From: an uncultured Lachnospiraceae bacterium
Lineage (GTDB): Bacteria; Bacillota; Clostridia; Lachnospirales; Lachnospiraceae
Length of the DNA: 64,000 nucleotides
Direction of reading: 5' to 3'
Assembly: GCA_934376945.1 (NCBI GenBank)
Contig: CAKRPI010000002.1
Span: 1 to 64,000 of the forward strand
The notes under the pieces were generated by a model. That model saw only the letters and a list, made by a program, of their open reading frames with translations. It did no database searches and was not told where the DNA came from. This document shows positions 1-64,000 of this stretch, in pieces (within the stretch, counting starts at the first letter, position 1; every line of letters begins with the position of its first letter). Position numbers and translations under genes: made by a program.

Positions 1-2
1 GA

Positions 3-119
3 ATCGGTCCGATGGATGTGATTGCTGCGCAGAATATGGATTATATTTCATTGGAGCAGGTGGAAAAAGAAGTTGAGCAGGCTATCCTGGAGGGACTTGC
101 GCTTGTGGAAGAGTGGTAG
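3..119 (+). CDS. C-terminal fragment of an unidentified protein
   Basis: The window opens inside a reading frame that runs from base 3 to a TAG at 117-119, giving about 38 residues that end in LALVEEW. The fragment is acidic and helical (runs of E, V, Q, A, L) with no motif I can name. It is not the end of a glutamine amidotransferase domain, which matters because the next gene is a GMP synthase lacking that domain. The gene begins outside the window, so its length and function cannot be judged here. Confidence 0.5.
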   Translation: MGPMDVIAAQNMDYISLEQVEKEVEQAILEGLALVEEW

Positions 120-134
120 ATTGCCGGATATTAC

Positions 135-163
135 TTGCTTTTCTTGTAAAATAGTATTATACT
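135..163 (+). promoter_or_regulatory. Promoter for guaA
   Basis: TTGCTT (135-140) and TATACT (158-163) are separated by exactly 17 bases, a good housekeeping sigma-A type match. It lies about 100 bases before the guaA start, leaving a leader of roughly 90 bases. I looked for a purine riboswitch in that leader and saw none. Confidence 0.6.
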
Positions 164-262
164 TAGATGTATTTTTATGTTGTGAAAAATAGTATCAAAA
201 TGGTATTAATTTGTTTCATTTATTTATTAAATATTTATTAAAAGGATAAGGAGGAGTTTCCG

Positions 263-1252
263 ATGAACGTTACTGAAATCAGACGTCCGGCAGATATGGA
301 GAGAATTACAACTCCGGAGCTTGCACAGGCTTTTATCAAGGAGCAGGTGGCATTGATCAAAGAGCAGGTGGGAGATAAGAAGGTTCTTCTTGCACTTTCC
401 GGCGGAGTGGATTCATCTGTTGTTGCAGCGCTTTTGATCAAAGCAATCGGTCAGCAGTTGGTATGTGTTCACGTAAATCACGGTCTGCTTCGCAAAGGTG
501 AGCCGGAGCAGGTGGTTGAAGTATTCCGCAATCAGATGAATGCAAATCTTGTCTATGTGGACGCGACAGATCGTTTCCTTGACAAATTGGCAGGAGTAGA
601 AGATCCGGAGACGAAGAGAAAAATTATTGGCGGAGAATTCATTGAAGTATTTGCTGAAGAAGCAAGAAAGCTTGATGGAATTGAGTTCCTGGCACAGGGC
701 ACGATCTGGCCGGATATTCTTGAATCAGAGGAAGGAATTAAGGCACATCATAATGCAGGCGGACTTCCGGAGGATATGAATTTTGAACTTGTAGAGCCGG
801 TTAGAATTCTTTTCAAGGATGAGGTTCGTGTTGTTGGTGACGAGCTTGGTCTGCCGCATGGTATGGTTTATCGCCAGCCGTTCCCGGGACCGGGACTTGG
901 CGTTCGGTGTCCGGGCGCTATTACACGTGATCGTCTGGAAGCGGTGCGGGAGTCTGATGCAATTCTTCGTGAGGAATTTGAAAAGAACGGACTGGAAGGA
1001 AAAATCTGGCAGTATTTCACAGTTGTTCCGGATTTCAGATCAACCGGAATCAAAGATGGAAAACGTGCTTTTGAGTGGTGCTGTATCGTTCGTGCAGTAT
1101 GTACAACCGATGTCATGACAGCAACGGTTGCTGAGATTCCGCATGAATTGATGGTTCATATTACGGATCGTATTACACATGAAGTTGCCGGAATCAATCG
1201 TGTGCTTTATGATTTCACACCAAAGCCGACCGGAACGGTAGAATTCGAATAA
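263..1252 (+). CDS. guaA: GMP synthase, ATP-pyrophosphatase subunit only
   Basis: Amidates XMP to GMP in the last step of guanine nucleotide synthesis. The 329-residue protein has the adenylating P-loop SGGVDSS near residue 47, the GTIWPDILES segment, the QPFPGPGLGVR XMP-loop segment, and the C-terminal dimerisation domain ending TGTVEFE. The usual bacterial enzyme is about 510-525 residues with an N-terminal class I glutamine amidotransferase domain; that domain is absent. The start is well supported: AGGAGGAG sits 7 bases before the ATG, a stop-rich AT leader and a promoter lie upstream, so this is not an obvious truncation of a longer frame. The protein must use free ammonia or a separate glutaminase subunit, as in the two-subunit archaeal arrangement. 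No such subunit is visible next to it. Confidence 0.9.
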   Translation: MNVTEIRRPADMERITTPELAQAFIKEQVALIKEQVGDKKVLLALSGGVDSSVVAALLIKAIGQQLVCVHVNHGLLRKGEPEQVVEVFRNQMNANLVYVDATDRFLDKLAGVEDPETKRKIIGGEFIEVFAEEARKLDGIEFLAQGTIWPDILESEEGIKAHHNAGGLPEDMNFELVEPVRILFKDEVRVVGDELGLPHGMVYRQPFPGPGLGVRCPGAITRDRLEAVRESDAILREEFEKNGLEGKIWQYFTVVPDFRSTGIKDGKRAFEWCCIVRAVCTTDVMTATVAEIPHELMVHITDRITHEVAGINRVLYDFTPKPTGTVEFE

Positions 1253-1262
1253 ACTGAAAAAT

Positions 1263-1315
1263 AAAAAAACAGTTTGTTTTGAGGGAAGTTTTTCCATCAG
1301 GACAGACTGTTTTTT
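1263..1315 (+). terminator. Rho-independent terminator of guaA
   Basis: AAAAAACAGTTTGT pairs with ACAGACTGTTTTTT across a loop of about 24 bases, ending in a T run, ten bases after the guaA stop. The arms are nearly perfectly complementary, and the A-rich left arm makes it work in both directions. Confidence 0.75.
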
Positions 1316-1330
1316 GCGTTACGGCGCAGC

Positions 1331-1433
1331 GCGTTTATTTCAGTCGGAGATGGACCTGCCACGGAGATGGATTGGTAATTAGTTCACTACTTACTTCTTT
1401 ATAGAAGCGGAAGTTTTCTCGACTGAGGTAAAC
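1331..1433. repeat. Hairpin-forming intergenic repeat, family E copy 1
   Basis: About 100 bases whose ends (GTTTATTTCAGTCGGAGA at 1333 and TCTCGACTGAGGTAAAC at 1417) are imperfect inverted repeats. A diverged copy lies at 5701-5794 with the same central words (GGAGATGG, TGTAATTA/TGGTAATTA, TTCA-CACTTA). Base changes between the copies keep the arms pairable by G-U or compensatory change, which points to selection on an RNA or DNA fold. Confidence 0.6.
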
Positions 1434-1484
1434 AAATCAGATGATTTGGTTGTGAGAATGTGGCATAATAAGATAGAATGATGC

Positions 1485-1545
1485 AGGATTGTGGCAATAC
1501 GAAGTACGGAACAATCCGTAAGGCATCTTTTGACCTTGCTATCAT
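1485..1545 (+). repeat. Palindromic repeat, family D copy 1
   Basis: GGATTGT...ACAATCC forms a hairpin and is followed by CCGTAAGGCATCTTTTGACC and a TATCAT word. The same unit occurs in inverse orientation at 22669-22737, and shortened copies occur near 24144 and 33408. It lies between guaA and the alcohol dehydrogenase and ends just before the latter's ribosome binding site. Confidence 0.6.
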
Positions 1546-1574
1546 GGAATATTGACAGAATATGGAGAAAAGTA

Positions 1575-2609
1575 ATGCAGACTTATACGTATGTTTCAAA
1601 AGGAAAATTCGAATTAATGGAAAAACCAAAGCCGGTGCTTATTCATGAGCGGGATGCAATTGTAAAAGTGACGCTTGCCAGCATTTGTTCAAGTGACCTG
1701 CATATTAAACACGGAAGTGTTCCGCGCGCAGTTCCGGGCATAACCGTCGGTCATGAAATGGTGGGTACTGTTGAGGCGGTTGGTAATGCTGTAACACATG
1801 TAAAGCCGGGAGACCGGGTGACGGTAAATGTGGAAACTTTTTGCGGAGAATGCTTTTTCTGCAAAAAGGGTTATGTGAACAATTGTACAGATCAGAATGG
1901 CGGCTGGGCTCTCGGATGTCGCATAGACGGCGGACAGGCAGAATACGTGAGAGTACCATTTGCAGACCAAGGTCTGAATAAAATTCCGGAAGGCGTTACA
2001 GACAGACAGGCTTTACTGGTGGGAGATGTTCTTGCGACCGGATATTGGGCAGCACGTATTTCCGAGATCACGAAGGAAGATACGGTATTGATCATTGGAG
2101 CCGGCCCAACAGGGATTTGTACGTTACTGTGTGTGATGTTGAAAAATCCAAAGCGCATCATTATATGTGAAAAAGATGAAGATCGTGTTCAATTTATAAA
2201 AGAGCATTACCCGGAGGTTTTTACGGTTTCACCAGAAGAATGTGCGGACTTTGTTCAGGCAAACAGTGAGCATGGTGGTGCAGATGTGGTTCTTGAGGTG
2301 GCCGGAGCTGAATCTACGTTTCGTCTGGCATGGGAATGTGCAAGACCAAATGCGATTGTGACTGTGGTTGCACTTTATGAGAAAGCTCAGATTTTACCAC
2401 TTCCGGATATGTATGGGAAGAATCTTACATTCAAAACAGGCGGAGTGGATGGATGTGACTGTGAAGAAACGCTGAAGCTGATTGCAGAGGGCAGGATTAA
2501 TACAGAGCCGCTGATCACACATACGTATCCGCTTGGCAGAATTGAAGAGGCATATGAGTTGTTCGAAAATAAAAGAGACGGTGTGATTAAAGTAGCGGTA
2601 GAATGCTGA
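1575..2609 (+). CDS. Zinc-dependent alcohol dehydrogenase family protein
   Basis: Medium-chain dehydrogenase/reductase, 344 residues, expected to oxidise an alcohol or polyol with NAD(P). Visible features: catalytic zinc ligands C38 and H60-E61 (GHE), the structural zinc lobe C90-x2-C93-x2-C96-x7-C104, and the Rossmann segment VLIIGAGPTG near residue 175. The ATG at 1575 is preferred over an upstream in-frame ATG at 1491 because GGAG sits at 1564-1567 and family proteins begin about here; the upstream extension would be translated from a repeat. Substrate cannot be told from sequence; the family includes threonine/sorbitol/butanediol-type enzymes. It is followed after 41 bases by the YgjP-like gene. 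Confidence 0.88.
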   Translation: MQTYTYVSKGKFELMEKPKPVLIHERDAIVKVTLASICSSDLHIKHGSVPRAVPGITVGHEMVGTVEAVGNAVTHVKPGDRVTVNVETFCGECFFCKKGYVNNCTDQNGGWALGCRIDGGQAEYVRVPFADQGLNKIPEGVTDRQALLVGDVLATGYWAARISEITKEDTVLIIGAGPTGICTLLCVMLKNPKRIIICEKDEDRVQFIKEHYPEVFTVSPEECADFVQANSEHGGADVVLEVAGAESTFRLAWECARPNAIVTVVALYEKAQILPLPDMYGKNLTFKTGGVDGCDCEETLKLIAEGRINTEPLITHTYPLGRIEEAYELFENKRDGVIKVAVEC

Positions 2610-2650
2610 TTTTGTTTCGATGGATAAATGAATGAAAAAAACAAGTGATT

Positions 2651-3208
2651 ATGGAAATTACAGTAATTCGATCAAAACGGAAAACGATATCGATCCGGAT
2701 AAATCCGGATTTAAGTATTACGGTGAGAGCACCTCGCTATGCCACGCAAAAGGATATAGAACGGGCGCTTAGACAGAACGAATCATGGATCTGCAGGCAT
2801 ATGGAGCAGATGAAGAAAAAGAAGGAACAGTATGAGCGATTGGCTGAAGAAAAATTAACTCCGGAGGAAACCAGAATGCTGGCAGATCAGGCGCTTAAAA
2901 TTATTCCCGGAAGGGTAGAATACTTTGCGGGCAAGGCAGGCGTTACTTATGGACGTATAACAATCAGAAACCAGAAGACCAGATGGGGCAGCTGCAGCAG
3001 CAAAGGAAATTTGAATTTCAACTGTTTGCTAATGCTGGCGCCTCCGGCGGTACTTGATTATGTTGTGGTTCATGAGCTGTGTCACAGAAAAGAGATGAAT
3101 CATTCGAAAGCATTTTGGGCTGAGGTTGAGAAGATACTTCCGGATTACAGAGACGCGGATGCGTGGTTAAAGGCGGAAGGAAGCCGTATTATGCAAAGGC
3201 ATACGTAA
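2651..3208 (+). CDS. YgjP-like (DUF45/M48-type) metallopeptidase
   Basis: About 185 residues. The family signature VVHELCHRKEMNHSKAFW carries the HExxH-type zinc site (H-E-L-C-H) plus the third ligand region, and the preceding WGSC-SKGNLNFN segment is typical of YgjP/WLM-like proteins. The N-terminal half is a beta-rich domain of the SprT-like kind. Cytoplasmic, no signal peptide. Function in the family is poorly known; a DNA-protein crosslink or general proteolytic role has been proposed for relatives. The start is uncertain: a GTG at 2645 lies two codons upstream, and neither has a clear Shine-Dalgarno sequence. Confidence 0.85.
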   Translation: MEITVIRSKRKTISIRINPDLSITVRAPRYATQKDIERALRQNESWICRHMEQMKKKKEQYERLAEEKLTPEETRMLADQALKIIPGRVEYFAGKAGVTYGRITIRNQKTRWGSCSSKGNLNFNCLLMLAPPAVLDYVVVHELCHRKEMNHSKAFWAEVEKILPDYRDADAWLKAEGSRIMQRHT

Positions 3209-3320
3209 AAATGATACCAGATTTGCGAATCGAATGGTTCGCTCTGCTTCCTTGCGCTCAGTTTCCAAAGCTTCCATGACCATAAGAGAAGAAAAATCGC
3301 AGACGTTCTTAAAGTCATGA

Positions 3321-3386
3321 GATACCTTCATTGTCAGTATAAAATTACCGGAAAGTTCCGTAATGCATACAAACGAGGAAGGTATC
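3321..3386. terminator. Inverted repeat between convergent genes, possible terminator
   Basis: GATACCTTC (3321) pairs with GAAGGTATC (3378), enclosing a second small palindrome around ACCGGAAAGTTCCGT, and AAAAGTTTTTT follows on the + strand. It lies between the convergent YgjP-like and MFS genes. The loop is long for a standard terminator, so the assignment is tentative. Confidence 0.45.
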
Positions 3387-3395
3387 AAAAGTTTT

Positions 3396-4586
3396 TTAAA
3401 AATTTTTTGGAACTGTTTTTTTTCTTTGAAGTAAAAAAACAGACAAAATCAAGATGATTGGGAAAATACAGCCGGCCATCATACCGGCTTTTAAGTTATC
3501 GTTTGCATTCTGGGTTACAAAGCCAATGACTCCGGGTCCTATGGAGCCCCCAAGATCGCCGGCCATTGCAAGGAGTGCAAACATAGCAGTTCCGCCAAAT
3601 GGAATTTTGCCGGAGGTAATGCTGATGGTTCCAGGCCACATGATTCCGACGGAGAAGCCACATACGATGCACCCAACCAGATTTAAGAGTGGGAGTGGTG
3701 CCAGTGCTGAAAGCAGATAACAGATAAGGCAAAGCGCTCCGGAACCAATCATAAATTTTATCAGATTCAGTTTTTCACCGTATTTCCCGTAGAAGGAACG
3801 ACTGATTCCCATCATAACTGCGAACAGACAGGGACCTGCGATATCACCAAAGCTTTTAGAAATACCAAGAGCGGATTCCACATAAGCGGACGCCCATTGT
3901 GCCATGGAAATTTCGCTGGCGCCGGCACAGACCATAAGAACAAGGGAAATCCAGAAAATGGGTATTTTGAACAATTGACGAATTCCGAGACTTTCACCTT
4001 CTTTTGTCAGAGATTCAATTGGACAGGAAAGAAAATTGAAAGTGTTATAGAGTGGAATCAATGCCCAGATACAGGAAAGAATGTGCCAGTTTTCGATTCC
4101 AAAGACAGCAAAAAATAAGGTGGAGAGTAAAATGACACCGACAGACCCCCAACAGTAAAAAGAGTGCAAAAGGCTCATAACACTTTCTTTATTATCAAAG
4201 GGACATGCCTCTACGATTGGGCTGACCAGTACTTCTATGAGACCGCTTCCTATTGCGTAAATCATAACACTGATTAATATACCAACATAAGGGTTTGGAA
4301 GTAAATCGGGCAAAAATGCAAGTCCGATCAGTCCTGCAGCGGATAAGAGTTCAGAAGCAACAACACTTTTGCGATAACCAATTCTGTCGACATATTTGGC
4401 ACAGAACAGATCTACGAGAAGCTGGGTAAAAAAGAAGACAGTTGAAATAAAAGCAATGTTGCCGAGCGAAATCTGATACGTTCGGTGAAAGGTCAGAAAT
4501 AATAACGGGGCGAAATTAGCAGCGATGGCCTGAGTAATAAAGCCGAGATAACAGGCGATCAATGTTTTTTGATATTTGTTTTCCAT
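3396..4586 (-). CDS. MFS transporter
   Basis: A 396-residue integral membrane protein with about twelve hydrophobic segments and the loop 2-3 type motif DRIGYRKS typical of the major facilitator superfamily. The N-terminus (MENKYQKTL) leads straight into the first membrane helix. On the minus strand AGGAAG lies before the ATG. It is transcribed divergently from an AraC-type regulator, with 163 bases between, which suggests that regulator controls it. The substrate is not evident; sugar or organic anion uptake would be usual for such a pair. Confidence 0.85.
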   Translation of the reverse strand: MENKYQKTLIACYLGFITQAIAANFAPLLFLTFHRTYQISLGNIAFISTVFFFTQLLVDLFCAKYVDRIGYRKSVVASELLSAAGLIGLAFLPDLLPNPYVGILISVMIYAIGSGLIEVLVSPIVEACPFDNKESVMSLLHSFYCWGSVGVILLSTLFFAVFGIENWHILSCIWALIPLYNTFNFLSCPIESLTKEGESLGIRQLFKIPIFWISLVLMVCAGASEISMAQWASAYVESALGISKSFGDIAGPCLFAVMMGISRSFYGKYGEKLNLIKFMIGSGALCLICYLLSALAPLPLLNLVGCIVCGFSVGIMWPGTISITSGKIPFGGTAMFALLAMAGDLGGSIGPGVIGFVTQNANDNLKAGMMAGCIFPIILILSVFLLQRKKTVPKNF

Positions 4587-4648
4587 TTGTAAAAAGCTTC
4601 CTTTCTGTTTAAAATAGTTGTCTTTTGCGGAACCTGTAGTAGTAATGC

Positions 4649-4718
4649 TTTACTGTATAATAACGTAAAATAGCTTTTTTTGCATTGGAATATATCGGAT
4701 ATTTATTGTATAATATCG
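4649..4718. promoter_or_regulatory. Divergent promoter region with two 17-bp direct repeats
   Basis: Between the divergent MFS and araC-type genes the words TTTACTGTATAATAACG (4649-4665) and TTTATTGTATAATATCG (4702-4718) match at 15 of 17 positions and start exactly 53 bases apart, about five helical turns. Each contains TATAAT. The second, with TTGGAA at 4685, could be the araC-side promoter. They are candidate binding sites for the AraC-type protein. Confidence 0.5.
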
Positions 4719-4749
4719 CAAAACGACTGGCGCCAGAGGATGGAAAAAG

Positions 4750-5673
4750 ATGGATTATAATACGTTTTATAATAAAATCCTGACGGATGAAAATATGATG
4801 GAAACGATTCAGCACAGCAGAAGTGAATATCCATTTCACTTTTATTATGATAATTTAGATCTGTTTGATTTTCATTGTGTAGAGTGGCATTGGCATGCAG
4901 AATTTGAATTTGTGTTTGTGGAAGAAGGAACTGCAGTGTTCTGGGCAGGGAAAAAACAGTATTTTGTGAAGAAAGGGCAGGGTTTTTTTGTGAATTCCAG
5001 AGTTTTGCATCGCTTTTATTCCGTAGAAGGTGCTATAATCCCAAATTTTGTTTTGCTTCCGGCATTCATTGCACCAGGAAACAGTCTGATTTATAAAAAA
5101 TATGTTGAGCCGATAGAAAAATCAACCTTGAAGAGTCTGCTTTTTACACCGGAAATACCATGGCATGCAGAAGTTGTGAATATTATGAAAAAAATAGCAG
5201 AGCTGCAAAAGCAGGAAAAAGAAGAGGAATTACAAACCTCTATTTTGATGCAGGAATTATGGTATCGGATTTATTTACATACGAAAGGAACACTGCAAAA
5301 AGAAAATAAGGAAGATGAGGCAATGGTTCAGGGCAGACTGCAGCTGATGATGCAATATATTCATCAGCATTTCAATGAAAAGATTTCTTTGGAAGAGATT
5401 GCAAAGCAGGCGGCTGTGAGTAAAAGTACGGCTTTGAATCTGTTTCGCAGGTGTTTGCATGATACGCCGGTGCATTATTTGCTGAAATATCGATTACAGG
5501 AAGCAGCAAGTCTTTTGAGTTCAACTGAGAAGAAAATAATAGTTATTTCTGAAAATGTAGGATTTGAAAATGTAGAATATTTTTGTAAATTGTTTAAAAA
5601 ATATTATGGGGTAACACCGACAGAATACAGGATCAAAAAGAATGCGAGTACAATTCCGTCATTTAAGAAGTAG
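4750..5673 (+). CDS. AraC family transcriptional regulator
   Basis: A 307-residue regulator. The first ~150 residues form a cupin-like sensor domain (HWHAEFEFVFVEEG near residue 48 and a GQGFFVNSRVLH strand-turn), which usually binds a sugar or related ligand. Residues ~200-300 contain the double helix-turn-helix of AraC/XylS proteins, including ISLEEIAKQAAVSKSTALN and the closing YYGVTPTEYR signature. GAGGATGG precedes the ATG by about nine bases. It is divergent from the MFS transporter, the likely target, and is followed by a hairpin repeat and the Pel operon promoter. No evidence ties it to Pel. Confidence 0.9.
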   Translation: MDYNTFYNKILTDENMMETIQHSRSEYPFHFYYDNLDLFDFHCVEWHWHAEFEFVFVEEGTAVFWAGKKQYFVKKGQGFFVNSRVLHRFYSVEGAIIPNFVLLPAFIAPGNSLIYKKYVEPIEKSTLKSLLFTPEIPWHAEVVNIMKKIAELQKQEKEEELQTSILMQELWYRIYLHTKGTLQKENKEDEAMVQGRLQLMMQYIHQHFNEKISLEEIAKQAAVSKSTALNLFRRCLHDTPVHYLLKYRLQEAASLLSSTEKKIIVISENVGFENVEYFCKLFKKYYGVTPTEYRIKKNASTIPSFKK

Positions 5674-5700
5674 CGGATATACGTGTCGCAACCTCGCGAT

Positions 5701-5794
5701 GCGTTTATCCCGGTCGGAGATTGGATTCCAACAGAGATGGGGTTGTAATTAATTCATCACTTATAGAGGAGGGAGTCTCCTCGGCTGAGATAAA
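5701..5794. repeat. Hairpin-forming intergenic repeat, family E copy 2
   Basis: Second copy of the element at 1331-1433. Ends TTTATCCCGGTCGGAGA and TCTCCTCGGCTGAGATAAA pair with G-U allowances. It separates the AraC-type gene from the Pel operon and its right end directly abuts the -35 box at 5796. It could act as a terminator or as a structured regulatory site. Confidence 0.6.
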
Positions 5795-5795
5795 A

Positions 5796-5824
5796 TTGAC
5801 GAATTTTGGCGAGTATGCTATACT
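5796..5824 (+). promoter_or_regulatory. Promoter of the Pel operon
   Basis: TTGACG (5796-5801) and TATACT (5819-5824) with a 17-base spacer, each one mismatch from consensus. The ATG of pelD follows 34 bases after the -10 box, leaving a very short leader without room for a c-di-GMP riboswitch, so c-di-GMP control would act on PelD protein instead. Confidence 0.7.
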
Positions 5825-5857
5825 GCGGACGAAAAACGCACGCAAAGGCGGGAAACT

Positions 5858-7984
5858 ATGAGAGTATTGCTGGTTGGAAACACAGGATATATTACAGAAG
5901 AATTTTTGGAGGAGGCATTTCCGGAGAGCCGGGTATTGATTCTTGGAGATGCTATGGTGAAGACAAATCGGAAAAAGGGCTGGGTGCATCAGCCGTTCCC
6001 GGAAACCGAGGAGGAACTATGTGATCTTTTCATGACTTGGGAATTTGAAGAGACGGTCTTTTTTTCAAATTATCTTACCTTTCATAACAGCGCGGAGGGT
6101 GAAACGGAAAAACTGCGCAGAGTGCTTCAGTATTGCAGAGAAAATCCGAAAATGCGGATTTTATATCTGGCGGGACCGGAAGGGATGTACGATAAAGTAA
6201 CAGGAAAAACGTTGCTTGTCTGTGAAGCAGAGGAGCTGTGCCGGAAATATGCGGACCTGCACAAAATCTGTGTGACAACGGTGCGTCTGCCGTATTTGTA
6301 TTCCGGTATTTATGAAAAGGATTATTTTTATCGGCTTTTTGAGAAGATGGAAGAACAGAAAACAATCTCGTTTTCGGAATATCCGGAGCAGGGATTGTTT
6401 TTTCTGAATCTTATGGATCTGGCAGCGCTTCTTTATAAAATGACGGATGACTGGGATGCGGGGACGCAAATCTGGAATGTGCCATATGTTTTTTTGGAGA
6501 CCTTTGGGGATCTGGAAAAGGAGCTGCGCAGACAGAATCATACCGTTCGGATTGAATGGAAAAGGGAAGCTGTTCAGGAAATGATCACACCGGATGATAA
6601 AAAGGTGCGTTACCGCTATGGGTGGTTTCCGAAGATTTCGGTTCTGGAAGAATTACCGGAGCTGTACGGGCAGTTTCTGGTAAAGACAAGCCGAAGGCCT
6701 GGAAAGCTGGAAATAATCCGGCAGAATTTGGAACGGTACAAACGTATCTGGCAGATGGCTGAATTTATTCTGGGATGTCTGGCATTTGAACTGCTGATCC
6801 GGCTGCTTGGAAACAGTGCACAATTTAAAATGATTGATCTGCGCCTGGTCTGCATTCTGTTGTTTGGCAGTCTTTATGGGATTAATTATGGAATTGCAGC
6901 AGCTGCAGTCGAGACGGTTTCGCTGCTTGCTGCGTATCAGGAGCAGGGAACGGGCTGGCAGACACTCTTCTATGAGCCTTCGAACTGGATTCCGTTTATT
7001 TTTTATTTTGCAGTCGGCTCGATCTGTGGCTATATACAGATGAAAAATCGGGAAAACAATACATTTATCCGCAGAGAAAGTCAGCAGATGGAAGAAAAAT
7101 TCCTTTTTATCCGTGAACTGTATCAGGAAACGCTTCAGGATAAGCGGATGTACAAAAAACAGATACTGGGCAGCCAGGACAGCTTCGGGAAAATTTTTGA
7201 TATTACCCGTAAGCTGGATGTCGTACAGCCGCAGGAGCTGTATCTGGAGACACTTCAGATCATGGAAGAGGTATTGGAAAATAAGAGCTTTGCTTTTTAT
7301 TCTGTCAGGAACAGAAATGGTTTTGGGAGGCTGGAGGTCGCATCCGGCGAAATGCGCAGTGTATTTCCAGGTTCTATTCGGATCACAGATTTCAGAGAAG
7401 CACTGGAAACGCTGGAGAGGGGCGAGGTGTGGGCAAACCGGAGGCTGCTTACCGGATATCCGGCGTATCTGGCCGGAATACACAGAAACGGAGAACTCGT
7501 CATGCTGATCTGTATTCAAAGGGCAGGCAGTGAACAAATGACGCTATATTATCTGAATCTGTTTAAAGTGTTGTGTGGTCTCGTAGAAACTGCGCTGCTG
7601 CGCGCAATGGAATATCAGGAAGCCGTGGAGTACCGGCAGTATCTTCCAAATACACGTATTTTAAAAACCGAATATTTTATGGAGCGGCTGAAGCTGTTCC
7701 ATACGATGCGCGAAAAACAGCTGGCTTCCTACGTGCTGTTGGAGCTGTTGCATCCGGAAATGACGCTGGAGCAGGCAGATATCAGGCTTCAGAAGCTGGT
7801 GCGTACAAATGACATATGGGGAATTTCGGAGGATCAGCAGCTGTTTCTGATTCTTTTCCAGACGGAGGTGTCTTCTATGTCTGTCGTGCTGGAGCGTCTT
7901 ACCCATGCGGGCTTTGTGTGCAGGAGTATTGATGAACCGCTTCAATCAGGAAGTGTGCTGCCTGAGAAGGGAAGTGACAGATAA
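5858..7984 (+). CDS. pelD: PelD-like c-di-GMP receptor with N-terminal epimerase-like domain
   Basis: A 708-residue inner-membrane protein. Residues 1 to ~275 resemble an NAD-dependent epimerase (GNTGYITEEF nucleotide loop at residue 7) but without a clear YxxxK pair. Residues ~298-390 hold four hydrophobic segments, then a charged coiled coil to ~437, a GAF-like region to ~590, and a degenerate GGDEF domain. In the last, R649-T-N-D652 is an RxxD inhibitory site, five residues before EDQQL where GGDEF should stand. So c-di-GMP binding is expected to be kept and synthesis lost, as in known PelD proteins. Its place at the head of a pelE-pelA-pelF-pelG string supports the call. TAA overlaps the ATG of the next gene. 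Confidence 0.8.
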   Translation: MRVLLVGNTGYITEEFLEEAFPESRVLILGDAMVKTNRKKGWVHQPFPETEEELCDLFMTWEFEETVFFSNYLTFHNSAEGETEKLRRVLQYCRENPKMRILYLAGPEGMYDKVTGKTLLVCEAEELCRKYADLHKICVTTVRLPYLYSGIYEKDYFYRLFEKMEEQKTISFSEYPEQGLFFLNLMDLAALLYKMTDDWDAGTQIWNVPYVFLETFGDLEKELRRQNHTVRIEWKREAVQEMITPDDKKVRYRYGWFPKISVLEELPELYGQFLVKTSRRPGKLEIIRQNLERYKRIWQMAEFILGCLAFELLIRLLGNSAQFKMIDLRLVCILLFGSLYGINYGIAAAAVETVSLLAAYQEQGTGWQTLFYEPSNWIPFIFYFAVGSICGYIQMKNRENNTFIRRESQQMEEKFLFIRELYQETLQDKRMYKKQILGSQDSFGKIFDITRKLDVVQPQELYLETLQIMEEVLENKSFAFYSVRNRNGFGRLEVASGEMRSVFPGSIRITDFREALETLERGEVWANRRLLTGYPAYLAGIHRNGELVMLICIQRAGSEQMTLYYLNLFKVLCGLVETALLRAMEYQEAVEYRQYLPNTRILKTEYFMERLKLFHTMREKQLASYVLLELLHPEMTLEQADIRLQKLVRTNDIWGISEDQQLFLILFQTEVSSMSVVLERLTHAGFVCRSIDEPLQSGSVLPEKGSDR

Positions 7985-8874
7985 TGGAGACAAAGCTTGG
8001 GTTTTTGTTTTTGCTCCTGCATCTGCTTGTCTGTGTGCTGATCTGGATGGGGATACGGACGCAGATATTGAAGGTGAAACGGTATCTGATACCTTTGGTA
8101 ATCTTCGTTCCGTTTTGGGGCGCGCTCTGTGTATTGGTTTTACATTTGCAGCTGGGGATTGGTGCCGAAAATGTCAGAATGGCAGATGCGGAGAAGCTGA
8201 AGGTAAACGAAGAACTGTATAAAAATATATTTGTTTCCAGGGAGAAGGAAGAAGCTGTCGTGCCGCTGGAGGATGCGCTGCTTTTAAATGAGGCGGGCGT
8301 GCGGCGGGAACTGATCATGGATGTACTCAATGATGATCCGGGAGCATATATGGAGCTTTTGAAAAAAGCGCGGATGAATGATGATGTTGAGGTTGTCCAT
8401 TATGCCATCACAGCAATGGTGGAATTGTCAAAGGATTATGATTATCGGCTGCAGCAGTTTGAAAAAGAATATGCAAAAGACCCGGAGAATCCAAAGGTAT
8501 GGAAGGAATATTGCGATTTTCTGGAGGAATATCTGGAACAGGGATTGCTGGAGGCGCAGATGGAACAGCTGCAGCGGCGGCAGTTTACGCAGCTTCTGCA
8601 AAAGAGGCAGAAGCAAAAACCGGAACTCCATACGAGCATTTGCCTTGTTGAAAACCTGCTGAAGCTCAAAGAATATGCGCAGGCGGATCAGGTGCTTCGG
8701 TTTATGCGAAAGCGCTGGTATCGCAGAGAAGAGTACTGGATTTTGTATGTACAGTATTGTGTGGACCAGAAGCTGGGACGTGAACTCTCACTAGTGCTTG
8801 AGGAAATGAAGCATGCGCATATTTATCTGTCATCGAAAGGAAGGGAGGCACTGGCTCTTTGGCTGGAGGAATAA
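7984..8874 (+). CDS. pelE: PelE-like membrane/TPR protein
   Basis: A 296-residue protein with two N-terminal membrane helices (about residues 5-23 and 33-55) followed by an all-helical, TPR-like cytoplasmic region rich in E, Q, R and L. This is the build of PelE, the synthase complex scaffold that links PelD and PelF at the inner membrane. Sequence conservation in PelE is low, so the call rests on architecture and on position between pelD and the deacetylase. Its ATG overlaps the pelD stop by one base, and its end overlaps the next start, which indicates translational coupling. Confidence 0.65.
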   Translation: METKLGFLFLLLHLLVCVLIWMGIRTQILKVKRYLIPLVIFVPFWGALCVLVLHLQLGIGAENVRMADAEKLKVNEELYKNIFVSREKEEAVVPLEDALLLNEAGVRRELIMDVLNDDPGAYMELLKKARMNDDVEVVHYAITAMVELSKDYDYRLQQFEKEYAKDPENPKVWKEYCDFLEEYLEQGLLEAQMEQLQRRQFTQLLQKRQKQKPELHTSICLVENLLKLKEYAQADQVLRFMRKRWYRREEYWILYVQYCVDQKLGRELSLVLEEMKHAHIYLSSKGREALALWLEE

Positions 8875-10700
8875 AAACGATCAGAGAATTTCGGTTGAAA
8901 GGGATGCTTGTGGTGCTGTTGGTATTTCTGCTGATCGGTGCTGTGCTTTGGGCAGAGCGCTCCGGTATTCGTTATCAGGAGCAGGCAAGGCAGATCACTT
9001 ATATGGAGCCTGGAAAGGTCGTGACCGAAAAAGAGGCGGTAAAAGCATTGAAGACAACGTGTCTGGTGCTGACGGACAGCGCTCAGGAGAGCAGTGTGCA
9101 GGCATGGCCGGAATTTGAGCGGATGTTTATGGACATGCGGATCGGAATTGAGAGGGTGGATGTATCGGCCAGGGAGATTCCGGAGTTTTCTTTGTATGAA
9201 ACAGTCGTTGTACTGCTTTCTGATCTGAGTCCGCTAAAGGAAGAACTGCCGGCACTTGCAGCGTGGGTGGAGCAGGGAGGAAACGTTATGTTCGCATTGA
9301 CGCTGCAGAAGAATACGTATGTATCGCTGATTGAGCAGAAGCTTGGCATTCTTTCATCAGGCTATGAAAATGTGCTGGTGGATCGGATTTATTTTGAACC
9401 GGATTTCCTGCTTGGAGGAGGAAGGACCTATGGTATTACCGATGGTTATGATTCGGCGTGGGAGGTAGAGCTGGATGAAAAGGCGACGGTCCATGCGCGG
9501 GCGAAGGATGCAGAGGGCACTCCGCTGATCTGGGAAAACACCTATGGTAAGGGAAAATTTGTTGTAGACAATTTCGGTTTGTATGAAAAAGCAACGAGAG
9601 GATTTTTTGCAGCCTCCTACAGTCTTCTTACCGATGCGGGTGTTTATCCGGTGATCAATGGATCTGTTTTTTATCTGGATGATTTTCCGTCTCCGGTTCC
9701 GTCCGGTGACGGAACGTATGTAAAGAGAGATTATGGTACGAGCATCAGGGATTTTTATACAAATATCTGGTGGCCGGATATGCTTACCCTGGCAGAAGCG
9801 CATGGGGTACGATATACAGGCGTGATGATTGAAAATTATGAGGATGATACGGATGGAACAATTGAACAGCCTGCCGATACGGAACGGTTTCAGTATTTCG
9901 GAAATATGCTGCTGCATAATGGAGGGGAGCTTGGATATCATGGATACAATCATCAGCCCCTTAGCCTTTTGGATATGGATTATGGCGATGTACTTCCTTA
10001 TAAGACATGGGACAGTGAGCAGGCAATGGATCAGGCGGTGACAGAGCTGATCCGCTTTGGAAAGGAGCAGTTTCCGGTGACAACACTGTCTGTCTATGTG
10101 CCACCGTCCAATGTGCTTTCAGCCGGAGGAAGAGAGCTTCTGGCATCAAAATATCCGGAAATCCGGACCATTGCCAGCAACTATTTTACCGGAGAATTTG
10201 CATATGTACAGGAATTTGAGGTTGCAGAGGACGGGATCGTTGAGCAGCCGCGGATTATTTCCGGTGCAGTCCTTGATGATTATATGCAGATGGCAGCGCT
10301 TTCTGAACTGAATATGCATTTCGTCAATACTCATTTTATGCATCCGGATGATCTGCTGGACGAGGATCGCGGAGCGGCACTTGGCTGGGAGAAATTAAAG
10401 AATCGTCTGGAAGAATACATGTCCTGGCTGGATGCATCTGCGCCCGGCCTGCGCAGCCTGACCGGTTCGGAATTGTCCGGAGCCATTGAACGTTATGGCG
10501 GTCTGACGGTGGAGAAGGAAATTACTGACCGGGAGATTTTGCTGCGACTTGGGAATCTGTATGAGACGGCATATCTGTTTGTGCGGATCAATCAGGGTAC
10601 ACCGGGGACAGTGACAGGAGGCAGCCTGACACATCTGACCGGAAAGCTGTATCTGCTTTGTGCACAGTCTGAAGACGTTGCGATAGAGCTGGAAAAGTAA
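8859..10700 (+). CDS. pelA: PelA-type polysaccharide deacetylase (DUF2194-like)
   Basis: A 613-residue membrane-anchored extracellular protein. One membrane helix at residues ~15-33 precedes a Rossmann-like region and a polysaccharide deacetylase domain with the catalytic pair D274-D275 (FYLDDFPSP) and the metal ligands H361-x3-H365 (HGYNH). It should remove N-acetyl groups from the nascent polymer outside the membrane. As in Gram-positive Pel loci, the glycoside hydrolase domain of the Pseudomonas PelA is missing. The start is a TTG at 8859 with GGGAGG ten bases before; it lies inside the end of pelE. A later ATG at 8904 would cut the signal anchor. Confidence 0.75.
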   Translation: MAGGIKTIREFRLKGMLVVLLVFLLIGAVLWAERSGIRYQEQARQITYMEPGKVVTEKEAVKALKTTCLVLTDSAQESSVQAWPEFERMFMDMRIGIERVDVSAREIPEFSLYETVVVLLSDLSPLKEELPALAAWVEQGGNVMFALTLQKNTYVSLIEQKLGILSSGYENVLVDRIYFEPDFLLGGGRTYGITDGYDSAWEVELDEKATVHARAKDAEGTPLIWENTYGKGKFVVDNFGLYEKATRGFFAASYSLLTDAGVYPVINGSVFYLDDFPSPVPSGDGTYVKRDYGTSIRDFYTNIWWPDMLTLAEAHGVRYTGVMIENYEDDTDGTIEQPADTERFQYFGNMLLHNGGELGYHGYNHQPLSLLDMDYGDVLPYKTWDSEQAMDQAVTELIRFGKEQFPVTTLSVYVPPSNVLSAGGRELLASKYPEIRTIASNYFTGEFAYVQEFEVAEDGIVEQPRIISGAVLDDYMQMAALSELNMHFVNTHFMHPDDLLDEDRGAALGWEKLKNRLEEYMSWLDASAPGLRSLTGSELSGAIERYGGLTVEKEITDREILLRLGNLYETAYLFVRINQGTPGTVTGGSLTHLTGKLYLLCAQSEDVAIELEK

Positions 10701-10713
10701 AGGAGGGTGGAGC

Positions 10714-12141
10714 TTGAAGATCTGTCTGATTCTGGAGGGATGTTATCCTTATGTATTTGGTGGTGTATCAACGTGGATGCATCAGTACATCAATCAGATG
10801 ACAGAGCACGAATTTGTGCTCTGGGTTATCGGCGCCAATGCAAAGGATCGGGGCAAATTTGTGTATGAGCTTCCCAAAAATGTAACGGCGGTGTATGAGG
10901 TATTTCTGGATGATGCGCTGAAAATAAAGGCGGCCGGAAAAATGAGACATCGGTTTTCGGTTCAGGAAACGGACAGTCTGCGGGAGCTTATGATCTGCGG
11001 AAGACCGGACTGGGAGGTACTGTTTTCTTTGTATCAGGAAAAAAGGATGAATCCGATGTCCTTTTTGCAAAGTGAAGAATTTTTGAATATTTTAACGGAA
11101 TCCTGTCTGAAGCATTATCCATATATCGCATTTGCGGATGCTTTTCACACAATGCGTTCCATGCTGCTTCCGGTGCTGTATCTTCTGGGAACACAAGTGC
11201 CGGAGGCAGATGTTTATCATGCAATTTGTACCGGATACGGGGGGATGCTGGCGTGCCTTGGCGGCTGGCGTTATCAGAAAAAGGTATTGCTTACGGAGCA
11301 TGGGATTTATACACGGGAAAGAGAAGAGGAGATTATCCGTGCAAAATGGGTGGTTCCATCGTTTAAAAAGCAGTGGATTTCCTTTTTTTATATGCTTTCT
11401 GATATTATTTACCAGCGGGCTTTTTTGGTGACCTGTCTGTTTACAAATGCAATGCAGATACAGATTCAGATGGGATGCGATGCCAGAAAGTGCAGGGTGA
11501 TTGAAAACGGCATTCACTACGAGCGGCTTTCAGGGATTCCGCTCAAACCGGAGGATGATTGGGTGGATATCGGTGCGGTCGTACGGCTCGCACCGATTAA
11601 GGATATCAAAACGATGATTTATGCATTTTTTGAGCTGTCTATGAGAAGGCAGAGAGTGCGGCTGCATATTATGGGCGGTGTGGATGATGAAGAATATGCG
11701 GCAGAATGCCATGCACTTGTGGAACAGCTGAAGCTGGAAAATGTGATTTTTACGGGGCGTGTGGATATTATCTCTTATATGGAAAGGCTGGATTTTACAA
11801 TTCTTACCAGCATATCGGAAGGTCAGCCGTTGTCGGTGCTGGAATCTTTTGCAGCGCGCCGCCCATGTGTAACAACGGATGTCGGCTGCTGCAGAGAGTT
11901 GCTTTGTGGAAGGGCAGGAGATTCCTTCGGGGAGGCAGGCTACTGTGTGCCGCCTATGTACCGGGAAGGGCTGGCGGCAGCAATGGAAAAAATGTGCGCA
12001 TCGCGAGCCAGAAGGCTTCGCATGGGGGCAAATGGACAGGCAAGGGTAAAGGCTTATTATCGCCAGGAGCGTATGATCAAAAAATACCGGGAACTGTATG
12101 AGGAGGTGAAAGGTCAGTGGCAGGAATCGGATTTGAACTGA
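10714..12141 (+). CDS. pelF: PelF glycosyltransferase (GT4)
   Basis: A 475-residue cytoplasmic glycosyltransferase expected to polymerise UDP-activated N-acetylhexosamine into Pel. The start MKICLILEGCYPYVFGGVSTW is the hallmark of PelF. The DUF3492-type N-terminal domain includes TEHGIYTREREEE; the C-terminal GT4 domain has VVRLAPIKDIKT, FTGRVDI and the E-x7-E donor-site segment SEGQPLSVLESFAARR. It starts at TTG 10714 with AGGAGGGTGG before it, and its last 25 bases overlap pelG. With pelG it is the clearest marker of the locus. Confidence 0.92.
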   Translation: MKICLILEGCYPYVFGGVSTWMHQYINQMTEHEFVLWVIGANAKDRGKFVYELPKNVTAVYEVFLDDALKIKAAGKMRHRFSVQETDSLRELMICGRPDWEVLFSLYQEKRMNPMSFLQSEEFLNILTESCLKHYPYIAFADAFHTMRSMLLPVLYLLGTQVPEADVYHAICTGYGGMLACLGGWRYQKKVLLTEHGIYTREREEEIIRAKWVVPSFKKQWISFFYMLSDIIYQRAFLVTCLFTNAMQIQIQMGCDARKCRVIENGIHYERLSGIPLKPEDDWVDIGAVVRLAPIKDIKTMIYAFFELSMRRQRVRLHIMGGVDDEEYAAECHALVEQLKLENVIFTGRVDIISYMERLDFTILTSISEGQPLSVLESFAARRPCVTTDVGCCRELLCGRAGDSFGEAGYCVPPMYREGLAAAMEKMCASRARRLRMGANGQARVKAYYRQERMIKKYRELYEEVKGQWQESDLN

Positions 12142-13580
12142 AAAAGCTGTTTAAAAGAAGAGGACTGTTTGCGGCATTTCGTGCATACGGCTATGCAGGA
12201 ATTGTATGTACCGGGCCGATGCTGCTTGGGATCGTGCTGCTGCTTGGAATCATGTATTTGTGTGATGCAACGGGAGCCTCCCGGCAGAGTAGGGAGCTGC
12301 TTGTCTGCATGATTACGTATACACTGCTTGCTTCGTTGCTTGTAACGAGCTTTCTCTCTATGGTAGTGACGCGATTTATTGCTGATATGCTTTATGAGGA
12401 ACAATATGAGGCGGTACTGCCGTCTTTTTGGGGATCGACCGCGCTGATGCTTGTGGCAGGAGGCGTGCTGTATGGCATTTTTCTGCTTTTTTCAGGAGCT
12501 ACGTTGGTGGAAGGACTTCTGATGCTTTGGCTGTTCGGAGAACTGGTCGTGACCTGGAATGCAATGAGCTATTTAACAGCGATCAAGGATTACAGGGGAA
12601 TTCTGCTTTCCTTTCTGACCGCAATTGTTGTGACCTTTGTGACAGGCTGGCTGCTGCTGTATCTTGGAGTGCCGCATGTGGTCGGCCTTCTGATGGCAGT
12701 GTCGGTTGGTTATGGAATCATGCTTTTGTGGGATGTTATTTTGCTGTATCGATATTTTCCGCAGAGGGATTTCGGTGCTTTTTTATTTCTGCGATGGGTG
12801 GATGAGTTTCTTCCGCTTGCATTTACGGGTTTGTTTGTTAACATTGGATTGTTTGCGCATCTTGTTATCATGTGGATGGGACCGATTCGGGTACAGGTGA
12901 AGGGATTGTTTTATGGCGCGCCTTATCATGATGTCCCGGCACTGGCTGCCTTTCTGACAATTCTTGTGACAACGGTCAATTTCGTTGTATCGGTCGAGGT
13001 TAATTTTTATCCGAAGTATCGGAATTACTACAGCCTGTTCAATGACGGCGGCGCGATCGGAGATATTATGCAGGCAGAAGAGGAAATGCTCCAGGTGCTT
13101 GGTATGGAATTGAAATATACGGCGATCAAGCAGCTTTTGACAACGGCACTTGCAATTTCTGTGGGTGGGATTCTGATCGGATATCTGCCGTTTGGTTTTA
13201 ATGATCTGATGGAAGGCTATTTTCGGACTCTTTGTGTTGGCTATGGCATTTATGCAGTGGCAAATACGATGCTTCTTCTTTTGCTGTATTTTACGGATTA
13301 TGAGGGAGCAATGGTATCTGCTGCGGTGTTTGCAGGTCTGACTTCACTTTTTACGGTGGTGTCCCTGCAGTTTTCGAAGGTATATTTTGGATTTGGCTTT
13401 TTGCTTGGAAGTGCATGCTTCTTTTTCATTTCAGCAGTTCGGCTGAATCATTTTACAAGGAAGCTGCCATATTACATTTTAAGTACTCAGCCGGTGACGG
13501 CAGAAGAAAAGAGTGGTTTGTTTACAGGACTTGGGAAGTACCTGGATCAGAAACTGGATCAGAAAGTGGAAAGGAGATGA
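12117..13580 (+). CDS. pelG: PelG membrane transporter
   Basis: A 487-residue polytopic membrane protein of the polysaccharide flippase (MOP) type with about twelve hydrophobic segments. The opening MAGIGFELKKLFKR and the following YGYAGIVCTGPM are characteristic of PelG, which carries the Pel polymer across the membrane with PelD, PelE and PelF. The GTG start at 12117 lies inside the end of pelF, with AGGAGG at 12101-12106. The stop is four bases before the next start, so the operon continues into the CotH gene. Confidence 0.92.
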   Translation: MAGIGFELKKLFKRRGLFAAFRAYGYAGIVCTGPMLLGIVLLLGIMYLCDATGASRQSRELLVCMITYTLLASLLVTSFLSMVVTRFIADMLYEEQYEAVLPSFWGSTALMLVAGGVLYGIFLLFSGATLVEGLLMLWLFGELVVTWNAMSYLTAIKDYRGILLSFLTAIVVTFVTGWLLLYLGVPHVVGLLMAVSVGYGIMLLWDVILLYRYFPQRDFGAFLFLRWVDEFLPLAFTGLFVNIGLFAHLVIMWMGPIRVQVKGLFYGAPYHDVPALAAFLTILVTTVNFVVSVEVNFYPKYRNYYSLFNDGGAIGDIMQAEEEMLQVLGMELKYTAIKQLLTTALAISVGGILIGYLPFGFNDLMEGYFRTLCVGYGIYAVANTMLLLLLYFTDYEGAMVSAAVFAGLTSLFTVVSLQFSKVYFGFGFLLGSACFFFISAVRLNHFTRKLPYYILSTQPVTAEEKSGLFTGLGKYLDQKLDQKVERR

Positions 13581-13584
13581 AAGC

Positions 13585-15354
13585 TTGAAACGAAACAAAA
13601 CAGTCGGAGGACTTTTACTGTCAGCGCTGATCATCGGGCTTTGCAGCGGCTGTTCAAAAGATCGTTTCGGAGCGGAGACGGAGATTGTGGAAGCGTTGCC
13701 CGCAATTGAAAAGGAAGCGGTCAAAAGCATCAATGAAACGCATCTGAGAGATAAGAAGACCTTGTATGAAACGGATGATGAGGACGGCGTAATTACGATG
13801 TATCTGACCGTTTCAAGGGGAAACAGTTCAGAAAATACGGACCACTCCTGGGAAGAGATCAACAGCTATTCTGTGTATGACTATGAGGAGATGGGGGTCG
13901 ACCGTTATCAGGTAAATGGACTTTTGCAGGTCGGAGATGAGGACGGACCGGCAGCAGGAGAAGTCGGCTATGGGGAAAGCGTACCGAATGCGACCGTGCA
14001 GATCCGTGGACAGACCTCAAGCCGGAATGCACAGAAGAACTATAAAATCGAATTGAAAAAGAATAAGGGAATGTGGCGTGGTCAGCGGACGATCAATCTG
14101 AATAAGCATATGGGAGAGGGGCTGCGGTTTCGAAATAAGCTTTCCTACGATCTGATAAAGACGGTACCGCAGATGATCGGTCTTCGGACACAGTTTATCC
14201 ATCTGTATGTAAAGGATCTGACAGAGGGTACAGATGCGGTGTTTGAGGATTATGGTTTGTATACACAGATAGAACAGCTGAATAAGAGAGCGCTGAAAAA
14301 TCACGGACTGGATGTAAACGGACAGCTGTACAAGATCAACTCATTTGAATTTTATCGCTATGAGGATGTTATACGGCTGCAGGAAGATCCGGAGTATGAT
14401 CAGAAGGCATTTGAAAAATTGCTGGAAATTAAAGGGGATTCGGATCACAGGAAGCTGATTGATATGCTCAATGCGGTCAATGATAATTCCATTCCGATCA
14501 ATACGGTGCTGGATGAGTATTTTGACCGGGAGAACCTGACTTACTGGATGGCATTTCAGATTCTGACCGGAAATGTGGATACGCAGAACCGGAATATGTT
14601 TCTCTACAGTCCGCTGAATTCTGATACGTGGTATTTTCTGGACTGGGACAATGACGGCAGCTTTATGCGTCCGGAATATGCGGTGACCGGTTTTTCTGAC
14701 CAGGGTAGCTGGGAGATCGGCGTCAGCAACTACTGGGGGAATGTACTGTTTCAGCGCTGCCTGAAGTCAGAATCCTTCCGGGAAGAACTGAATGCAGCGA
14801 TTTTGGATCTGAGAAGTTCCTTTACCTTGGAACGTCTGCAGGCAATGGTTGCTGGATATCAGGCAGTTGTAAAGCCGTATGTGTATACGATGCCGGATCA
14901 GATGAATGCACCGCTTACGGATACACAGTATGATGCGATTGCGGAAGCCCTTCCACAGGAAGTGGAAAATAATTATCAGCTCTATCTGGAAAGCCTGAAA
15001 CGTCCGATGCCATTTTATATCGGAGTGCCTAAGACAGACGGGGAAAAGCTTGCATTAAACTGGGATGTGTCGTTTGATTTTGATGCAGAGGATATTACTT
15101 ATACGGTTGAGGTGGCAAAGGACTATCTGTTTGAGCATGTAATCTTCCGTCAGAGCGGTCTTCAGATCCCGGAAGCAGAGCTGGCACTGCCAAAGACAGG
15201 ACAGTATTTCGTGCGGGTACGGGCGGAAAATGCGTCCGGCTATACGCAGGATGCATTTGATTATTATGTGACGGATGAAGGAAAGCACTATGGGATGCTG
15301 TGTTTTTACGTTACAGCAAACGGTACGATTGAGGAAGATACGTATGAAGAGTGA
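13585..15354 (+). CDS. CotH-like kinase lipoprotein
   Basis: A 589-residue exported lipoprotein. The N-terminus MKRNKTVGGLLLSALIIG leads to the lipobox LCSGC, so the protein is probably acylated and held outside the membrane. It then carries a CotH-type kinase fold: IRGQTSSRNAQKNYKIEL, a middle segment with NRNMFLY, and the metal-binding DWDNDGSF. A C-terminal fibronectin-like region follows (about residues 490-575). CotH proteins phosphorylate spore coat proteins; here the target is unknown. Start is TTG 13585 after AGGAG, rather than an earlier in-frame start inside pelG, because only this start yields the lipoprotein signal. It overlaps the VTC gene by 11 bases. Confidence 0.82.
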   Translation: MKRNKTVGGLLLSALIIGLCSGCSKDRFGAETEIVEALPAIEKEAVKSINETHLRDKKTLYETDDEDGVITMYLTVSRGNSSENTDHSWEEINSYSVYDYEEMGVDRYQVNGLLQVGDEDGPAAGEVGYGESVPNATVQIRGQTSSRNAQKNYKIELKKNKGMWRGQRTINLNKHMGEGLRFRNKLSYDLIKTVPQMIGLRTQFIHLYVKDLTEGTDAVFEDYGLYTQIEQLNKRALKNHGLDVNGQLYKINSFEFYRYEDVIRLQEDPEYDQKAFEKLLEIKGDSDHRKLIDMLNAVNDNSIPINTVLDEYFDRENLTYWMAFQILTGNVDTQNRNMFLYSPLNSDTWYFLDWDNDGSFMRPEYAVTGFSDQGSWEIGVSNYWGNVLFQRCLKSESFREELNAAILDLRSSFTLERLQAMVAGYQAVVKPYVYTMPDQMNAPLTDTQYDAIAEALPQEVENNYQLYLESLKRPMPFYIGVPKTDGEKLALNWDVSFDFDAEDITYTVEVAKDYLFEHVIFRQSGLQIPEAELALPKTGQYFVRVRAENASGYTQDAFDYYVTDEGKHYGMLCFYVTANGTIEEDTYEE

Positions 15355-16093
15355 GGATAAACGGGAAGTCTACCGGAATGAGTGGAAATATCTGATCAGC
15401 AGTTCAGAAAAAGAGCTTCTGAAACTTCAGCTGAAACAGTTTCTTATGCCGGACCCACATGCGAAGGACGGTGAGTATCAGATTCGAAGCCTGTATTTTG
15501 ACGATTACTGGAACAGCGCCTTTGAAGAAAAGGAAGCGGGTGTACTTGTGCGAAAAAAGTATCGGATCCGTATTTATAATTACAGTGATGCATCGATCCG
15601 TCTGGAGCGGAAGAAAAAGTTCGGAAGCTATATTTATAAGGAAAGTGCACCGCTGACCCGCCGTGAAGTGGAATGGATTCTGGATGGATATTATGATTTT
15701 TTGCTGAAAAGTCCGTATGCTCTTTGCCGGGAATTTTATATTGAATGTATGAGTCATATGATGCGTCCGCGTACGATTGTTGACTATGACAGGGAACCGT
15801 GGATCATGGATGTCGGGACGGTGCGGATCACCTTTGATTCCGATGTCCGGGCGGCGATCGGAGGGTTTGATATTTTTGATGTGTCTCTTCCGACGCTGCC
15901 GGTGCTGGAACCGGGCAAGCTTGTACTGGAAGTCAAGTTTACGGAGCTGCTGCCACAGCTTGTGAGAAATGTTCTTCCGCCTCAGGCATCGGAATTTACC
16001 GCAGTATCGAAATATGTGCTGTGTTATGAAAAGACAAGATATCTGAATGGGTTTGAATACTGGTATGAGACAGAGGAGAGGAAAATAAAATGA
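15344..16093 (+). CDS. VTC domain protein (polyphosphate polymerase type)
   Basis: A 249-residue cytoplasmic protein of the VTC/triphosphate-tunnel fold. Visible elements are RNEWKYLI near the N-terminus, IRSLYFDD, the basic tunnel strand VRKKYRIRIYN, LERKKK and the acidic strand LVLEVKFTELLP. Relatives in yeast make polyphosphate from ATP; bacterial members usually sit with CotH and DUF4956 genes, as here, and their role is unproven. The ATG at 15344, preceded by GAGGAAG, is chosen over an upstream ATG at 15275 that lies deep inside the CotH gene. Ends in ATGA, shared with the next start. Confidence 0.82.
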   Translation: MKSEDKREVYRNEWKYLISSSEKELLKLQLKQFLMPDPHAKDGEYQIRSLYFDDYWNSAFEEKEAGVLVRKKYRIRIYNYSDASIRLERKKKFGSYIYKESAPLTRREVEWILDGYYDFLLKSPYALCREFYIECMSHMMRPRTIVDYDREPWIMDVGTVRITFDSDVRAAIGGFDIFDVSLPTLPVLEPGKLVLEVKFTELLPQLVRNVLPPQASEFTAVSKYVLCYEKTRYLNGFEYWYETEERKIK

Positions 16094-16761
16094 GTGTAAG
16101 GGATATGATAAAAAAATCAGTACTGGAATCCGGGGTGTTCAATCAGTACAATGTTTCTGGAATTGCGGTGGCACTGATCGCAGCGCTGCTTCTTGGAGCA
16201 TTAATTTATTTTATTTACCGGAAGTTTTATGCAGGTGTTATTTATTCCAGGAGCTTTGCTGTGACACTTGTCGGAATGACAGTGCTGACGTGTATGGTAA
16301 CGCTGGCAATCAGCACGAATGTCGTTATTTCGCTTGGTATGGTCGGTGCTCTGTCCATTGTGCGTTTCCGTACGGCGGTAAAGGATCCGCTGGATCTTTT
16401 GTATCTGTTCTGGGCGATCACCTCCGGGATTACAGCCGGTGCAGGAATGTATGCACTGGCACTGCTGGCGGCGGCTATTATGATCGCAATGATTTATCTG
16501 TTTTATCACAGACAGCAAAAGGGCCGGATTTATATTGCAGTGATTCATTACCAGGGGGATGCGGCCGGAGATGCAGTGATTCGCTGCCTGGGAAAGCGAA
16601 AGTACTTCATCAAGTCAAAAACGATGCGCAGGGAGCGAACAGAGCTGGCAATTGAGGTATTCTGTAAAACGAACGACTGTGATTTTACAGAGAAAATGCG
16701 GGGAATTCCAGGAGTGGAGGATGTGACACTGATTCAGTATAATGGAGAGTATCATGGCTGA
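16090..16761 (+). CDS. DUF4956 domain membrane protein
   Basis: A 223-residue protein with four hydrophobic segments between about residues 18 and 135, including VISLGMVGALSIVRFRTAVKDPLD, whose SIVRFRTAVKDP stretch is the conserved core of DUF4956. The C-terminal ~85 residues form a soluble alpha/beta domain. No activity is known; the constant partnership with VTC and CotH proteins suggests a membrane partner of the VTC polymerase. The ATG overlaps the VTC stop (ATGA), and its own end overlaps the next gene by 8 bases. Confidence 0.8.
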   Translation: MSVRDMIKKSVLESGVFNQYNVSGIAVALIAALLLGALIYFIYRKFYAGVIYSRSFAVTLVGMTVLTCMVTLAISTNVVISLGMVGALSIVRFRTAVKDPLDLLYLFWAITSGITAGAGMYALALLAAAIMIAMIYLFYHRQQKGRIYIAVIHYQGDAAGDAVIRCLGKRKYFIKSKTMRRERTELAIEVFCKTNDCDFTEKMRGIPGVEDVTLIQYNGEYHG

Positions 16762-18118
16762 AAAACGAAGATGGCTGCTTCTTGTTGGCACATTGCTGGT
16801 AGTGGCGGCTTGGCTGTTTGCAGAAATGGTGAAGGGATCCGTACGGATGGTAAGAAAGACGTATGAACGATCCGGGGAGGTGTTTGGCAATCCGCTGATG
16901 GGTTACGCACCGCCGGCGTGGTACGAAGAAGTGACGGATGATATACAGCTTTTGTATATGGACATCACATGGGCAGAACTGGAGCCATGGGAGGGAGTCT
17001 ATGACTGGTCGGCGATTGAAGAGGAAAATCAGACAGAGCGCTGGAAAAGGGAAGGGAAGCATCTCGTTTTGCGCTTTGTCTGTGACATTCCGGGCGATGA
17101 GTGTCACATGGATATCCCCAAGTGGCTGTATGAAAAGACCGGAGAAGCGGGCACCTGGTATGACGGAGAATATGGAAAAGGCTTTGCACCGGATTATGAC
17201 AATGAGATCTTTATTGCCTGCCATGAGCAGGCAGTTGCAGCGCTTGGCGCACATTTCGGACAGGATGGGCTGGTTGCATATGTGGAGCTTGGCAGTCTTG
17301 GGCACTGGGGAGAATGGCACGTGAATTATGAGGAAGGGATTCCGTGTATTCCAAAAGAGGCAGTGCGGGATCGGTATATTGCGCCGTGGATTCTGGCTTT
17401 TCCAAAGGCAAAGCTGTTGATGCGGCGTCCGTTTCATGCGGCGGAGCGTTATGGGATGGGACTGTACAACGATATGGCAGGACACGCAGAGGCGACGGAG
17501 GAATGGCTTGGATGGATCCGTGAGGGCGGCGATTATGGGCAGGCTGCGGAAGAGGATGCATTATCGGTGATGCCCGATTTCTGGAAGGGTGCACCGTCCG
17601 GCGGAGAACTGACAAGCTCTGTTTCGATGAAGGAGCTGCTTGATACAGGGCTGGATGAGACATTGCGGCTGGTAAGGGAATCTCATACGACATTTCTTGG
17701 ACCGAAGATTGCGGATATGATGTATCCGAAAGGATATGAAGCGGTGCTTGGGCAGATGGGCTACCGCATCTGGATTCCTGGTGCAGAGCTGAAAACGCGT
17801 AAAGATAAGACGGTACTCAGTCTGACATGGGAAAACGATGGGATTGCACCATTTTATGGAAGCTGGCCGGTGTATGTGTATGTCGAGACGGATGAGGGAG
17901 AGCTGGTGGAGAAGAAAATGGTTGATATTCAGCTTTCATCGCTGATTCCTGGTATGCAGATCAGAACGGATACAATGCTTACGACAGAGAATCTGCAGAC
18001 GCTTGCAGGGAAAGCATATCGGATCTGGCTTGGCGTGGAAGACCCGATGACACAAAAACCACAGCTTAGACTGGCTATGGATGTACTGTACGAAGGTGGA
18101 AAAAACCGGTTGTTGTAA
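16754..18118 (+). CDS. DUF4832-like secreted glycosidase-fold protein
   Basis: A 454-residue exported protein with a membrane anchor at residues ~8-25. The body looks like a TIM-barrel glycosidase: NPLMGYAPP, MDITWAELEPWEGVYDWS (family-typical entry strand), LRFVCDIPGDE, and YVELGSLGHWGEWH with a likely acidic catalytic residue. The last ~110 residues form a beta-sandwich. This matches the DUF4832 (with DUF4874) type. Since the PelA protein here lacks a hydrolase domain, this last gene of the operon may supply the polymer-trimming activity; that is inference. Start 16754 has GGAG six bases before; an ATG four codons earlier is possible. Confidence 0.72.
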   Translation: MAEKRRWLLLVGTLLVVAAWLFAEMVKGSVRMVRKTYERSGEVFGNPLMGYAPPAWYEEVTDDIQLLYMDITWAELEPWEGVYDWSAIEEENQTERWKREGKHLVLRFVCDIPGDECHMDIPKWLYEKTGEAGTWYDGEYGKGFAPDYDNEIFIACHEQAVAALGAHFGQDGLVAYVELGSLGHWGEWHVNYEEGIPCIPKEAVRDRYIAPWILAFPKAKLLMRRPFHAAERYGMGLYNDMAGHAEATEEWLGWIREGGDYGQAAEEDALSVMPDFWKGAPSGGELTSSVSMKELLDTGLDETLRLVRESHTTFLGPKIADMMYPKGYEAVLGQMGYRIWIPGAELKTRKDKTVLSLTWENDGIAPFYGSWPVYVYVETDEGELVEKKMVDIQLSSLIPGMQIRTDTMLTTENLQTLAGKAYRIWLGVEDPMTQKPQLRLAMDVLYEGGKNRLL

Positions 18119-18152
18119 TGTTAGAATAAGAGAGATGAAGAATTTACTGAAA

Positions 18153-18250
18153 GTCCCCTGCGAGGTTGCTAAGAGCAATAAGCAGGGGACAGCTTCATGT
18201 CAAAGCGGATATTCGCAATTCGCTTCGCTACTTGATTGACTCGGTTAAAG
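18153..18250. repeat. Modular palindromic repeat (modules A and B) after the Pel operon
   Basis: GTCCCCTGC (18153) pairs perfectly with GCAGGGGAC (18182), then module B (AAGCGGATATTCGCAA...CGCTTCGCTACTTG, 18202-18234) follows, then ACTCGGTTAA, the inverse of the TTAACCGAG word that opens other copies. The hairpins lie 35 bases past the last Pel gene and may terminate transcription, though no T run follows. Confidence 0.6.
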
Positions 18251-18280
18251 AGTTTGGCATATCCTGGTTTTATGGCATTT

Positions 18281-18976
18281 CTAAGGAAGAATGTAGGATT
18301 CGCCCAGGCTCTTTATTTCTCCGTCCATTGAGCCAAGAAGCGCAAGACCGATCTTACGCGCAGCGATCACTGCAGCTTTAACAGCGGTTGTTTCACCGGA
18401 CAAAGCGACAATGACTTCATTGGAATGGCTGGTTCCTTCATTCGGAGTCATATATCGGATGACCTGCACGTCGGCAGTTTTTACCGCAGTATCTGCCATT
18501 ACCATGCCGATTGCAGCTGGGGAACCGCAGATAAAACCGAACGCTTTTCCGTGCGGAATGCCAAAGGCAAGTCCGAGCGCCTGATCTGCCCTTGGAGAAA
18601 AGGCCAGTTCCAGGTGTCCGGCGCTGCTGACGTATATTTCCCCTGCATTTCTTTTTGTTTTTTCAAGTGTGATCTCAATTGCTTTTCGGGCATCGGCTAC
18701 GGTCCTTGCTTCAAGTACGATATAATTTCCGTGACCGCCCCAGCCCTTTGTATCACGTGGGAGCATGATAGAATGTACTTTTGTATTCGTTTCCTTGACA
18801 GCATCATCGACAGCCGTGATCTGGCCGGCAGCACCTGTTCTGGAGCTTAGAATTCCGATGCTATGATACGGCTCCTCCAGTTTCATTTTTTCACGAAGAG
18901 AAGGATCTACATTGGCAATGACAAGGCCAATTGTATCAAGTATTGTGGTTCCTACAAGTTCAGGTATTGTATTCAT
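18281..18976 (-). CDS. pduB: Orphan PduB-like microcompartment shell protein (BMC-T)
   Basis: A 231-residue tandem BMC-domain protein that should form pseudohexameric trimers in a bacterial microcompartment shell. Recognisable PduB segments: LVIANVDPSLREKM, EEPYHSIGILSSRTGAAGQ, LPRDTKGWGGHGNYIV, SAGHLELAFSPRADQAL, GKAFGFICGSPAAIG and NEVIVALSGE. On the minus strand AGGAAAAG precedes the ATG. It stands alone between intergenic repeats, with no enzymes or other shell genes within view, so it is either a satellite shell gene for a locus elsewhere or a relic. Confidence 0.85.
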   Translation of the reverse strand: MNTIPELVGTTILDTIGLVIANVDPSLREKMKLEEPYHSIGILSSRTGAAGQITAVDDAVKETNTKVHSIMLPRDTKGWGGHGNYIVLEARTVADARKAIEITLEKTKRNAGEIYVSSAGHLELAFSPRADQALGLAFGIPHGKAFGFICGSPAAIGMVMADTAVKTADVQVIRYMTPNEGTSHSNEVIVALSGETTAVKAAVIAARKIGLALLGSMDGEIKSLGESYILP

Positions 18977-19105
18977 GTCGCTTTCTTTTCCTTTTTATAT
19001 GATTATGTGCTGATACCACATCCTGCAGAATGCGTACTGCGATGTATAAGGAAGATATCGCAAGGTACCGGTGCCGGGGAAATTCTTTATTTGCAACCTG
19101 ACAAA

Positions 19106-19266
19106 AGAATATCATAACTGTTCAGAGCCAACCTCCAAAATGCTACGCATTTCGTCGGTGTGGCGTATCCGCCAAATAAAATTTCAAAAACAGGCTTAAA
19201 AATGCAAGCATTTTCCGCTTGTTTTATGAAATTTTGCTTGGCTCTGAACAGTTACAGAATATCATA
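19106..19266. mobile_element. MITE-like element with 11-bp target duplication
   Basis: A 139-base element (19117-19255) is bounded by inverted ends: ACTGTTCAGAGCCAA at the left and its complement TTGGCTCTGAACAGT at the right. The 11-base word AGAATATCATA flanks it on both sides (19106-19116 and 19256-19266), as expected for a target site duplication. The inside contains further palindromes (GGCGTATCCGCC; ATTTCAAAAACAGGC against GCTTGTTTTATGAAAT). No protein is encoded, so mobility would need a transposase from elsewhere. Confidence 0.75.
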
Positions 19267-19403
19267 AAATTCAGATACTTACAAGGAAAACAGATTCCTG
19301 GGAGTTTTGAATGCTTGCAAATTTGCAATGTATGTGATATATCAGATGTGAGAATATGCCAGAGCATGCTCAAACAGCAAGAAACAAATTTATGCTTGAA
19401 TGT

Positions 19404-19436
19404 AAAGCGGACATTCGCAATCCGCTTCGCTACTTG
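19404..19436. repeat. Palindromic repeat, module B
   Basis: AAAGCGGACATTCGCAATCCGCTTCGCTACTT core, reverse orientation relative to the copies near 37.4, 37.8, 42.3 and 48.9 kb. The arms AAGCGGA and TCCGCTT pair around a nine-base loop. It directly precedes the large cruciform at 19441. Confidence 0.6.
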
Positions 19437-19440
19437 CTAA

Positions 19441-19558
19441 TGAACGCAGTCGGTTTGCGACGTGTCAGTAGGACTTTCAACTCCCACTGACATAAGCATC
19501 CCATCCACCGTTTAAGTGCTGCGCGCACTTGAAGCGGGGGAATGCTTATCTGCGTTCA
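19441..19558. repeat. Three-way cruciform element
   Basis: An outer stem (TGAACGCAG 19441-19449 with CTGCGTTCA 19550-19558) closes two inner hairpins. Hairpin 1 pairs GTCAGTAGGA with TCCCACTGAC at 19465-19490. Hairpin 2 pairs ATAAGCAT (19492) with ATGCTTAT (19542) and continues through CCGTTTAAGTGC against GCACTTGAAGCGG with a TGCGC loop. Nearly every base is paired. This resembles the structured ends of IS200/IS605-like elements or a folded RNA; no associated gene is present. It ends 33 bases before the arabinofuranosidase start. Confidence 0.6.
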
Positions 19559-19591
19559 AAAGAAACTGACCAAGGCATGAAAGGGGAAAAA

Positions 19592-21634
19592 ATGAGAATC
19601 ACAGACAGAAAAAAAGAAACAGTTTCACCGGATATGATCGGATTATTTTTTGAGGATATTAATTTTGCGGCAGATGGTGGTCTTTATGCGGAGATGATTG
19701 AAAACCGTTCCTTTGAAGCGAAGGAAGCGTTCGGTACACCGGGCAATTTTTATGCAGTGGATGACTGCGGATACGCCTGGACGGCAGTAAAGGGTGAGGA
19801 CGGTACAAATCCACAGCTGCAGTTTGTGACAGGTGATCCTGTTTCTGAAGCAAATCCACATTACCTGCGTTTTACGGCAGCAGGTGCAGGGCAGGGATTT
19901 GCAAACAAAGCGTATGACGGAATTTTCCTGAAAAAAGGGATGGACTATAAAGTATCTTTTTATGCAAGATGTGTAAAGTATGAAGGGGAAAATATCTGTA
20001 TTGAGGTACGTGGGGAAAACGGCGTCTGCGCCGAGGCGAAGGTAAAGGTGGTAAAGGCCGTTCCGTATCTGCCGTTCTGCGATCTTACGATTGAAGTGGA
20101 TGCCGGCCCGTTCGATGGAAAAATTCGTGAAATCCATGAAATGGATAAGAACGGAATGGCACGCTGCAATGACTGGGTGGCATATGAAACGGTATTACAT
20201 GCAACGGAGGATGTGAAGCATGCACAGTTTGTGATCTTCCTTGAAGCGGCAGGTGTGATGGAGTTTGATTTGATTTCTATGATTCCGGGTGACGCGGTAG
20301 CCGGTGTATTCAGAAAAGATCTGTTTGAGGCACTCAAAGCGACAACACCGGGATTTATCCGTTTCCCTGGTGGCTGTATTGTGGAAGGAATCAGCCTTGC
20401 AAACCGCTATAGATGGAAAAATACGGTTGGGGCATTAAAGGACCGTACCTACATTCCGAATCTCTGGGCATTTGATGATGACAGAAGCAAAGAAAATCTG
20501 AATGTACAGCGGCCGGATGCACATTATGGGCAGTCCTACGGCATTGGATTTTATGAATATTTTCTGCTGTGTGAGCTGCTTGGGGCGAAGCCGCTTCCGG
20601 TTCTGAATCTCGGTGCGGCATGTCAGTTTCGTACGACACAGATGGTTCAGAGCGAGGATCCGGCATTTGAGGAGTATATACAGGATGCGCTTGATCTGAT
20701 TGAGTTTGCAAACGGAGATACCAGGAGCAAATGGGGCAGCCTCCGTGCGCAGATGGGACATCCGCAGCCATTTGGTCTTGATATGATCGCAGTTGGTAAT
20801 GAGCAGTGGGAGACGGAGTACCTTGACCTGTTCAGACGCCATGAGCTGTTTGAAAAAGCGATCCATGAGGTATATCCGCAGATGCGTCTGCTTGGAACAG
20901 CCGGCCCGATTCTTGATTCTCCGCTGACGGGACTGGCATGGGATTTTTATCGGAAAGGACAGGCATCGAATCCGGATTTCTGCTATGCAGTTGATGAGCA
21001 TTATTACGTATCTCCGCAGTGGATGTATGATCATGTGGATCTGTATGACAACTACCCAAGAGAGGTAGCCGTATTTGCAGGCGAATATGCAGCGCATACG
21101 GAGGACAAGGAAAATACGGTGGAGAGTGCACTTGCTGAGGCTGCGCTGCTGACCGGCATTGAAAAGAATGCGGGTGTTGTAAAGCTTGCATCCTACGCGC
21201 CGCTCTTTAACCGGATCGGTCACAGCCAGTGGAAGCCGGATATGATCTGGTTTGACGCGGAGCGCGTATATCTGACTCCGAATTATTATGTACAGAAACT
21301 GTTTGCAAATCATACCGGTGATTATACGGTAGAGATGGAAGATCAGGAAAAAGAGCTTCAAAAAGACGGTGTTTATGTGTCAGTGACACGGACGCATGGC
21401 AAAGAAGTGATCATAAAGGCAGTCAATACGAACGATCAGCCGTATACACTTGCGCTTACCGATGAGCAGGGTGTAAAAACGAAGTCAGCAGGAAAAAGCT
21501 GGATACTGGAGCGCGCAGGTGAGAAGCCGGAAGGTATGCCGGAGCCATCGAAGGTGACAGAAAAGACAATACAGATCGATGGAAACATAGTACTTCCAAA
21601 GAAGAGCTTTTCTGTAATCAGATATCAGGGATAG
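19592..21634 (+). CDS. Alpha-L-arabinofuranosidase (GH51)
   Basis: A 680-residue cytoplasmic glycoside hydrolase (no signal peptide) that releases terminal arabinofuranose from arabino-oligosaccharides taken into the cell. The N-terminal region (GLFFEDINFAADGGLYAEM) is typical of GH51. The acid/base glutamate is in VGNEQWE and the nucleophile in FAGEYAAH; the barrel also has FIRFPGGCIVEG and the RWKNTVG segment. Start ATG 19592 has GGGG five bases upstream; longer in-frame starts at 19577 and 19529 would begin at or inside the cruciform repeat and are less likely. No arabinose transporter or regulator is adjacent. The next gene starts one base after the stop. Confidence 0.9.
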   Translation: MRITDRKKETVSPDMIGLFFEDINFAADGGLYAEMIENRSFEAKEAFGTPGNFYAVDDCGYAWTAVKGEDGTNPQLQFVTGDPVSEANPHYLRFTAAGAGQGFANKAYDGIFLKKGMDYKVSFYARCVKYEGENICIEVRGENGVCAEAKVKVVKAVPYLPFCDLTIEVDAGPFDGKIREIHEMDKNGMARCNDWVAYETVLHATEDVKHAQFVIFLEAAGVMEFDLISMIPGDAVAGVFRKDLFEALKATTPGFIRFPGGCIVEGISLANRYRWKNTVGALKDRTYIPNLWAFDDDRSKENLNVQRPDAHYGQSYGIGFYEYFLLCELLGAKPLPVLNLGAACQFRTTQMVQSEDPAFEEYIQDALDLIEFANGDTRSKWGSLRAQMGHPQPFGLDMIAVGNEQWETEYLDLFRRHELFEKAIHEVYPQMRLLGTAGPILDSPLTGLAWDFYRKGQASNPDFCYAVDEHYYVSPQWMYDHVDLYDNYPREVAVFAGEYAAHTEDKENTVESALAEAALLTGIEKNAGVVKLASYAPLFNRIGHSQWKPDMIWFDAERVYLTPNYYVQKLFANHTGDYTVEMEDQEKELQKDGVYVSVTRTHGKEVIIKAVNTNDQPYTLALTDEQGVKTKSAGKSWILERAGEKPEGMPEPSKVTEKTIQIDGNIVLPKKSFSVIRYQG

Positions 21635-21635
21635 A

Positions 21636-22589
21636 ATGACGGATACATTTGAGATGCTCAAAGAGCTGCTTTCACAGGATCAGTTTGAACTGATCTTCCG
21701 GGAAGAAGGAGAAGAAAACAAAGAGCTGCGTCTTGTGTACCTGATGAATGATGCCGTGGAGAGCTTTCTGGTATTTGTAAATGCGCGGACGACCGGTAGT
21801 TATCAGAAGGATTACGAGGGGGAACTGGATGCATCCTTAAGCCGGAACGAAGATGGGTATGTGCTTTCTGTCTGGCAGGGAGAATCTGTCTTTACCGTAT
21901 TTTTCTCGGAACTTACGCTGGAGGTATATTGCTATGATTACGGAGAAACAGGCCATTTCTGGGTGAAGGACTGGGAATATCTGCGCCGGTTGGAGTATCT
22001 TATTGCGATTGTGCGGGACAAGTGTATGTATCTGGGAACACCGTACTGTTCAGAAACGGAGCAGAAACTGGCTGCATTGGCAGATTTTCCGCCACTGAAT
22101 TATTGCAGCTATCCTGCGGTGCCAAAGCAATATCTGGTGCAAAGAGATGAAGCAAAGATGGCATCGCCGGAAGCCCTGGAAATGATGAAAGAGCTGGCCC
22201 AAAAAGCAGATGATGCAGGGCTGCTGCGGGTGCTTTGGCTGTATCAGAGACTGCCGCGGAGTGTTCTGATTCGAAAATGGATGGCAAAACTGCTGCGAAA
22301 ATGGAAGCATGCGAAAATGATAGACGGGATCAGCGAACAGCTGAAAATCGAGGGTATGCGTTATCCATTGCGCTCATTTGGTGAGCAGGAGAATGCTAGG
22401 ATTGCGGAGCTTATAAAAAAAGCACAGTCGCAGCAGGCAATGCTTGCAAAAAGAGAAATTCAGTCAGAAATCGTGCGAGAAGAACGGTTTACAGCAGTGG
22501 AGGACGGTGTGGAAAACAGGATCTATCTGATGATCTACGGACAGGGAAGGGACGGAAGCCGGACGTGTGAGACAAAAGAGATCCGGTAA
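21636..22589 (+). CDS. Uncharacterised protein
   Basis: A 317-residue soluble protein I cannot place firmly; it may belong to a DUF3878-like family seen in Lachnospiraceae. The N-terminal half is beta-rich with aromatic strands (FELIFREEG, LTLEVYCYDYGETGHFW). The second half is helical and basic (LLRKWKHAKMIDG, ELIKKAQSQQAMLAKREIQ). No signal peptide, membrane helix or metal motif is visible. The ATG lies one base after the GH51 stop, so it is co-transcribed with that gene, but this gives no clear functional hint. Confidence 0.6.
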   Translation: MTDTFEMLKELLSQDQFELIFREEGEENKELRLVYLMNDAVESFLVFVNARTTGSYQKDYEGELDASLSRNEDGYVLSVWQGESVFTVFFSELTLEVYCYDYGETGHFWVKDWEYLRRLEYLIAIVRDKCMYLGTPYCSETEQKLAALADFPPLNYCSYPAVPKQYLVQRDEAKMASPEALEMMKELAQKADDAGLLRVLWLYQRLPRSVLIRKWMAKLLRKWKHAKMIDGISEQLKIEGMRYPLRSFGEQENARIAELIKKAQSQQAMLAKREIQSEIVREERFTAVEDGVENRIYLMIYGQGRDGSRTCETKEIR

Positions 22590-22668
22590 AAGAAATCAAA
22601 ATCAGGCTGTGCAAAAAAGAACAGGTGACAAGTGAATAAAAAAGCAGTCATTGTCCATACTATCTGTA

Positions 22669-22737
22669 TGATGTTGGGATCAGAAGATGCCTTACGGATT
22701 GCTGCGTACTTCGTACTCCCACAATCCGGACATCATT
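22669..22737 (-). repeat. Palindromic repeat, family D copy 2 (inverse)
   Basis: Reverse complement of the unit at 1485-1545: it reads GAAGATGCCTTACGGATTGC with the hairpin arms GGATTG and CAATCC around a loop holding GTACTTCGTAC. It fills the 234-base gap between the uncharacterised gene and the spore coat gene. Confidence 0.6.
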
Positions 22738-22823
22738 TATATGCAAAAGATAGAAAACAGTGCAGAACCAATTAAGATGGCTCTGGACGGTTGAATATGG
22801 CATAGCAGAAGGGAGCGGCAACA

Positions 22824-23282
22824 ATGATGTTAAATGAAAAAGAACGGGCAGCAATTATGGATCTGCAGACACAGGAGAAAAGCTGTGTGGAAAAGTACGG
22901 AAAATATGCACAGCAGGCAAAGGATCCGGAACTGAAGTGTTTGTTTGAAACATTGCAGGAAAAAGAGCAGAAACATTACGATTCACTTGGACAGGTGCTT
23001 TCCGGTACGGTTCCGCAGTGTGACTGCAATGATGCGGCCGGCAGGAATTATATGCCGCAGGCATCGTATGCTGCAATGAACTGGTCAGAAGAAAAACAAA
23101 ATGATGCATTTCTGGCAACGGATTGTATTGCGACTGAGAAACTCGTATCTGGTGAGTATAATACGGATGTATTTGTATTTGGCGACAGCGGTGTGAGAAA
23201 GCTGCTTGCGGATATCCAGGTGGAAGAGCAGAATCACGCAGAGATGCTGTATAAATACAAGGTAGCAAACGGGATGGCGTGA
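22824..23282 (+). CDS. Ferritin-like spore coat protein (CotF type)
   Basis: A 152-residue, four-helix, ferritin-like protein. It opens LNEKERAAIMDLQTQEKSCVEKYGKYA and later has CLFETLQEKEQKHYDSL and IQVEEQNHAEMLYKYK, the paired helix pattern with E-x-x-H of CotF-like coat proteins from clostridia. It should be made in the mother cell and assembled in the spore coat. GGGAG lies eight bases before ATG 22824 (a second ATG follows at once). It supports a spore-forming organism. A terminator follows near 23.4 kb, so it forms its own unit. Confidence 0.82.
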   Translation: MMLNEKERAAIMDLQTQEKSCVEKYGKYAQQAKDPELKCLFETLQEKEQKHYDSLGQVLSGTVPQCDCNDAAGRNYMPQASYAAMNWSEEKQNDAFLATDCIATEKLVSGEYNTDVFVFGDSGVRKLLADIQVEEQNHAEMLYKYKVANGMA

Positions 23283-23389
23283 TAAGATAAGAATCCGGAA
23301 GAAAAATGAGAAAGAGCCACACCAAAATATAACAAAAAATATAATAAGAAGCAGATCAGATAAGGACAAGAGAAAAGCATACCATAATG

Positions 23390-23442
23390 ACAGGACGGGA
23401 CAGACGCAGAATATGATATTTATTCTGCATCTGTCCTGTTTG
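23390..23442 (+). terminator. Terminator after the spore coat gene
   Basis: GGACAGACGCAGAATA pairs with TATTCTGCATCTGTCC (one mismatch) around a short loop, then CTGTTTG. It lies about 115 bases after the stop, within a 312-base gap that otherwise holds only A-rich sequence and the next promoter. Confidence 0.6.
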
Positions 23443-23467
23443 CATGTCTGAAAAAAGATGATATAAT
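23440..23467 (+). promoter_or_regulatory. Promoter of the SseB-like gene group
   Basis: TTGCAT (23440-23445) and TATAAT (23462-23467) with a 16-base spacer. The next coding start is 128 bases downstream. Confidence 0.55.
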
Positions 23468-23594
23468 GAACGCTGGAACTGAGCAGGATCGCACGTCAAG
23501 TCTTACGTGTGAATGTTTGCTTTAGCCACCTTTGCACAGAAACAGAAAAAAAGAGAAAGGCGATTTTTGCAGATACGGCAGATAGGTCAGATAA

Positions 23595-24068
23595 ATGAAT
23601 AAAGAGAACAGGGAAAAGAATAAAATACAGGACAGGAAAAGCATGAAAGTAAAAGAAGAAGGACTGGATGGAAACGAAAGAATCGAGGAGGCGATCGCGG
23701 CGCTGCAGCAGGAGCCGACGCAGGAGCTGTTGGCACATGCGCTGACAGTAGTACGGAGACGTATGCGGGAAAATGGTCAGGTCATCGTTGCGGTAGAGCC
23801 GGGAATAACGGATGGTCCGCTTCGGCTTCAGGCGATTCAGACACCGGACGGAAAAAGCTGGTGGATGGTTTTTACCAGCTTTGACGAGGAAATCAGGGGA
23901 AGCGGCAGTGTGATGTCTACGTTTCTGGTAGAAATGGAACAGCTGTTTCGCGAGGCAGGAAAGGCAGATGGAATCAGCGGTGTGATCTTCAATCCATGGA
24001 ATCGGACACTGATGCTGGATCAGCAGCTGATCCGGATCGTACTTGGAACTGACCCGGAGCGTGTCTGA
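23595..24068 (+). CDS. SseB-like N-terminal domain protein
   Basis: A 157-residue cytoplasmic protein. After a charged, lysine-rich N-terminus it has the SseB-type fold: VIVAVEP, LRLQAIQTPDGKSWWMVFTSFDEE, and GVIFNPWNRTLMLDQQLIRIVLG. SseB-like proteins are named for an effect on serine sensitivity in E. coli, and their biochemical role is unknown. The start is unsettled: ATG 23643 has a better AGGA (six bases away) than ATG 23595. It is followed by a repeat and then a small zinc-ribbon gene. Confidence 0.65.
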   Translation: MNKENREKNKIQDRKSMKVKEEGLDGNERIEEAIAALQQEPTQELLAHALTVVRRRMRENGQVIVAVEPGITDGPLRLQAIQTPDGKSWWMVFTSFDEEIRGSGSVMSTFLVEMEQLFREAGKADGISGVIFNPWNRTLMLDQQLIRIVLGTDPERV

Positions 24069-24106
24069 AAAGTAAAATCGGGATCAGATTGGGGCGGGCA
24101 TTAAGC

Positions 24107-24164
24107 CATAAAACCACTTCTGTGCAAGCACATCGTGGTTTCAGGCTTTTGACCCTGCATCATG
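24107..24164 (+). repeat. Hairpin plus family D fragment
   Basis: AAACCAC and GTGGTTT form a hairpin whose loop holds GTGCAAGCAC, followed by GGCTTTTGACC and GCATCATG, matching the tail of family D at 1485 and 33408. It occupies the short gap before the zinc-ribbon gene. Confidence 0.45.
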
Positions 24165-24185
24165 TAAAAAGCAGGAGGATAAAAA

Positions 24186-24455
24186 ATGTATTATGTACCG
24201 GATGGCACAGAAAAATGTGGATATTATGAATGCAGAAAATGCGGAAATCGTTTTCTGTCACTGGAGATAAAGGAAAGGATTTCCTGCCCGGAATGCGAAG
24301 CGGAGATCGATTATGAGATCGGTCCGGATGAGTCTTTGGAGGATTTGCTGGAAACGGCAGATCTGAAACAGGAAATTGAAGGAAAAGACGAGGTAGAAAA
24401 AATGGATGCGCTTTTAAGCCTTGCCGTGACCGGAGGTGATTTTGAATGGATCTGA
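24186..24455 (+). CDS. Small zinc-ribbon protein
   Basis: An 89-residue acidic protein. Two CxxC knuckles, CRKCGNRF at residue ~16 and CPECEAEI at ~36, make a rubredoxin/zinc-ribbon fold at the N-terminus; the rest is an acidic helix region (ESLEDLLETADLKQEIEGKDE). AGGAGG lies just before the ATG. Its last ten bases overlap the methyltransferase start, so the two are translationally coupled. Function unknown; a nucleic-acid or protein adaptor role is only a guess. Confidence 0.75.
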   Translation: MYYVPDGTEKCGYYECRKCGNRFLSLEIKERISCPECEAEIDYEIGPDESLEDLLETADLKQEIEGKDEVEKMDALLSLAVTGGDFEWI

Positions 24456-25123
24456 CAGAGAAAAAAGCAGAAAATAAAGCGCTGACCGGGCGGTCTCAGG
24501 CAGAAATTACACGTTCTGGAAATCCCGGTAAACCACATGGAGAAGATGGGAATGCGATGCTGCTTCGGATGAATGACAGTCATTACGCCGTGACTGGATG
24601 GGGACTTGGATACTGGAGCATTGCCGGAGATGATCGGATTCTTGATATTGGCTGCGGTGGAGGAGCAACTTTAAAACGTATGAGCACCGAAGTGACATCC
24701 GGTCATCTGACCGGATTGGATTATTCCGCAACCTCAGTGGAGACATCAAAGGATGTAAATCATGAAGCAGTCGAAGCAGGAAAAATGGAGATTCTGGAAG
24801 GCTCTGTTGCAGCGCTGCCATTTTCAGGAGATGTTTTTGACAAGATTATTACAGTGGAAAGCTTTTATTTTTGGCCGGATCCGCAGGAAAATCTAAAAGA
24901 AGTACTTCGTGTGTTAAAGCCGGGCGGCACCTTTTTGCTTGTGGCAGACGTTTATGGAAGGTACGACCTGCCAAAGTCAGTCCTGGAAAATATAGAACGG
25001 TTTCATCTATTTAACCCGACACTGGAAGAATTTCGCATACTGTTTGAACGCGCAGGCTTTGTGGATGTTTTGGTACATGAAAAGGAAGGCACCACGTGGG
25101 TCTGCGTAGAAGGACATAAATAA
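24446..25123 (+). CDS. Class I SAM-dependent methyltransferase
   Basis: A 225-residue methyltransferase with the SAM motif I ILDIGCGGGATLKRM near residue 66, acidic motif II GLDYSATSVETSK, and motif III-IV VAALPFSGDVFDKIITVESFYFWPD followed by VLRVLKPGGTFLL. This is the UbiE/Methyltransf_11 type, acting on an unknown small molecule or lipid. GGAGGTGA lies nine bases before the ATG, inside the zinc-ribbon gene. Together with that gene it makes a two-gene unit of unclear role. Confidence 0.85.
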   Translation: MDLTEKKAENKALTGRSQAEITRSGNPGKPHGEDGNAMLLRMNDSHYAVTGWGLGYWSIAGDDRILDIGCGGGATLKRMSTEVTSGHLTGLDYSATSVETSKDVNHEAVEAGKMEILEGSVAALPFSGDVFDKIITVESFYFWPDPQENLKEVLRVLKPGGTFLLVADVYGRYDLPKSVLENIERFHLFNPTLEEFRILFERAGFVDVLVHEKEGTTWVCVEGHK

Positions 25124-25233
25124 CCGGCCAAAATAAAGATTGCAGGGGAAAAAACAGTGTGCTAAGATGGAGGAAATTGTTCTGACGGAAAAGCCGGTCT
25201 GACAATTGTGTTTCAGGAAAGGAGAATGAAAAA

Positions 25234-25845
25234 ATGTTTATCACATGTCTGGATGTAGAAGGAGTTCTGGTACCGGAAATCTGGATTGCCTTTGCCAAAG
25301 CGAGCGGGATTCCGGAGCTGACAAGGACAACAAGGGAAGAGCCTGATTACGACAAGCTGATGAGGTGGAGACTTGGGATCTTAAAAGAGCATGGACTTGG
25401 TCTGAAAGAGATTCAGAAGACGATTGCAGAGATCGATCCGCTGCCGGGAGCAAGAGCGTTCCTGGATGAGCTGCGCAGCTTTTCACAGGTGATCCTGATC
25501 AGCGATACGTTTACAGAGTTTGCTGCGCCGCTTATGGAAAAGCTGGGGCGCCCGACCTTATTCTGCAATTCACTCGAGGTAGCCGGGAATGGAGAGATTA
25601 CCGGATTTAAGATGCGTGTGCAGCAGTCAAAGCTGACGACCGTAAAGGCGCTGCAGTCAATTGGATTCGAGACGATCGCAAGTGGGGATTCCTATAACGA
25701 TCTTGGAATGATCCAGGCGAGCAAGGCAGGCTTTCTGTTTCGAAGCACAGAAAAAATCAAAGCAGATTATCCGCAGATTCCGGCGTATGAAACGTATGAC
25801 GAGCTGCTTGGCGCAATTCGCGATGCAATGGGGCTGACAAAATAG
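25234..25845 (+). CDS. thrH: ThrH-like phosphoserine phosphatase / homoserine phosphotransferase
   Basis: A 203-residue HAD-superfamily enzyme. Motif I is CLDVEGVLVPE (D-x-E/D variant), motif II ISDTFTEF, and the acidic motif IV GDSYNDLGM; the long LRSFSQVILISDTFTEFAAPLMEKLG stretch with LFCNSLEV is typical of ThrH. Such enzymes dephosphorylate phosphoserine and can move the phosphate to homoserine, bridging serine and threonine synthesis. AAGGAG lies before the ATG. It is 29 bases upstream of a homocysteine methyltransferase, consistent with a small amino-acid metabolism operon. Confidence 0.85.
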   Translation: MFITCLDVEGVLVPEIWIAFAKASGIPELTRTTREEPDYDKLMRWRLGILKEHGLGLKEIQKTIAEIDPLPGARAFLDELRSFSQVILISDTFTEFAAPLMEKLGRPTLFCNSLEVAGNGEITGFKMRVQQSKLTTVKALQSIGFETIASGDSYNDLGMIQASKAGFLFRSTEKIKADYPQIPAYETYDELLGAIRDAMGLTK

Positions 25846-25874
25846 GAAGCGCATCAGAAGAATGAGGAGAACCT

Positions 25875-26750
25875 ATGACCAAAAAAGAATTTGAAGAACT
25901 TGCATCATCCGGCGTTATTCTGGTAGATGGCGCGACCGGATCAAATTTCCGAAAGGCCGGTATGCCGGTCGGGGTAAGCACGGAGCTGTGGGCGATGGAG
26001 CATCCGGATGTGGTTCGTACGCTGCAGAATGGATACATTGAGGCGGGAAGCCAGATCATATATGCACCAACGTTTTCTGCAAACCGGATCGGGCTTGAGA
26101 TGCATGGTCTGACGGACCGTCTGGAGGAAATCAACACGGAAATTGTAAAGCTTTCAAAGAACATTGCGGCCGGAAGAGCGTATGTGGCGGGTGATATGAC
26201 GACTACGGGAAGAATGCTGGAGCCGGCAGGGGATATTTCCTATGAAGAATTGCTGGAGATCTATAAAGAGCAGGCATCTGTGTTGGTAAACGCAGGTGTG
26301 GATCTGATCGTGGCAGAGACGATGCTCAGTGTGGATGAGACAACCGTACTGCTGGATGCGGTGCAGTCAGTCTGTGATCTGCCGGTGATCTGTTCTTTGA
26401 CGCTGGAGGCAGACGGAAGAGCACTTTATGGCGGAAACGCAGTGGAAGCAGTCGAAACGCTGCAGGCAATGGGAGCTGCCTGTGTGGGGCTGAATTGTTC
26501 GGTCGGCCCGAATCAGCTGGAAGCAGTGGTTCGTTCGATGAAAGAGGTGGCAGAGGTACCGATCCTTGCAAAACCAAATGCCGGCATGCCGGTGATGGAT
26601 AAAATGGGATTTGCACATTATGATATGACGCCGGAGCAATTTGCTGCAGCAATGAAAAAGCTTGTCGAAGCTGGTGCAGGTGTGGTCGGCGGATGCTGTG
26701 GCACAACGCCGGAGTATATCCGGGCACTTGCAGAAGTGCTTGGACGATAA
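25875..26750 (+). CDS. Homocysteine S-methyltransferase family protein
   Basis: A 291-residue TIM-barrel methyltransferase. It has the start LVDGATGSNFRKAGMP, the middle zinc ligand segment GLNCSVGP, and the terminal double cysteine GGCCGTTPEYI that completes the zinc site. The domain matches the N-terminal homocysteine domain of MetH or stand-alone enzymes that use S-methylmethionine or betaine. It lacks cobalamin and folate domains, so it either uses another methyl donor or works with separate corrinoid proteins. It ends the ThrH unit and is followed by a strong terminator. Confidence 0.85.
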   Translation: MTKKEFEELASSGVILVDGATGSNFRKAGMPVGVSTELWAMEHPDVVRTLQNGYIEAGSQIIYAPTFSANRIGLEMHGLTDRLEEINTEIVKLSKNIAAGRAYVAGDMTTTGRMLEPAGDISYEELLEIYKEQASVLVNAGVDLIVAETMLSVDETTVLLDAVQSVCDLPVICSLTLEADGRALYGGNAVEAVETLQAMGAACVGLNCSVGPNQLEAVVRSMKEVAEVPILAKPNAGMPVMDKMGFAHYDMTPEQFAAAMKKLVEAGAGVVGGCCGTTPEYIRALAEVLGR

Positions 26751-26767
26751 CGGTAATTCTGATTAAA

Positions 26768-26816
26768 AGAAAACGCAGACGGGAAGGAAAAATTCCATTC
26801 CGCCTGCGTTTTTTTG
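26768..26816 (+). terminator. Rho-independent terminator
   Basis: AAACGCAGACGGGAAGGAA pairs with TTCCATTCCGCCTGCGTTT around an AAA loop, then a T7 run. It separates the amino-acid unit from the Pho regulon. Confidence 0.9.
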
Positions 26817-26828
26817 CCTTACTCTGAA

Positions 26829-26881
26829 TTTACGCTCATTTTACATTTCTTCTGTTTTACATTTTACATCACTCTTTTACA
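26829..26881 (+). promoter_or_regulatory. Pho box cluster upstream of pstS
   Basis: TTTACG at 26829 and TTTACA at 26840, 26856, 26863 and 26876. The first two are 11 bases apart, the spacing of PhoP/PhoB half sites; later spacings are less regular. The cluster lies about 105-155 bases before the pstS start, and the PhoB-type regulator is encoded 6.6 kb downstream. Confidence 0.6.
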
Positions 26882-26985
26882 ATACGGTCTGTAACATGAA
26901 CACGGAACAAAAAAAGAAAGAACCGGAAAAGAAGCCGGGAACGGCGCGGAAAACAGATCGCGTCTCACAGAAAAGGAGAATATTT

Positions 26986-27840
26986 ATGAAAAAATCAGCA
27001 GCAGCAGTGATGGCAGTACTTATGGCAGCAAGCGCAGGAATGACAGCGATGGCAGCAGCATCCGGAGATATTACAGTTGTATCCAGAGAGGATGGTTCCG
27101 GTACAAGAGGCGCATTCATTGAGCTGATGGGTGTAGAGGAAAAAGATGCAGATGGAAATAAAGTAGATAATACGACAGAAGCAGCAAAGGTTACAAACAG
27201 CACAGCAGTTATGCTCAGCACAGTAGCAGAGGATGTCAATGCAATTGGTTACATTTCTCTTGGTTCTCTGAACGATACGGTAACAGCAGTGAAGATTGAC
27301 GGCGCAGAAGCATCAGCAGAAGCGATTGAAGAGGGAAGCTACAAGGTAGTTCGTCCGTTTAATATTGCAACGACTGCAGAGGTAAGCGATGCAGCAGCAG
27401 ATTTTATTTCTTTCATTATGAGTACCGAAGGTCAGACGGTAGTTTCTGATAATGGCTATATTCCGGTAAAGGATGTGGAAGCATATGCAGCAACGGATGC
27501 AGAGGGCAAGGTTGTTGTAGCAGGATCTTCTTCTGTAACACCGGTTATGGAGAAGCTGGCTGAGGCTTATCAGGAAGTCAATGATAAAGTAACCGTAGAA
27601 GTACAGCAGAGCGATTCTACTACAGGTATCCAGTCAGCGATTGATGGTCTGTGTGATATCGGAATGGCATCCCGTGAACTCAAGGACAGCGAGCTGGAGG
27701 CAGGTCTTACCGCAACAGTAATTGCACAGGATGGCATCGCAATCATCGTAAATAATGATTCTGGAATTACAGAGCTTACAAGCGAGCAGGTAAAGGATAT
27801 TTATACAGGAAAGATCACAACCTGGGAAGAGCTTCAGTAA
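26986..27840 (+). CDS. pstS: PstS-like phosphate-binding protein with swapped halves
   Basis: A 284-residue secreted substrate-binding protein of the phosphate ABC transporter. A signal peptide (MKKSAAAVMAVLMAASAG, cleavage near AMAAA) is present but no lipobox cysteine. The order of the PstS halves is inverted: the segment SREDGSGTRGAF (33-44), normally mid-protein, comes first with AIGYISLGSL and the STEGQ segment, and the segment GSSSVTPVMEKL (180-191), normally N-terminal, comes second and ends at TGKITTWEELQ. Both phosphate-binding loops remain, so function is plausible. GGAG lies before ATG 26986; the in-frame extension upstream is not signal-like. pstC follows after an attenuator hairpin. 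Confidence 0.85.
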   Translation: MKKSAAAVMAVLMAASAGMTAMAAASGDITVVSREDGSGTRGAFIELMGVEEKDADGNKVDNTTEAAKVTNSTAVMLSTVAEDVNAIGYISLGSLNDTVTAVKIDGAEASAEAIEEGSYKVVRPFNIATTAEVSDAAADFISFIMSTEGQTVVSDNGYIPVKDVEAYAATDAEGKVVVAGSSSVTPVMEKLAEAYQEVNDKVTVEVQQSDSTTGIQSAIDGLCDIGMASRELKDSELEAGLTATVIAQDGIAIIVNNDSGITELTSEQVKDIYTGKITTWEELQ

Positions 27841-27894
27841 CAGACAGAATTTTCAGAAGATACGGTATATTTTGACAGACTCAAATGGAAAATG

Positions 27895-27936
27895 AAAAAG
27901 CTCTGTGTCTGCATCAGAGGCGGCACAGAGCTTTTT
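27895..27936 (+). terminator. Intra-operon attenuator between pstS and pstC
   Basis: AAAAAGCTCTGTG (27895-27907) pairs perfectly with CACAGAGCTTTTT (27924-27936), 13 pairs with a T run in the right arm. Placed 54 bases after pstS, it should stop most transcripts so that the binding protein is made in excess over the membrane parts. Confidence 0.85.
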
Positions 27937-27989
27937 GCAGGAAATCCGGGACTGGAAAAAGCCGTTTTAGAAAAAGGAGTCATTTAATA

Positions 27990-28847
27990 ATGAAAGGAAA
28001 GATATCAGAACTACTGATGAAGGTAGTCTTTTTTATTGCGGCGTGTACTTCTGTGCTTGCGGTTACGCTGATTTGTATCTTTTTGTTTGCAAATGGAATT
28101 CCGGCGATTGCAAAGATCGGTCTTCCGGATTTTCTTTTTGGTCAGAAGTGGAAGCCGTCGAATAATATATTTGGCATTCTCCCCTTTATCATGGGCAGTA
28201 TTTATGTAACCGCCGGGTCAATTGTAATCGGTGTGCCGCTTGCGCTTCTTCTCTCTGTTTTTTTGGCATTCTATTGTCCAAAGCGGCTGTATCCGGTGCT
28301 GAAGACGATGGTAAATCTGATGGCCGGTGTACCGTCTGTCGTTTACGGATTTTTCGGACTTGTTATGATTGTTCCGCTGATGCGTCAGATTACCGGAAAA
28401 GACGGAAGTACGATGCTGACAGCTTCGATTCTGCTGGGCGTCATGATTTTGCCAACGGTAACAGGCGTTACGGAATCGGCACTTCGAAGTGTTCCGATGA
28501 GCTATTATGAAGGTGCACTGGCTCTTGGTGCAACACATGAGCGCAGTATATTTGCAACCGTGTTTCCGGCTGCAAAATCAGGAATCATGGCAGGAATAGT
28601 ACTTGGAATCGGACGTTCGATCGGTGAAACGATGGCGGTCATTATGGTAGCAGGAAATCAGCCGTGGATGCCGCAGGGACTGTTGAAGGGTGTACGGACA
28701 ATGACGACCAATATTGTAATGGAAATGGGGTACGCGACAGACCTGCACAGAGAGGCATTGATTGCAACAGGTGTGGTACTGTTTGTATTTATTCTGATCA
28801 TTAATCTTTGTGTATCTGCTCTGAAAAGCAAGGCAGAGAGCGAATAG
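27990..28847 (+). CDS. pstC: Phosphate ABC transporter permease PstC
   Basis: A 285-residue permease with six membrane segments, the first at residues ~10-33. The cytoplasmic coupling loop reads EGALALGATHERSIFATVFPAAKSGI, the EAA motif that docks to PstB; AGVPSVVYGFFGL is characteristic of PstC/PstA. ATG 27990 follows AAAGGAG; an in-frame extension to 27885 runs through the attenuator hairpin and is rejected. It works with PstA and PstB to import phosphate. Confidence 0.93.
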   Translation: MKGKISELLMKVVFFIAACTSVLAVTLICIFLFANGIPAIAKIGLPDFLFGQKWKPSNNIFGILPFIMGSIYVTAGSIVIGVPLALLLSVFLAFYCPKRLYPVLKTMVNLMAGVPSVVYGFFGLVMIVPLMRQITGKDGSTMLTASILLGVMILPTVTGVTESALRSVPMSYYEGALALGATHERSIFATVFPAAKSGIMAGIVLGIGRSIGETMAVIMVAGNQPWMPQGLLKGVRTMTTNIVMEMGYATDLHREALIATGVVLFVFILIINLCVSALKSKAESE

Positions 28848-28864
28848 AGAGGAGCACGGAAGGA

Positions 28865-29746
28865 ATGGAGAAAACAAAAAAAAGTACAGACAGCGGTTTT
28901 GAAAAATGGCTGCAGAAGTGCAAAAATCATCCGTTTTCCGGAATTGTAGAAGCACTGGTATGGCTGTCCGGAATCGTGACAATGGCAATTATGATTTATC
29001 TGGTGACGTTTATCGTGATTCGAGGCGTTCCACATCTGAAGCCTTCCTTGTTTGCACTGACTTATAATTCAGATAATGTTTCCCTGATGCCGGCGCTTGT
29101 AAATACATTGACTGTGACGGTACTTTCACTGGTGATCGCAATTCCATTTGGCGTATTTGCGGCGATCTATCTTGTGGAGTATGCAAAAAAAGGAAGCCGG
29201 CTGGTACGACTGATCCGTATTACGGCAGAGACACTTTCCGGTATTCCTTCGATTATCTATGGTTTGTTTGGCCTTCTGTTTTTCAGTACGGCGCTGCACT
29301 GGGGACTGAGTCTGTTATCCGGCTGTCTGACACTTGTAATCATGATTCTGCCGCTGATCATCCGAACCTCAGAGGAAGCACTTCTTTCTGTGCCGGATTC
29401 TTATCGCGAGGCATCGTTTGGACTTGGAGCAGGAAAGCTGCGTACGATTTTTAAGATTGTACTGCCGTCAGCGGTACCTGGAATTCTTTCCGGAGTCGTA
29501 CTGGCGACCGGACGTATTGTCGGAGAGACGGCCGCACTGCTTTACACGGCAGGAACGGTTGCTAAAATTTCGGACCTGATGGGATCAGGACGTACGCTGG
29601 CGGTTCATATGTATGTACTTTCAAGCGAAGGACTTCATATGGATGAATCCTATGCAACAGCAGTCGTACTTCTTGTGCTGGTTCTTGTACTGAACGGCCT
29701 TTCCGGACTGCTTGCAAAGGGTCTGACCGGAAATAAAAACAAGTAA
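28865..29746 (+). CDS. pstA: Phosphate ABC transporter permease PstA
   Basis: A 293-residue permease partner of PstC with six membrane segments; the first is at residues ~35-60. Landmarks are LSGIPSIIYGLFGLLFF and the EAA coupling loop YREASFGLGAGKLRTIFKIVLP, then GRIVGETAALLYTAG. AGGAG lies about ten bases before ATG 28865, just after the pstC stop. The gene is followed by pstB after 43 bases. Confidence 0.93.
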   Translation: MEKTKKSTDSGFEKWLQKCKNHPFSGIVEALVWLSGIVTMAIMIYLVTFIVIRGVPHLKPSLFALTYNSDNVSLMPALVNTLTVTVLSLVIAIPFGVFAAIYLVEYAKKGSRLVRLIRITAETLSGIPSIIYGLFGLLFFSTALHWGLSLLSGCLTLVIMILPLIIRTSEEALLSVPDSYREASFGLGAGKLRTIFKIVLPSAVPGILSGVVLATGRIVGETAALLYTAGTVAKISDLMGSGRTLAVHMYVLSSEGLHMDESYATAVVLLVLVLVLNGLSGLLAKGLTGNKNK

Positions 29747-29789
29747 AGAAAAGCAGCGAAGGCAGAAAGACTGCCGGAAGAGGTAAAAA

Positions 29790-30539
29790 ATGGGAAAAAT
29801 TGAAATTAAAAATACGGACTTGTACTATGGCGATTTTCATGCGCTGAAAAATATCAATCTGGATATTCCGGCAAATCAGATTACTGCATTTATCGGACCG
29901 AGCGGCTGTGGAAAATCTACTTTATTAAAATCTTTAAATCGAATGAACGATCTGGTTGAAGGCTGCCGCATTACAGGCGATCTGCTTCTGGACGGCGAGG
30001 ATATCTATGGATCAATGGATGCCAACCTGCTTCGGAAGCGTGTCGGGATGGTATTTCAGAAGCCAAATCCGTTTCCGATGAGTATTTATGATAATATTGC
30101 GTATGGACCGCGTACACATGGAATCCATTCGAAAGCAAAGCTGGATGATATAGTGGAAAAGGCACTGCGGGATGCCGCAATCTGGGACGAAGTAAAGGAC
30201 CGTCTGAAAAAAAGTGCACTCGGTATGTCCGGCGGTCAGCAGCAGAGACTTTGCATTGCACGTGCACTGGCTGTGCAGCCGGAGGTACTTCTGATGGATG
30301 AGCCGACATCGGCACTGGACCCGATCTCGACCTCAAGAATTGAAGATCTGGCAGTTGAACTGAAAAAGAATTATACGATCGTCATGGTAACGCACAACAT
30401 GCAGCAGGCAGCGCGTATTTCAGATAAGACGGCATTTTTCCTGCTCGGTGAAGTAATCGAATATGACGATACTCTGACGCTGTTTTCCATGCCGAAAAAC
30501 AAGAAGACAGAAGAATATATTACCGGAAGATTCGGTTGA
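29790..30539 (+). CDS. pstB: Phosphate ABC transporter ATP-binding protein PstB
   Basis: A 249-residue ATPase with Walker [10 protein letters not shown] near residue 36, the Q-loop [20 protein letters not shown] typical of PstB, the signature MSGGQQQRL, Walker [13 protein letters not shown] and the switch histidine VTHNM. It powers PstCA at the cytoplasmic face. Length and motifs are normal for the family. The PhoU gene follows after 59 bases. Confidence 0.95.
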
Positions 30540-30598
30540 TACGGTCTCTGGCAGGATGATTCCGAGAGTACATATTCAAAACAGGGAGGAATGGAAAA

Positions 30599-31291
30599 AT
30601 GAGAGAGCGGTATCTTGAAAAGCTCGAACAGCTTCATAAGGAATTACTGGAAATGGGACTGCTGTGTGAGCAGGCGATCATGAAGACCTATCAGATTCTG
30701 ATGTCAGAAGAAGAACGACAGGAGCTTGTGGCACGGATCGATGCACTTGAACGTGAAATTGATGCGAAGGAGCGGATGATAGAAAGCATCTGTATGCAGT
30801 TGTTTTTGCAGCAGCAGCCGGTGGCATCAGACCTTCGCAGAATCACTGCAGCTTTGAAGCTGATCACGGATCTTGAACGAATCGGTGATCAGGCAACGGA
30901 TATTGCAGAGATTATGCAGACGGGAAGCATTACTGTGCCGATCAAGGGCGTACGTCTGACAGAGATGGCAGAATATACCATGAATATGGTTAATAAGAGT
31001 GTGGAGTCTTATGTGCAGAAGGATCTGGCGATGGCAAAAGAGGTGATCGAGAGCGATGATACTCTGGATAACCTGTTTACGGAAGTACGCCAGGAGATCA
31101 ATCGCTGCTCGATCGAAGGCCGTTACACAAATGACCAGGCCATGGATATGCTGATGCTTTCCAAGTATTATGAACGGATCGGAGATCATGCAACAAATGT
31201 GGCAGAATGGGTAGAGTTTTCACTGACCGGCAAACACAGAAGCGGAAAAGTAGTCAATGATGTGTTTGCAGAGCTTCGTCCGAATAGCTGA
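30599..31291 (+). CDS. phoU: Phosphate signalling protein PhoU
   Basis: A 230-residue all-helical protein made of two PhoU repeats. Each has the metal-cluster E/D-x-x-x-D pattern: LKLITDLERIGDQATDIAE in the first half and LSKYYERIGDHATNVAEWV in the second. PhoU damps the Pho response by linking the Pst transporter to the PhoR sensor. The ATG follows a GGAGG. It closes the pst part of the operon; a new Pho box precedes the next gene. Confidence 0.94.
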   Translation: MRERYLEKLEQLHKELLEMGLLCEQAIMKTYQILMSEEERQELVARIDALEREIDAKERMIESICMQLFLQQQPVASDLRRITAALKLITDLERIGDQATDIAEIMQTGSITVPIKGVRLTEMAEYTMNMVNKSVESYVQKDLAMAKEVIESDDTLDNLFTEVRQEINRCSIEGRYTNDQAMDMLMLSKYYERIGDHATNVAEWVEFSLTGKHRSGKVVNDVFAELRPNS

Positions 31292-31383
31292 AGCAGGTAA
31301 AAATTTACGGATTTGCCGGTTTTAGGGGCGGGTACCGCATTGAAAATTGGATAAAATGCTGAAATAAAGAAATCCTTTGAGAT

Positions 31384-31422
31384 TTTACACGGATTTTACA
31401 TTTGATGCCGTCTGATTTTACT
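31384..31422 (+). promoter_or_regulatory. Pho box upstream of the Na/Pi cotransporter
   Basis: TTTACA at 31384 and 31395 and TTTACT at 31417 lie at 11-, and 22-base steps, the exact periodicity of PhoP/PhoB direct repeats. ATATACT follows at 31430. The site implies a second PhoB-controlled promoter inside the regulon, 80 bases before the cotransporter. Confidence 0.7.
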
Positions 31423-31503
31423 TAGGAACGATATACTCGTTCTTAAACATGGCACTAAAGTAAAAATCATGTAAAAGCGCAGAGGGCGCAAAGGAGAAAG
31501 TGT

Positions 31504-33330
31504 ATGGATATTTTCAGTATTTTGACAATGATCGGCGGTCTGGCCCTGTTTCTTTATGGAATGAATGTTATGGGGGACGGACTGACGAGAGCATCGGGCG
31601 GACGGCTTGAGAAGATTCTGGAAAAACTGACGTCAAGCACCTGGAAGGGAGTACTGCTCGGAGCAGCAGTGACAGCGGTTATTCAGTCCTCTTCCGCGAC
31701 TACAGTTATGGTAGTTGGTTTTGTAAACTCCGGCATTATGACGCTGCAGCGTGCGGTCGGAATTATTATGGGAGCGAATATCGGTACGACGATCACTTCC
31801 TGGATTTTAAGTCTTTCCGGACTTCAGGGAGACGGCTTTATCATCAAAATGCTGAAGCCGACCTCGTTTTCCCCAATCCTTGCGATCATTGGCGTCTGTC
31901 TTCTTCTTTTTTCCAAAAAAGACAAGAAAAAAGATGCCGGTTCGATCATGATCGGTTTTGCAGTTCTGATGTTTGGAATGGAGACGATGAGTGGGGCAGT
32001 AAAACCGCTTGCAAATGTGCCTGAATTTACAAATCTTCTTCTGATGTTTAAAAATCCGGTGCTTGGTATGCTCGCAGGTACAGTTCTTACTGCAATCATC
32101 CAGAGTTCCTCAGCGTCCGTTGGTATTCTGCAGGCACTTTGTGTGACGGGAGCGGTCTCTTATGGAGCTGCGCTCCCGATTATCATGGGCCAGAACATCG
32201 GAACGTGTGTGACTGCGCTGATTTCCGCGATCGGAGCAAAGAAGAATGCCAAAAGAACAGCATTCGTACATCTCTACTTCAATCTGATCGGTACCATTGT
32301 ATTTATGATTCTGTTTTATGCACTGAATTGCTTTGTACATTTTGAATTTCTGGGCGATGCGGCAAATGCAGCCGGAATTGCAGTGGTGCATACAACGTTC
32401 AATGTGTTTGCAACTGTAATGTGGATGCCGTTTCATCGCTTTCTGGAAAAACTGGCGATTCTTACGGTACGCGATGGGAAAGAAGAAGAACGGACCGAAG
32501 GTGCGCTGGAAGGATTGTCCGCACTGGATGACCGATTTCTGGATAATCCGGCGCTTGCAATGGATCAGTGCCGCGTGGCATGTGCACATATGGCAAAGAT
32601 TACGATTGAGGCACTTGATACTGCAATGTCACTTTTGAATCTGTATGATGAAGAAAAAGCAGAAGTGGTGTATGAGGATGAAAAGATTATAGACCGCTAT
32701 GAAGATCGGCTGGGAACTTATCTGGTACAGGTGGCAAAAAACGAAATGCAGACAAAGGACAGCCATACGCTTTCCGTATTGCTGCACAGCATTGGTGATA
32801 TTGAGCGAATTTCTGACCATGCGGTTATTATTGCACGCTCGGCGAAGGAAATTTATGACAAAAACCTTGCATTTTCCGAAGCAGCGGCGGCAGAGCTTGA
32901 GGTATATTCCTCTGCGGTGCGTAAGGTGGTGGAAATTGCAATGAATGCAATGCAGAAGGAAGATCTTGCAATGGCGGGCAGAGTAGAGCCGTTGGAAGAG
33001 GTGATCGATGACCTGAGCGATGAGATGAAAAAACGTCACATAGACCGATTAAGAGAAGGTCGTTGTACGATTGAGCTTGGATTTATTTTGTCGGATCTGA
33101 CCACAAGCTATAAACGAATCGCAGATCATTGCTCTAATATCGCAGTCTGCCTGATCCAGGCAGATAATGATGAGTATGGAAGACATGCATATCTGAATTC
33201 TCTGAAAGACGAAGACAATCAGTCATTCCGTGAAAAATTTGAGGAATATTCCAGAATTTATGCGCTTCCGGTGCGTATTAAAGGAACGCCGAAGGTGGAT
33301 ATGAAAAAGAGGATGGCAGCTGCGCAGTAA
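31504..33330 (+). CDS. Na/Pi cotransporter family protein with PhoU domain
   Basis: A 608-residue protein. The N-terminal ~310 residues hold two NptA-type membrane repeats, each with the QSSSA core (VIQSSSATTVMVVGFVN and IIQSSSASVGILQALC) and the GANIGTT/GQNIGT reentrant segments. The C-terminal ~220 residues are a PhoU-like helical domain with HSIGDIERISDHAVIIA and SYKRIADHCSNIAV metal motifs. It should import phosphate with sodium, with the PhoU part sensing or gating. Its own Pho box and its position before the regulator genes fit a low-phosphate role. Confidence 0.92.
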   Translation: MDIFSILTMIGGLALFLYGMNVMGDGLTRASGGRLEKILEKLTSSTWKGVLLGAAVTAVIQSSSATTVMVVGFVNSGIMTLQRAVGIIMGANIGTTITSWILSLSGLQGDGFIIKMLKPTSFSPILAIIGVCLLLFSKKDKKKDAGSIMIGFAVLMFGMETMSGAVKPLANVPEFTNLLLMFKNPVLGMLAGTVLTAIIQSSSASVGILQALCVTGAVSYGAALPIIMGQNIGTCVTALISAIGAKKNAKRTAFVHLYFNLIGTIVFMILFYALNCFVHFEFLGDAANAAGIAVVHTTFNVFATVMWMPFHRFLEKLAILTVRDGKEEERTEGALEGLSALDDRFLDNPALAMDQCRVACAHMAKITIEALDTAMSLLNLYDEEKAEVVYEDEKIIDRYEDRLGTYLVQVAKNEMQTKDSHTLSVLLHSIGDIERISDHAVIIARSAKEIYDKNLAFSEAAAAELEVYSSAVRKVVEIAMNAMQKEDLAMAGRVEPLEEVIDDLSDEMKKRHIDRLREGRCTIELGFILSDLTTSYKRIADHCSNIAVCLIQADNDEYGRHAYLNSLKDEDNQSFREKFEEYSRIYALPVRIKGTPKVDMKKRMAAAQ

Positions 33331-33407
33331 AGCAGGAAAGAACTTGCGCGGCAAAAGACACTGCGGTAAAATGAAGCCAAAGACGGTTGATTCTCTGATG
33401 ATATAAC

Positions 33408-33435
33408 GCCGCATCTTTTGACCTTAATATCATGA
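33408..33435 (+). repeat. Family D repeat fragment
   Basis: GCCGCATCTTTTGACC followed by TTAATATCATGA matches the right half of the unit at 1485-1545. It sits in the gap before the response regulator; the hairpin half is missing. Confidence 0.45.
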
Positions 33436-33513
33436 CATAGATGTGTCCGTATTTATCCGGAATATACGAAGAAAAGAAGAGACAGAAACGGCTGAAAAAG
33501 GAGAGCGAAAACG

Positions 33514-34197
33514 ATGGCAATGATTTACATAGTAGAGGATGATGAAAACATCCGCGAAATTGAGATGTTTGCGCTGAAAAATGCAGGCTATGAGGTGCAG
33601 GGGTTTGACTGTGCAGTTGCATTTTATGCACGGCTGAAGGAAAAAATACCGGCGCTCGTGCTGCTGGATATCATGCTGCCGGATGAAGACGGGCTTACAA
33701 TTGTAAAGAAGCTTCGTCATGCTGCAGATACACGGAAGCTTCCGATCATTATGGCAACTGCCAAGACAACAGAGATCGATAAGGTAAAAGGACTGGATAT
33801 CGGAGCAGATGATTATATTACAAAGCCATTTGGGGTTATGGAACTGATTTCAAGAGTGAAGGCGCTGATGCGCCGCAGCCGCGGAATGGAAGAAGAACGA
33901 ATGATCCGCCTTGGGCCGATTTTTATGGATGATGAGAAGCGTGCCGTTTTTGTGGAGGATCAGCCATGTGAACTGACGTATAAGGAGTATGAACTGCTGA
34001 AGCTCCTGCTTTTAAATGCAGGAATTGTTGCATCGAGAGATATGATTCTGGATCGTGTATGGGGAACTGATTTTGAAGGCGAATCCCGCACGCTGGATAT
34101 GCATATCAAAACTCTGCGGCAGAAGCTTGGCAGTGCCGGGACAATGATCCGCACGGTGCGTAACGTAGGATATATGCTCAATGGAGAACGGAATTGA
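33514..34197 (+). CDS. phoP: PhoB/PhoP-type response regulator
   Basis: A 227-residue OmpR-family regulator. The receiver domain (1-120) has the acidic pocket EDDEN, the phospho-acceptor aspartate in LLDIMLPDEDG, and the K of DYITKPFG. The DNA-binding winged helix (130-225) contains LTYKEYELLKLLLLNAG and the RTLDMHIKTLRQKLG recognition helix. Location downstream of pst and phoU and 24 bases before a PhoR-like kinase makes control of the Pho boxes in this window the obvious role. Confidence 0.9.
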   Translation: MAMIYIVEDDENIREIEMFALKNAGYEVQGFDCAVAFYARLKEKIPALVLLDIMLPDEDGLTIVKKLRHAADTRKLPIIMATAKTTEIDKVKGLDIGADDYITKPFGVMELISRVKALMRRSRGMEEERMIRLGPIFMDDEKRAVFVEDQPCELTYKEYELLKLLLLNAGIVASRDMILDRVWGTDFEGESRTLDMHIKTLRQKLGSAGTMIRTVRNVGYMLNGERN

Positions 34198-34221
34198 CCA
34201 GGTTATGATGCAGAGGAGAGT

Positions 34222-35559
34222 ATGAAAAAGAAAATAAACAGATATTTGCTGCTGACTGTTTTTTTATCGCTGAGTACTACGCTTATGATGGCGATTGCAG
34301 TATTCCATCATATGTACCGGGAGCAGATTATTGATGATATGCAGACGTATGCGGAAGTTCTAAGCGGAATGGTATCTTCCGGCGAGGAACTGAAGAAAAA
34401 CTACCAAAATCCGGATTCTGATATCCGAATCACAGTGATCACGCCCGATGGGGATGTTATATATGACAGTAAAACGGGCGGAGAACCGCTTGGAAATCAT
34501 GCGGATCGTCCGGAGGTAAAGGAAGCGGAAGAAACAGGTGAGGGGTATGCAGTACGCCATTCTGATACCTTAAACCGCGATATGTATTATTATGCGGTTC
34601 AGCTGGAAAGCGGAGATGTGATTCGGCTGAGTAAAGAAGAAAAAAATATCTGGAGTGTATTTCAGAATACGCTTCATCCGATTATTGGGATCGGTGTCGG
34701 AATGTTTCTGCTGTGTATGGTACTGTCCAGATATATCACGGACAGTCTGGTCCGGCCGATTGAGAAGCTTGCTGGTGATATTGACAATGTGGACAGCATA
34801 GCGACGTATGAAGAACTGGTGCCGTTTATCACCACGATACAGAAGCAGCATGAAGATATTTTAAAAAGTGCGAAAATGCGTCAGGAATTTACGGCAAATG
34901 TATCCCATGAGCTGAAGACGCCGCTGACTTCCATTTCCGGTTATGCGGAGCTGATTGAGACGGGGCTTGCCGGTGAGGATAATATTCAGCGGTTTGCGGC
35001 TGAGATTCACAGGAATGCAAAGCGGCTGCTGACGCTGATCAATGATATTATCCGGCTGTCTGAACTGGATGCAGATGATATGGAGGTTGCTTTTACAGAT
35101 GTGGATCTGTACGGCCTTGCGGATGCATGTGTCTCCTCGCTGAGACTGAATGCGAAAAATCATGGCATACAGATTGAATGCAGCGGTATTCCGTGCGTTG
35201 TGCATGGCAATAAGGAAATGCTGGAGGAGCTGCTGTATAATTTGAGCGACAATGCGATCCGTTACAACCGACTTGGCGGAAAGGTGCAGGTGATCGTTGG
35301 CAAAGAAAATGGTTTTCCGGTGCTGATCGTAAAAGATACCGGAATCGGAATACCAAAAGAAAGTCAGGAGCGTGTTTTTGAAAGATTTTACAGGGTGGAT
35401 AAAAGCCGCTCCAAACAGACAGGCGGAACGGGCCTGGGACTTGCGATTGTCAAACATATCGTAGCGCAGCATCATGCAAAGCTGCGGCTGAGGAGTGAAA
35501 TCGGAGTCGGGACAGAGGTTACGGTTATTTTTTCGAATGAAGAAGCTGCTGCAAAATAG
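34222..35559 (+). CDS. phoR: PhoR-like sensor histidine kinase
   Basis: A 445-residue membrane kinase. Two membrane helices (about residues 8-28 and 153-173) flank an extracellular sensor domain of ~120 residues. There follows a HAMP-like linker, the H-box FTANVSHELKTPLTSISGY with the phosphorylated histidine, the N-box LLYNLSDNAIRYN, and G-boxes VKDTGIGIP and GGTGLGLAIVKHI. It pairs with the preceding regulator. The lack of a clear PAS domain differs from B. subtilis PhoR. A terminator follows. Confidence 0.9.
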   Translation: MKKKINRYLLLTVFLSLSTTLMMAIAVFHHMYREQIIDDMQTYAEVLSGMVSSGEELKKNYQNPDSDIRITVITPDGDVIYDSKTGGEPLGNHADRPEVKEAEETGEGYAVRHSDTLNRDMYYYAVQLESGDVIRLSKEEKNIWSVFQNTLHPIIGIGVGMFLLCMVLSRYITDSLVRPIEKLAGDIDNVDSIATYEELVPFITTIQKQHEDILKSAKMRQEFTANVSHELKTPLTSISGYAELIETGLAGEDNIQRFAAEIHRNAKRLLTLINDIIRLSELDADDMEVAFTDVDLYGLADACVSSLRLNAKNHGIQIECSGIPCVVHGNKEMLEELLYNLSDNAIRYNRLGGKVQVIVGKENGFPVLIVKDTGIGIPKESQERVFERFYRVDKSRSKQTGGTGLGLAIVKHIVAQHHAKLRLRSEIGVGTEVTVIFSNEEAAAK

Positions 35560-35595
35560 AGAAGTTTTTTTCTCTATGGAGCGGCAGCTCTTTTT
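35557..35595 (+). terminator. Terminator of the Pho regulon
   Basis: ATAGAGA pairs with TCTCTAT around a T-rich loop overlapping the phoR stop, and GAGC-GGCA-GCTC followed by TTTTT comes directly after. Either or both could end transcription. Confidence 0.6.
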
Positions 35596-35754
35596 GTGTT
35601 AAAGAAAATTATGAAATAAAAACTTAAGATTCCCTTTCTTGACTATTGCTGGATAATAGTGCAATATATGGGAAGAATAAGTAAAAAAGAATGTGCCTCG
35701 CACTGTGGGGAGCACAGAGGCAGACGGAAATAAAGAAGGGCAAGGGATAAAGAC

Positions 35755-37182
35755 GTGGAGAAAAAAAAGAAAAAAGGACTGAAAACAGCAATTCTGGCAA
35801 TTTTGGTTGTGATCCTGGCAGCAGGCGTCGGTGCTGCTTATTATCTGTATACACAGGTAAACAGCGGATTGTTTTTCAAGGAGACGAAGATCAACGGTTA
35901 CGATGTCTCTGAGAAGACGTGTAAGGAAGTACTCCTGATGCTGGAGAAAGATTACAGTGCGCCGAAGATCACGGTCACAGAGGGAGGCGAAACAGCAGAA
36001 ACGCTTACACTGGCAGATATGGGATATACCATCAATGAAAAAAAGCTTCTTTCTGCTATTCAGGATTGTATGCGCCAGCAGAACGTCAGCCTGCTGCTTA
36101 GCCTGATGGATGGAAATACATTTGAAGTGGATGTTCCGTTTGATTATGATGAGGATATCTTTAAATCAAATGTTTGTGCGGCAAAATTCGCAAAGACCCG
36201 TGTGGCAAGCGTGGATGCGACAATGGAGTACGATGGAAAAGAGTACTATATCAAGCCGGAGACGTACGGCACGGAGTTTGACGATGCGGATCTTCAGGTG
36301 ATGATTAAGGATACAGCAGATAAACTTGTGGCAGCAAGCCGTCCGCAAAAGGATGTGACCGTAGATTTTCCGTCAGGACTTTATTACGTTCCGGCTGTGA
36401 CTCAGAACGACAGCGAGATGAATACGACAATGAATATTTACAATTCATTTTGCAAGGCGGATATCAAGCTGATGTTCGGTGATGAATATGAAGAGATCAA
36501 TTGGTCAACGATAAAAGACTGGCTGACGATAGAGGATGGAGAAGGCGTGATTGATGAGGAAGCCGTATATAATTACGTCTACGATCTTGCAGCAAAGTAT
36601 GATACGCTTTATTATTCCAGAGAATTCACAACACATGACGGAAAAACTATTACATTTGACAGCAGTGATTACGGATATCAGATTGATAAAGATGCAGAAG
36701 CACAGCAGCTGCTTGAGGATATTCGTTCCAATACAGAAGTAGAGCGCGAGCCGGTATATGCGGTAAAAGGATATAAGCGGGAAGGAAAGGATGATCTGTG
36801 CGGAAACTATGTTGAGGTCAATCTGACTGCACAGCATCTGTGGTTTTATAAAGACGGGAATCTGGTAGTCGAGACAGACGTTGTGACCGGACTTCCGAAG
36901 GATGATCGCGAAACGGCAACTGGTGTATTTTCAATTCCTTACAAACAAAGTCCGTCTGTTTTGAGTGGCGGGCAGGGAAATGGCGCATGGAATACAGATG
37001 TTCAGTACTGGATGCCGTTCCATGACGGGCAGGGCCTGCATGATGCATGGTGGAGAAATTCATTTGGCGGTACAATATACCAGACGAATGGATCCCATGG
37101 CTGTGTTAATCTTCCGCCGGAAGCAGCAAAGACCATTTACGACAATATGGAAGAGCGGATGGCGATTATTCTTTATAAGTAG
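35755..37182 (+). CDS. L,D-transpeptidase (YkuD) with peptidoglycan-binding domain
   Basis: A 475-residue membrane-anchored cell-wall enzyme. The cytoplasmic N-terminus is lysine-rich and a membrane helix spans residues ~10-31. A repeated PG_binding_4-type region occupies the middle. The C-terminal YkuD domain starts at VEVNLTAQHLWFYKDG and ends with the catalytic signature TNGSHGCVNLPP, including the active cysteine. It should form 3-3 peptidoglycan cross-links or attach proteins. The start is GTG 35755 with GGGCAAGGGAT upstream. A leader hairpin (TGCCTC with GAGGCA) lies at about 35.69-35.72 kb. Confidence 0.9.
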   Translation: MEKKKKKGLKTAILAILVVILAAGVGAAYYLYTQVNSGLFFKETKINGYDVSEKTCKEVLLMLEKDYSAPKITVTEGGETAETLTLADMGYTINEKKLLSAIQDCMRQQNVSLLLSLMDGNTFEVDVPFDYDEDIFKSNVCAAKFAKTRVASVDATMEYDGKEYYIKPETYGTEFDDADLQVMIKDTADKLVAASRPQKDVTVDFPSGLYYVPAVTQNDSEMNTTMNIYNSFCKADIKLMFGDEYEEINWSTIKDWLTIEDGEGVIDEEAVYNYVYDLAAKYDTLYYSREFTTHDGKTITFDSSDYGYQIDKDAEAQQLLEDIRSNTEVEREPVYAVKGYKREGKDDLCGNYVEVNLTAQHLWFYKDGNLVVETDVVTGLPKDDRETATGVFSIPYKQSPSVLSGGQGNGAWNTDVQYWMPFHDGQGLHDAWWRNSFGGTIYQTNGSHGCVNLPPEAAKTIYDNMEERMAIILYK

Positions 37183-37193
37183 CAGAAGTATAT

Positions 37194-37232
37194 ACGGAAT
37201 GCCGGAAAACTGCATCCGTTCTGGCAATCCGT
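37194..37232 (+). terminator. Hairpin after the L,D-transpeptidase gene
   Basis: ACGGAATGCCGGAA pairs with TTCTGGCAATCCGT (12 of 14) around an 11-base loop, 12 bases after the stop. No strong T run follows, so termination is probable rather than certain. Confidence 0.45.
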
Positions 37233-37283
37233 CCTGATTGCATTATTTGATGGTTTTGCTATAGAATTTTGTGAGAGTATTTT

Positions 37284-37442
37284 TTAACCGAGTCAAGCAA
37301 GTCCCCTGCGAGGTTGTGCGGAGCAATAAGCAGTGGGTGGGGACTTGCTTGTATCAGGAATGGTACAAGCCACTCCTGATAAGCTGCGAAGCAGCTACTC
37401 AGTTATGAGCAAGTAGCGAAGCGGATTGCGAATATCCGCTTT
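37284..37442 (+). repeat. Composite palindromic repeat (modules A, hairpins, B)
   Basis: Module A begins TTAACCGAGTCAAGCAAG and includes GTCCCCTGCGAGGTTG and GAGCAATAAGCAGTGGG; then ATCAGGA/TCCTGAT and AGCTGC/GCAGCT hairpins; then module B AAGTAGCGAAGCGG...ATCCGCTT (37411-37442). Similar strings recur at 37.8, 42.1, 45.2 and 48.9 kb. Together with the preceding stretch this fills the 425-base gap before the tRNA. Confidence 0.65.
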
Positions 37443-37531
37443 GGCATACGCTCCTGGAATGTCTAAGAATCGTGCTAAAAAACACAAAAAAAGGAACAAT
37501 TAAAAAAATTAGAAAAAATTAAAAATAAGTG

Positions 37532-37560
37532 TTGACAAAAAGAGAAGGACGCTATATAAT
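37532..37560 (+). promoter_or_regulatory. Consensus promoter of tRNA-Arg
   Basis: TTGACA (37532-37537) and TATAAT (37555-37560), both perfect, with 17 bases between. The tRNA begins 47 bases after the -10 box. Confidence 0.88.
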
Positions 37561-37607
37561 AATCGATGTTGAGAGGCAAACGAAAAGAACTCAACAAAAT
37601 AAAGAAT

Positions 37608-37681
37608 GTGCGTTTAGCTCAGCTGGATAGAGCGTTTGGCTACGGACCAAAAGGTCGGGGGTTCGAATCCTCTAACGCACG
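37608..37681 (+). tRNA. tRNA-Arg (ACG)
   Basis: A full cloverleaf: acceptor GTGCGTT with AACGCAC, D stem GCTC/GAGC, anticodon arm TTTGG-CTACGGA-CCAAA with anticodon ACG, variable AGGTC, T arm GGGGG-TTCGAAT-CCTCT (GTTCGAATC core) and discriminator G. The A34 of the anticodon should be edited to inosine to read CGU, CGC and CGA. CCA is not encoded. Confidence 0.96.
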
Positions 37682-37691
37682 CTGATAAGAA

Positions 37692-37731
37692 GACTGGAGA
37701 TCTTGAGAAATCAATGGTTTCCAGTTTTTTT
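37692..37731 (+). terminator. Terminator of tRNA-Arg
   Basis: ACTGGA pairs with TCCAGT (with additional pairing inside) and is followed by a T7 run, eleven bases after the tRNA. Confidence 0.8.
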
Positions 37732-37749
37732 GTGCTTGATTTTACTTTT

Positions 37750-37890
37750 ATCATAAGGAAGGACCCACTTGTGGAATCTCGTAAGGAGGATCCGTTTACG
37801 GGAGGATTCCTTACGAGCCTGGATCCCTTATGATCCTACAAGTAGCGAAGCGGATTGCGAATATCCGCTTTAACCGAGTCAGGCAAGTCA
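37750..37890 (+). repeat. Composite palindromic repeat (modules C, B, A)
   Basis: Module C: outer arms ATCATAAGG and CCTTATGAT enclose inner arms CTCGTAAGGA and TCCTTACGAG (37750-37835). Module B follows (37840-37870) and then the opening words of module A (TTAACCGAGTCAGGCAAGTC). Module C plus B recur in the same order at 42187-42292. Confidence 0.65.
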
Positions 37891-37918
37891 TGTCTTTTGA
37901 TTTGCTCTGAATTACGGA

Positions 37919-37947
37919 TTGCAAAAGCATTTGTAAAAGGATATACT
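37919..37947 (+). promoter_or_regulatory. Promoter of nagA
   Basis: TTGCAA (37919-37924) and TATACT (37942-37947) with a 17-base spacer, 22 bases before the nagA start. Confidence 0.6.
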
Positions 37948-37968
37948 ATGTTTTACAGGAGGATAAGA

Positions 37969-39138
37969 TTGAAAATGATTATTGATAATGTTTATGTGTA
38001 TACATCAGAAAAAAAATTCGTAAAAGGCGGAATTGTCCTGAATGAAAATTGTATTCAAAGTATTTATGAAGAAAAGGATACTCCAAAGCTGGAGGGAAAT
38101 GTAATTGACGGAAATGGAAACTATGCAATTCCGGGTTTGATCGATCTTCATTTTCATGGTTGTAAAGGTGATGATTTCTGTGATGGACAAAAAGATGCCA
38201 TTGGAAGGATTGCTGAGTATGAAGCGTCAGTAGGTGTTACAGCTATGGCGCCGGCGACAATGACTTTGCCGGTGGAGGAACTGGAACGGATTCTTCAGGT
38301 TGCCGCGGAATATAAAAAGGAGACGCAAGACTGCCATAAGGCGGATCTGCTCGGAATTAATATGGAAGGTCCCTTTATCAGCCGTATTAAAAAAGGTGCA
38401 CAGGATGAGAAAAATATTCTGCCGTGCAGCGTGGAGATTTGTGACAGATTTCTGGAAGCATCCGAAGGGCTGGTAAAATTTATTGGGGTAGCACCGGAGG
38501 AAAGTGAGAATGCGATTGAGTTTATCAAAGAGGTTTGCGGCAGGGTGAATGTGTCTCTGGCACATACCAATGCGGATTATGATACCGCAATGGCTGCCTG
38601 CAGGGCAGGAGTAAACCATGCGGTACATCTGTATAATGCAATGCCGGCGTTTACGCATCGCGCTCCGGGAGTGATTGGAGCGGTATTTGATAATAAAGAT
38701 GTTATGGCAGAAATTATCTGTGATGGAATACATATTCATCCATCGACTGTCCGTGCTACGTTTGAGATGATGGGAGCAGACCGGATGATTTTCATCAGTG
38801 ACAGCATGCGGGCTACCGGTATGCCGGACGGACAGTATACGCTTGGCGGACTGGATGTTAAAGTGGTTGGAAGATTGGCAACATTAGTATCGGATGGTGC
38901 AATTGCCGGTTCCGCAACAAATCTGATGGACTGTATGAGAACGGCAGTGAAGAAAATGGGGATTCCGCTGGAAACAGCAGTAGCATGCGCAACGATCAAT
39001 CCGGCCAGGAGCTTGGGCGTGGAGGATCGGTATGGCTCAATCGAAAGTGGAAAGAAAGCGGATATTGTGCTGCTTGATTCAGAGCTTGAATTGAAGGCAG
39101 TGATTAAAGACGGAGTAAAAATTATAGCAAATCCATAA
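37969..39138 (+). CDS. nagA: N-acetylglucosamine-6-phosphate deacetylase
   Basis: A 389-residue amidohydrolase that removes acetate from GlcNAc-6-phosphate in amino-sugar breakdown and recycling. Motifs: PGLIDLHFHGCKGDDFCDG, the metal-binding GINMEGPF, LAHTNADYDTAMAACRAG, the NAMPAFTHRAPG loop and ISDSMRATGMPDG with the catalytic aspartate, ending in GKKADIVLLD. The start is taken as TTG 37969, six bases after AGGAGG; ATG 37975 two codons later is possible. No nagB or transporter is next to it. A 63-base gap with a promoter links it back to the tRNA-repeat region. Confidence 0.93.
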   Translation: MKMIIDNVYVYTSEKKFVKGGIVLNENCIQSIYEEKDTPKLEGNVIDGNGNYAIPGLIDLHFHGCKGDDFCDGQKDAIGRIAEYEASVGVTAMAPATMTLPVEELERILQVAAEYKKETQDCHKADLLGINMEGPFISRIKKGAQDEKNILPCSVEICDRFLEASEGLVKFIGVAPEESENAIEFIKEVCGRVNVSLAHTNADYDTAMAACRAGVNHAVHLYNAMPAFTHRAPGVIGAVFDNKDVMAEIICDGIHIHPSTVRATFEMMGADRMIFISDSMRATGMPDGQYTLGGLDVKVVGRLATLVSDGAIAGSATNLMDCMRTAVKKMGIPLETAVACATINPARSLGVEDRYGSIESGKKADIVLLDSELELKAVIKDGVKIIANP

Positions 39139-39165
39139 AATGATGTTAAGGATCAAAAAATCCTC

Positions 39166-39194
39166 TTGCAATTTGTCGTTACCTGTGCTATGAT
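39166..39194 (+). promoter_or_regulatory. Promoter of the riboswitch-hflKC unit
   Basis: TTGCAA (39166-39171) and TATGAT (39189-39194), 17-base spacer. Transcription would begin about at 39201, the first base of the putative riboswitch P1 stem. Confidence 0.65.
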
Positions 39195-39198
39195 TCCG

Positions 39199-39330
39199 CT
39201 AAAGAAAAGGGAGTAGCGGCCATGCGGGGAGATGCAGATGACGACGGTTATATCAATCCGGGTGGTACATGGATGCGTCAATACAGTAGAGAAAATACTC
39301 GCATCGTGAGATAATCAGCAAGACTTTTAT
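39199..39330 (+). ncRNA. Candidate yybP-ykoY (manganese) riboswitch
   Basis: Matches to the family as I know it: AAAGAAAAGGGAGTAGC at the 5' side (consensus loop GGGGAGUAG), a P3 stem GATGCG/CGCATC enclosing an internal loop TCAATAC (consensus UCAACAUAC) and a short AGTA/TACT hairpin, and the 3' side AGCAAGACTTTT, which pairs AAAG with CTTT to close P1. The aptamer lies directly between a promoter and an intrinsic terminator, as expected for transcriptional control. Downstream are hflK and hflC, unusual targets for this class. A 30-codon ORF also lies inside (39222-39314) but is best explained as chance. Confidence 0.65.
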
Positions 39331-39378
39331 TTTAGGCATAAAAAGATATGTCCGAAATGAAAGTCTTTTTCTTTTCTT
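39320..39378 (+). terminator. Riboswitch expression-platform terminator
   Basis: AAGACTTTTATTTTAGGCATA pairs with TATGTCCGAAATGAAAGTCTT and is followed by TTTTCTTTTC. The left arm AAGACTTT is shared with the 3' strand of aptamer P1, so the two structures exclude each other. Ligand binding would open the terminator and allow hflK-hflC expression. Confidence 0.75.
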
Positions 39379-39467
39379 TGGAGAACGTGGATCAGCTGAA
39401 ACACCGAAAGAAAGCAAGAAGAAAGCAAGACAGAAAGAAAACAAAATAAATACATGGAGGGAAACGT

Positions 39468-40508
39468 ATGAGACAATTTAATTTTAATTCCGGAAAAGCA
39501 CCTTTTTCCGGAATGCCGAAAATGGGAAAGCGTGTAAAGCACATTTTAATCGGTGCAGCTGCAGCAGTTGTAGTGGTTGTGCTTGCAAGCGATGCAACGT
39601 ACCAGATTCAGGAGCAGGAACAGGCGGTACTGATCACGTTTGGTGTACCAAAAGCAGTATCAGAAACAGGGCTTCATTTCAAAATTCCGTTTGTCCAGCA
39701 GGTAGAGAAGGTGAATACAACAATTCAGGGCTTCCCGATTGGATACAGTCTGGAGGACAATCAGACGGTGGAGAATGAAGGAATTATGATTACTGCCGAT
39801 TACAATTTTATCGATGTGGATTTTTTCGTGGAATATCGAATTGCGGAGCCGGTAAAATATCTGTACACTTCTGATCAGCCAGAAGAAATATTGAAGAGCA
39901 TTGCTCAGAGCTGTATCCGGACGGTAATTGCAAGCTACAATGTGGATGATGTGCTGACGACCGGAAAAGGTGAGATTCAAAGTAAAATACGTGAAATGGT
40001 TTTGGAACAGATAGAGGAGCAGGATTTAGGAATTCAGCTCGTCAATATCACGATACAGGATTCTGAACCACCGACACAGGAGGTTATGAAGGCATTTAAG
40101 GCTGTGGAGACAGCAAAGCAGGGAAAAGAGACTGCGATCAATAATGCAAATAAGTATCGAAGTGAAAAGCTTCCGGAGGCAGAAGCACAGGCAGACCAGA
40201 TCATTCAGGATGCAGAAGCGCAAAAACAGGTGCGCATCAATGAAGCGGAGGCTGAAGTGGCACGGTTTAATGCGATGTATGAAGAATACAGCAAAAATCC
40301 GGAAATTACAAAGAAGCGTATGTTTTATGAAACAATGGAAAATGTACTTCCGGGCATGAAGCTTGTGATCGACAGTGGAAACGGTGTACAGAAGATTCTG
40401 CCGCTGGATTCTTTTGCCGGAGTTTTGCAGGACGAACCTTCCGAAAATACGCCGAAAGAAAAGACAGACGGAGAAGCAGCTGCAGAGAAAAATGTGACGG
40501 AAAAATAA
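39468..40508 (+). CDS. hflK: HflK-like SPFH protein
   Basis: A 346-residue membrane protein of the SPFH/band-7 family. One membrane helix at residues ~25-43, then the SPFH domain starting at IQEQEQAVLITFGVPKAV and ending about residue 210, then a long Ala/Glu-rich coiled coil (EAEAQADQIIQDAEAQKQ). With HflC it should form a large ring in the membrane that surrounds and restrains the FtsH protease. GGAGG precedes the ATG. The C-terminal tail is acidic. Expression appears to be governed by the upstream riboswitch candidate. Confidence 0.85.
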   Translation: MRQFNFNSGKAPFSGMPKMGKRVKHILIGAAAAVVVVVLASDATYQIQEQEQAVLITFGVPKAVSETGLHFKIPFVQQVEKVNTTIQGFPIGYSLEDNQTVENEGIMITADYNFIDVDFFVEYRIAEPVKYLYTSDQPEEILKSIAQSCIRTVIASYNVDDVLTTGKGEIQSKIREMVLEQIEEQDLGIQLVNITIQDSEPPTQEVMKAFKAVETAKQGKETAINNANKYRSEKLPEAEAQADQIIQDAEAQKQVRINEAEAEVARFNAMYEEYSKNPEITKKRMFYETMENVLPGMKLVIDSGNGVQKILPLDSFAGVLQDEPSENTPKEKTDGEAAAEKNVTEK

Positions 40509-40587
40509 AGAATGAGCCGTTGTATGTATTTGACAGAGAAAAAAGTTGTAAAAATCAGAAAAACCAGAAAAATCGGAGGAAACGGAT

Positions 40588-41457
40588 ATGAAAAAGAAAA
40601 AAATAGCGATTACAGCTGGGATACTGCTTTTATTGGCAGGCATGGCAGAAGCTGTAACAGTAACTGCACAGAATGAATATAAGCTGATCCGTCAGTTTGG
40701 AAAGGTTGATCGGGTTATTAGTGAACCGGGCATCAGCCTGCGTATTCCATTTCTTGAGAGTACACAGACACTTCCAAAAGAAACATTGCTTTATGATCTG
40801 GCAGCTTCAGATGTGATCACAAAGGACAAAAAGACGATGATCAGCGACAGCTATGTGCTGTGGCGCATCAGTGATCCGCTGAAATTTGCACAGACCCTGA
40901 ATTCATCAATTGAAAGCGGAGAGGGTCGTATCAATACTGCAGTTTATAATGCAACCAAAAATGCCATCAGTTCTCTGACACAGGATCAGGTAATCACGAG
41001 CCGGGATGGAGAGCTTGCAGAAATGGTATTAAATGCAATTGGAAACAACATGGAGCAGTATGGCATTGAGCTGATTAAGTTTGAAACAAAGCAGCTTGAT
41101 CTGCCGGATGATAATAAGGAAGCTGTATATGAGCGTATGATTTCTGAACGTGACAATATTGCAGCAACTTATAAAGCAGAGGGAAGCTCTGAAGCGAAGG
41201 TAATCCGAAATACAACGGATAAGGAAATGGCAATTCAGATTTCAGATGCGAAAAAACAGGCGGAGATTCTTGCTGCAGAAGGCGAACGGGAATATATGAA
41301 AATTCTGGCAGATGCATATGGTGAAGAGGACCGTCAGGACTTTTATTCATTTGTGCGGAGTCTGGATGCGCTGAAAGCTTCCATGACAGGTGGAAATAAG
41401 ACCGTAATCCTTTCAGAGGATTCTCCGATTGCACAGATTTTTAACGGAAATCTGTAA
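40588..41457 (+). CDS. hflC: HflC-like SPFH protein
   Basis: A 289-residue partner of the preceding HflK. An N-terminal anchor helix (residues ~5-22) leads into an SPFH domain with YKLIRQFGKVDRVISEPG and RIPFLES, followed by the coiled-coil part (ERMISERDNIAATYKAEG, DAKKQAEILAAEGEREY) and the C-terminal YSFVRSLDALKAS segment typical of HflC. AGGAGG-like GGAGG lies ten bases before the ATG. The 79-base gap from hflK has no terminator, so the two are one unit. Confidence 0.85.
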   Translation: MKKKKIAITAGILLLLAGMAEAVTVTAQNEYKLIRQFGKVDRVISEPGISLRIPFLESTQTLPKETLLYDLAASDVITKDKKTMISDSYVLWRISDPLKFAQTLNSSIESGEGRINTAVYNATKNAISSLTQDQVITSRDGELAEMVLNAIGNNMEQYGIELIKFETKQLDLPDDNKEAVYERMISERDNIAATYKAEGSSEAKVIRNTTDKEMAIQISDAKKQAEILAAEGEREYMKILADAYGEEDRQDFYSFVRSLDALKASMTGGNKTVILSEDSPIAQIFNGNL

Positions 41458-41491
41458 AAGAAAGAAATCGAAAAAATGTTCGAAAAACCTC

Positions 41492-41549
41492 TTGCAAAAC
41501 ACTTGTTCTTATGGTACAATACAGAAAGAAAAAGAACAGGTGTTTGCAA
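41492..41549 (+). promoter_or_regulatory. Promoter with two SOS-like boxes in inverted repeat
   Basis: TTGCAA (41492-41497) and TACAAT (41515-41520) form a promoter with a 17-base spacer. AAAC-ACTT-GTTC (41497-41508) overlaps the spacer and GAAC-AGGT-GTTT (41534-41545) follows the start point. Each matches the Firmicutes LexA box GAAC-N4-GTTC at 7 of 8 positions, and the arms around them (TTGCAA-ACAC-TGTTCTT and its complement) form a long inverted repeat flanking the -10 box. Confidence 0.6.
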
Positions 41550-41562
41550 TGGAGGCGGAGAA

Positions 41563-42078
41563 ATGGGAAGGGAAACAATCATTGGATACGAAGATTACAG
41601 CAGTAAAAGTGCCGCAAAAATACGGAAAGGGAATGGCCGAGATCAGAGAAAAAATCAGCGGCTGTATCAGACAGAAGCAGTGAATAAGGAAGAAAAGTCA
41701 AAAAGAGCAGGTTGTTTTTGGAAGATGTTCTGCAGCCTGGCATGCGGTTTCCTGACAGAAGTTTTTCTGGATGATCTGTTTGGATTTGTTCATGGCCTAA
41801 AGTGGTTTCCGGCACTTATTCTGCTGTGGTTCTGCCTTTCGATTTTGTCGTGCGTGGTATTGGAGTCTGCAGTCGTTATCTGGAAAAGCGGTATTTGTAT
41901 TCTCAAGGAAATGAAGAGAGCCGGACTGGCAGGATGGTGTCTGCCGCAGGCAGAACCGAGCGCGAATATATCAGGTATGCTTTATTATCCGCGCGGGTTA
42001 AAAAATAACTGTTCATTTTCAGCAAAAGCATGTATACTGAATGCAAAAAGCCGTGCACCTCAGGCGCGTGTGGTTTAA
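41563..42078 (+). CDS. Small membrane protein of unknown function, possibly SOS-controlled
   Basis: Reading from ATG 41563 (GGAGG seven bases before) gives 171 residues: a polar, basic N-terminus, then two hydrophobic segments around residues 52-100 (FWKMFCSLACGFLTEVF and LKWFPALILLWFCLSILSC), then a tail that runs into repeat module A, whose TTAACC supplies the stop. An alternative is two coupled genes: a 44-residue ORF from ATG 41549 to a TGA at 41681, overlapping a GTG at 41680 that starts a 132-residue membrane ORF in the frame used here. The family is not recognised. The paired SOS-like boxes suggest a DNA-damage-induced membrane peptide, by analogy with small SOS division inhibitors. 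Confidence 0.45.
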   Translation: MGRETIIGYEDYSSKSAAKIRKGNGRDQRKNQRLYQTEAVNKEEKSKRAGCFWKMFCSLACGFLTEVFLDDLFGFVHGLKWFPALILLWFCLSILSCVVLESAVVIWKSGICILKEMKRAGLAGWCLPQAEPSANISGMLYYPRGLKNNCSFSAKACILNAKSRAPQARVV

Positions 42079-42292
42079 CCGAGTCAGGCAAGTCCCCTGC
42101 GAGGTTGCACGGAGCAATAAGCAGTGGGTAGGGAGTGGCTTGTATCATAAGTGAGATACCTCACTCATGATATAGGTTATGAAATATCATAGGAAGGATC
42201 TCGTAAGGAGAGATCCGTTTACGGAAGGATTCCTTACGAGCCTGAAGCCCCTATGATCCTACAAGTAGCGAAGCGGATTGCGAATGTCCGCT
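42074..42292 (+). repeat. Composite palindromic repeat (modules A, hairpin, C, B)
   Basis: Module A (TTAACCGAGTCAGGCAAG to about 42140), the hairpin TATCAT-AGTGAG/CTCACT-ATGATA, module C with arms ATCATAGG (42187) and CCTATGAT (42250) and inner CTCGTAAGG/CCTTACGAG, then module B (42262-42292). Outer arms of C differ from the 37.75 kb copy (ATAGG/CCTAT instead of ATAAGG/CCTTAT) yet stay paired, a compensatory change. Confidence 0.68.
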
Positions 42293-42322
42293 TTACAAGA
42301 AACAAGAAGAGAGGTTTAAACA

Positions 42323-43003
42323 GTGGAAAAGATACAGAACAGAAGGTACGATACGGTTGTTTTTGATCTTGACGGTACACTGCTGGATACGCTTGCAGAC
42401 CTGACAGACAGCGTGAATGCGGTGATGCGTCAGTTCCGGATTCCGGAGCATACGATGGATGATGTGCGAAGATTTGTGGGAAACGGAATCCGAAAGCTGA
42501 TTGAACGTGCAATTCCGCAGGGCAGTGAAAATCCGGACTATGAGGTGATTTATCGTTCTTTTACAGAGTATTATGGAGAGCACTGCATGGAGAAGACCAG
42601 GCCGTATCCGGGCATTATCGAGCTTTTGGATTGGCTGCAAAAGGAAGGCTGTAAGGTAGCAATTGTTTCTAATAAAGCAGATTTTGCGGTAAAAAGGTTA
42701 AATCAGATTTATTTTGAAAATCGGATTCTGGTAGCGATCGGAGAACGTGAGGGAGTCAGGAAAAAACCGGCTCCGGATACTGTTTTTCAGGCATTGCAGG
42801 AACTCGGTGCAGATAAAGAACACGCAGTGTATATCGGAGATTCAGATGTGGATATAGATACTGCGCGTAATTGTGGGATTGATGAAATCGCAGTCGACTG
42901 GGGCTTTCGGTCACGGAAATTTTTGCTGGAGCACGGAGCAGCGCCGGAGCGGATTGCATCAAGTGCCGGTGATGTGAAAAGACTCTTATCGTATTGTTTG
43001 TAA
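42323..43003 (+). CDS. HAD family phosphatase (phosphoglycolate phosphatase-like)
   Basis: A 226-residue HAD hydrolase with motif I VVFDLDGTLLDTLADL, a helical cap (residues ~20-90), motif II AIVSNKADF, motif III lysine in RKKPAPDTVF and motif IV YIGDSDVDIDTARNCG. It matches the Gph/PGP subgroup that cleaves phosphoglycolate or related small phosphates. The start is GTG 42323, with GAGAGG ahead, immediately after a repeat block. No operon partner is close. Confidence 0.87.
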   Translation: MEKIQNRRYDTVVFDLDGTLLDTLADLTDSVNAVMRQFRIPEHTMDDVRRFVGNGIRKLIERAIPQGSENPDYEVIYRSFTEYYGEHCMEKTRPYPGIIELLDWLQKEGCKVAIVSNKADFAVKRLNQIYFENRILVAIGEREGVRKKPAPDTVFQALQELGADKEHAVYIGDSDVDIDTARNCGIDEIAVDWGFRSRKFLLEHGAAPERIASSAGDVKRLLSYCL

Positions 43004-43128
43004 GATTCTATCAGAATTTAGTACATCGTTATCGAAATAACTGTACTGGTAAAAACCGAAAAAAATCTGTTAAAACAATGCTAAAATTCTATAAAACAGA
43101 CAAATTTAGATTTTTTTAATAAATTTTA

Positions 43129-43157
43129 TTGACACGTAAGAAATGCTGAGTTAGAAT
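43129..43157 (+). promoter_or_regulatory. Promoter of the ammonium channel gene
   Basis: TTGACA (43129-43134) is perfect; TAGAAT (43152-43157) follows after 17 bases. The leader to the ATG is about 120 bases and holds a terminator-like hairpin. The remaining gap from 43004 is AT-rich with nothing else recognisable. Confidence 0.75.
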
Positions 43158-43173
43158 ACCGACATCAAGCGAA

Positions 43174-43204
43174 GGCGCTGTGGAGAATATCCGCAGCGCC
43201 TTTT
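43174..43204 (+). terminator. Leader hairpin of amt (possible attenuator)
   Basis: GGCGCTGTGG pairs with CCGCAGCGCC (one G-U) around AGAATAT, followed by TTTT. It lies in the leader between promoter and gene. Clostridial nitrogen genes are known to carry leader terminators controlled by ANTAR-type antiterminators, so an attenuator is plausible here. Confidence 0.6.
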
Positions 43205-43282
43205 CGCGTTCGGGCAGTTTGGAGTAGGAAAAGGAATTTCTTTGCATACCAAAGCAGAAGCCCAGAAGAGGAGGAAAATATT

Positions 43283-45034
43283 ATGGATGAATTAAAAGCA
43301 TTGGCAACCAGTGTAGATATTGGGTGGATTCTGCTTGGTGCGGCACTCGTATTTTTTATGCAGGCCGGATTTGCGATGGTAGAAACCGGTCTGACGCGAG
43401 CAAAGAATGCCGGAAATATCGTCATGAAGAACTTGATGGATTTCTGTATCGGTACTCCGATTTACTGGTTTATCGGCTTTGGCATTATGTTTGGAGGCAC
43501 CGGGGCACTTTTTGGTGGAATTGATCTGTTCTGCCTGAAACAGGATGATTATGCGACGATGATTTTTCAGACAGTTTTCTGTGCAACGTCTGCAACCATT
43601 GTTTCCGGAGCAATGGCAGAGCGAACAAAGTTTTCATCTTACTGTGTTTACAGTGCGCTGATCAGTTTGTTCGTGTATCCGATTTCCGGACACTGGATCT
43701 GGGGCGGCGGTTGGCTGCAGAGTATGGGCTTTCATGATTTTGCAGGGTCAACGGCAGTTCATATGGTAGGCGGTGTCGCTGCATTTATCGGAGCAACAAT
43801 TCTTGGACCAAGAATTGGAAAATATGATAAAGATGGGAAACCGAATGCAATTCTCGGTCACAGCATGACACTGGCGGCACTTGGTGTGTTTATTCTCTGG
43901 TTCTGCTGGTTCGGATTTAATGGATGTTCTACAGTAGCTCTCTCAGGAGACGGAGCAGTAAATGCAGCAAGAATTTTTTATACTACAAATCTCGCTGCAG
44001 CAATAGCAACGGTTACCGTGTTGATTATTACCTGGGTGCGTTATAAGAAGCCGGATGTTTCGATGACGCTCAACGGTTCTCTGGCCGGCCTTGTGGCGAT
44101 TACGGCAGGCTGTGACACGGTTACTCCGGTAGGAGCTGCCCTGATTGGTTTTCTGGCTGGATTTGCAGTTGTATTTGGTATTGAATTTGTAGATCAGAAG
44201 CTGAAAGTCGACGATCCGGTCGGAGCAGTAGGGGTTCATGGAATCTGTGGTGCGACCGGTACACTTCTGACAGGTTTGTTTGCTTATTATGATTTTGGTT
44301 CAGGAGAAAAACTTGGAGTCTTTTATGGCGGAGGATTTAAGTTTTTCGGAATACAGGTACTCGGTGTGGTGGCCGTAATTGCGTGGGTTGCTGTTACAAT
44401 GACGATTATTTTTACAGTTTTGAAAAAGACAATTGGTCTGCGTGCATCTGCCACAGAAGAAATAGAAGGTCTTGATATTCATGAGCATGGTTTGGCGTCT
44501 GCATATGCAGATTTCGCGCTGGCTTCCAGCATCAATAACTTCAGCGGAAGTGCTTTTGGTTCTGATGCTTCTGTTTCATCGATATCGGCAGCCGGAAGAG
44601 AAAAACAGGTTTCGGAAGAGGATGCGGTGCCGGTACAGCTTCGGATGGAAACAACTCCTGTTGCCAGTGATACACATCTGACAAAGATTACGATTATTGC
44701 AAAGCAGAGTAAATTTGACGATCTGAAAAACGCATTGAACAGTATTGGCGTAACCGGAATGACTGTGACAAATGTACTTGGCTGCGGCATTCAGAAGGGA
44801 AAGGCTGAATATTATCGAGGCGTTCAGATGGATATGAATTTGCTTCCGAAGATCCAGGTGGATGTGGTAGTCAGCAAAGTAGCACCTGAAAAAGTGATTC
44901 AGGCAGCAAAGAAAGCATTGTATACAGGCCATATCGGAGATGGAAAGATATTTGTATACAACGTTCAGAATGTAATTAAGGTACGGACCGGTGAGGAAGG
45001 ATTTGACGCTCTTCAGGGAGAGGATTTCTTCTAG
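43283..45034 (+). CDS. amt: Ammonium channel fused to a P-II regulatory domain
   Basis: A 583-residue fusion. Residues 1 to ~405 are an Amt channel with eleven expected membrane helices: FFMQAGFAMVETGL, the pore segment FAGSTAVHMVGGVAAFIG with the conserved histidine, and GVHGICGATGTLLTGLFA with the second. After a linker of ~55 residues, residues ~460-575 form a P-II (GlnB/GlnK) domain: TKITIIAKQSKFDDLKNAL, the T-loop GCGIQKGKAEYYRG, and GDGKIFVYNVQNVIKVRTGEEG. P-II normally plugs Amt when 2-oxoglutarate is low, so the fusion would be self-regulating. AGGAGG precedes the ATG. Its last 36 bases are copied downstream. Confidence 0.93.
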   Translation: MDELKALATSVDIGWILLGAALVFFMQAGFAMVETGLTRAKNAGNIVMKNLMDFCIGTPIYWFIGFGIMFGGTGALFGGIDLFCLKQDDYATMIFQTVFCATSATIVSGAMAERTKFSSYCVYSALISLFVYPISGHWIWGGGWLQSMGFHDFAGSTAVHMVGGVAAFIGATILGPRIGKYDKDGKPNAILGHSMTLAALGVFILWFCWFGFNGCSTVALSGDGAVNAARIFYTTNLAAAIATVTVLIITWVRYKKPDVSMTLNGSLAGLVAITAGCDTVTPVGAALIGFLAGFAVVFGIEFVDQKLKVDDPVGAVGVHGICGATGTLLTGLFAYYDFGSGEKLGVFYGGGFKFFGIQVLGVVAVIAWVAVTMTIIFTVLKKTIGLRASATEEIEGLDIHEHGLASAYADFALASSINNFSGSAFGSDASVSSISAAGREKQVSEEDAVPVQLRMETTPVASDTHLTKITIIAKQSKFDDLKNALNSIGVTGMTVTNVLGCGIQKGKAEYYRGVQMDMNLLPKIQVDVVVSKVAPEKVIQAAKKALYTGHIGDGKIFVYNVQNVIKVRTGEEGFDALQGEDFF

Positions 45035-45109
45035 GTTTAAAACTGTTGCTTTTCTCATAATATACTTCCTCCTGCTCTTCAGGGAGAGGATTTCTTCTAG
45101 GTTTAAAAC
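45008..45109 (+). repeat. Perfect 36-bp direct repeat spanning the amt stop codon
   Basis: Bases 45008-45043 (the last nine sense codons, stop and GTTTAAAAC tail of amt) recur exactly at 45074-45109, with 30 bases between. The geometry mimics one CRISPR repeat-spacer-repeat, but the first copy is coding, there are only two copies and no cas genes, so a local tandem duplication is more likely. Confidence 0.9.
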
Positions 45110-45125
45110 ATCAAAAAAATTTCTG

Positions 45126-45173
45126 AAGCAGAGGTACGCGTTATACATTGTATGACATGTACCTCTGCTTTTT
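45126..45173 (+). terminator. Terminator of amt
   Basis: GCAGAGGTAC pairs perfectly with GTACCTCTGC, followed by a T5 run that merges into the TTAACCGAG start of repeat module A. Confidence 0.85.
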
Positions 45174-45255
45174 AACCGAGTCAAGCAGTCCCCTGCTTAA
45201 CCGAGTCAGGCAAGTCCCTTGCTTCAATTGCGCGGAGCAATAAGCAGTGGGTAGG
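45172..45255 (+). repeat. Module A repeat, partly duplicated
   Basis: TTAACCGAGTCAAGC-AGTCCCCTGC is followed at once by a second TTAACCGAGTCAGGCAAG and then GCGGAGCAATAAGCAGTGGG. The doubled start suggests repeat-into-repeat insertion or slippage. Confidence 0.6.
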
Positions 45256-45408
45256 GATGCGAGGAGGAATCATTTGATAAAAAAGCTGCAAAAAGCAGAA
45301 AAAAGGTGTAACATTTTTCCTGGTATTTTGTTATATAAGTGAAAAGCTTTTCGCGAGGCAAAAAAACAATGGGAAGAGTAAAAAATTCCCGCTACGGGGG
45401 GTGAGGAT

Positions 45409-45912
45409 CTGAATCAGAAGTTACTGGAAGTTCTTTATGAAAAATACTATCGTGAGATATATGTATATATTTATGCAATATGCGGACGAAAAAACCTGAC
45501 AGAGGATATTCTTCAGGAAACATTTTTGAAGGCATTTACGGCACTGAAGGATTCTCACACGAATATGCGCGCATGGCTTTATGTGGTAGCCAGAAATCTG
45601 TGTTTAAATGAGATAAAAAAGGAAGGTAGGGTGCATTCGGGAGAAAATCCGGATAAAGAAGAAAGAAGAGGATATGGGAGCAGTCCTGATCCGCTGGATG
45701 AGGTGATTGGAAAAGAAGAAAAAAATTGTCTGTGGAATGCATTGCTTTCGCTGGACAGTCCGGGAAGAGAAATTTTGGTACTGCAGTATTTTTCAGGATT
45801 TCAGCAAAAAGAGATTGCAGCATTTCTGCACCTGACGCCGGAAAACATACGGGTGCAGAGCTACCGAGCGAAGCGAAAGCTGCGCAAAATGCTGGAAGAA
45901 GAGAAGCGATGA
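45409..45912 (+). CDS. ECF-type RNA polymerase sigma factor, apparent CTG start
   Basis: About 167 residues with sigma region 2 (YEKYYREIYVYIYAI, NLTEDILQETFLKAFTAL, RAWLYVVARNLCLNEIKK) and region 4 (SLDSPGREILVLQYFSGFQQKEIAAFLHLTPENIRVQSYRAKRKL). The frame is open back to a stop at 45379 and contains no ATG, GTG or TTG before 45526, which would delete most of region 2. A CTG at 45409 stands five bases after GGGGGGTGAG, so I take it as the start. The downstream partner is an anti-sigma factor. Just upstream TGTAAC (45307) and GTTATA (45330) may be an ECF-type promoter, hinting at autoregulation. Confidence 0.75.
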   Translation: MNQKLLEVLYEKYYREIYVYIYAICGRKNLTEDILQETFLKAFTALKDSHTNMRAWLYVVARNLCLNEIKKEGRVHSGENPDKEERRGYGSSPDPLDEVIGKEEKNCLWNALLSLDSPGREILVLQYFSGFQQKEIAAFLHLTPENIRVQSYRAKRKLRKMLEEEKR

Positions 45913-45984
45913 AGTAATAAAGAAATACGCAGAGCAGGAAAAGAAAGTCTGCATTATAGCTACATGAAAATATGGAGGTGGAAT

Positions 45985-47328
45985 ATGAAGTATCGGACGT
46001 TGCTTGAACAGTATCAGAAAAATCTGCTGGATGAGAAGACGAGAGGGCAGATTGAAGATGAAATTGAAAAACATGAGGCGATCAGCGAATATTTATGTTC
46101 AAAAGAGGAAGAAATTCCGGAATTACAGGAATTATTTGAAGCAGAAGGATTGAAGCAGAAAAAGGAAGAAGAATCTTTTGCGGACCTGGTTAACCGCTCG
46201 ATCCGCAGAGCGTTTCTGAAAATGGGGACTGTGGTACTTGCGGTGGTGCTTGCAGTAGTGCTGCTCATTCAGTTTGTTCTTCCACATGTCATTTCCGGAT
46301 TTTATTATGATCCGGGAAAAGAAACAGGCGGAGGAAACAATCAGATGAGTCTTGATATGGCGGTGTATTCGGAGCTTTTTCTGCCCGGAAAGAGAAGAGT
46401 AAATGTTGTTTCAGAAGCAAAAGGCTATGGAAAGTATGATGTTGATATTACTCAGAATGTAAGTTATACGGGAGTGTTTACAACTGTGTCAGGTGAATTG
46501 ACACGGAATCATCTGCGTTTGTACAATGAAAATCTGTTGAAACAGCCGACTGGTAATTGTTTTGCCTGGAATCAGGTATATGGGGATCTTACGAAATCAC
46601 TTTCAGATTTGGAGAAGGTGATGAATACTGACAAGGGAAGATATTTATTTTGTGCGGCAGGAAGTCCGGAGGAAGCGAGAATATTTGCCGGAAAATTGAA
46701 TGAGGATGCGAAGTATATTGGATACGTATCACTGGAGAAGATGAAGGATTATGAGGATTTTGTCCGATGGATGGACAGCCTTGATTTTTCAGTCGGAGAA
46801 TTATGGTGTGCCGTGAAAACAGAACCGTATGGAGCACTGGAGGGTTCTGAACAGATATTCCATGCGGAAAATATCGGTTTTTTGTACGATGTTTCACAGT
46901 CCTCTTCTTTCGCATGGGACGAGGAGAAATATCCGAATCTCATTACATGGAATGTGCCTTTGGAGGAACGATCAGAACAGGCGGAAGCTGCAGTGCAGGA
47001 GGAATCAGAGAGGGTGTCGTATGAAATGCCGGAGGATGACAGCGAACTGCAGAAAACGGAGGCATATATGAAGACACATTTTACCAGCCTTTTGCGTTAT
47101 ATGGCAGATCATGACATATTTCTGAACCTGATGGGCTGGGAAGGAAATGGAATAGCTACAGATGCAGACGGAAAAGAAAAGGGCAGTGTTTTGCGGGAAG
47201 CAGCGGATTATGTGGAACAAAACGGGCTTGATATTTACGGTTTTGCCGCAGTGATGGATAAGAAGACGGTTCTGGCATTAATGGATCAGCCGGATGTGTA
47301 TGTTGTGTATACAGAACCGTTGCAATGA
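45985..47328 (+). CDS. Anti-sigma factor, transmembrane, with C-terminal sensor domain
   Basis: A 447-residue protein. The cytoplasmic N-terminus (~70 residues, MKYRTLLEQYQKNLLDEKTRG, very charged) should hold the preceding sigma factor. One membrane helix lies at residues ~75-95 (MGTVVLAVVLAVVLLIQFVL). The rest is extracellular and resembles the anti-sigma C-terminal domain found in YhdL-like regulators of cell-wall stress sigmas. ATG 45985 follows GGAGGTGG; an ATG at 45964 lacks a ribosome site. It probably frees the sigma factor upon envelope stress and thereby controls the amidase-kinase-surface protein genes that follow. Confidence 0.75.
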   Translation: MKYRTLLEQYQKNLLDEKTRGQIEDEIEKHEAISEYLCSKEEEIPELQELFEAEGLKQKKEEESFADLVNRSIRRAFLKMGTVVLAVVLAVVLLIQFVLPHVISGFYYDPGKETGGGNNQMSLDMAVYSELFLPGKRRVNVVSEAKGYGKYDVDITQNVSYTGVFTTVSGELTRNHLRLYNENLLKQPTGNCFAWNQVYGDLTKSLSDLEKVMNTDKGRYLFCAAGSPEEARIFAGKLNEDAKYIGYVSLEKMKDYEDFVRWMDSLDFSVGELWCAVKTEPYGALEGSEQIFHAENIGFLYDVSQSSSFAWDEEKYPNLITWNVPLEERSEQAEAAVQEESERVSYEMPEDDSELQKTEAYMKTHFTSLLRYMADHDIFLNLMGWEGNGIATDADGKEKGSVLREAADYVEQNGLDIYGFAAVMDKKTVLALMDQPDVYVVYTEPLQ

Positions 47329-47433
47329 AAATGTTTTTCTTGCGTTTCATACAGCAGATGCTTATAGTAAAGAGGGGACTGACTGGAGAAGTGTCAGGCG
47401 GTCCGCATATAAAAACAGAAAGGTGGACGCTTT

Positions 47434-48480
47434 GTGAAACAGGAAAAAAGGAAGAATTTCCACAAAGACAGAAAAAAAGAATTTCCGCTTACCGGATTCC
47501 TAGTTGGAGTAGTAGTGATTTTACTGATGATTTTGATCGGTCTGATTTATGGTTTGAATAGTCAGAAAAATGAGAAGAAGGATCAGCAGGAAAAGCAGGA
47601 AGATATACCGGAAACATTTTTGGACACGGAAGATGACACAGAAACTAGACGAGCAGAAAAAAATTCGGAAAGAAATAAGGATGGCAGGGAAGTTGATACA
47701 GAAACGGAAAAATCAGAAAAAATGACAGAACCGGCGACCGAGGTAAGAACAGAGATGGAAACAGAGACAGAGACGGAGACAGAAATCGAGACGGAAACAG
47801 AGATCGAAACGGAAACAGAGACGGAGACAGAAACCGATCAGTTGCTGACGGTTGCAATTGATCCGGGACACCAGGGAAGCTGGGTAGATATGTCGGAAAA
47901 AGAACCGAGTGCGCCTGGATCATCAGAGATGAAGGCGAAGGCGACAACCGGTACCCAGGGGTCCTACAGCGGAAAGCCGGAGTATGAGTTAAACCTTGAA
48001 ATTTCACTGCTGCTGCGAGAAGAACTTAAAAAACGAGGTTATCGCGTTGTATTGACCAGAGAGGATAATGATGCGGCAATCAGCAATGCGGAACGTGCAC
48101 AGCTTGCTTATGACCAGGGCGGTGATATTTATGTGCGGATTCATGCAAATGGCTCCGATGATCCGGGCGTGAGTGGCGCACTTGCAATGGTGCCGTCGCC
48201 ATCGAATCCATATGTTGGCGACCTGGCAGCAGATTCGTATGCGCTGGGTGAGAGTATTTTAAATGCCTACTGTGAAAAGGCATCGTTCGCTTCCCTTGGA
48301 GTACAGTATTACGACAATATGACCGGAATTAACTGGAGCAGGCTTCCGGTTATGATTCTTGAGATGGGCTTTATGACGAACCAGTCAGATGATCTCCGAA
48401 TGTCGGATGCTTCTGTACAGTTGCTTATGGCAGAAGGAATTGCAGATGGAATTGATGCATACTTTGCCCGAATCAAATAA
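47434..48480 (+). CDS. N-acetylmuramoyl-L-alanine amidase with Glu/Thr-rich stalk
   Basis: A 348-residue membrane-anchored wall hydrolase. A basic N-terminus is followed by a membrane helix (residues ~20-42), then ~90 charged residues that include about fourteen E-T/I alternations (METETETETEIETETE), and then an Amidase_3 domain. Zinc and catalytic landmarks are AIDPGHQG, a glutamate in KPEYELNLEIS, the HANG segment (IYVRIHANGSDDP) and the catalytic ILEMGFMTN. It should cut the bond between muramic acid and the stem peptide. Start is GTG 47434, preceded by AGGTGG. The Glu/Thr stalk is shared in style with the large surface protein at 50.7 kb. Confidence 0.88.
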   Translation: MKQEKRKNFHKDRKKEFPLTGFLVGVVVILLMILIGLIYGLNSQKNEKKDQQEKQEDIPETFLDTEDDTETRRAEKNSERNKDGREVDTETEKSEKMTEPATEVRTEMETETETETEIETETEIETETETETETDQLLTVAIDPGHQGSWVDMSEKEPSAPGSSEMKAKATTGTQGSYSGKPEYELNLEISLLLREELKKRGYRVVLTREDNDAAISNAERAQLAYDQGGDIYVRIHANGSDDPGVSGALAMVPSPSNPYVGDLAADSYALGESILNAYCEKASFASLGVQYYDNMTGINWSRLPVMILEMGFMTNQSDDLRMSDASVQLLMAEGIADGIDAYFARIK

Positions 48481-48579
48481 ACCCAGTGGGATTGCATAGC
48501 AATGGAGCAATCCGGTTACATCAGTGAGTGGCAAAATTTACTTTTGGCACTCACATCATAAGATAAAGCAGACAGAAAA

Positions 48580-48627
48580 AAGGAAAGATACAGGTGATGA
48601 AATGGAACCTGTATCTTTCTTTTCTTT
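48580..48627 (+). terminator. Terminator after the amidase gene
   Basis: AAAGATACAGGT (48584-48595) pairs perfectly with ACCTGTATCTTT (48607-48618), followed by CTTTTCTTTT. It lies in a 500-base gap that also holds a promoter and one module B repeat; the stretch 48630-48800 shows nothing I can name. Confidence 0.8.
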
Positions 48628-48814
48628 TACAGGAAATAATATGATAACAGATGGGGAGATATTTCTGCCTTTAATAAAGTGCAGATAATAAAGAAGAAGC
48701 TGATAATACGGAAAATAGAATGCGGATGTCAGGGAGGGGTGAAAACTCCAACTGAGCGTCTAGGAGCGATTTGGAATATCTGATTGACAGAATCTCTTGA
48801 TAGAAAAATACATA

Positions 48815-48843
48815 TTGACAATAGACATATAATTCTATATTAT
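48815..48843 (+). promoter_or_regulatory. Promoter of the kinase-surface protein genes
   Basis: TTGACA (48815-48820) and TATTAT (48838-48843) with a 17-base spacer, about 140-165 bases before the kinase start. Confidence 0.65.
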
Positions 48844-48938
48844 ATAAATCACATACAATATAAAGTAATTACAAAGTAAATGAAAATGTCTCTTTATGAC
48901 GGAAAAAATGTTTTGCTCGGTTATGACTCGGTTATGAA

Positions 48939-48970
48939 CAAGTAGCGAAGCGGATTGTGAATATCCGCTT
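48939..48970 (+). repeat. Palindromic repeat, module B
   Basis: CAAGTAGCGAAGCGG-TTGTGAATATCCGCTT, preceded by two CTCGGTTATGA words. Here the repeat lies between a promoter and its gene, so it would be transcribed in the leader and could fold near the ribosome binding site. Confidence 0.6.
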
Positions 48971-48981
48971 GATAAGACAAA

Positions 48982-50679
48982 TTGGATAAAAAGGGGGTGA
49001 AAAAGCTGGGGGAAGCGGGAGGACATGGTCGTTTTTCGGAAAGCTATCTGATTTTGAAAAGGCTCGGAGGTGGAGGAGATGGAACGGTGTACCTTGTGAA
49101 GCACCTTGTGACGGAGCAGCTGCGTGCTGCCAAGCAGATACGAATGGAAAAAGGAAGGGATGAGTATCATGAGCTGCAGATGATGAAGCGCCTTCACCAT
49201 CCTTCACTTCCGGAGGTAATAGATGTGCTGGAAGAAGGCGGAAGTATATGGCTGATTTTGGAATATGTAAAGGGAGAAGTAATTCAGAGCTATGCAGGGA
49301 AAAATCTTACGCCGGATACTTTTTTCTCGGTCGCGGAGCAGCTGGCGGAGGTGGTTGGTTATCTTCATAGCCGCGCCTATCCGATTTTGCATCTCGATAT
49401 TAAGCCATCTAATATTCTGATCCGAAAAAATGGTCGGATCGTTTTGATTGATTTTGGCGCTGCAGTTCATGCCGGGCAGACAAGAACGTCTGAGGAATGC
49501 AGAGGGACACCGGGATTTGCTGCACCGGAGCAGTATCAGAGTAATGTCAGATTGGATGGAAAGACGGATATATATGGGATTGGAGCGGTACTTTTTTATC
49601 TGCTAAGCGGAAACTGCTGTCCAATTTCGGAAGATAAGATGGACAAAAAATATTTTAGGACGAGATCAGGAAAGCATGGACGAAAACCATTCTGGAGAAA
49701 AGAAGCGGATCGTGTAGTAGCGATCTGTCTTTCTGAAAATCCGAAAAACCGATATCCGGATGGACAGGCGCTTGCAGGGGCTTTACGAAATGCAAAAAAA
49801 CGATGGAAAAGGAGGCAAAAACTGCTTCCGTTTGTTGGAGCATCCAGTTTGCTTTTGATTCTGACTTGTTTCGGGACGCTGATGTGGCTGCGGGAGGAGC
49901 AGAAAAATACAGCAGAACGCCAGCTTACGGCAGAAACATTGATGGAGGCGGCCAAAGGACTTGGCTGGGAAGGAGCATATGAAAAATATAAGGAAGTCCT
50001 GCGGTTGAAATCAGATGGGATACCGGTACTGCTGCAGGCATTGGATCAGATTCTGGATGATTTTCGTTTTACTGTGGAAGAAGAGAGGGGGCTTCAGGAA
50101 CTTTTACTGACAATACCGCAGCTGGAGGAGCAGACGATTCTGGAAAAAATAGAAGAAGACCCGGAAAAGGCAGGCATTTTTTCGTATCGGCTTGGGCTGG
50201 CGTACTGGTATTTTTATGATGGAAGCGGAGGCCGAAGCGCAGGGGCAGCGTGGTTTCAGAAGGCGGTTGATTTTGGCAGAAAAAGTGAGAGAAAGACTGA
50301 TTGGCTGCCGAGTGCACGTATTTATATGGAATTGTCCGGCTATTATGACTGTCTTGGAAAACGGGAAGAAAAAGAAGGAACAGAGCGCGTTTATGTATCG
50401 CTGTGGCGTAAATTAATACAGCTTTGGAATTCACCGGGATTTGTGGCTGAGGCGGTGCAGCTGCGGGCAGAGGCAGCGGAAGAATTGTTGATTTGTGTAG
50501 TGATGGGAGCAGCAGAACTGTATATGGATGACTGTGAGGTTGATCGGATACTTGATGATTTGGAAAATTTCCTGAATGAAGAGGTGCAGGATCAGGATAA
50601 GAAAGAACAGCTTGAGGAACAGTTAAAAGTGGCCCGGATATCATGGAGGCGTGTTACTGGAAAAATGCAGGAAACATAA
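48982..50679 (+). CDS. Transmembrane serine/threonine protein kinase
   Basis: A ~565-residue kinase. The catalytic domain (residues ~20-270) shows the glycine loop LGGGGDGTVYLV, the lysine in AAKQIRME, the HLDIKPSNIL catalytic loop (HxD variant of HRD), IDFGAA (DFG) and GFAAPEQY (APE). A membrane helix at ~287-308 leads to an outer ~250-residue helical, TPR-like domain instead of PASTA repeats. The start is unclear: TTG 48982 has no ribosome site, GTG 48997 abuts its G-run, and CTG 49006 stands five bases after GGGGGTGA, the same layout as the sigma factor gene. It may phosphorylate neighbouring envelope proteins. Confidence 0.87.
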   Translation: MDKKGVKKLGEAGGHGRFSESYLILKRLGGGGDGTVYLVKHLVTEQLRAAKQIRMEKGRDEYHELQMMKRLHHPSLPEVIDVLEEGGSIWLILEYVKGEVIQSYAGKNLTPDTFFSVAEQLAEVVGYLHSRAYPILHLDIKPSNILIRKNGRIVLIDFGAAVHAGQTRTSEECRGTPGFAAPEQYQSNVRLDGKTDIYGIGAVLFYLLSGNCCPISEDKMDKKYFRTRSGKHGRKPFWRKEADRVVAICLSENPKNRYPDGQALAGALRNAKKRWKRRQKLLPFVGASSLLLILTCFGTLMWLREEQKNTAERQLTAETLMEAAKGLGWEGAYEKYKEVLRLKSDGIPVLLQALDQILDDFRFTVEEERGLQELLLTIPQLEEQTILEKIEEDPEKAGIFSYRLGLAYWYFYDGSGGRSAGAAWFQKAVDFGRKSERKTDWLPSARIYMELSGYYDCLGKREEKEGTERVYVSLWRKLIQLWNSPGFVAEAVQLRAEAAEELLICVVMGAAELYMDDCEVDRILDDLENFLNEEVQDQDKKEQLEEQLKVARISWRRVTGKMQET

Positions 50680-50729
50680 AATAATAGTCACTGTTCAGAG
50701 AAAAGACGGGGAGAGAAAAGTGAAAAAAT

Positions 50730-53700
50730 ATGAAGAAAGAACAAAAAAAGTGTGTCCAAAAGGAAGAAAAAAGAAAAACGGCTCGGGCAGAACAGTTTGG
50801 AAAGACGTGTATTGCAGTTTCGCTTGGACTTGGGGCAATGCTGTTCTGTGCATGGACGTATTCGGAAGGAGAAGCGGAATATATAAAAGAAAGTGGCTAT
50901 ATGGCGTTTGAAAAAGCAGAAGGCTGTGAAGCGTTTGCCGGTACAATTGTTTCCTCAAAAGCAGGTAAAGAAGTAGAGGCGGATGTGGAAACAGAATCAG
51001 AAAGTGAGACAGAGAGTGAAACGGAAAATAATATAGAAAGAGATACCGAAAGAGAGGCCGTGGGAGAGCAGGGAACAGAATTTGAAAGTGAAGAGAAGAC
51101 GGAACCAGTGACGGAGGAAACAACGGGGAAAGAATCAGAGACAGAGGCAGAGAAAATGACAGAGGAGGAAACAGAGAAAATAACAGAGGAAGGGACGGAG
51201 GAGACAACAGAGACGATAACAGAGAAAATGACAGAGGAAGGGACGGAGAAGACAACAGAGGCGATAACAGAGGTTGTAGCAGAAACAGAGTGCGAAACAG
51301 AAAGTGGTACGGAAAGTGAAACAGAAAGTGATACTAAAGAAACGCCTGGAACAGAACAGGAAACAAGCTATGAGAGTGAGTGGATGACGGAGCTGATAAC
51401 AGAAGAGATGACGGAACCGGCGGAGGAGACAACAGAGAAAGCAACAGAGGAAGAAACGGAAACAGAGGAGAGGACGGAGAAAGAGACAGAAACAGAGGAG
51501 AGGACGGAGAAAGAGACAGAAACGGAGGAGACAACAGGGAAAGAAACGGAAACAGAGGAGACAACAGAGAAAGCAACGGAAACAGAGGAGACAACAGAGA
51601 AAGCAACGGAGGAAGAAACGGAAACAGAGGATAGGACCGAGAAAGAGACAGAAACGGAGGAGTCAACAGAGAAAGCAACAGAAAAAGTAACAGAAAAAGT
51701 AACAGAGAAAGCAACGGAATCAGTAACCGAGACCGTAACAGAAACAGAAAGCGAAAAAGAGGCTGAGGGAATAGAAGAAACAAATAAAGAACCGGAAACG
51801 AAGCAAGAGCCGGAAACGGATAAAGAGCCAGAGACGAAGCCGGAATCAGAAAAGGATTCTATGACAGAGGCAGAGGAAGAATCAGAAACACAGCATAGTT
51901 CGGAAGAAACGCTGCCTGAGCCGGTTCCGGTATATCGAGGAGAACAGTATGAAATACATGGAGATGAGAATGCGTGGTATCGGGATGAGGAAGGACGGCT
52001 GTGGGTACGGAAGGGAAGCAGCATTTATGTAGAGCCGACAAAGCAGAAAGGCTATACGCACGGTGGAAGTGTTTCTGATATTCAAAAGGATGGCATGTTT
52101 ACCTTTCAGCTGAAAAAGACAGATGAACAGGGAAAGGTAACCGGTTTGTCAACACTTCAGCAGGAGGCATATTTTGTGGATGGAGAAGTACCTGAGGCGC
52201 GGATTGAATCATCTGGAAATACAGAAAATGGAGTTGCTTATTCAGCACAGTCGGCGACTGTGACTGTAACCGTTCCGCCGGATGGAAAGAGTGGGCTGAA
52301 ACGGATCTCTTATCGGATCGGCAGTGAAAATGATGGAGGCGATGATGGCTCTTTGCAGGAGGGAAGCTGGACAGACTGGACGGACTGCAGCAGCAATGAA
52401 CAGATATCTATTTCGAGAGAGGGCAGATATCGTGTTTATGTGCGCACGGAGGATCGTGTTGGAAATCTGGCATTTTCTTCGAGTATGCCAATCTGTGTGG
52501 ATTGTACGCCGCCGAAAATTGAAATTGAAGGGGTACAGAATCAGACAGCAAATTCAGGCAATGTGCCGATTCGGGTAAAATGCAGTGATTCGTTTTATCG
52601 TCCCGGCTCGTTTACGGTAAAAATTACAGGAGCGAATAATGGAAAAATGCCGAAAATAAGGTCTTTGGAGGAGCAAAAAGATTTTGCATCGGCGGTATTT
52701 TTTGATTTTCCAAAGGACAAAGCGTACGATGACGCTTATCGGCTGGAAGTGAAGGCAGAGGATCTGGCCGGAAACATTACGCAGAGGATGCTGGATTTTT
52801 CAGTTAATCGCTTTGGTTCAGTTTATGATCTGGCTGATAAAACAAAAGAAGCTTTGCAACTCTATTATCTGACAAAGGCAGAGGATATTGTGTTTCTTGA
52901 GATGAATATTGATTATGTGGGTGAATCGGAAATTTTCTGCAGAGAGAACGGTGAACTGAAAAAATTAAACAGGGAAAGTGATTACACGGTTGAATTGCAG
53001 GGGAGCAGTGATTCATGGAAACAATACCGCTATACGATTCCGGCAGGCTTTTTTGAAAGGGAAGGCGTATACGAACTTCTTCTGGCGTCAAGGGATCGCG
53101 CACAGAATGAAAGTGATACCGGACTGCAGGGAAAACAGGTAACGTTTGCACTCGACTGGACTGCACCGGAGTGTCTGATTACCGGAGCAGAACCACTTGG
53201 TGTTTACGAAGCGCAGTATCATACGGTCTGTGTCCAGCCAAAAGATAATCTTGGTATTCAGGTGGCGCGGATTTACCACGACAGTGAACTGGTACAGACT
53301 GTGAAAGAAGAGGGGAAAGCAGTAAAGCTGAGGCTGGATGCCGGTCAGGAGTGGCAGACAGTGCAGGTATACGTGTGCGATCTGGCCGGAAATGAATTCT
53401 GGAGTCCGGAAATACCGATCTTTGTCAGCAATGGTACGAAAGAGGTCGCGCCATATGAAAAGAAAAGAAAGAGCGCACAGGAAAAGACAGAGGAGTTGAT
53501 AAAAAAGACAGCAGGGTATGGAACTTCAAAAGCTGGAAGAAACGTAGTTTTTGAAGAGGAAGGGAAGGAGAAAGAAACGGAAAAGGGACAGGAAGAGGGA
53601 AAACAGAAAAGTGGTGAATCGGAAAAAACAGGAAGCCGGGCAGAAAAGAATTCGCTTTTTGGAAGGTCGGAGCGAATCCGCCGTGGAAGACTGCTGCTGC

Positions 53701-53771
53701 TCTTTGGAACGGTACTTTTTTTCATTACGTTTCTTGTCTGTATGCTGCCTCCTGGAAAGCGCAAAAGGTAG
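50730..53771 (+). CDS. Large Glu/Thr-rich surface protein with Ig-like domains
   Basis: A 1013-residue bitopic protein. Basic N-terminus, membrane helix at residues ~26-44, then an extended region from about residue 75 to 390 made almost only of E, T, K and A in imperfect repeats (ETEETTEKATE and variants), encoded by purine-rich DNA. After that comes a folded part with at least three Ig/fibronectin-like beta units (TPPKIEIEGVQNQT; DWTAPECLITGAEPLG), then a charged region and a C-terminal membrane helix (LLLLFGTVLFFITFLVCML). The two helices could hold both ends in the membrane. The stalk is suited to span the wall. Ribosome site GGGGAG is 15 bases from the ATG. Confidence 0.75.
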   Translation: MKKEQKKCVQKEEKRKTARAEQFGKTCIAVSLGLGAMLFCAWTYSEGEAEYIKESGYMAFEKAEGCEAFAGTIVSSKAGKEVEADVETESESETESETENNIERDTEREAVGEQGTEFESEEKTEPVTEETTGKESETEAEKMTEEETEKITEEGTEETTETITEKMTEEGTEKTTEAITEVVAETECETESGTESETESDTKETPGTEQETSYESEWMTELITEEMTEPAEETTEKATEEETETEERTEKETETEERTEKETETEETTGKETETEETTEKATETEETTEKATEEETETEDRTEKETETEESTEKATEKVTEKVTEKATESVTETVTETESEKEAEGIEETNKEPETKQEPETDKEPETKPESEKDSMTEAEEESETQHSSEETLPEPVPVYRGEQYEIHGDENAWYRDEEGRLWVRKGSSIYVEPTKQKGYTHGGSVSDIQKDGMFTFQLKKTDEQGKVTGLSTLQQEAYFVDGEVPEARIESSGNTENGVAYSAQSATVTVTVPPDGKSGLKRISYRIGSENDGGDDGSLQEGSWTDWTDCSSNEQISISREGRYRVYVRTEDRVGNLAFSSSMPICVDCTPPKIEIEGVQNQTANSGNVPIRVKCSDSFYRPGSFTVKITGANNGKMPKIRSLEEQKDFASAVFFDFPKDKAYDDAYRLEVKAEDLAGNITQRMLDFSVNRFGSVYDLADKTKEALQLYYLTKAEDIVFLEMNIDYVGESEIFCRENGELKKLNRESDYTVELQGSSDSWKQYRYTIPAGFFEREGVYELLLASRDRAQNESDTGLQGKQVTFALDWTAPECLITGAEPLGVYEAQYHTVCVQPKDNLGIQVARIYHDSELVQTVKEEGKAVKLRLDAGQEWQTVQVYVCDLAGNEFWSPEIPIFVSNGTKEVAPYEKKRKSAQEKTEELIKKTAGYGTSKAGRNVVFEEEGKEKETEKGQEEGKQKSGESEKTGSRAEKNSLFGRSERIRRGRLLLLFGTVLFFITFLVCMLPPGKRKR

Positions 53772-53834
53772 TTCTCGTGGACTTTTTTTTGCAACTATGA
53801 TAATATGCCCCTTAAAGGGGTGAATGAAGAAAGA

Positions 53835-54698
53835 ATGGGTAAGAAAAGAAATATGCTGAAGAGAAACAGCGGGTTTATTATTGGCTGTGTGATTGCCGCA
53901 GGTGCCTCTTTTTTTACGGCTGATTTGCTTACTTCTGATTGTCAGGTGCTTCAGGTACGGCAGACGGAGACTGCCGCAGAATCCGAAAATGCAAAGGAGA
54001 CTGTTCCTGAAGAGCGTGGTGTGAGCCGTACGTATGAGACAGATGCATTTACAGTCCTTGCTTCCGGAATGGTTGTTAAGGGAGCAGAGTCAGAAATTTC
54101 AGAAGACGGGAAGAAAATCCAAAAGCCGTGGAAAGACGGAGATGCGCTCACGCCGGAAACGGATGAAAATGGAAATGTACTTACGCCGGAGTCCGATGAA
54201 ACCGAAAGTGTGCCTGCACCGGAAACGGACGAAAACGGAAATCTGCTCACGCCGGAACCGGACGAAAATAGTGAACCGGATTATGATGGCCTGGATGAGA
54301 ACTATTATGACCAGCCGGTGGAAATTACAGATCCAGGTGGTGGAGAATATTATTACAACGGTGGCGGAACGGATGATGGCGGAGGAAATGGTGATAATGA
54401 GCCAGGTACTCCGGATGATGTGATTATTTCCGGCATCAGCAGCAGGTATATTGCGGAAAGTGAATTGTATGATTATGATGCGGGACAGCTGCGTCTGATT
54501 CGAAATGAGATTTTTGCATTGCACGGACGAATTTTCAAGTCCCAGGACCTGAAGGATTATTTCAGCCGGAAATCATGGTACGTACCAAAGTATGATCCGG
54601 ATGAGTTTGATGTCCACATGTTTGAATATCTGAATGATTATGAAGAGGCAAATCTGCAGGTGATTCTGAATTATGAAGCAGCGCTTGCCGGAAATTAG
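53835..54698 (+). CDS. YARHG domain-containing membrane-anchored protein
   Basis: A protein of ~287 residues (from ATG 53835; an ATG at 53805 would add ten). A membrane helix follows a basic start (residues ~13-32). The middle is a low-complexity linker with near-repeats of TPETDENGNVL, then Gly/Asp-rich sequence. The C-terminal ~85 residues hold the YARHG domain: LRLIRNEIFALHGRIFKSQDLKDYF, followed by SWYVPKYDPDEFD. YARHG domains are extracellular and thought to bind the cell wall or its fragments. Position after the kinase and surface protein fits an envelope-sensing role. Confidence 0.75.
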   Translation: MGKKRNMLKRNSGFIIGCVIAAGASFFTADLLTSDCQVLQVRQTETAAESENAKETVPEERGVSRTYETDAFTVLASGMVVKGAESEISEDGKKIQKPWKDGDALTPETDENGNVLTPESDETESVPAPETDENGNLLTPEPDENSEPDYDGLDENYYDQPVEITDPGGGEYYYNGGGTDDGGGNGDNEPGTPDDVIISGISSRYIAESELYDYDAGQLRLIRNEIFALHGRIFKSQDLKDYFSRKSWYVPKYDPDEFDVHMFEYLNDYEEANLQVILNYEAALAGN

Positions 54699-54709
54699 GG
54701 GGAACAAAC

Positions 54710-55852
54710 ATGAAGGTATGGAAACGAATTCTGATTAAAACAGTGATCCTGACTGCAGTGATTGCGGCAGGAGGCGGCGCGGCGGCTTCTTATCAGGCAT
54801 ATCGTCAGAGCAGCGCACAGTATGCAATTGATCATTATCTGACACTTCTGATCGATAACAGTCAGGCAAAGGCATATGCGTGTCTGGATCAGTCGGAAAC
54901 AGAAACGATGACAGTGGATACGTATGAAAAGGCAATTGATGCTCAAAAATACAGCCTGTATTCATTTTATGATGTAACACAGGAAGAAAAAAGACGGGAT
55001 AGTGACGGAAACGAATACGTTGATTATCATGCAAAATTTAAGGATGCGACCGGAGAAGTGAAGCTGGAAGAGGATTTTACTGTGAAAAAACAGGCGAAGC
55101 AAGTATATGGCATTTTTGATCACTGGAAAGTACTTTCGGATCACTGTCTGGTAAAAGATTTTGTATTGACGGTGCCGGTTGGTTCGGAGGTTTATATTGA
55201 AGGAAAACAGGCAGATACAAACTGGATCAGCAGGGAAAACGTAAAGTCATCGTGTGATAGATACTGTATACCGACACTGATTTCGGGAAACACGGAGCTT
55301 GTGATTCGCCACCCGATACTGCAGTCAATAAACGGAATGCTTGATACAGATGCCGGAAGTTCTGATTATACAGATAAAATGACATTGAAGGATTCTGCTC
55401 AGTCAGCATGCAAGGAGCTTGGAATAAAATTTCTGAAGATCGTTTATACATCTGCAGTAAAAGGGCAAACAGAGGATTCAGAAAAAATTCTGGAAGATGT
55501 ATCAAAAGAAGCGCAGCAGCTGATTGAAAAGCAGAAAGCAAAATTTCATCCGGAAGATGGCATGCTTCAGAGTGTCGGGGTTTCAAAATTTGCCACGCAG
55601 TTTAGCGAACTGATATTTACGGATGAAGCGGATGGTGCAATTATGACAGATATGACGTTATCCTGGCATTATGTGATAGAAAAGGATATGGCAGCAGATA
55701 CAGAGAAGCCCGGAGAGGATGAAAATTCATCGGGGGAACCAGAGGCGATAAAGACGGCAGGAGATACGACGGCAAAACTGACGTTGGCTTATTATGATGG
55801 AAACTGGCATATTACAGACATAAAGATGGATACGATCCCGGAGGAGAAATAA
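54710..55852 (+). CDS. Exported NTF2-like protein (TcaA-like)
   Basis: A 380-residue protein with an N-terminal membrane helix (residues ~8-27) and a long outer part. The region after the helix (YAIDHYLTLLIDNSQAKAYACLDQ...YSFYDVTQEEK) looks like the NTF2-like N-terminal domain of MecA/TcaA-type proteins; a central domain with VPVGSEVYIEGKQ and a second NTF2-like unit ending AYYDGNWHITDIKMD follow. No enzyme motif is visible. It starts 11 bases after the YARHG gene and shares TAATG with the next gene, so it is part of the same operon. Confidence 0.55.
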   Translation: MKVWKRILIKTVILTAVIAAGGGAAASYQAYRQSSAQYAIDHYLTLLIDNSQAKAYACLDQSETETMTVDTYEKAIDAQKYSLYSFYDVTQEEKRRDSDGNEYVDYHAKFKDATGEVKLEEDFTVKKQAKQVYGIFDHWKVLSDHCLVKDFVLTVPVGSEVYIEGKQADTNWISRENVKSSCDRYCIPTLISGNTELVIRHPILQSINGMLDTDAGSSDYTDKMTLKDSAQSACKELGIKFLKIVYTSAVKGQTEDSEKILEDVSKEAQQLIEKQKAKFHPEDGMLQSVGVSKFATQFSELIFTDEADGAIMTDMTLSWHYVIEKDMAADTEKPGEDENSSGEPEAIKTAGDTTAKLTLAYYDGNWHITDIKMDTIPEEK

Positions 55853-56532
55853 TGGCAGCTTTTCTTTTTTCTGTTCTATGGCCGGTGCTTTTGCATATGA
55901 TCCTGTCAGATGCGTCGGTTATTCTGCTGACGGCAGCAACGGGAAGCACACCGGATGCAGCACTTTGCACTTCGCTTGCAGCATTTCTTGTAATTCCTCC
56001 TGCGATGTGGATGTACCGAAAGGATCGGGGGATCTTCTGGAAAAGCAGTGGAGACTTTTTTTCGGCCAAAGACAGAGGTACGAAGCATGAAATACAGCAG
56101 GGAAGATCCAAAATAGCCGGACTGGTTTGCTTTGCGGCAGGCGGTGTATTGAACGTGATCTGGAGTCAGGTGCTTTTCTGGCTGCGGATACAGGAGCATT
56201 TTTCGAATCAGACGCAGGAGAATCTGCTTGCCGCACAGCTGATCGTGCAGGTCATCGGGCTTGGCATTCTGGTACCGGTGGCAGAGGAATTAATTTTCCG
56301 CGGACTTTTGTACGGCAGGCTTCGGCAGGCAGTTCCGGTATGGGCAAGCGTGTTCCTGGCCTCTGCAATTTTTGCATTGTATCACGGAAATGTGATACAG
56401 ATTTTATTTGCATTTCCAATGGCTGTCATTCTGACGTTGCTGTATGAAAAGGGGAAGTGGCTGGGTTATCCTATTTTGTTTCATATGGGTGCGAATCTTA
56501 CAACAATTGTACTGGAGTTGTTGCTTAGATAG
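55852..56532 (+). CDS. CPBP family intramembrane metalloprotease
   Basis: A 226-residue polytopic membrane protein with the CPBP/Abi motif EELIFRGLLYGRL (motif 1, E-E-x3-R) near residue 145, the middle motif with LYHGNVIQ containing the ligand histidine, and a last hydrophobic segment with FHMGANL. Such Rce1-like enzymes cut peptides in the membrane. As the final gene in the envelope block it might process the anti-sigma factor or a secreted peptide; that is speculation from position. Its ATG overlaps the previous stop by one base. Confidence 0.85.
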   Translation: MAAFLFSVLWPVLLHMILSDASVILLTAATGSTPDAALCTSLAAFLVIPPAMWMYRKDRGIFWKSSGDFFSAKDRGTKHEIQQGRSKIAGLVCFAAGGVLNVIWSQVLFWLRIQEHFSNQTQENLLAAQLIVQVIGLGILVPVAEELIFRGLLYGRLRQAVPVWASVFLASAIFALYHGNVIQILFAFPMAVILTLLYEKGKWLGYPILFHMGANLTTIVLELLLR

Positions 56533-56668
56533 CTTCCGGCTGTTTCAGCTAATTGTAAAGATATGTCTGAAAAAGATAAAAAAGAAAAAAATACAAAAGA
56601 AAAATCAGAAAATAACAAAGAAAAAAATAAAAAGACAAATTATCTGACAATAAGCGAAAAAGTTTTTA

Positions 56669-56697
56669 TTTACAAACAGGCGCAATGGGTGTATAGT
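56669..56697 (+). promoter_or_regulatory. Promoter of gltBD
   Basis: TTTACA (56669-56674) and TATAGT (56692-56697), each one mismatch from consensus, spacer 17. The gltB ATG lies 47 bases after the -10 box. The preceding stretch from 56533 is extremely A-rich and shows no hairpin. Confidence 0.75.
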
Positions 56698-56743
56698 GTT
56701 AGAAATTTCAAAACACATACAGACACATACAGGAGGAAGCACG

Positions 56744-59700
56744 ATGGATACGAGAAGAGATTCGCGTACTGTCTGTACAGCGCCTGGATTGTACCGGCCG
56801 GAGTTTGAACATGATAACTGCGGAATCGGAGCAGTCGTAAATATCAAAGGCGTAAAGACACATCAGACAGTGGAAAACGCATTGAGTATAGTTGAAAATT
56901 TGGAACATAGAGCTGGCAAAGATGCCGAGGGAAAAACAGGTGATGGAGTTGGAATCATGCTGCAGATTTCGCATAGATTCTTCCAAAAAACCTGTTTGGA
57001 TCTCGGCATCTTTTTAGGTGAAGAAAGAGATTACGGAATTGGTATGTTTTTCTTCCCGCAGGATGTACTGAAACGAAATCAGGCTAAAAAAATGTTTGAA
57101 AGTATTGTCCGGAAGGAAGGAATGAATTTTCTTGGATGGCGTCAGGTTCCGACTGTTCCTGGCGTACTCGGCCATAAGGCACTTGAGAAGATGCCGTGTA
57201 TTGAGCAGGCGTTTGTGGAACGCCCGAAGAATGTGGAAAAGGGGCTGGCGTTTGACCGTTGTCTTTACATTATACGGCGGACTTTTGAACAGTCAAATGA
57301 TACAACGTACGTGGTTTCCTGCTCAAGCCGTACGATCATTTACAAAGGAATGTTCCTGGTAGGACAGCTTCGTACATTTTTTACGGATCTTCAGGATCAG
57401 GACTATGAATCTGCTATTGCAATCGTGCATTCCAGATTCAGTACGAATACAAATCCGAGCTGGGAGCGTGCGCATCCGTATCGCTACATCGTACACAATG
57501 GCGAGATTAATACGATTCGTGGCAATGCGGATAAAATGACAGCACGGGAAGAGAGCATGGCTTCTGAATATATGGAAGAAGATATGCACAAGGTGCTTCC
57601 GGTGATCAATGCCAAGGGCTCTGATTCGGCTATGCTGGATAATACTGTGGAATTTCTTGCAATGAACGGAATGGATCTTCCTCTTGCGGTTATGATCATG
57701 ATTCCGGAACCATGGGCAAACAACAAGACAATGAGTCAGAAGAAGCATGATTTTTACCAGTATTATGCGACAATGATGGAGCCGTGGGACGGACCTGCAT
57801 CGATTCTGTTTTCGGATGGAGACATCATGGGAGCGGTGCTTGATCGTAATGGTCTGAGGCCGTCAAGATATTACATCACAGATGACGGATATGTAATTCT
57901 CTCTTCAGAGGTTGGTGTACTGGATATTGATCCTGCAAAGATTGTGCTCAAAGAGCGTCTTCATCCTGGTAAAATGCTTTTGGTCGATACCGTGGAAGGT
58001 CGTGTGATTGACGATGAGGAGCTGAAAAATCGTTATGCAGATCGTCAGCCGTATGGTGAGTGGCTTGATCAGTATCTGGTAAATTTAAAGGATCTGAAAA
58101 TTCCGAATAAACGCGTAGAGACGTATTCAGATGAAATGCGTATGCGTCTGATGAAGGCATTCGGCTATAGTTATGAGGATTATCGTACTTCAATTCTGAA
58201 TATGGCAGCAAACGGAGGAGAGGGCACAAGCGCCATGGGTGTGGATATTCCGCTGGCAGTGCTTTCCAAGCGTCATCAGCCGTTGTTCAATTATTTTAAA
58301 CAGCTCTTCGCGCAGGTGACAAATCCGCCGATCGATGCGATTCGTGAAGAGATTGTTACTTCAAAGACGATTTATGCAGGTGTGGAGGGAAATCTTCTGG
58401 AAGAAAAACCGGAAAACTGTCAGGTGCTTAAAATTGAAAATCCGATCCTGACGAACACCGACATGCTGAAGATTAAAAATATGAAGGTAAAGGGATTTAA
58501 AGTAGCAGAAATCCCGATTACGTTTTATAAAAATACGGGACTGGAAAAGGCGATCGATCATCTGTATCTGGAGGTAGACCGTGCAAGCCGTGATGGTGCG
58601 AACATTCTGATCCTGACCGACCGCGGAGTGGATGAAATCCGCATGCCGATCCCTTCATTGCTGGCAGTTTCGGCGGTTCATCAGTATCTGGTCCGCACAA
58701 AAAGAAGAACCTCCCTTGCATTGATTCTGGAGTCGGGAGAGCCAAGAGAAGTACATCATTTCGCAACGCTGCTTGGATATGGTGCGAGTGCAGTCAATCC
58801 ATATCTGGCACTGGATACGATCCATCAGCTGATTGATACCGGTATGCTGGAAAAGGATTATTATGCTGCTGTAACCGATTATAATAAAGCAATTATTGAC
58901 GGAATTGTTAAAATTGCATCTAAAATGGGAATTTCAACGATCCAGTCTTATCAGGGCTCTCAGATCTTTGAGGCGATCGGCATCAGCAGAGAAGTTATTG
59001 ATAAATACTTTACAAATACGGTGAGCCGTGTCGGAGGAATTTCTTTAAAGGATATTGAAAATGATGTGGATACGCGTCATACAAAGGCGTTTGATCCGCT
59101 TGGACTCAAGGAAGATCTGACACTTGACAGCGAAGGCTGGCATAAATCAAGAAGTGCAGGTGAGCATCACCGTTATAATCCGCAGACCATTCATTTGCTG
59201 CAGCAGTCGACCTGGACTGGAAATTATGAGATGTTTAAGCAGTATACAGAAATGGTCAATCAGGAAGAGACCGGATATATCCGCAGTATTATGGACTTTA
59301 ATTATCCGGAGCACGGTGTACCGCTTGATGAAGTGGAGAGTGTTGATTCGATTGTGCGGCGATTTAAAACAGGAGCAATGTCTTATGGCTCTATTTCGCA
59401 GGAGGCACATGAGACACTTGCAATTGCGATGAATATGCTGCATGGAAAGTCAAATACCGGTGAAGGCGGTGAAAGCCTTGACCGTCTGGTGATCGGACCG
59501 GATGGGAAGAATCGCTGCTCCGCAATCAAGCAGGTCGCTTCCGGACGTTTCGGAGTAACATCGCGGTATCTGGTAAGTGCAAAAGAAATCCAGATTAAGA
59601 TGGCACAGGGTGCAAAACCGGGTGAGGGAGGACATCTTCCGGGCAAAAAGGTATATCCTTGGATTGCAAAGACCAGACTTTCAACACCGGGTGTGAGCCT

Positions 59701-61309
59701 GATCTCTCCGCCGCCGCATCATGATATTTATTCTATTGAGGATTTGGCACAGCTGATTTATGATCTGAAGAATGCAAACCGCCAGGCAGATATTTCAGTA
59801 AAACTGGTATCAGAGGCAGGAGTCGGAACGGTTGCGGCGGGTGTCGCAAAGGCAGGTGCGCAGGTTATTCTGATTTCCGGCTATGACGGAGGAACAGGTG
59901 CGGCACCGAAGAGTTCTATCCACAATGCAGGACTTCCATGGGAGCTCGGTCTTGCAGAGACGCATCAGACGCTGATCATGAACGGACTGCGCAATAAGGT
60001 ACGGATTGAGACGGATGGAAAGCTGATGAGCGGAAGAGATGTGGCGATTGCGGCATTGCTTGGCGCAGAAGAGTTTGGCTTTGCAACCGGACCGCTTGTG
60101 ACCATGGGATGTGTCATGATGAGAGTCTGCAATCTTGATACGTGTCCGGTTGGTGTGGCAACCCAGAATCCGGAGCTGAGAAAACGCTTCCGCGGAAAAC
60201 CGGAGTATGTTGTGAATTTTATGCGCTTTATCGCGCAGAATCTGCGGGAATACATGGCAAAGCTTGGTGTCCGGACAATCGATGAAATGGTTGGAAGAAG
60301 CGACCTTCTGAAGAAAAAAGAAGTCTGCAGAAATGAAAAAGGCTACAGCCTTGATCTTGGGAACATCCTGAATAATCCGTATGCAGGAAAAGGAGAAAAG
60401 GTAACGTTTGAGCCGGAAAAGGTCTATGATTTCGGCCTTGAGAAGACACTCGATATGAAAGTACTGCTTGCAAAGTTTGGACCGGCACTTGAAACCGGTG
60501 CAAAACGCAGCATTGAGATTGATGTAAAGAATACGGATCGGGCGTTTGGCACGATTTTTGGTTCTGAGATCACAAGAAAATATCCGGAGGGACTGGAAGA
60601 GGATACGTATACTGTGAAATGCCATGGCGCCGGCGGGCAGAGCTTCGGAGCATTTATTCCAAAAGGACTGACGCTGGAGCTTGTAGGAGACAGCAATGAT
60701 TACTTTGGAAAGGGTCTTTCCGGAGGTAAGCTGATCGTATATCCGCCACAGAGTGTAAAGTATGCACACGATGAAAATATTATTATCGGTAATGTGGCAT
60801 TGTACGGTGCAACGAGCGGAAGTGCTTATATCAACGGCGTCGCAGGTGAACGTTTCTGCGTCCGCAATTCAGGAGCAGTGGCAGTCGTGGAAGGCGTTGG
60901 TGATCATGGATGCGAATATATGACAGGCGGACGCGCGGTGGTTCTTGGCAAGGTGGGCAAAAACTTTGCGGCCGGCATGAGCGGTGGTATCGTTTACGTA
61001 TTGGATGAAAATTCGGATCTTTATACAAAAGTTAACAAAAAGATGGTAGAGATCGAAAAGCTGACCTCCAAGTATGATGTGCTGGAGCTTAAGGATATGA
61101 TTAACGATCATGTAAAATATACGAATTCTGAAAAGGGTAAGGAGATCCTTGAGAATTTCAGCGATTACCTGCCTAAATTTAAGAAAATTATTCCGCATGA
61201 ATATAAGGAAATGCAAATGGCAATTGTTCAGATGGAAGAAAAGGGCCTGAGCAGTGAGCAGGCACAGATCGAAGCTTTTTATGCACATATGAATGAGAAG
61301 GCTGAGTAG
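56744..61309 (+). CDS. gltB: Glutamate synthase, large subunit
   Basis: A 1521-residue enzyme that makes two glutamates from 2-oxoglutarate and glutamine. A 25-residue propeptide precedes the nucleophile C26 (HDNCGIGAVV) of the Ntn glutaminase domain (to ~residue 430). The central and FMN domains follow, with GAMSYGSISQEAHETLA, KPGEGGHLPGKKV and the 3Fe-4S cluster segment CVMMRVCNLDTCPVG. The C-terminal beta-helix has GGQSFGAF and GGRAVVLGKVGKNFAAGMSGG repeats. ATG 56744 follows AGGAGGAAGC; an in-frame start at 56696 lies in the promoter and is rejected. gltD follows after 12 bases. Confidence 0.97.
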   Translation: MDTRRDSRTVCTAPGLYRPEFEHDNCGIGAVVNIKGVKTHQTVENALSIVENLEHRAGKDAEGKTGDGVGIMLQISHRFFQKTCLDLGIFLGEERDYGIGMFFFPQDVLKRNQAKKMFESIVRKEGMNFLGWRQVPTVPGVLGHKALEKMPCIEQAFVERPKNVEKGLAFDRCLYIIRRTFEQSNDTTYVVSCSSRTIIYKGMFLVGQLRTFFTDLQDQDYESAIAIVHSRFSTNTNPSWERAHPYRYIVHNGEINTIRGNADKMTAREESMASEYMEEDMHKVLPVINAKGSDSAMLDNTVEFLAMNGMDLPLAVMIMIPEPWANNKTMSQKKHDFYQYYATMMEPWDGPASILFSDGDIMGAVLDRNGLRPSRYYITDDGYVILSSEVGVLDIDPAKIVLKERLHPGKMLLVDTVEGRVIDDEELKNRYADRQPYGEWLDQYLVNLKDLKIPNKRVETYSDEMRMRLMKAFGYSYEDYRTSILNMAANGGEGTSAMGVDIPLAVLSKRHQPLFNYFKQLFAQVTNPPIDAIREEIVTSKTIYAGVEGNLLEEKPENCQVLKIENPILTNTDMLKIKNMKVKGFKVAEIPITFYKNTGLEKAIDHLYLEVDRASRDGANILILTDRGVDEIRMPIPSLLAVSAVHQYLVRTKRRTSLALILESGEPREVHHFATLLGYGASAVNPYLALDTIHQLIDTGMLEKDYYAAVTDYNKAIIDGIVKIASKMGISTIQSYQGSQIFEAIGISREVIDKYFTNTVSRVGGISLKDIENDVDTRHTKAFDPLGLKEDLTLDSEGWHKSRSAGEHHRYNPQTIHLLQQSTWTGNYEMFKQYTEMVNQEETGYIRSIMDFNYPEHGVPLDEVESVDSIVRRFKTGAMSYGSISQEAHETLAIAMNMLHGKSNTGEGGESLDRLVIGPDGKNRCSAIKQVASGRFGVTSRYLVSAKEIQIKMAQGAKPGEGGHLPGKKVYPWIAKTRLSTPGVSLISPPPHHDIYSIEDLAQLIYDLKNANRQADISVKLVSEAGVGTVAAGVAKAGAQVILISGYDGGTGAAPKSSIHNAGLPWELGLAETHQTLIMNGLRNKVRIETDGKLMSGRDVAIAALLGAEEFGFATGPLVTMGCVMMRVCNLDTCPVGVATQNPELRKRFRGKPEYVVNFMRFIAQNLREYMAKLGVRTIDEMVGRSDLLKKKEVCRNEKGYSLDLGNILNNPYAGKGEKVTFEPEKVYDFGLEKTLDMKVLLAKFGPALETGAKRSIEIDVKNTDRAFGTIFGSEITRKYPEGLEEDTYTVKCHGAGGQSFGAFIPKGLTLELVGDSNDYFGKGLSGGKLIVYPPQSVKYAHDENIIIGNVALYGATSGSAYINGVAGERFCVRNSGAVAVVEGVGDHGCEYMTGGRAVVLGKVGKNFAAGMSGGIVYVLDENSDLYTKVNKKMVEIEKLTSKYDVLELKDMINDHVKYTNSEKGKEILENFSDYLPKFKKIIPHEYKEMQMAIVQMEEKGLSSEQAQIEAFYAHMNEKAE

Positions 61310-61321
61310 GAGGTGTGAAAA

Positions 61322-62806
61322 ATGGGAAAACCAACCGGATTTATGGAATACAAAAGAGAAAATGATCTGGAAATCGCACCATTGCAACGAATCCAGAATT
61401 TTGAGGAATTTCATGTGCCGCTTTCCCTGGAAAAGCAGCAGAGACAAGGCGCAAGATGTATGGCGTGCGGCGTGCCGTTCTGTCAGGCAGGGGTGATGAT
61501 CGGAGGCATGGCCTCCGGCTGCCCGCTGAACAATCTGGTGCCGGAATGCAATGACCTTGTGTATCATGGAAACTGGGAAGAGGCATATCGAAGACTGACA
61601 AAAACACACTGTTTTCCGGAGTTTACTTCACGGGTCTGCCCGGCACTGTGCGAGGCTGCCTGCACGTGCAATCTGGATACAGATCCGGTTGCAACAAAAG
61701 CAAACGAGAGGGCTATTATTGAGCATGCTTATGAAACGGGACTGGTGAAGCCATGTCCGCCGGAGGTGCGCACCGGAAAAAAGGTCGCGGTGGTCGGAAG
61801 TGGACCGTCTGGGCTTGCAGCGGCCATGCAGCTCAATAAGCGCGGCCATAAGGTAACGGTATATGAGCGGAATGACCGAATCGGAGGTCTTTTGCGTTAT
61901 GGAATTCCGAATATGAAGCTTGACAAAAAGGTGATCGACCGTCGTCTTGCAATCATGGAGGCGGAAGGAATTGAATTCGTGACAAATGCAAATATCGGCG
62001 AGAATGTAAAGGCGGAAGAACTGCTGAAGCAATATGATGCAGTTGTGCTGGCATGTGGTGCTTCCAATCCTCGTGATATCAAGGCTCCGGGAAGGGAAGC
62101 AAAGGGAATCTATTTTGCAGTTGACTTTCTGAAAGCAACAACAAAGAGTCTGCTGGATTCGGGCTTTGCGGATAAAAAATTTATTTCTGCAAAAGGAAAG
62201 CATGTGATTGTGATTGGCGGCGGCGATACAGGAAATGATTGTGTCGGTACTTCGATCCGGCTTGGCGCGGCTTCGGTGACGCAGCTGGAGATGATGCCAA
62301 AGGCGCCGGATACACGTACGGCAGCGAATCCATGGCCGCAGTGGCCGAGAGTTTGCAAGACGGATTATGGACAGCAGGAAGCGATTGCTGTATTCGGACA
62401 TGATCCGCGTCTTTATACGACAACGGTAAAAGAGTTTATCATGAATAAAAAAGGCGAGCTCTGTAAAGTAGTGCTGCAGAAACTGGAAGGAAAACGCGAT
62501 GAAAAGAGCGGAAGAATGATGATGGTTCCGGTTGAAGGCAGTGAGGAGACGGTAAAGGCAGATATTGTGCTGATCGCAGCTGGTTTTCTTGGTTCGCAGA
62601 AATATGTGACCGATGCATTTAAGGTCGAGCTCGATGGAAGAACGAACGTGAAAACGAATCCGGGCGCATTTGCAACAAGCGTTCCGAAGGTGTTTACAGC
62701 GGGCGACATGCACCGTGGACAGTCTCTGGTGGTGTGGGCGATCCGGGAAGGTCGTGAGGCGGCAAAAGAGGTGGACAGATATCTGATGGGATATACAAAT
62801 CTGTAA
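61322..62806 (+). CDS. gltD: Glutamate synthase, small subunit
   Basis: A 494-residue NAD(P)H-dependent flavoprotein that feeds electrons to GltB. Cysteines for the 4Fe-4S clusters are in ARCMACGVPFC, ASGCPLNN and SRVCPALCEAACTC. The FAD site is VVGSGPSGLAAAMQL, the nucleotide site VIGGGDTGNDCVG, and the second FAD part VFTAGDMHRGQSLVVWAI. GGAGGTG precedes the ATG. With GltB, and with the Amt-P-II fusion 12 kb away, it covers ammonium assimilation. Confidence 0.96.
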   Translation: MGKPTGFMEYKRENDLEIAPLQRIQNFEEFHVPLSLEKQQRQGARCMACGVPFCQAGVMIGGMASGCPLNNLVPECNDLVYHGNWEEAYRRLTKTHCFPEFTSRVCPALCEAACTCNLDTDPVATKANERAIIEHAYETGLVKPCPPEVRTGKKVAVVGSGPSGLAAAMQLNKRGHKVTVYERNDRIGGLLRYGIPNMKLDKKVIDRRLAIMEAEGIEFVTNANIGENVKAEELLKQYDAVVLACGASNPRDIKAPGREAKGIYFAVDFLKATTKSLLDSGFADKKFISAKGKHVIVIGGGDTGNDCVGTSIRLGAASVTQLEMMPKAPDTRTAANPWPQWPRVCKTDYGQQEAIAVFGHDPRLYTTTVKEFIMNKKGELCKVVLQKLEGKRDEKSGRMMMVPVEGSEETVKADIVLIAAGFLGSQKYVTDAFKVELDGRTNVKTNPGAFATSVPKVFTAGDMHRGQSLVVWAIREGREAAKEVDRYLMGYTNL

Positions 62807-62910
62807 GGGTATCTGTGAATAATCACAGGAAATGATGTGCGAGTATAGAAACAGGCATAAAAGCAATCACAGGAAACGGACATAGAAAACAGCATAGAAA
62901 AAAGAAAGAT

Positions 62911-62949
62911 GGACATGCCCCGGGAAAATAAGCTTCCCGGGGCATGTCC
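62911..62949 (+). terminator. Perfect 16-bp stem-loop after gltD
   Basis: GGACATGCCCCGGGAA (62911-62926) is exactly complementary to TTCCCGGGGCATGTCC (62934-62949) with a seven-base loop. An A-rich run precedes it, but only GCTTTAAC follows. It probably ends gltBD transcription. The 62807-62910 stretch is A-rich and featureless. Confidence 0.65.
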
Positions 62950-62978
62950 GCTTTAACGACAACGCGGTAAAGAGCTTA

Positions 62979-63011
62979 CAAGCAGTGAAGTGAACTGCGA
63001 ATATCTGCTTT
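62979..63011 (+). repeat. Degenerate module B repeat
   Basis: ACAAGCAGTGAAGTGAACTGCGAATATCTGCTT resembles module B but both arms are changed (AGCAG for AGCGG-type, CTGCT for CCGCT), keeping some pairing. It suggests an old, decaying copy. Confidence 0.45.
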
Positions 63012-63184
63012 GACACTGCACTCCGGCAGCATAATAATGCAATACGGAAACCGGAAATCCTGAAGAGTAAGATGGGTGTTGCATATGGAAAAAAAATTCT
63101 TTATAATAGGTAGGCAGTCAGAAACAGGCTGCCGGAAATATTACCAGAACACAGAAGAACTGCAGAAAAATGGAGGCAGGAAAA

Positions 63185-63865
63185 ATGGAAACAGAAAGAG
63201 AAATCTTGAAAATAGCAATTCCGGTACTGGATATGGTAACAACGAATTATGAAAATGCGCTGCAGGAGTCGGGCGCACAGCCGATTGTCATAAAAGAGGT
63301 CTGTGATCCGCTTGCGTACGACGGGCTGCTTCTCCCAGGCGGGGATGACGTCGATCCGGCACGCTTTGGTCAGGAATTAAATGGAAGTCTCGGAATCAGT
63401 CGGGAACTGGATGCGCTGCAGTTTGAGGTGCTGGATCGTTTTGTGAAAGCAGGAAAGCCCGTGCTTGGTATTTGCAGAGGTCATCAGGTGATCAATATTT
63501 ATTTTGGAGGGGATTTGATTCAGGACCTTGGCGAAAAGAATGAATGCCACAGACGGACCGGAGATCAGGATAAAGTGCACAGAAGTATCACAAAGCCGGG
63601 GACATGGCTGGAAGAACTGTACGGGACAGAATATCCGACAAACAGTGCGCATCATCAGGCAGTCGGCGCAGTCGGAACGGGCCTGAAAACCGTATCGCTG
63701 TCAGAGGATGGTGTGATAGAGGCACTTGTTCATGAATCATTACCGATTTATTCAACCCAGTGGCATCCGGAGAGAATGTGTTTTGCAAATCGCCGGGAGG
63801 ATACAGTGGATGGAAGCCGTGTGATTCGGTTTTTCCTCGATGTATGCAGGAAAAAGGCGGAGTAA
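63185..63865 (+). CDS. Gamma-glutamyl-gamma-aminobutyrate hydrolase family protein (peptidase C26)
   Basis: A 226-residue class I glutamine amidotransferase-fold hydrolase. LPGGDDVDPARFG and the nucleophile elbow GICRGHQVIN (Cys) are followed by HRSI and the catalytic QWHPE. This is the PuuD type that cuts gamma-glutamyl bonds, for example of gamma-glutamyl-GABA. No polyamine genes are seen nearby. ATG 63185 has GGAGG eight bases before it; ATG 63170 overlaps that ribosome site and is less likely. It is not the missing glutaminase subunit of the GMP synthase at the other end: it has the C26 pattern rather than the GuaA amidotransferase pattern. Confidence 0.87.
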   Translation: METEREILKIAIPVLDMVTTNYENALQESGAQPIVIKEVCDPLAYDGLLLPGGDDVDPARFGQELNGSLGISRELDALQFEVLDRFVKAGKPVLGICRGHQVINIYFGGDLIQDLGEKNECHRRTGDQDKVHRSITKPGTWLEELYGTEYPTNSAHHQAVGAVGTGLKTVSLSEDGVIEALVHESLPIYSTQWHPERMCFANRREDTVDGSRVIRFFLDVCRKKAE

Positions 63866-63879
63866 AATATGAAATTTCC

Positions 63880-63908
63880 TTGTGAAGTGTCTGCATCCAT
63901 GTTAGAAT
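63880..63908 (+). promoter_or_regulatory. Promoter at the window end
   Basis: TTGTGA (63880-63885) and TAGAAT (63903-63908), 17-base spacer. A small hairpin CGGGCTTT/AAAGCCCG (63930-63954) lies in the leader of the next gene. Confidence 0.45.
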
Positions 63909-63981
63909 AAAAGGTAAACGTGATGAAAACGGGCTTTTCTTACCGGAAAGCCCGAAACAGAATTCAGAACGGAGGATCCGA

Positions 63982-64000
63982 ATGAAACTGACAAAATTAC
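63982..64000 (+). CDS. Start of an unidentified gene (cut by window end)
   Basis: ATG 63982 is preceded by CGGAGGATCCG, a good ribosome site. Only six codons (MKLTKL) are visible, too few to identify. Confidence 0.45.

Follow-up and report, generated by a model that had tools for sequence, protein, structure and literature searches.

A nine-gene Pel locus of a Lachnospiraceae bacterium with a separable VTC-DUF4956 module, and PelG-CotH fusions among its relatives

Introduction

What do the four genes behind the Pel genes of an uncultured Lachnospiraceae bacterium contribute to the polymer? The window analyzed here (64,000 nucleotides of contig CAKRPI010000002.1) carries a run of nine genes, and a sequence-only reading had described it as a Gram-positive Pel operon joined to a CotH/VTC/DUF4956/DUF4832 tail that may add phosphate on the outer face of the cell. 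The nine-gene layout itself is already in print and is not new (PMC7112168, PMC12345266). Whitfield 2020 reported it in streptococci and clostridia, with CotH, PPP, DUF4956 and DUF4832 contiguous with pelDEADAFG (PMC7112168), and all nine genes were deleted in Streptococcus intermedius by Raju 2025, the five core genes being essential (PMC12345266). That species shares with the window the five core pel genes, including an SDR-PelD, and, as SIR_1594 to SIR_1591, a tail of CotH, polyP-polymerase, MgtC/ACT membrane protein and DUF4832 glycoside hydrolase. Losses of its CotH and DUF4956 alter the amount of Pel, which rises when DUF4956 is lost, while the available text reports no change in aggregation or Pel for the VTC deletion; a possible role of the accessory genes in phosphate metabolism was also proposed there (PMC12345266).

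Results

Operon layout and core Pel proteins

All nine ORFs were present on one strand between 5858 and 18118 (cf. Table 1), and the overlaps or gaps of at most 13 bases claimed for them were confirmed by the junction lengths, which are, in operon order, -1, -16, +13, -25, +4, -11, -4 and -20 bases. These lengths take the TTG at 13585, which is preceded by an SD-like aaggag, as the start of CotH and the ATG at 15344 as that of VTC. The gene downstream of the operon (18281-18976) lies on the opposite strand. A c-di-GMP riboswitch 5' of pelD was considered and rejected, since none scored above the Rfam gathering score; the sole Rfam match in the window was a tRNA at 37608-37681, and the four matches in seven related loci were cobalamin, purine and glycine riboswitches.

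Table 1. The nine genes of the operon, in their order in the window
Gene	Position	Strand	Description and profile match
pelD	5858..7984	+	degenerate N-terminal SDR/epimerase-like domain, membrane helices, GAF-like and degenerate GGDEF-like region
pelE	7984..8874	+	two TM helices and helical domain; assigned by inference
pelA-DA	8859..10700	+	membrane-anchored polysaccharide deacetylase domain; DUF2194 = PF09960, 531.6 bits
pelF	10714..12141	+	GT4 glycosyltransferase, predicted Pel polymerase; NF038011, 320.5 bits (cut-off 100), also PF11997
pelG	12117..13580	+	predicted exporter; PF16933, 467 bits (cut-off 29)
CotH	13585..15354	+	exported kinase-fold protein; PF08757, 263 bits
VTC	15344..16093	+	polyphosphate-polymerase-like (triphosphate tunnel) domain; PF09359, 109 bits
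DUF4956	16090..16761	+	membrane protein, N-terminal helices and C-terminal ACT-like domain; PF16316, 43 bits (cut-off 30.6)
DUF4832	16742..18118	+	TM-anchored, one TM helix; PF16116, 52 bits

The profile matches agreed with a Gram-positive Pel operon followed by the four-gene tail, pelD and pelE being placed by alignment and position only. The NF038011 and PF16933 matches of the adjacent PelF and PelG support Pel over unrelated GT4 or flippase families, and PelA-DA has a relative of solved structure (9zau, 1.1e-58). The order pelD-pelE-pelA-DA-pelF-pelG on one strand is that of pelDEADAFG in Bacillus cereus ATCC 10987, where, however, the neighbours of the operon are a hydrolase and a galE gene and not the four-gene tail (PMC7112168, PMC12345266).

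PelD gave no Pfam family above cut-off and was assigned by alignment: it shows a degenerate SDR domain, hydrophobic helices in the middle of the protein and a degenerate GGDEF-like end (GAF/GGDEF naming as in PMC7112168). A profile of the PelD family (23 homologues) matched UDP-glucose 4-epimerase 4zrm (1.3e-24) over profile positions 6-280, whereas for the B. cereus ATCC 10987 protein the available text lists no domains besides TM, GAF and GGDEF (PMC7112168, PMC12345266). An RxxD motif (RTND at residue 649), present in 18 of the 23 aligned homologue rows, indicates that PelD keeps a predicted c-di-GMP-type site and belongs to a Gram-positive Pel locus; streptococcal PelD is described without the GGDEF domain (PMC12345266), of which the window protein keeps a degenerate, RxxD-bearing version. 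The single Pfam match of PelE, to ARL2_Bind_BART, was uninformative (24.5 bits versus a cut-off of 23), and its identity derives from its position, its two TM helices and homologues adjoining PelD in related loci.

CotH and its fusion to PelG

The CotH protein matched 5jd9 (1.7e-7) and begins with one TM or signal helix. D332, N337 and D355, which we take to be the catalytic residues, are kept in 66/68, 67/68 and 67/68 of the Pel-locus rows with a letter at these positions; the protein thus combines the CotH fold with the active-site Asp/Asn/Asp of the CotH kinase family, its kinase activity being predicted. We know of no ATP supply for a CotH outside the cell. The motif LCSGC, an atypical lipobox, suggests that the window CotH is perhaps a lipoprotein. 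In a rough motif scan, a lipoprotein signal was seen in 37 of 63 CotH frames longer than 350 aa in Pel loci, in 3/50 in CotH loci without Pel and in 2/9 in GT2 loci. From these counts and the atypical lipobox in the window, we conclude that lipid anchoring of CotH is not general.

PelG was fused to CotH in 54 of 69 matches, and an internal lipoprotein signal was kept in 40 of the 48 full-length fusions. With such a signal, CotH would sit next to PelG on the outer face, and these fusions are sequence evidence for its site of action. The internal lipobox could also mean that CotH is cleaved off PelG, in which case the fusion indicates matched place and amount, not a lasting complex. Because the predicted structure of a fusion reached a pTM of 0.55, its placement of the two domains was rejected and no geometry was drawn from it. 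It is possible that CotH is made from an internal start (re-initiation) instead of as a fusion. The four fusion loci with DNA (L026, L027, L028 and L034) were inspected in this respect: in L028, AGGAG lies five bases 5' of an in-frame ATG, and a start there would leave out the signal's basic stretch; in the protein set a Met precedes the lipobox by 8-22 residues in 15 of the 40 internal signals. L026 and L027 contain SD-like words, none of which, by eye, has the usual spacing to an in-frame start codon, and L034 has no SD-like word. The available text of the papers found on PelG together with CotH does not mention a PelG-CotH fusion.

VTC, DUF4956 and DUF4832 proteins

VTC has 249 aa, with PF09359 as the sole domain detected, and its family profile matched yeast Vtc4 (3g3q, 9.1e-23). 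The basic tunnel residues of Vtc4 are kept, as in a VTC-type polymerase, E426 falling outside the aligned stretch. No TM helix was predicted in VTC, so it is probably cytosolic. It shares the triphosphate-tunnel polymerase domain and matching tunnel residues with the yeast VTC complex (PMC9911596), but the bacterial protein is the polymerase domain alone, with DUF4956 as neighbour, and lacks the SPX and transmembrane domains of the eukaryotic polymerase subunit.

The AlphaFold2 model of DUF4956 (pLDDT 88) gave structure matches to ACT and MgtC C-terminal domains at its ACT-like end only; a second comparison aligned mainly residues 145-222 and barely covered the membrane part. Membership of the MgtC family was rejected, as the MgtC/SapB model NF007431 scored 16.6 bits against a cut-off of 214. 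Both domains occurred in 7/120 among the matches listed for a joined VTC-DUF4956 query; only P0247 (464 aa) is full-length and the other six (280-379 aa) may be broken genes, so these fusions were set aside as strong evidence of contact. By likeness to SIR_1591, which was shown to be active (PMC12345266), the DUF4832 protein would be an outer glycoside hydrolase.

Spread among relatives

DUF4956 scored above cut-off in 122 of 245 sampled class-mates, and in 144 of their 149 DUF4956 loci it was paired with VTC. Pel lay beside DUF4956 in five of these loci and was missing from 144. VTC-DUF4956 is therefore a near-obligate pair and a separable module that lives mostly without Pel, and, as an independent module carried by roughly half of the class-mates sampled, it should have its function sought apart from Pel. 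CotH was nearby in 68/149 loci and a Cthe_2159 protein in 44/149, one of the 44 also having CotH; 38/149 had neither. Ten loci with CotH, VTC and DUF4956 directly adjacent and Pel out of view are at odds with the synteny statement of Raju 2025 (PMC12345266).

That CotH and DUF4956 accompany Pel beyond this genome was borne out in 392 order-mates of genome G001: both follow pelG in 12 of 32 PelG loci, none has only one of them, and 20 have Pel without the trio. In the class-mate counts above, a length limit was applied, since the PelG model can absorb PelG-CotH fusions and mislabel CotH as PelG. In a FastTree label tree, Pel-linked VTC-DUF4956 pairs made up 58/203 rows and needed five label changes, with L034 and L230 manually reassigned to the Pel loci, as cut ones, and long branches flagged; we read this only as mostly one lineage with few gains or losses.

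Discussion

From the observed gene content, residues, pairings and fusions, we propose that the operon encodes a Pel synthase and exporter with CotH at the exporter mouth, plus a separable membrane polyphosphate module, VTC-DUF4956, a reading to which we give an even chance. Its product would be an exported Pel-like polymer of GalNAc type, which PelF would polymerise inside and PelG export, PelD (with its RxxD site) and PelE completing the membrane complex, while PelA-DA would deacetylate and the DUF4832 protein trim the polymer outside. CotH at the outer mouth of PelG would act on the emerging chain or on partner proteins. At the inner face, VTC would convert ATP to polyphosphate, which would be gated, regulated or exported by DUF4956, the membrane protein that almost always accompanies VTC, the module having been recruited in Pel loci to serve or restrain export. 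We infer the activity of each enzyme in the host organism, where CotH is located and what polyphosphate does. Several points stand against this proposal, namely the silent VTC deletion, from which the VTC product appears not to be needed for polymer amount in S. intermedius (PMC12345266), the ACT-like end of DUF4956, as compatible with a regulator as with a channel, the lack of a known ATP supply for an outer CotH, the limited spread of the lipobox, the possible cleavage of CotH, the pTM of the fusion model and the module loci that have a Cthe_2159 protein or neither this protein nor CotH.

The phosphate modification on the outer face suggested by the sequence-only reading fared unevenly: the PelG-CotH fusions support action outside, near the exporter, while the phospho-polysaccharide part lost ground. 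Phosphate on Pel is possible, and intact active-site residues of CotH, its fusions to PelG and the intact VTC tunnel all suit a CotH that covalently adds phosphate or polyphosphate supplied by VTC-DUF4956 to Pel or its anchor. We nevertheless regard this as unlikely, as deletion of VTC was silent and that of CotH was not (PMC12345266), and the module is mostly found without Pel and often without CotH. Even more doubtful is a wider version, in which VTC-DUF4956 would be the bacterial equivalent of the VTC complex of eukaryotes, making polyphosphate inside and exporting it through DUF4956, CotH at the exporter mouth uses polyphosphate, not ATP, as outside donor for the modification of Pel or of a different exported polymer, and the module serves other surface systems via CotH or Cthe_2159 proteins. 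If polyphosphate were exported and used outside, this would explain a kinase-fold protein working without ATP.

A regulatory role, which we hold tentatively as a possible alternative, would have VTC-DUF4956 sense or spend nucleotide or phosphate and restrain the synthase in an MgtC-like manner, with CotH serving the export proteins as a kinase or as a scaffold, and a polymer free of phosphate. The matches of DUF4956 to ACT and MgtC C-terminal domains, the rise of Pel upon its loss (PMC12345266) and the CotH-based regulation suggested by Whitfield 2020 (PMC7112168) argue for it; yet the tunnel residues of VTC are kept as in a polymerase, and a joint brake should need VTC, the loss of which was silent. 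That the cassette spread by co-transfer and is functionally unlinked to Pel would agree with the many modules without Pel and with the Pel loci without the trio, but we consider it very improbable, given the all-or-none occurrence after pelG, the overlapping genes, the PelG-CotH fusions and the published effects of CotH and DUF4956 deletions on Pel, which already disfavoured it (PMC12345266).

Apart from the printed layout, the comparison adds the PelG-CotH fusions and the separability of VTC-DUF4956 from Pel; the available text of Whitfield 2020 mentions neither the fusion nor a Pel-free module (PMC7112168). A similar Pel-free setting occurs in NELoc-2 of Clostridium perfringens, where VTC, a 222 aa membrane protein and CotH lie side by side, followed not by Pel but by a 685 aa protein, a HEAT protein and a glycosyltransferase ('chitin synthase') (PMC2879425). 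The 222 aa protein, named 'tubulin' there, is probably DUF4956, judging by its size and place, and 11 loci of our survey resemble this arrangement.

The operon is a Pel locus of published layout

Pfam and NCBIfam searches identified seven of the nine operon products, namely the DUF2194 deacetylase (PelA-DA), PelF, PelG, CotH, VTC, DUF4956 and DUF4832 proteins, and for PelD and PelE the Pfam search gave no informative match. The sequence-only reading had taken this region for a Pel operon; the identity of its core as a Pel synthesis and export system is nearly certain. After two start sites had been moved, the widest intergenic gap was 13 bases. The most similar locus found, from a Lachnospiraceae MAG (L001), encodes a VTC 90% identical to that of the window.

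The layout itself is already published. According to the available text of Whitfield 2020 (PMC7112168), pelDEADAFG is directly joined in streptococci and clostridia by an accessory set encoding CotH, DUF4956 and DUF4832 proteins together with a polyphosphate polymerase, and this set accompanies a PelD epimerase domain. The accessible part of Raju 2025 (PMC12345266) describes single deletions of every cluster gene in Streptococcus intermedius: Pel and aggregation required all five core genes, loss of CotH lowered Pel, loss of the DUF4956-type gene raised it, and no effect of the polymerase or DUF4832 deletions on Pel or aggregation is mentioned there; glycoside hydrolase activity is shown for the DUF4832 protein.

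The PelD profile (23 aligned homologues) matched sugar-nucleotide epimerases at positions 6-280 (4zrm, 1.3e-24), and an RxxD motif is kept at the far end of the window protein (RTND, residue 649), as in 18 of the 23 rows, being absent from four streptococcal proteins and that of locus L266. Because of this match and the retained motif, we assign the window PelD to the SDR type and consider a c-di-GMP site there likely. Its SDR motifs appeared degenerate when read by eye; unlike it, the PelD of locus L262 may have an active epimerase domain, judging from its sequence.

Coordinates of features in the window and in comparison loci (L), with homologous proteins (P)
Feature	Position	Strand	Remark
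Nine-gene operon	5858-18118	+	pelD, pelE, pelA-DA, pelF, pelG, CotH, VTC, DUF4956, DUF4832; genes overlapping or nearly so
BMC-domain microcompartment shell gene	18281-18976	-	directly 3' of the operon, opposite strand
Na+/phosphate cotransporter	31504-33330		with PhoU domains
Ammonium transporter	43283-45034		fused to a P-II regulator domain
PelD	L262:2100-4337		GxxGxxG and YxxxK seemingly retained (alignment read by eye)
PelG-CotH fusion proteins	L026:4886-8179; L027:4959-8219; L028:4908-8177; L034:124-3063		P0121-P0175
GT2 synthase operon loci			L167, L169, L174, L180, L190, L193, L197, L198, L199, L203, L204

The trio follows pelG in a part of the Pel loci

Full-length PelG sites above the cut-off numbered 32 and came from 31 of the 392 genomes of the order of G001; a fragment in G613, which would have made a 33rd, was excluded. 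CotH and DUF4956 both lay immediately downstream of PelG at 12 of the 32, neither at 20 and a single one at none, as read from coordinates by eye, which bears out the co-occurrence of CotH and DUF4956 with Pel beyond this genome. VTC was likewise present in the four of these 12 loci whose DNA was inspected (L267, L269, L271 and L272), and no member of the trio was seen in the inspected DNA of three of the 20 (L268, L270 and L273). Ten PelG loci came from an even draw of 245 genomes of the class of G008: five carried the trio, two had CotH after pelG with its frame cut short (L262 and L265), and three had none of it nearby. Among 59 loci chosen by similarity to the window VTC, 52 were Pel or cut Pel loci.

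VTC and DUF4956 form a module of their own

In the class sample, DUF4956 was found above the cut-off in 122 genomes and PelG in 10. Among the matches listed, VTC was also present in 121 of the 122, and DUF4956 lay within 1.6 kb of 143 of 150 VTC matches. We took the neighbourhoods of 149 listed DUF4956 matches above the cut-off, omitting one below it; in 144 of them VTC was an immediate same-strand neighbour of DUF4956, and Pel genes were visible in only five. Several exceptions to the pairing were located at contig ends, and in the control genomes both genes occurred in the identical 3 of 14. The VTC-DUF4956 pair is a module in its own right, probably a membrane polyphosphate module that became joined to Pel in some lineages.

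Among these 149 listed loci, 68 had a same-strand CotH gene no more than 3 kb away, five with Pel and 63 without visible Pel (CotH downstream in 52, upstream in 11). In the 11, CotH, VTC and DUF4956 were contiguous, in the order seen in Pel loci. Among them, L230 probably represents the end of a broken Pel locus, since its genome (G118) carries pelDEADAFG-CotH at another contig end (L262); ten remain. The trio is therefore contiguous outside Pel too, which disagrees with the synteny statement in the available text of Raju 2025 (PMC12345266), although a narrower genome set may have been intended there.

In 44 of the 149 listed loci (within L113-L261, e.g. L127), one of them also with CotH, a Cthe_2159-type protein (PF14262, a secreted beta-helix family) was encoded within 3 kb; 38 had neither partner. 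Alongside VTC, DUF4956 and CotH, eleven loci (the first two not being neighbours in L204) carry genes for a GT2 synthase, a HEAT protein and a weakly GH72-like protein; seven of these loci also have a GGDEF-EAL gene. This operon is likely another exopolysaccharide system using the module, and its content resembles the Clostridium perfringens NELoc-2 genes as far as the available text of PMC2879425 lists them.

Conserved residues and possible roles

The VTC profile matched yeast Vtc4 (3g3q, 9.1e-23), with window K15, R74, R76, K90, K99, R150 and R161 aligned to Vtc4 K200, R264, R266, K281, K294, R361 and R373; six of these seven tunnel positions were invariant in 48 sequences, and K99 was kept in at least 90%. 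Polyphosphate synthesis by VTC is likely. In CotH, D332, N337 and D355, which we take to be catalytic, were kept in 66/68, 67/68 and 67/68 Pel-locus rows with a letter there. The DUF4956 model shows multiple membrane helices and, at the C terminus, an ACT-like domain resembling the MgtC end, and R92 and R94, in a basic RFR stretch, are among the most conserved positions. The available text of one Vtc4 study (PMC9911596) reports inactivation by R264A/R266A/E426N and describes internal synthesis as coupled to export across the membrane; E426 falls outside the stretch aligned with the window VTC.

In our reading the Pel core makes and exports the polymer, and CotH acts at the outer mouth of PelG, a placement that we consider likely. 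Polyphosphate made inside and consumed outside by CotH would then link the module to Pel, which is attractive because a phosphate donor would be supplied where ATP is absent. Against it, the lack of a reported effect of deleting VTC in S. intermedius (PMC12345266) argues that VTC is not necessary for polymer amount, and the module, to judge from the Cthe_2159 loci, seems to need no kinase-fold partner. The ACT-like domain of DUF4956 and the rise of Pel upon deletion of the DUF4956-type gene in S. intermedius are also consistent with a regulatory brake. The module may export polyphosphate, and phosphate on Pel is unlikely.

Most PelG-CotH fusion proteins contain an internal lipoprotein signal, so the single chain may be cleaved after export. 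PelF-type domains (PF11997, some with GT4) were also found joined to PelG in one chain (P0177-P0180, P0182 and P0183).
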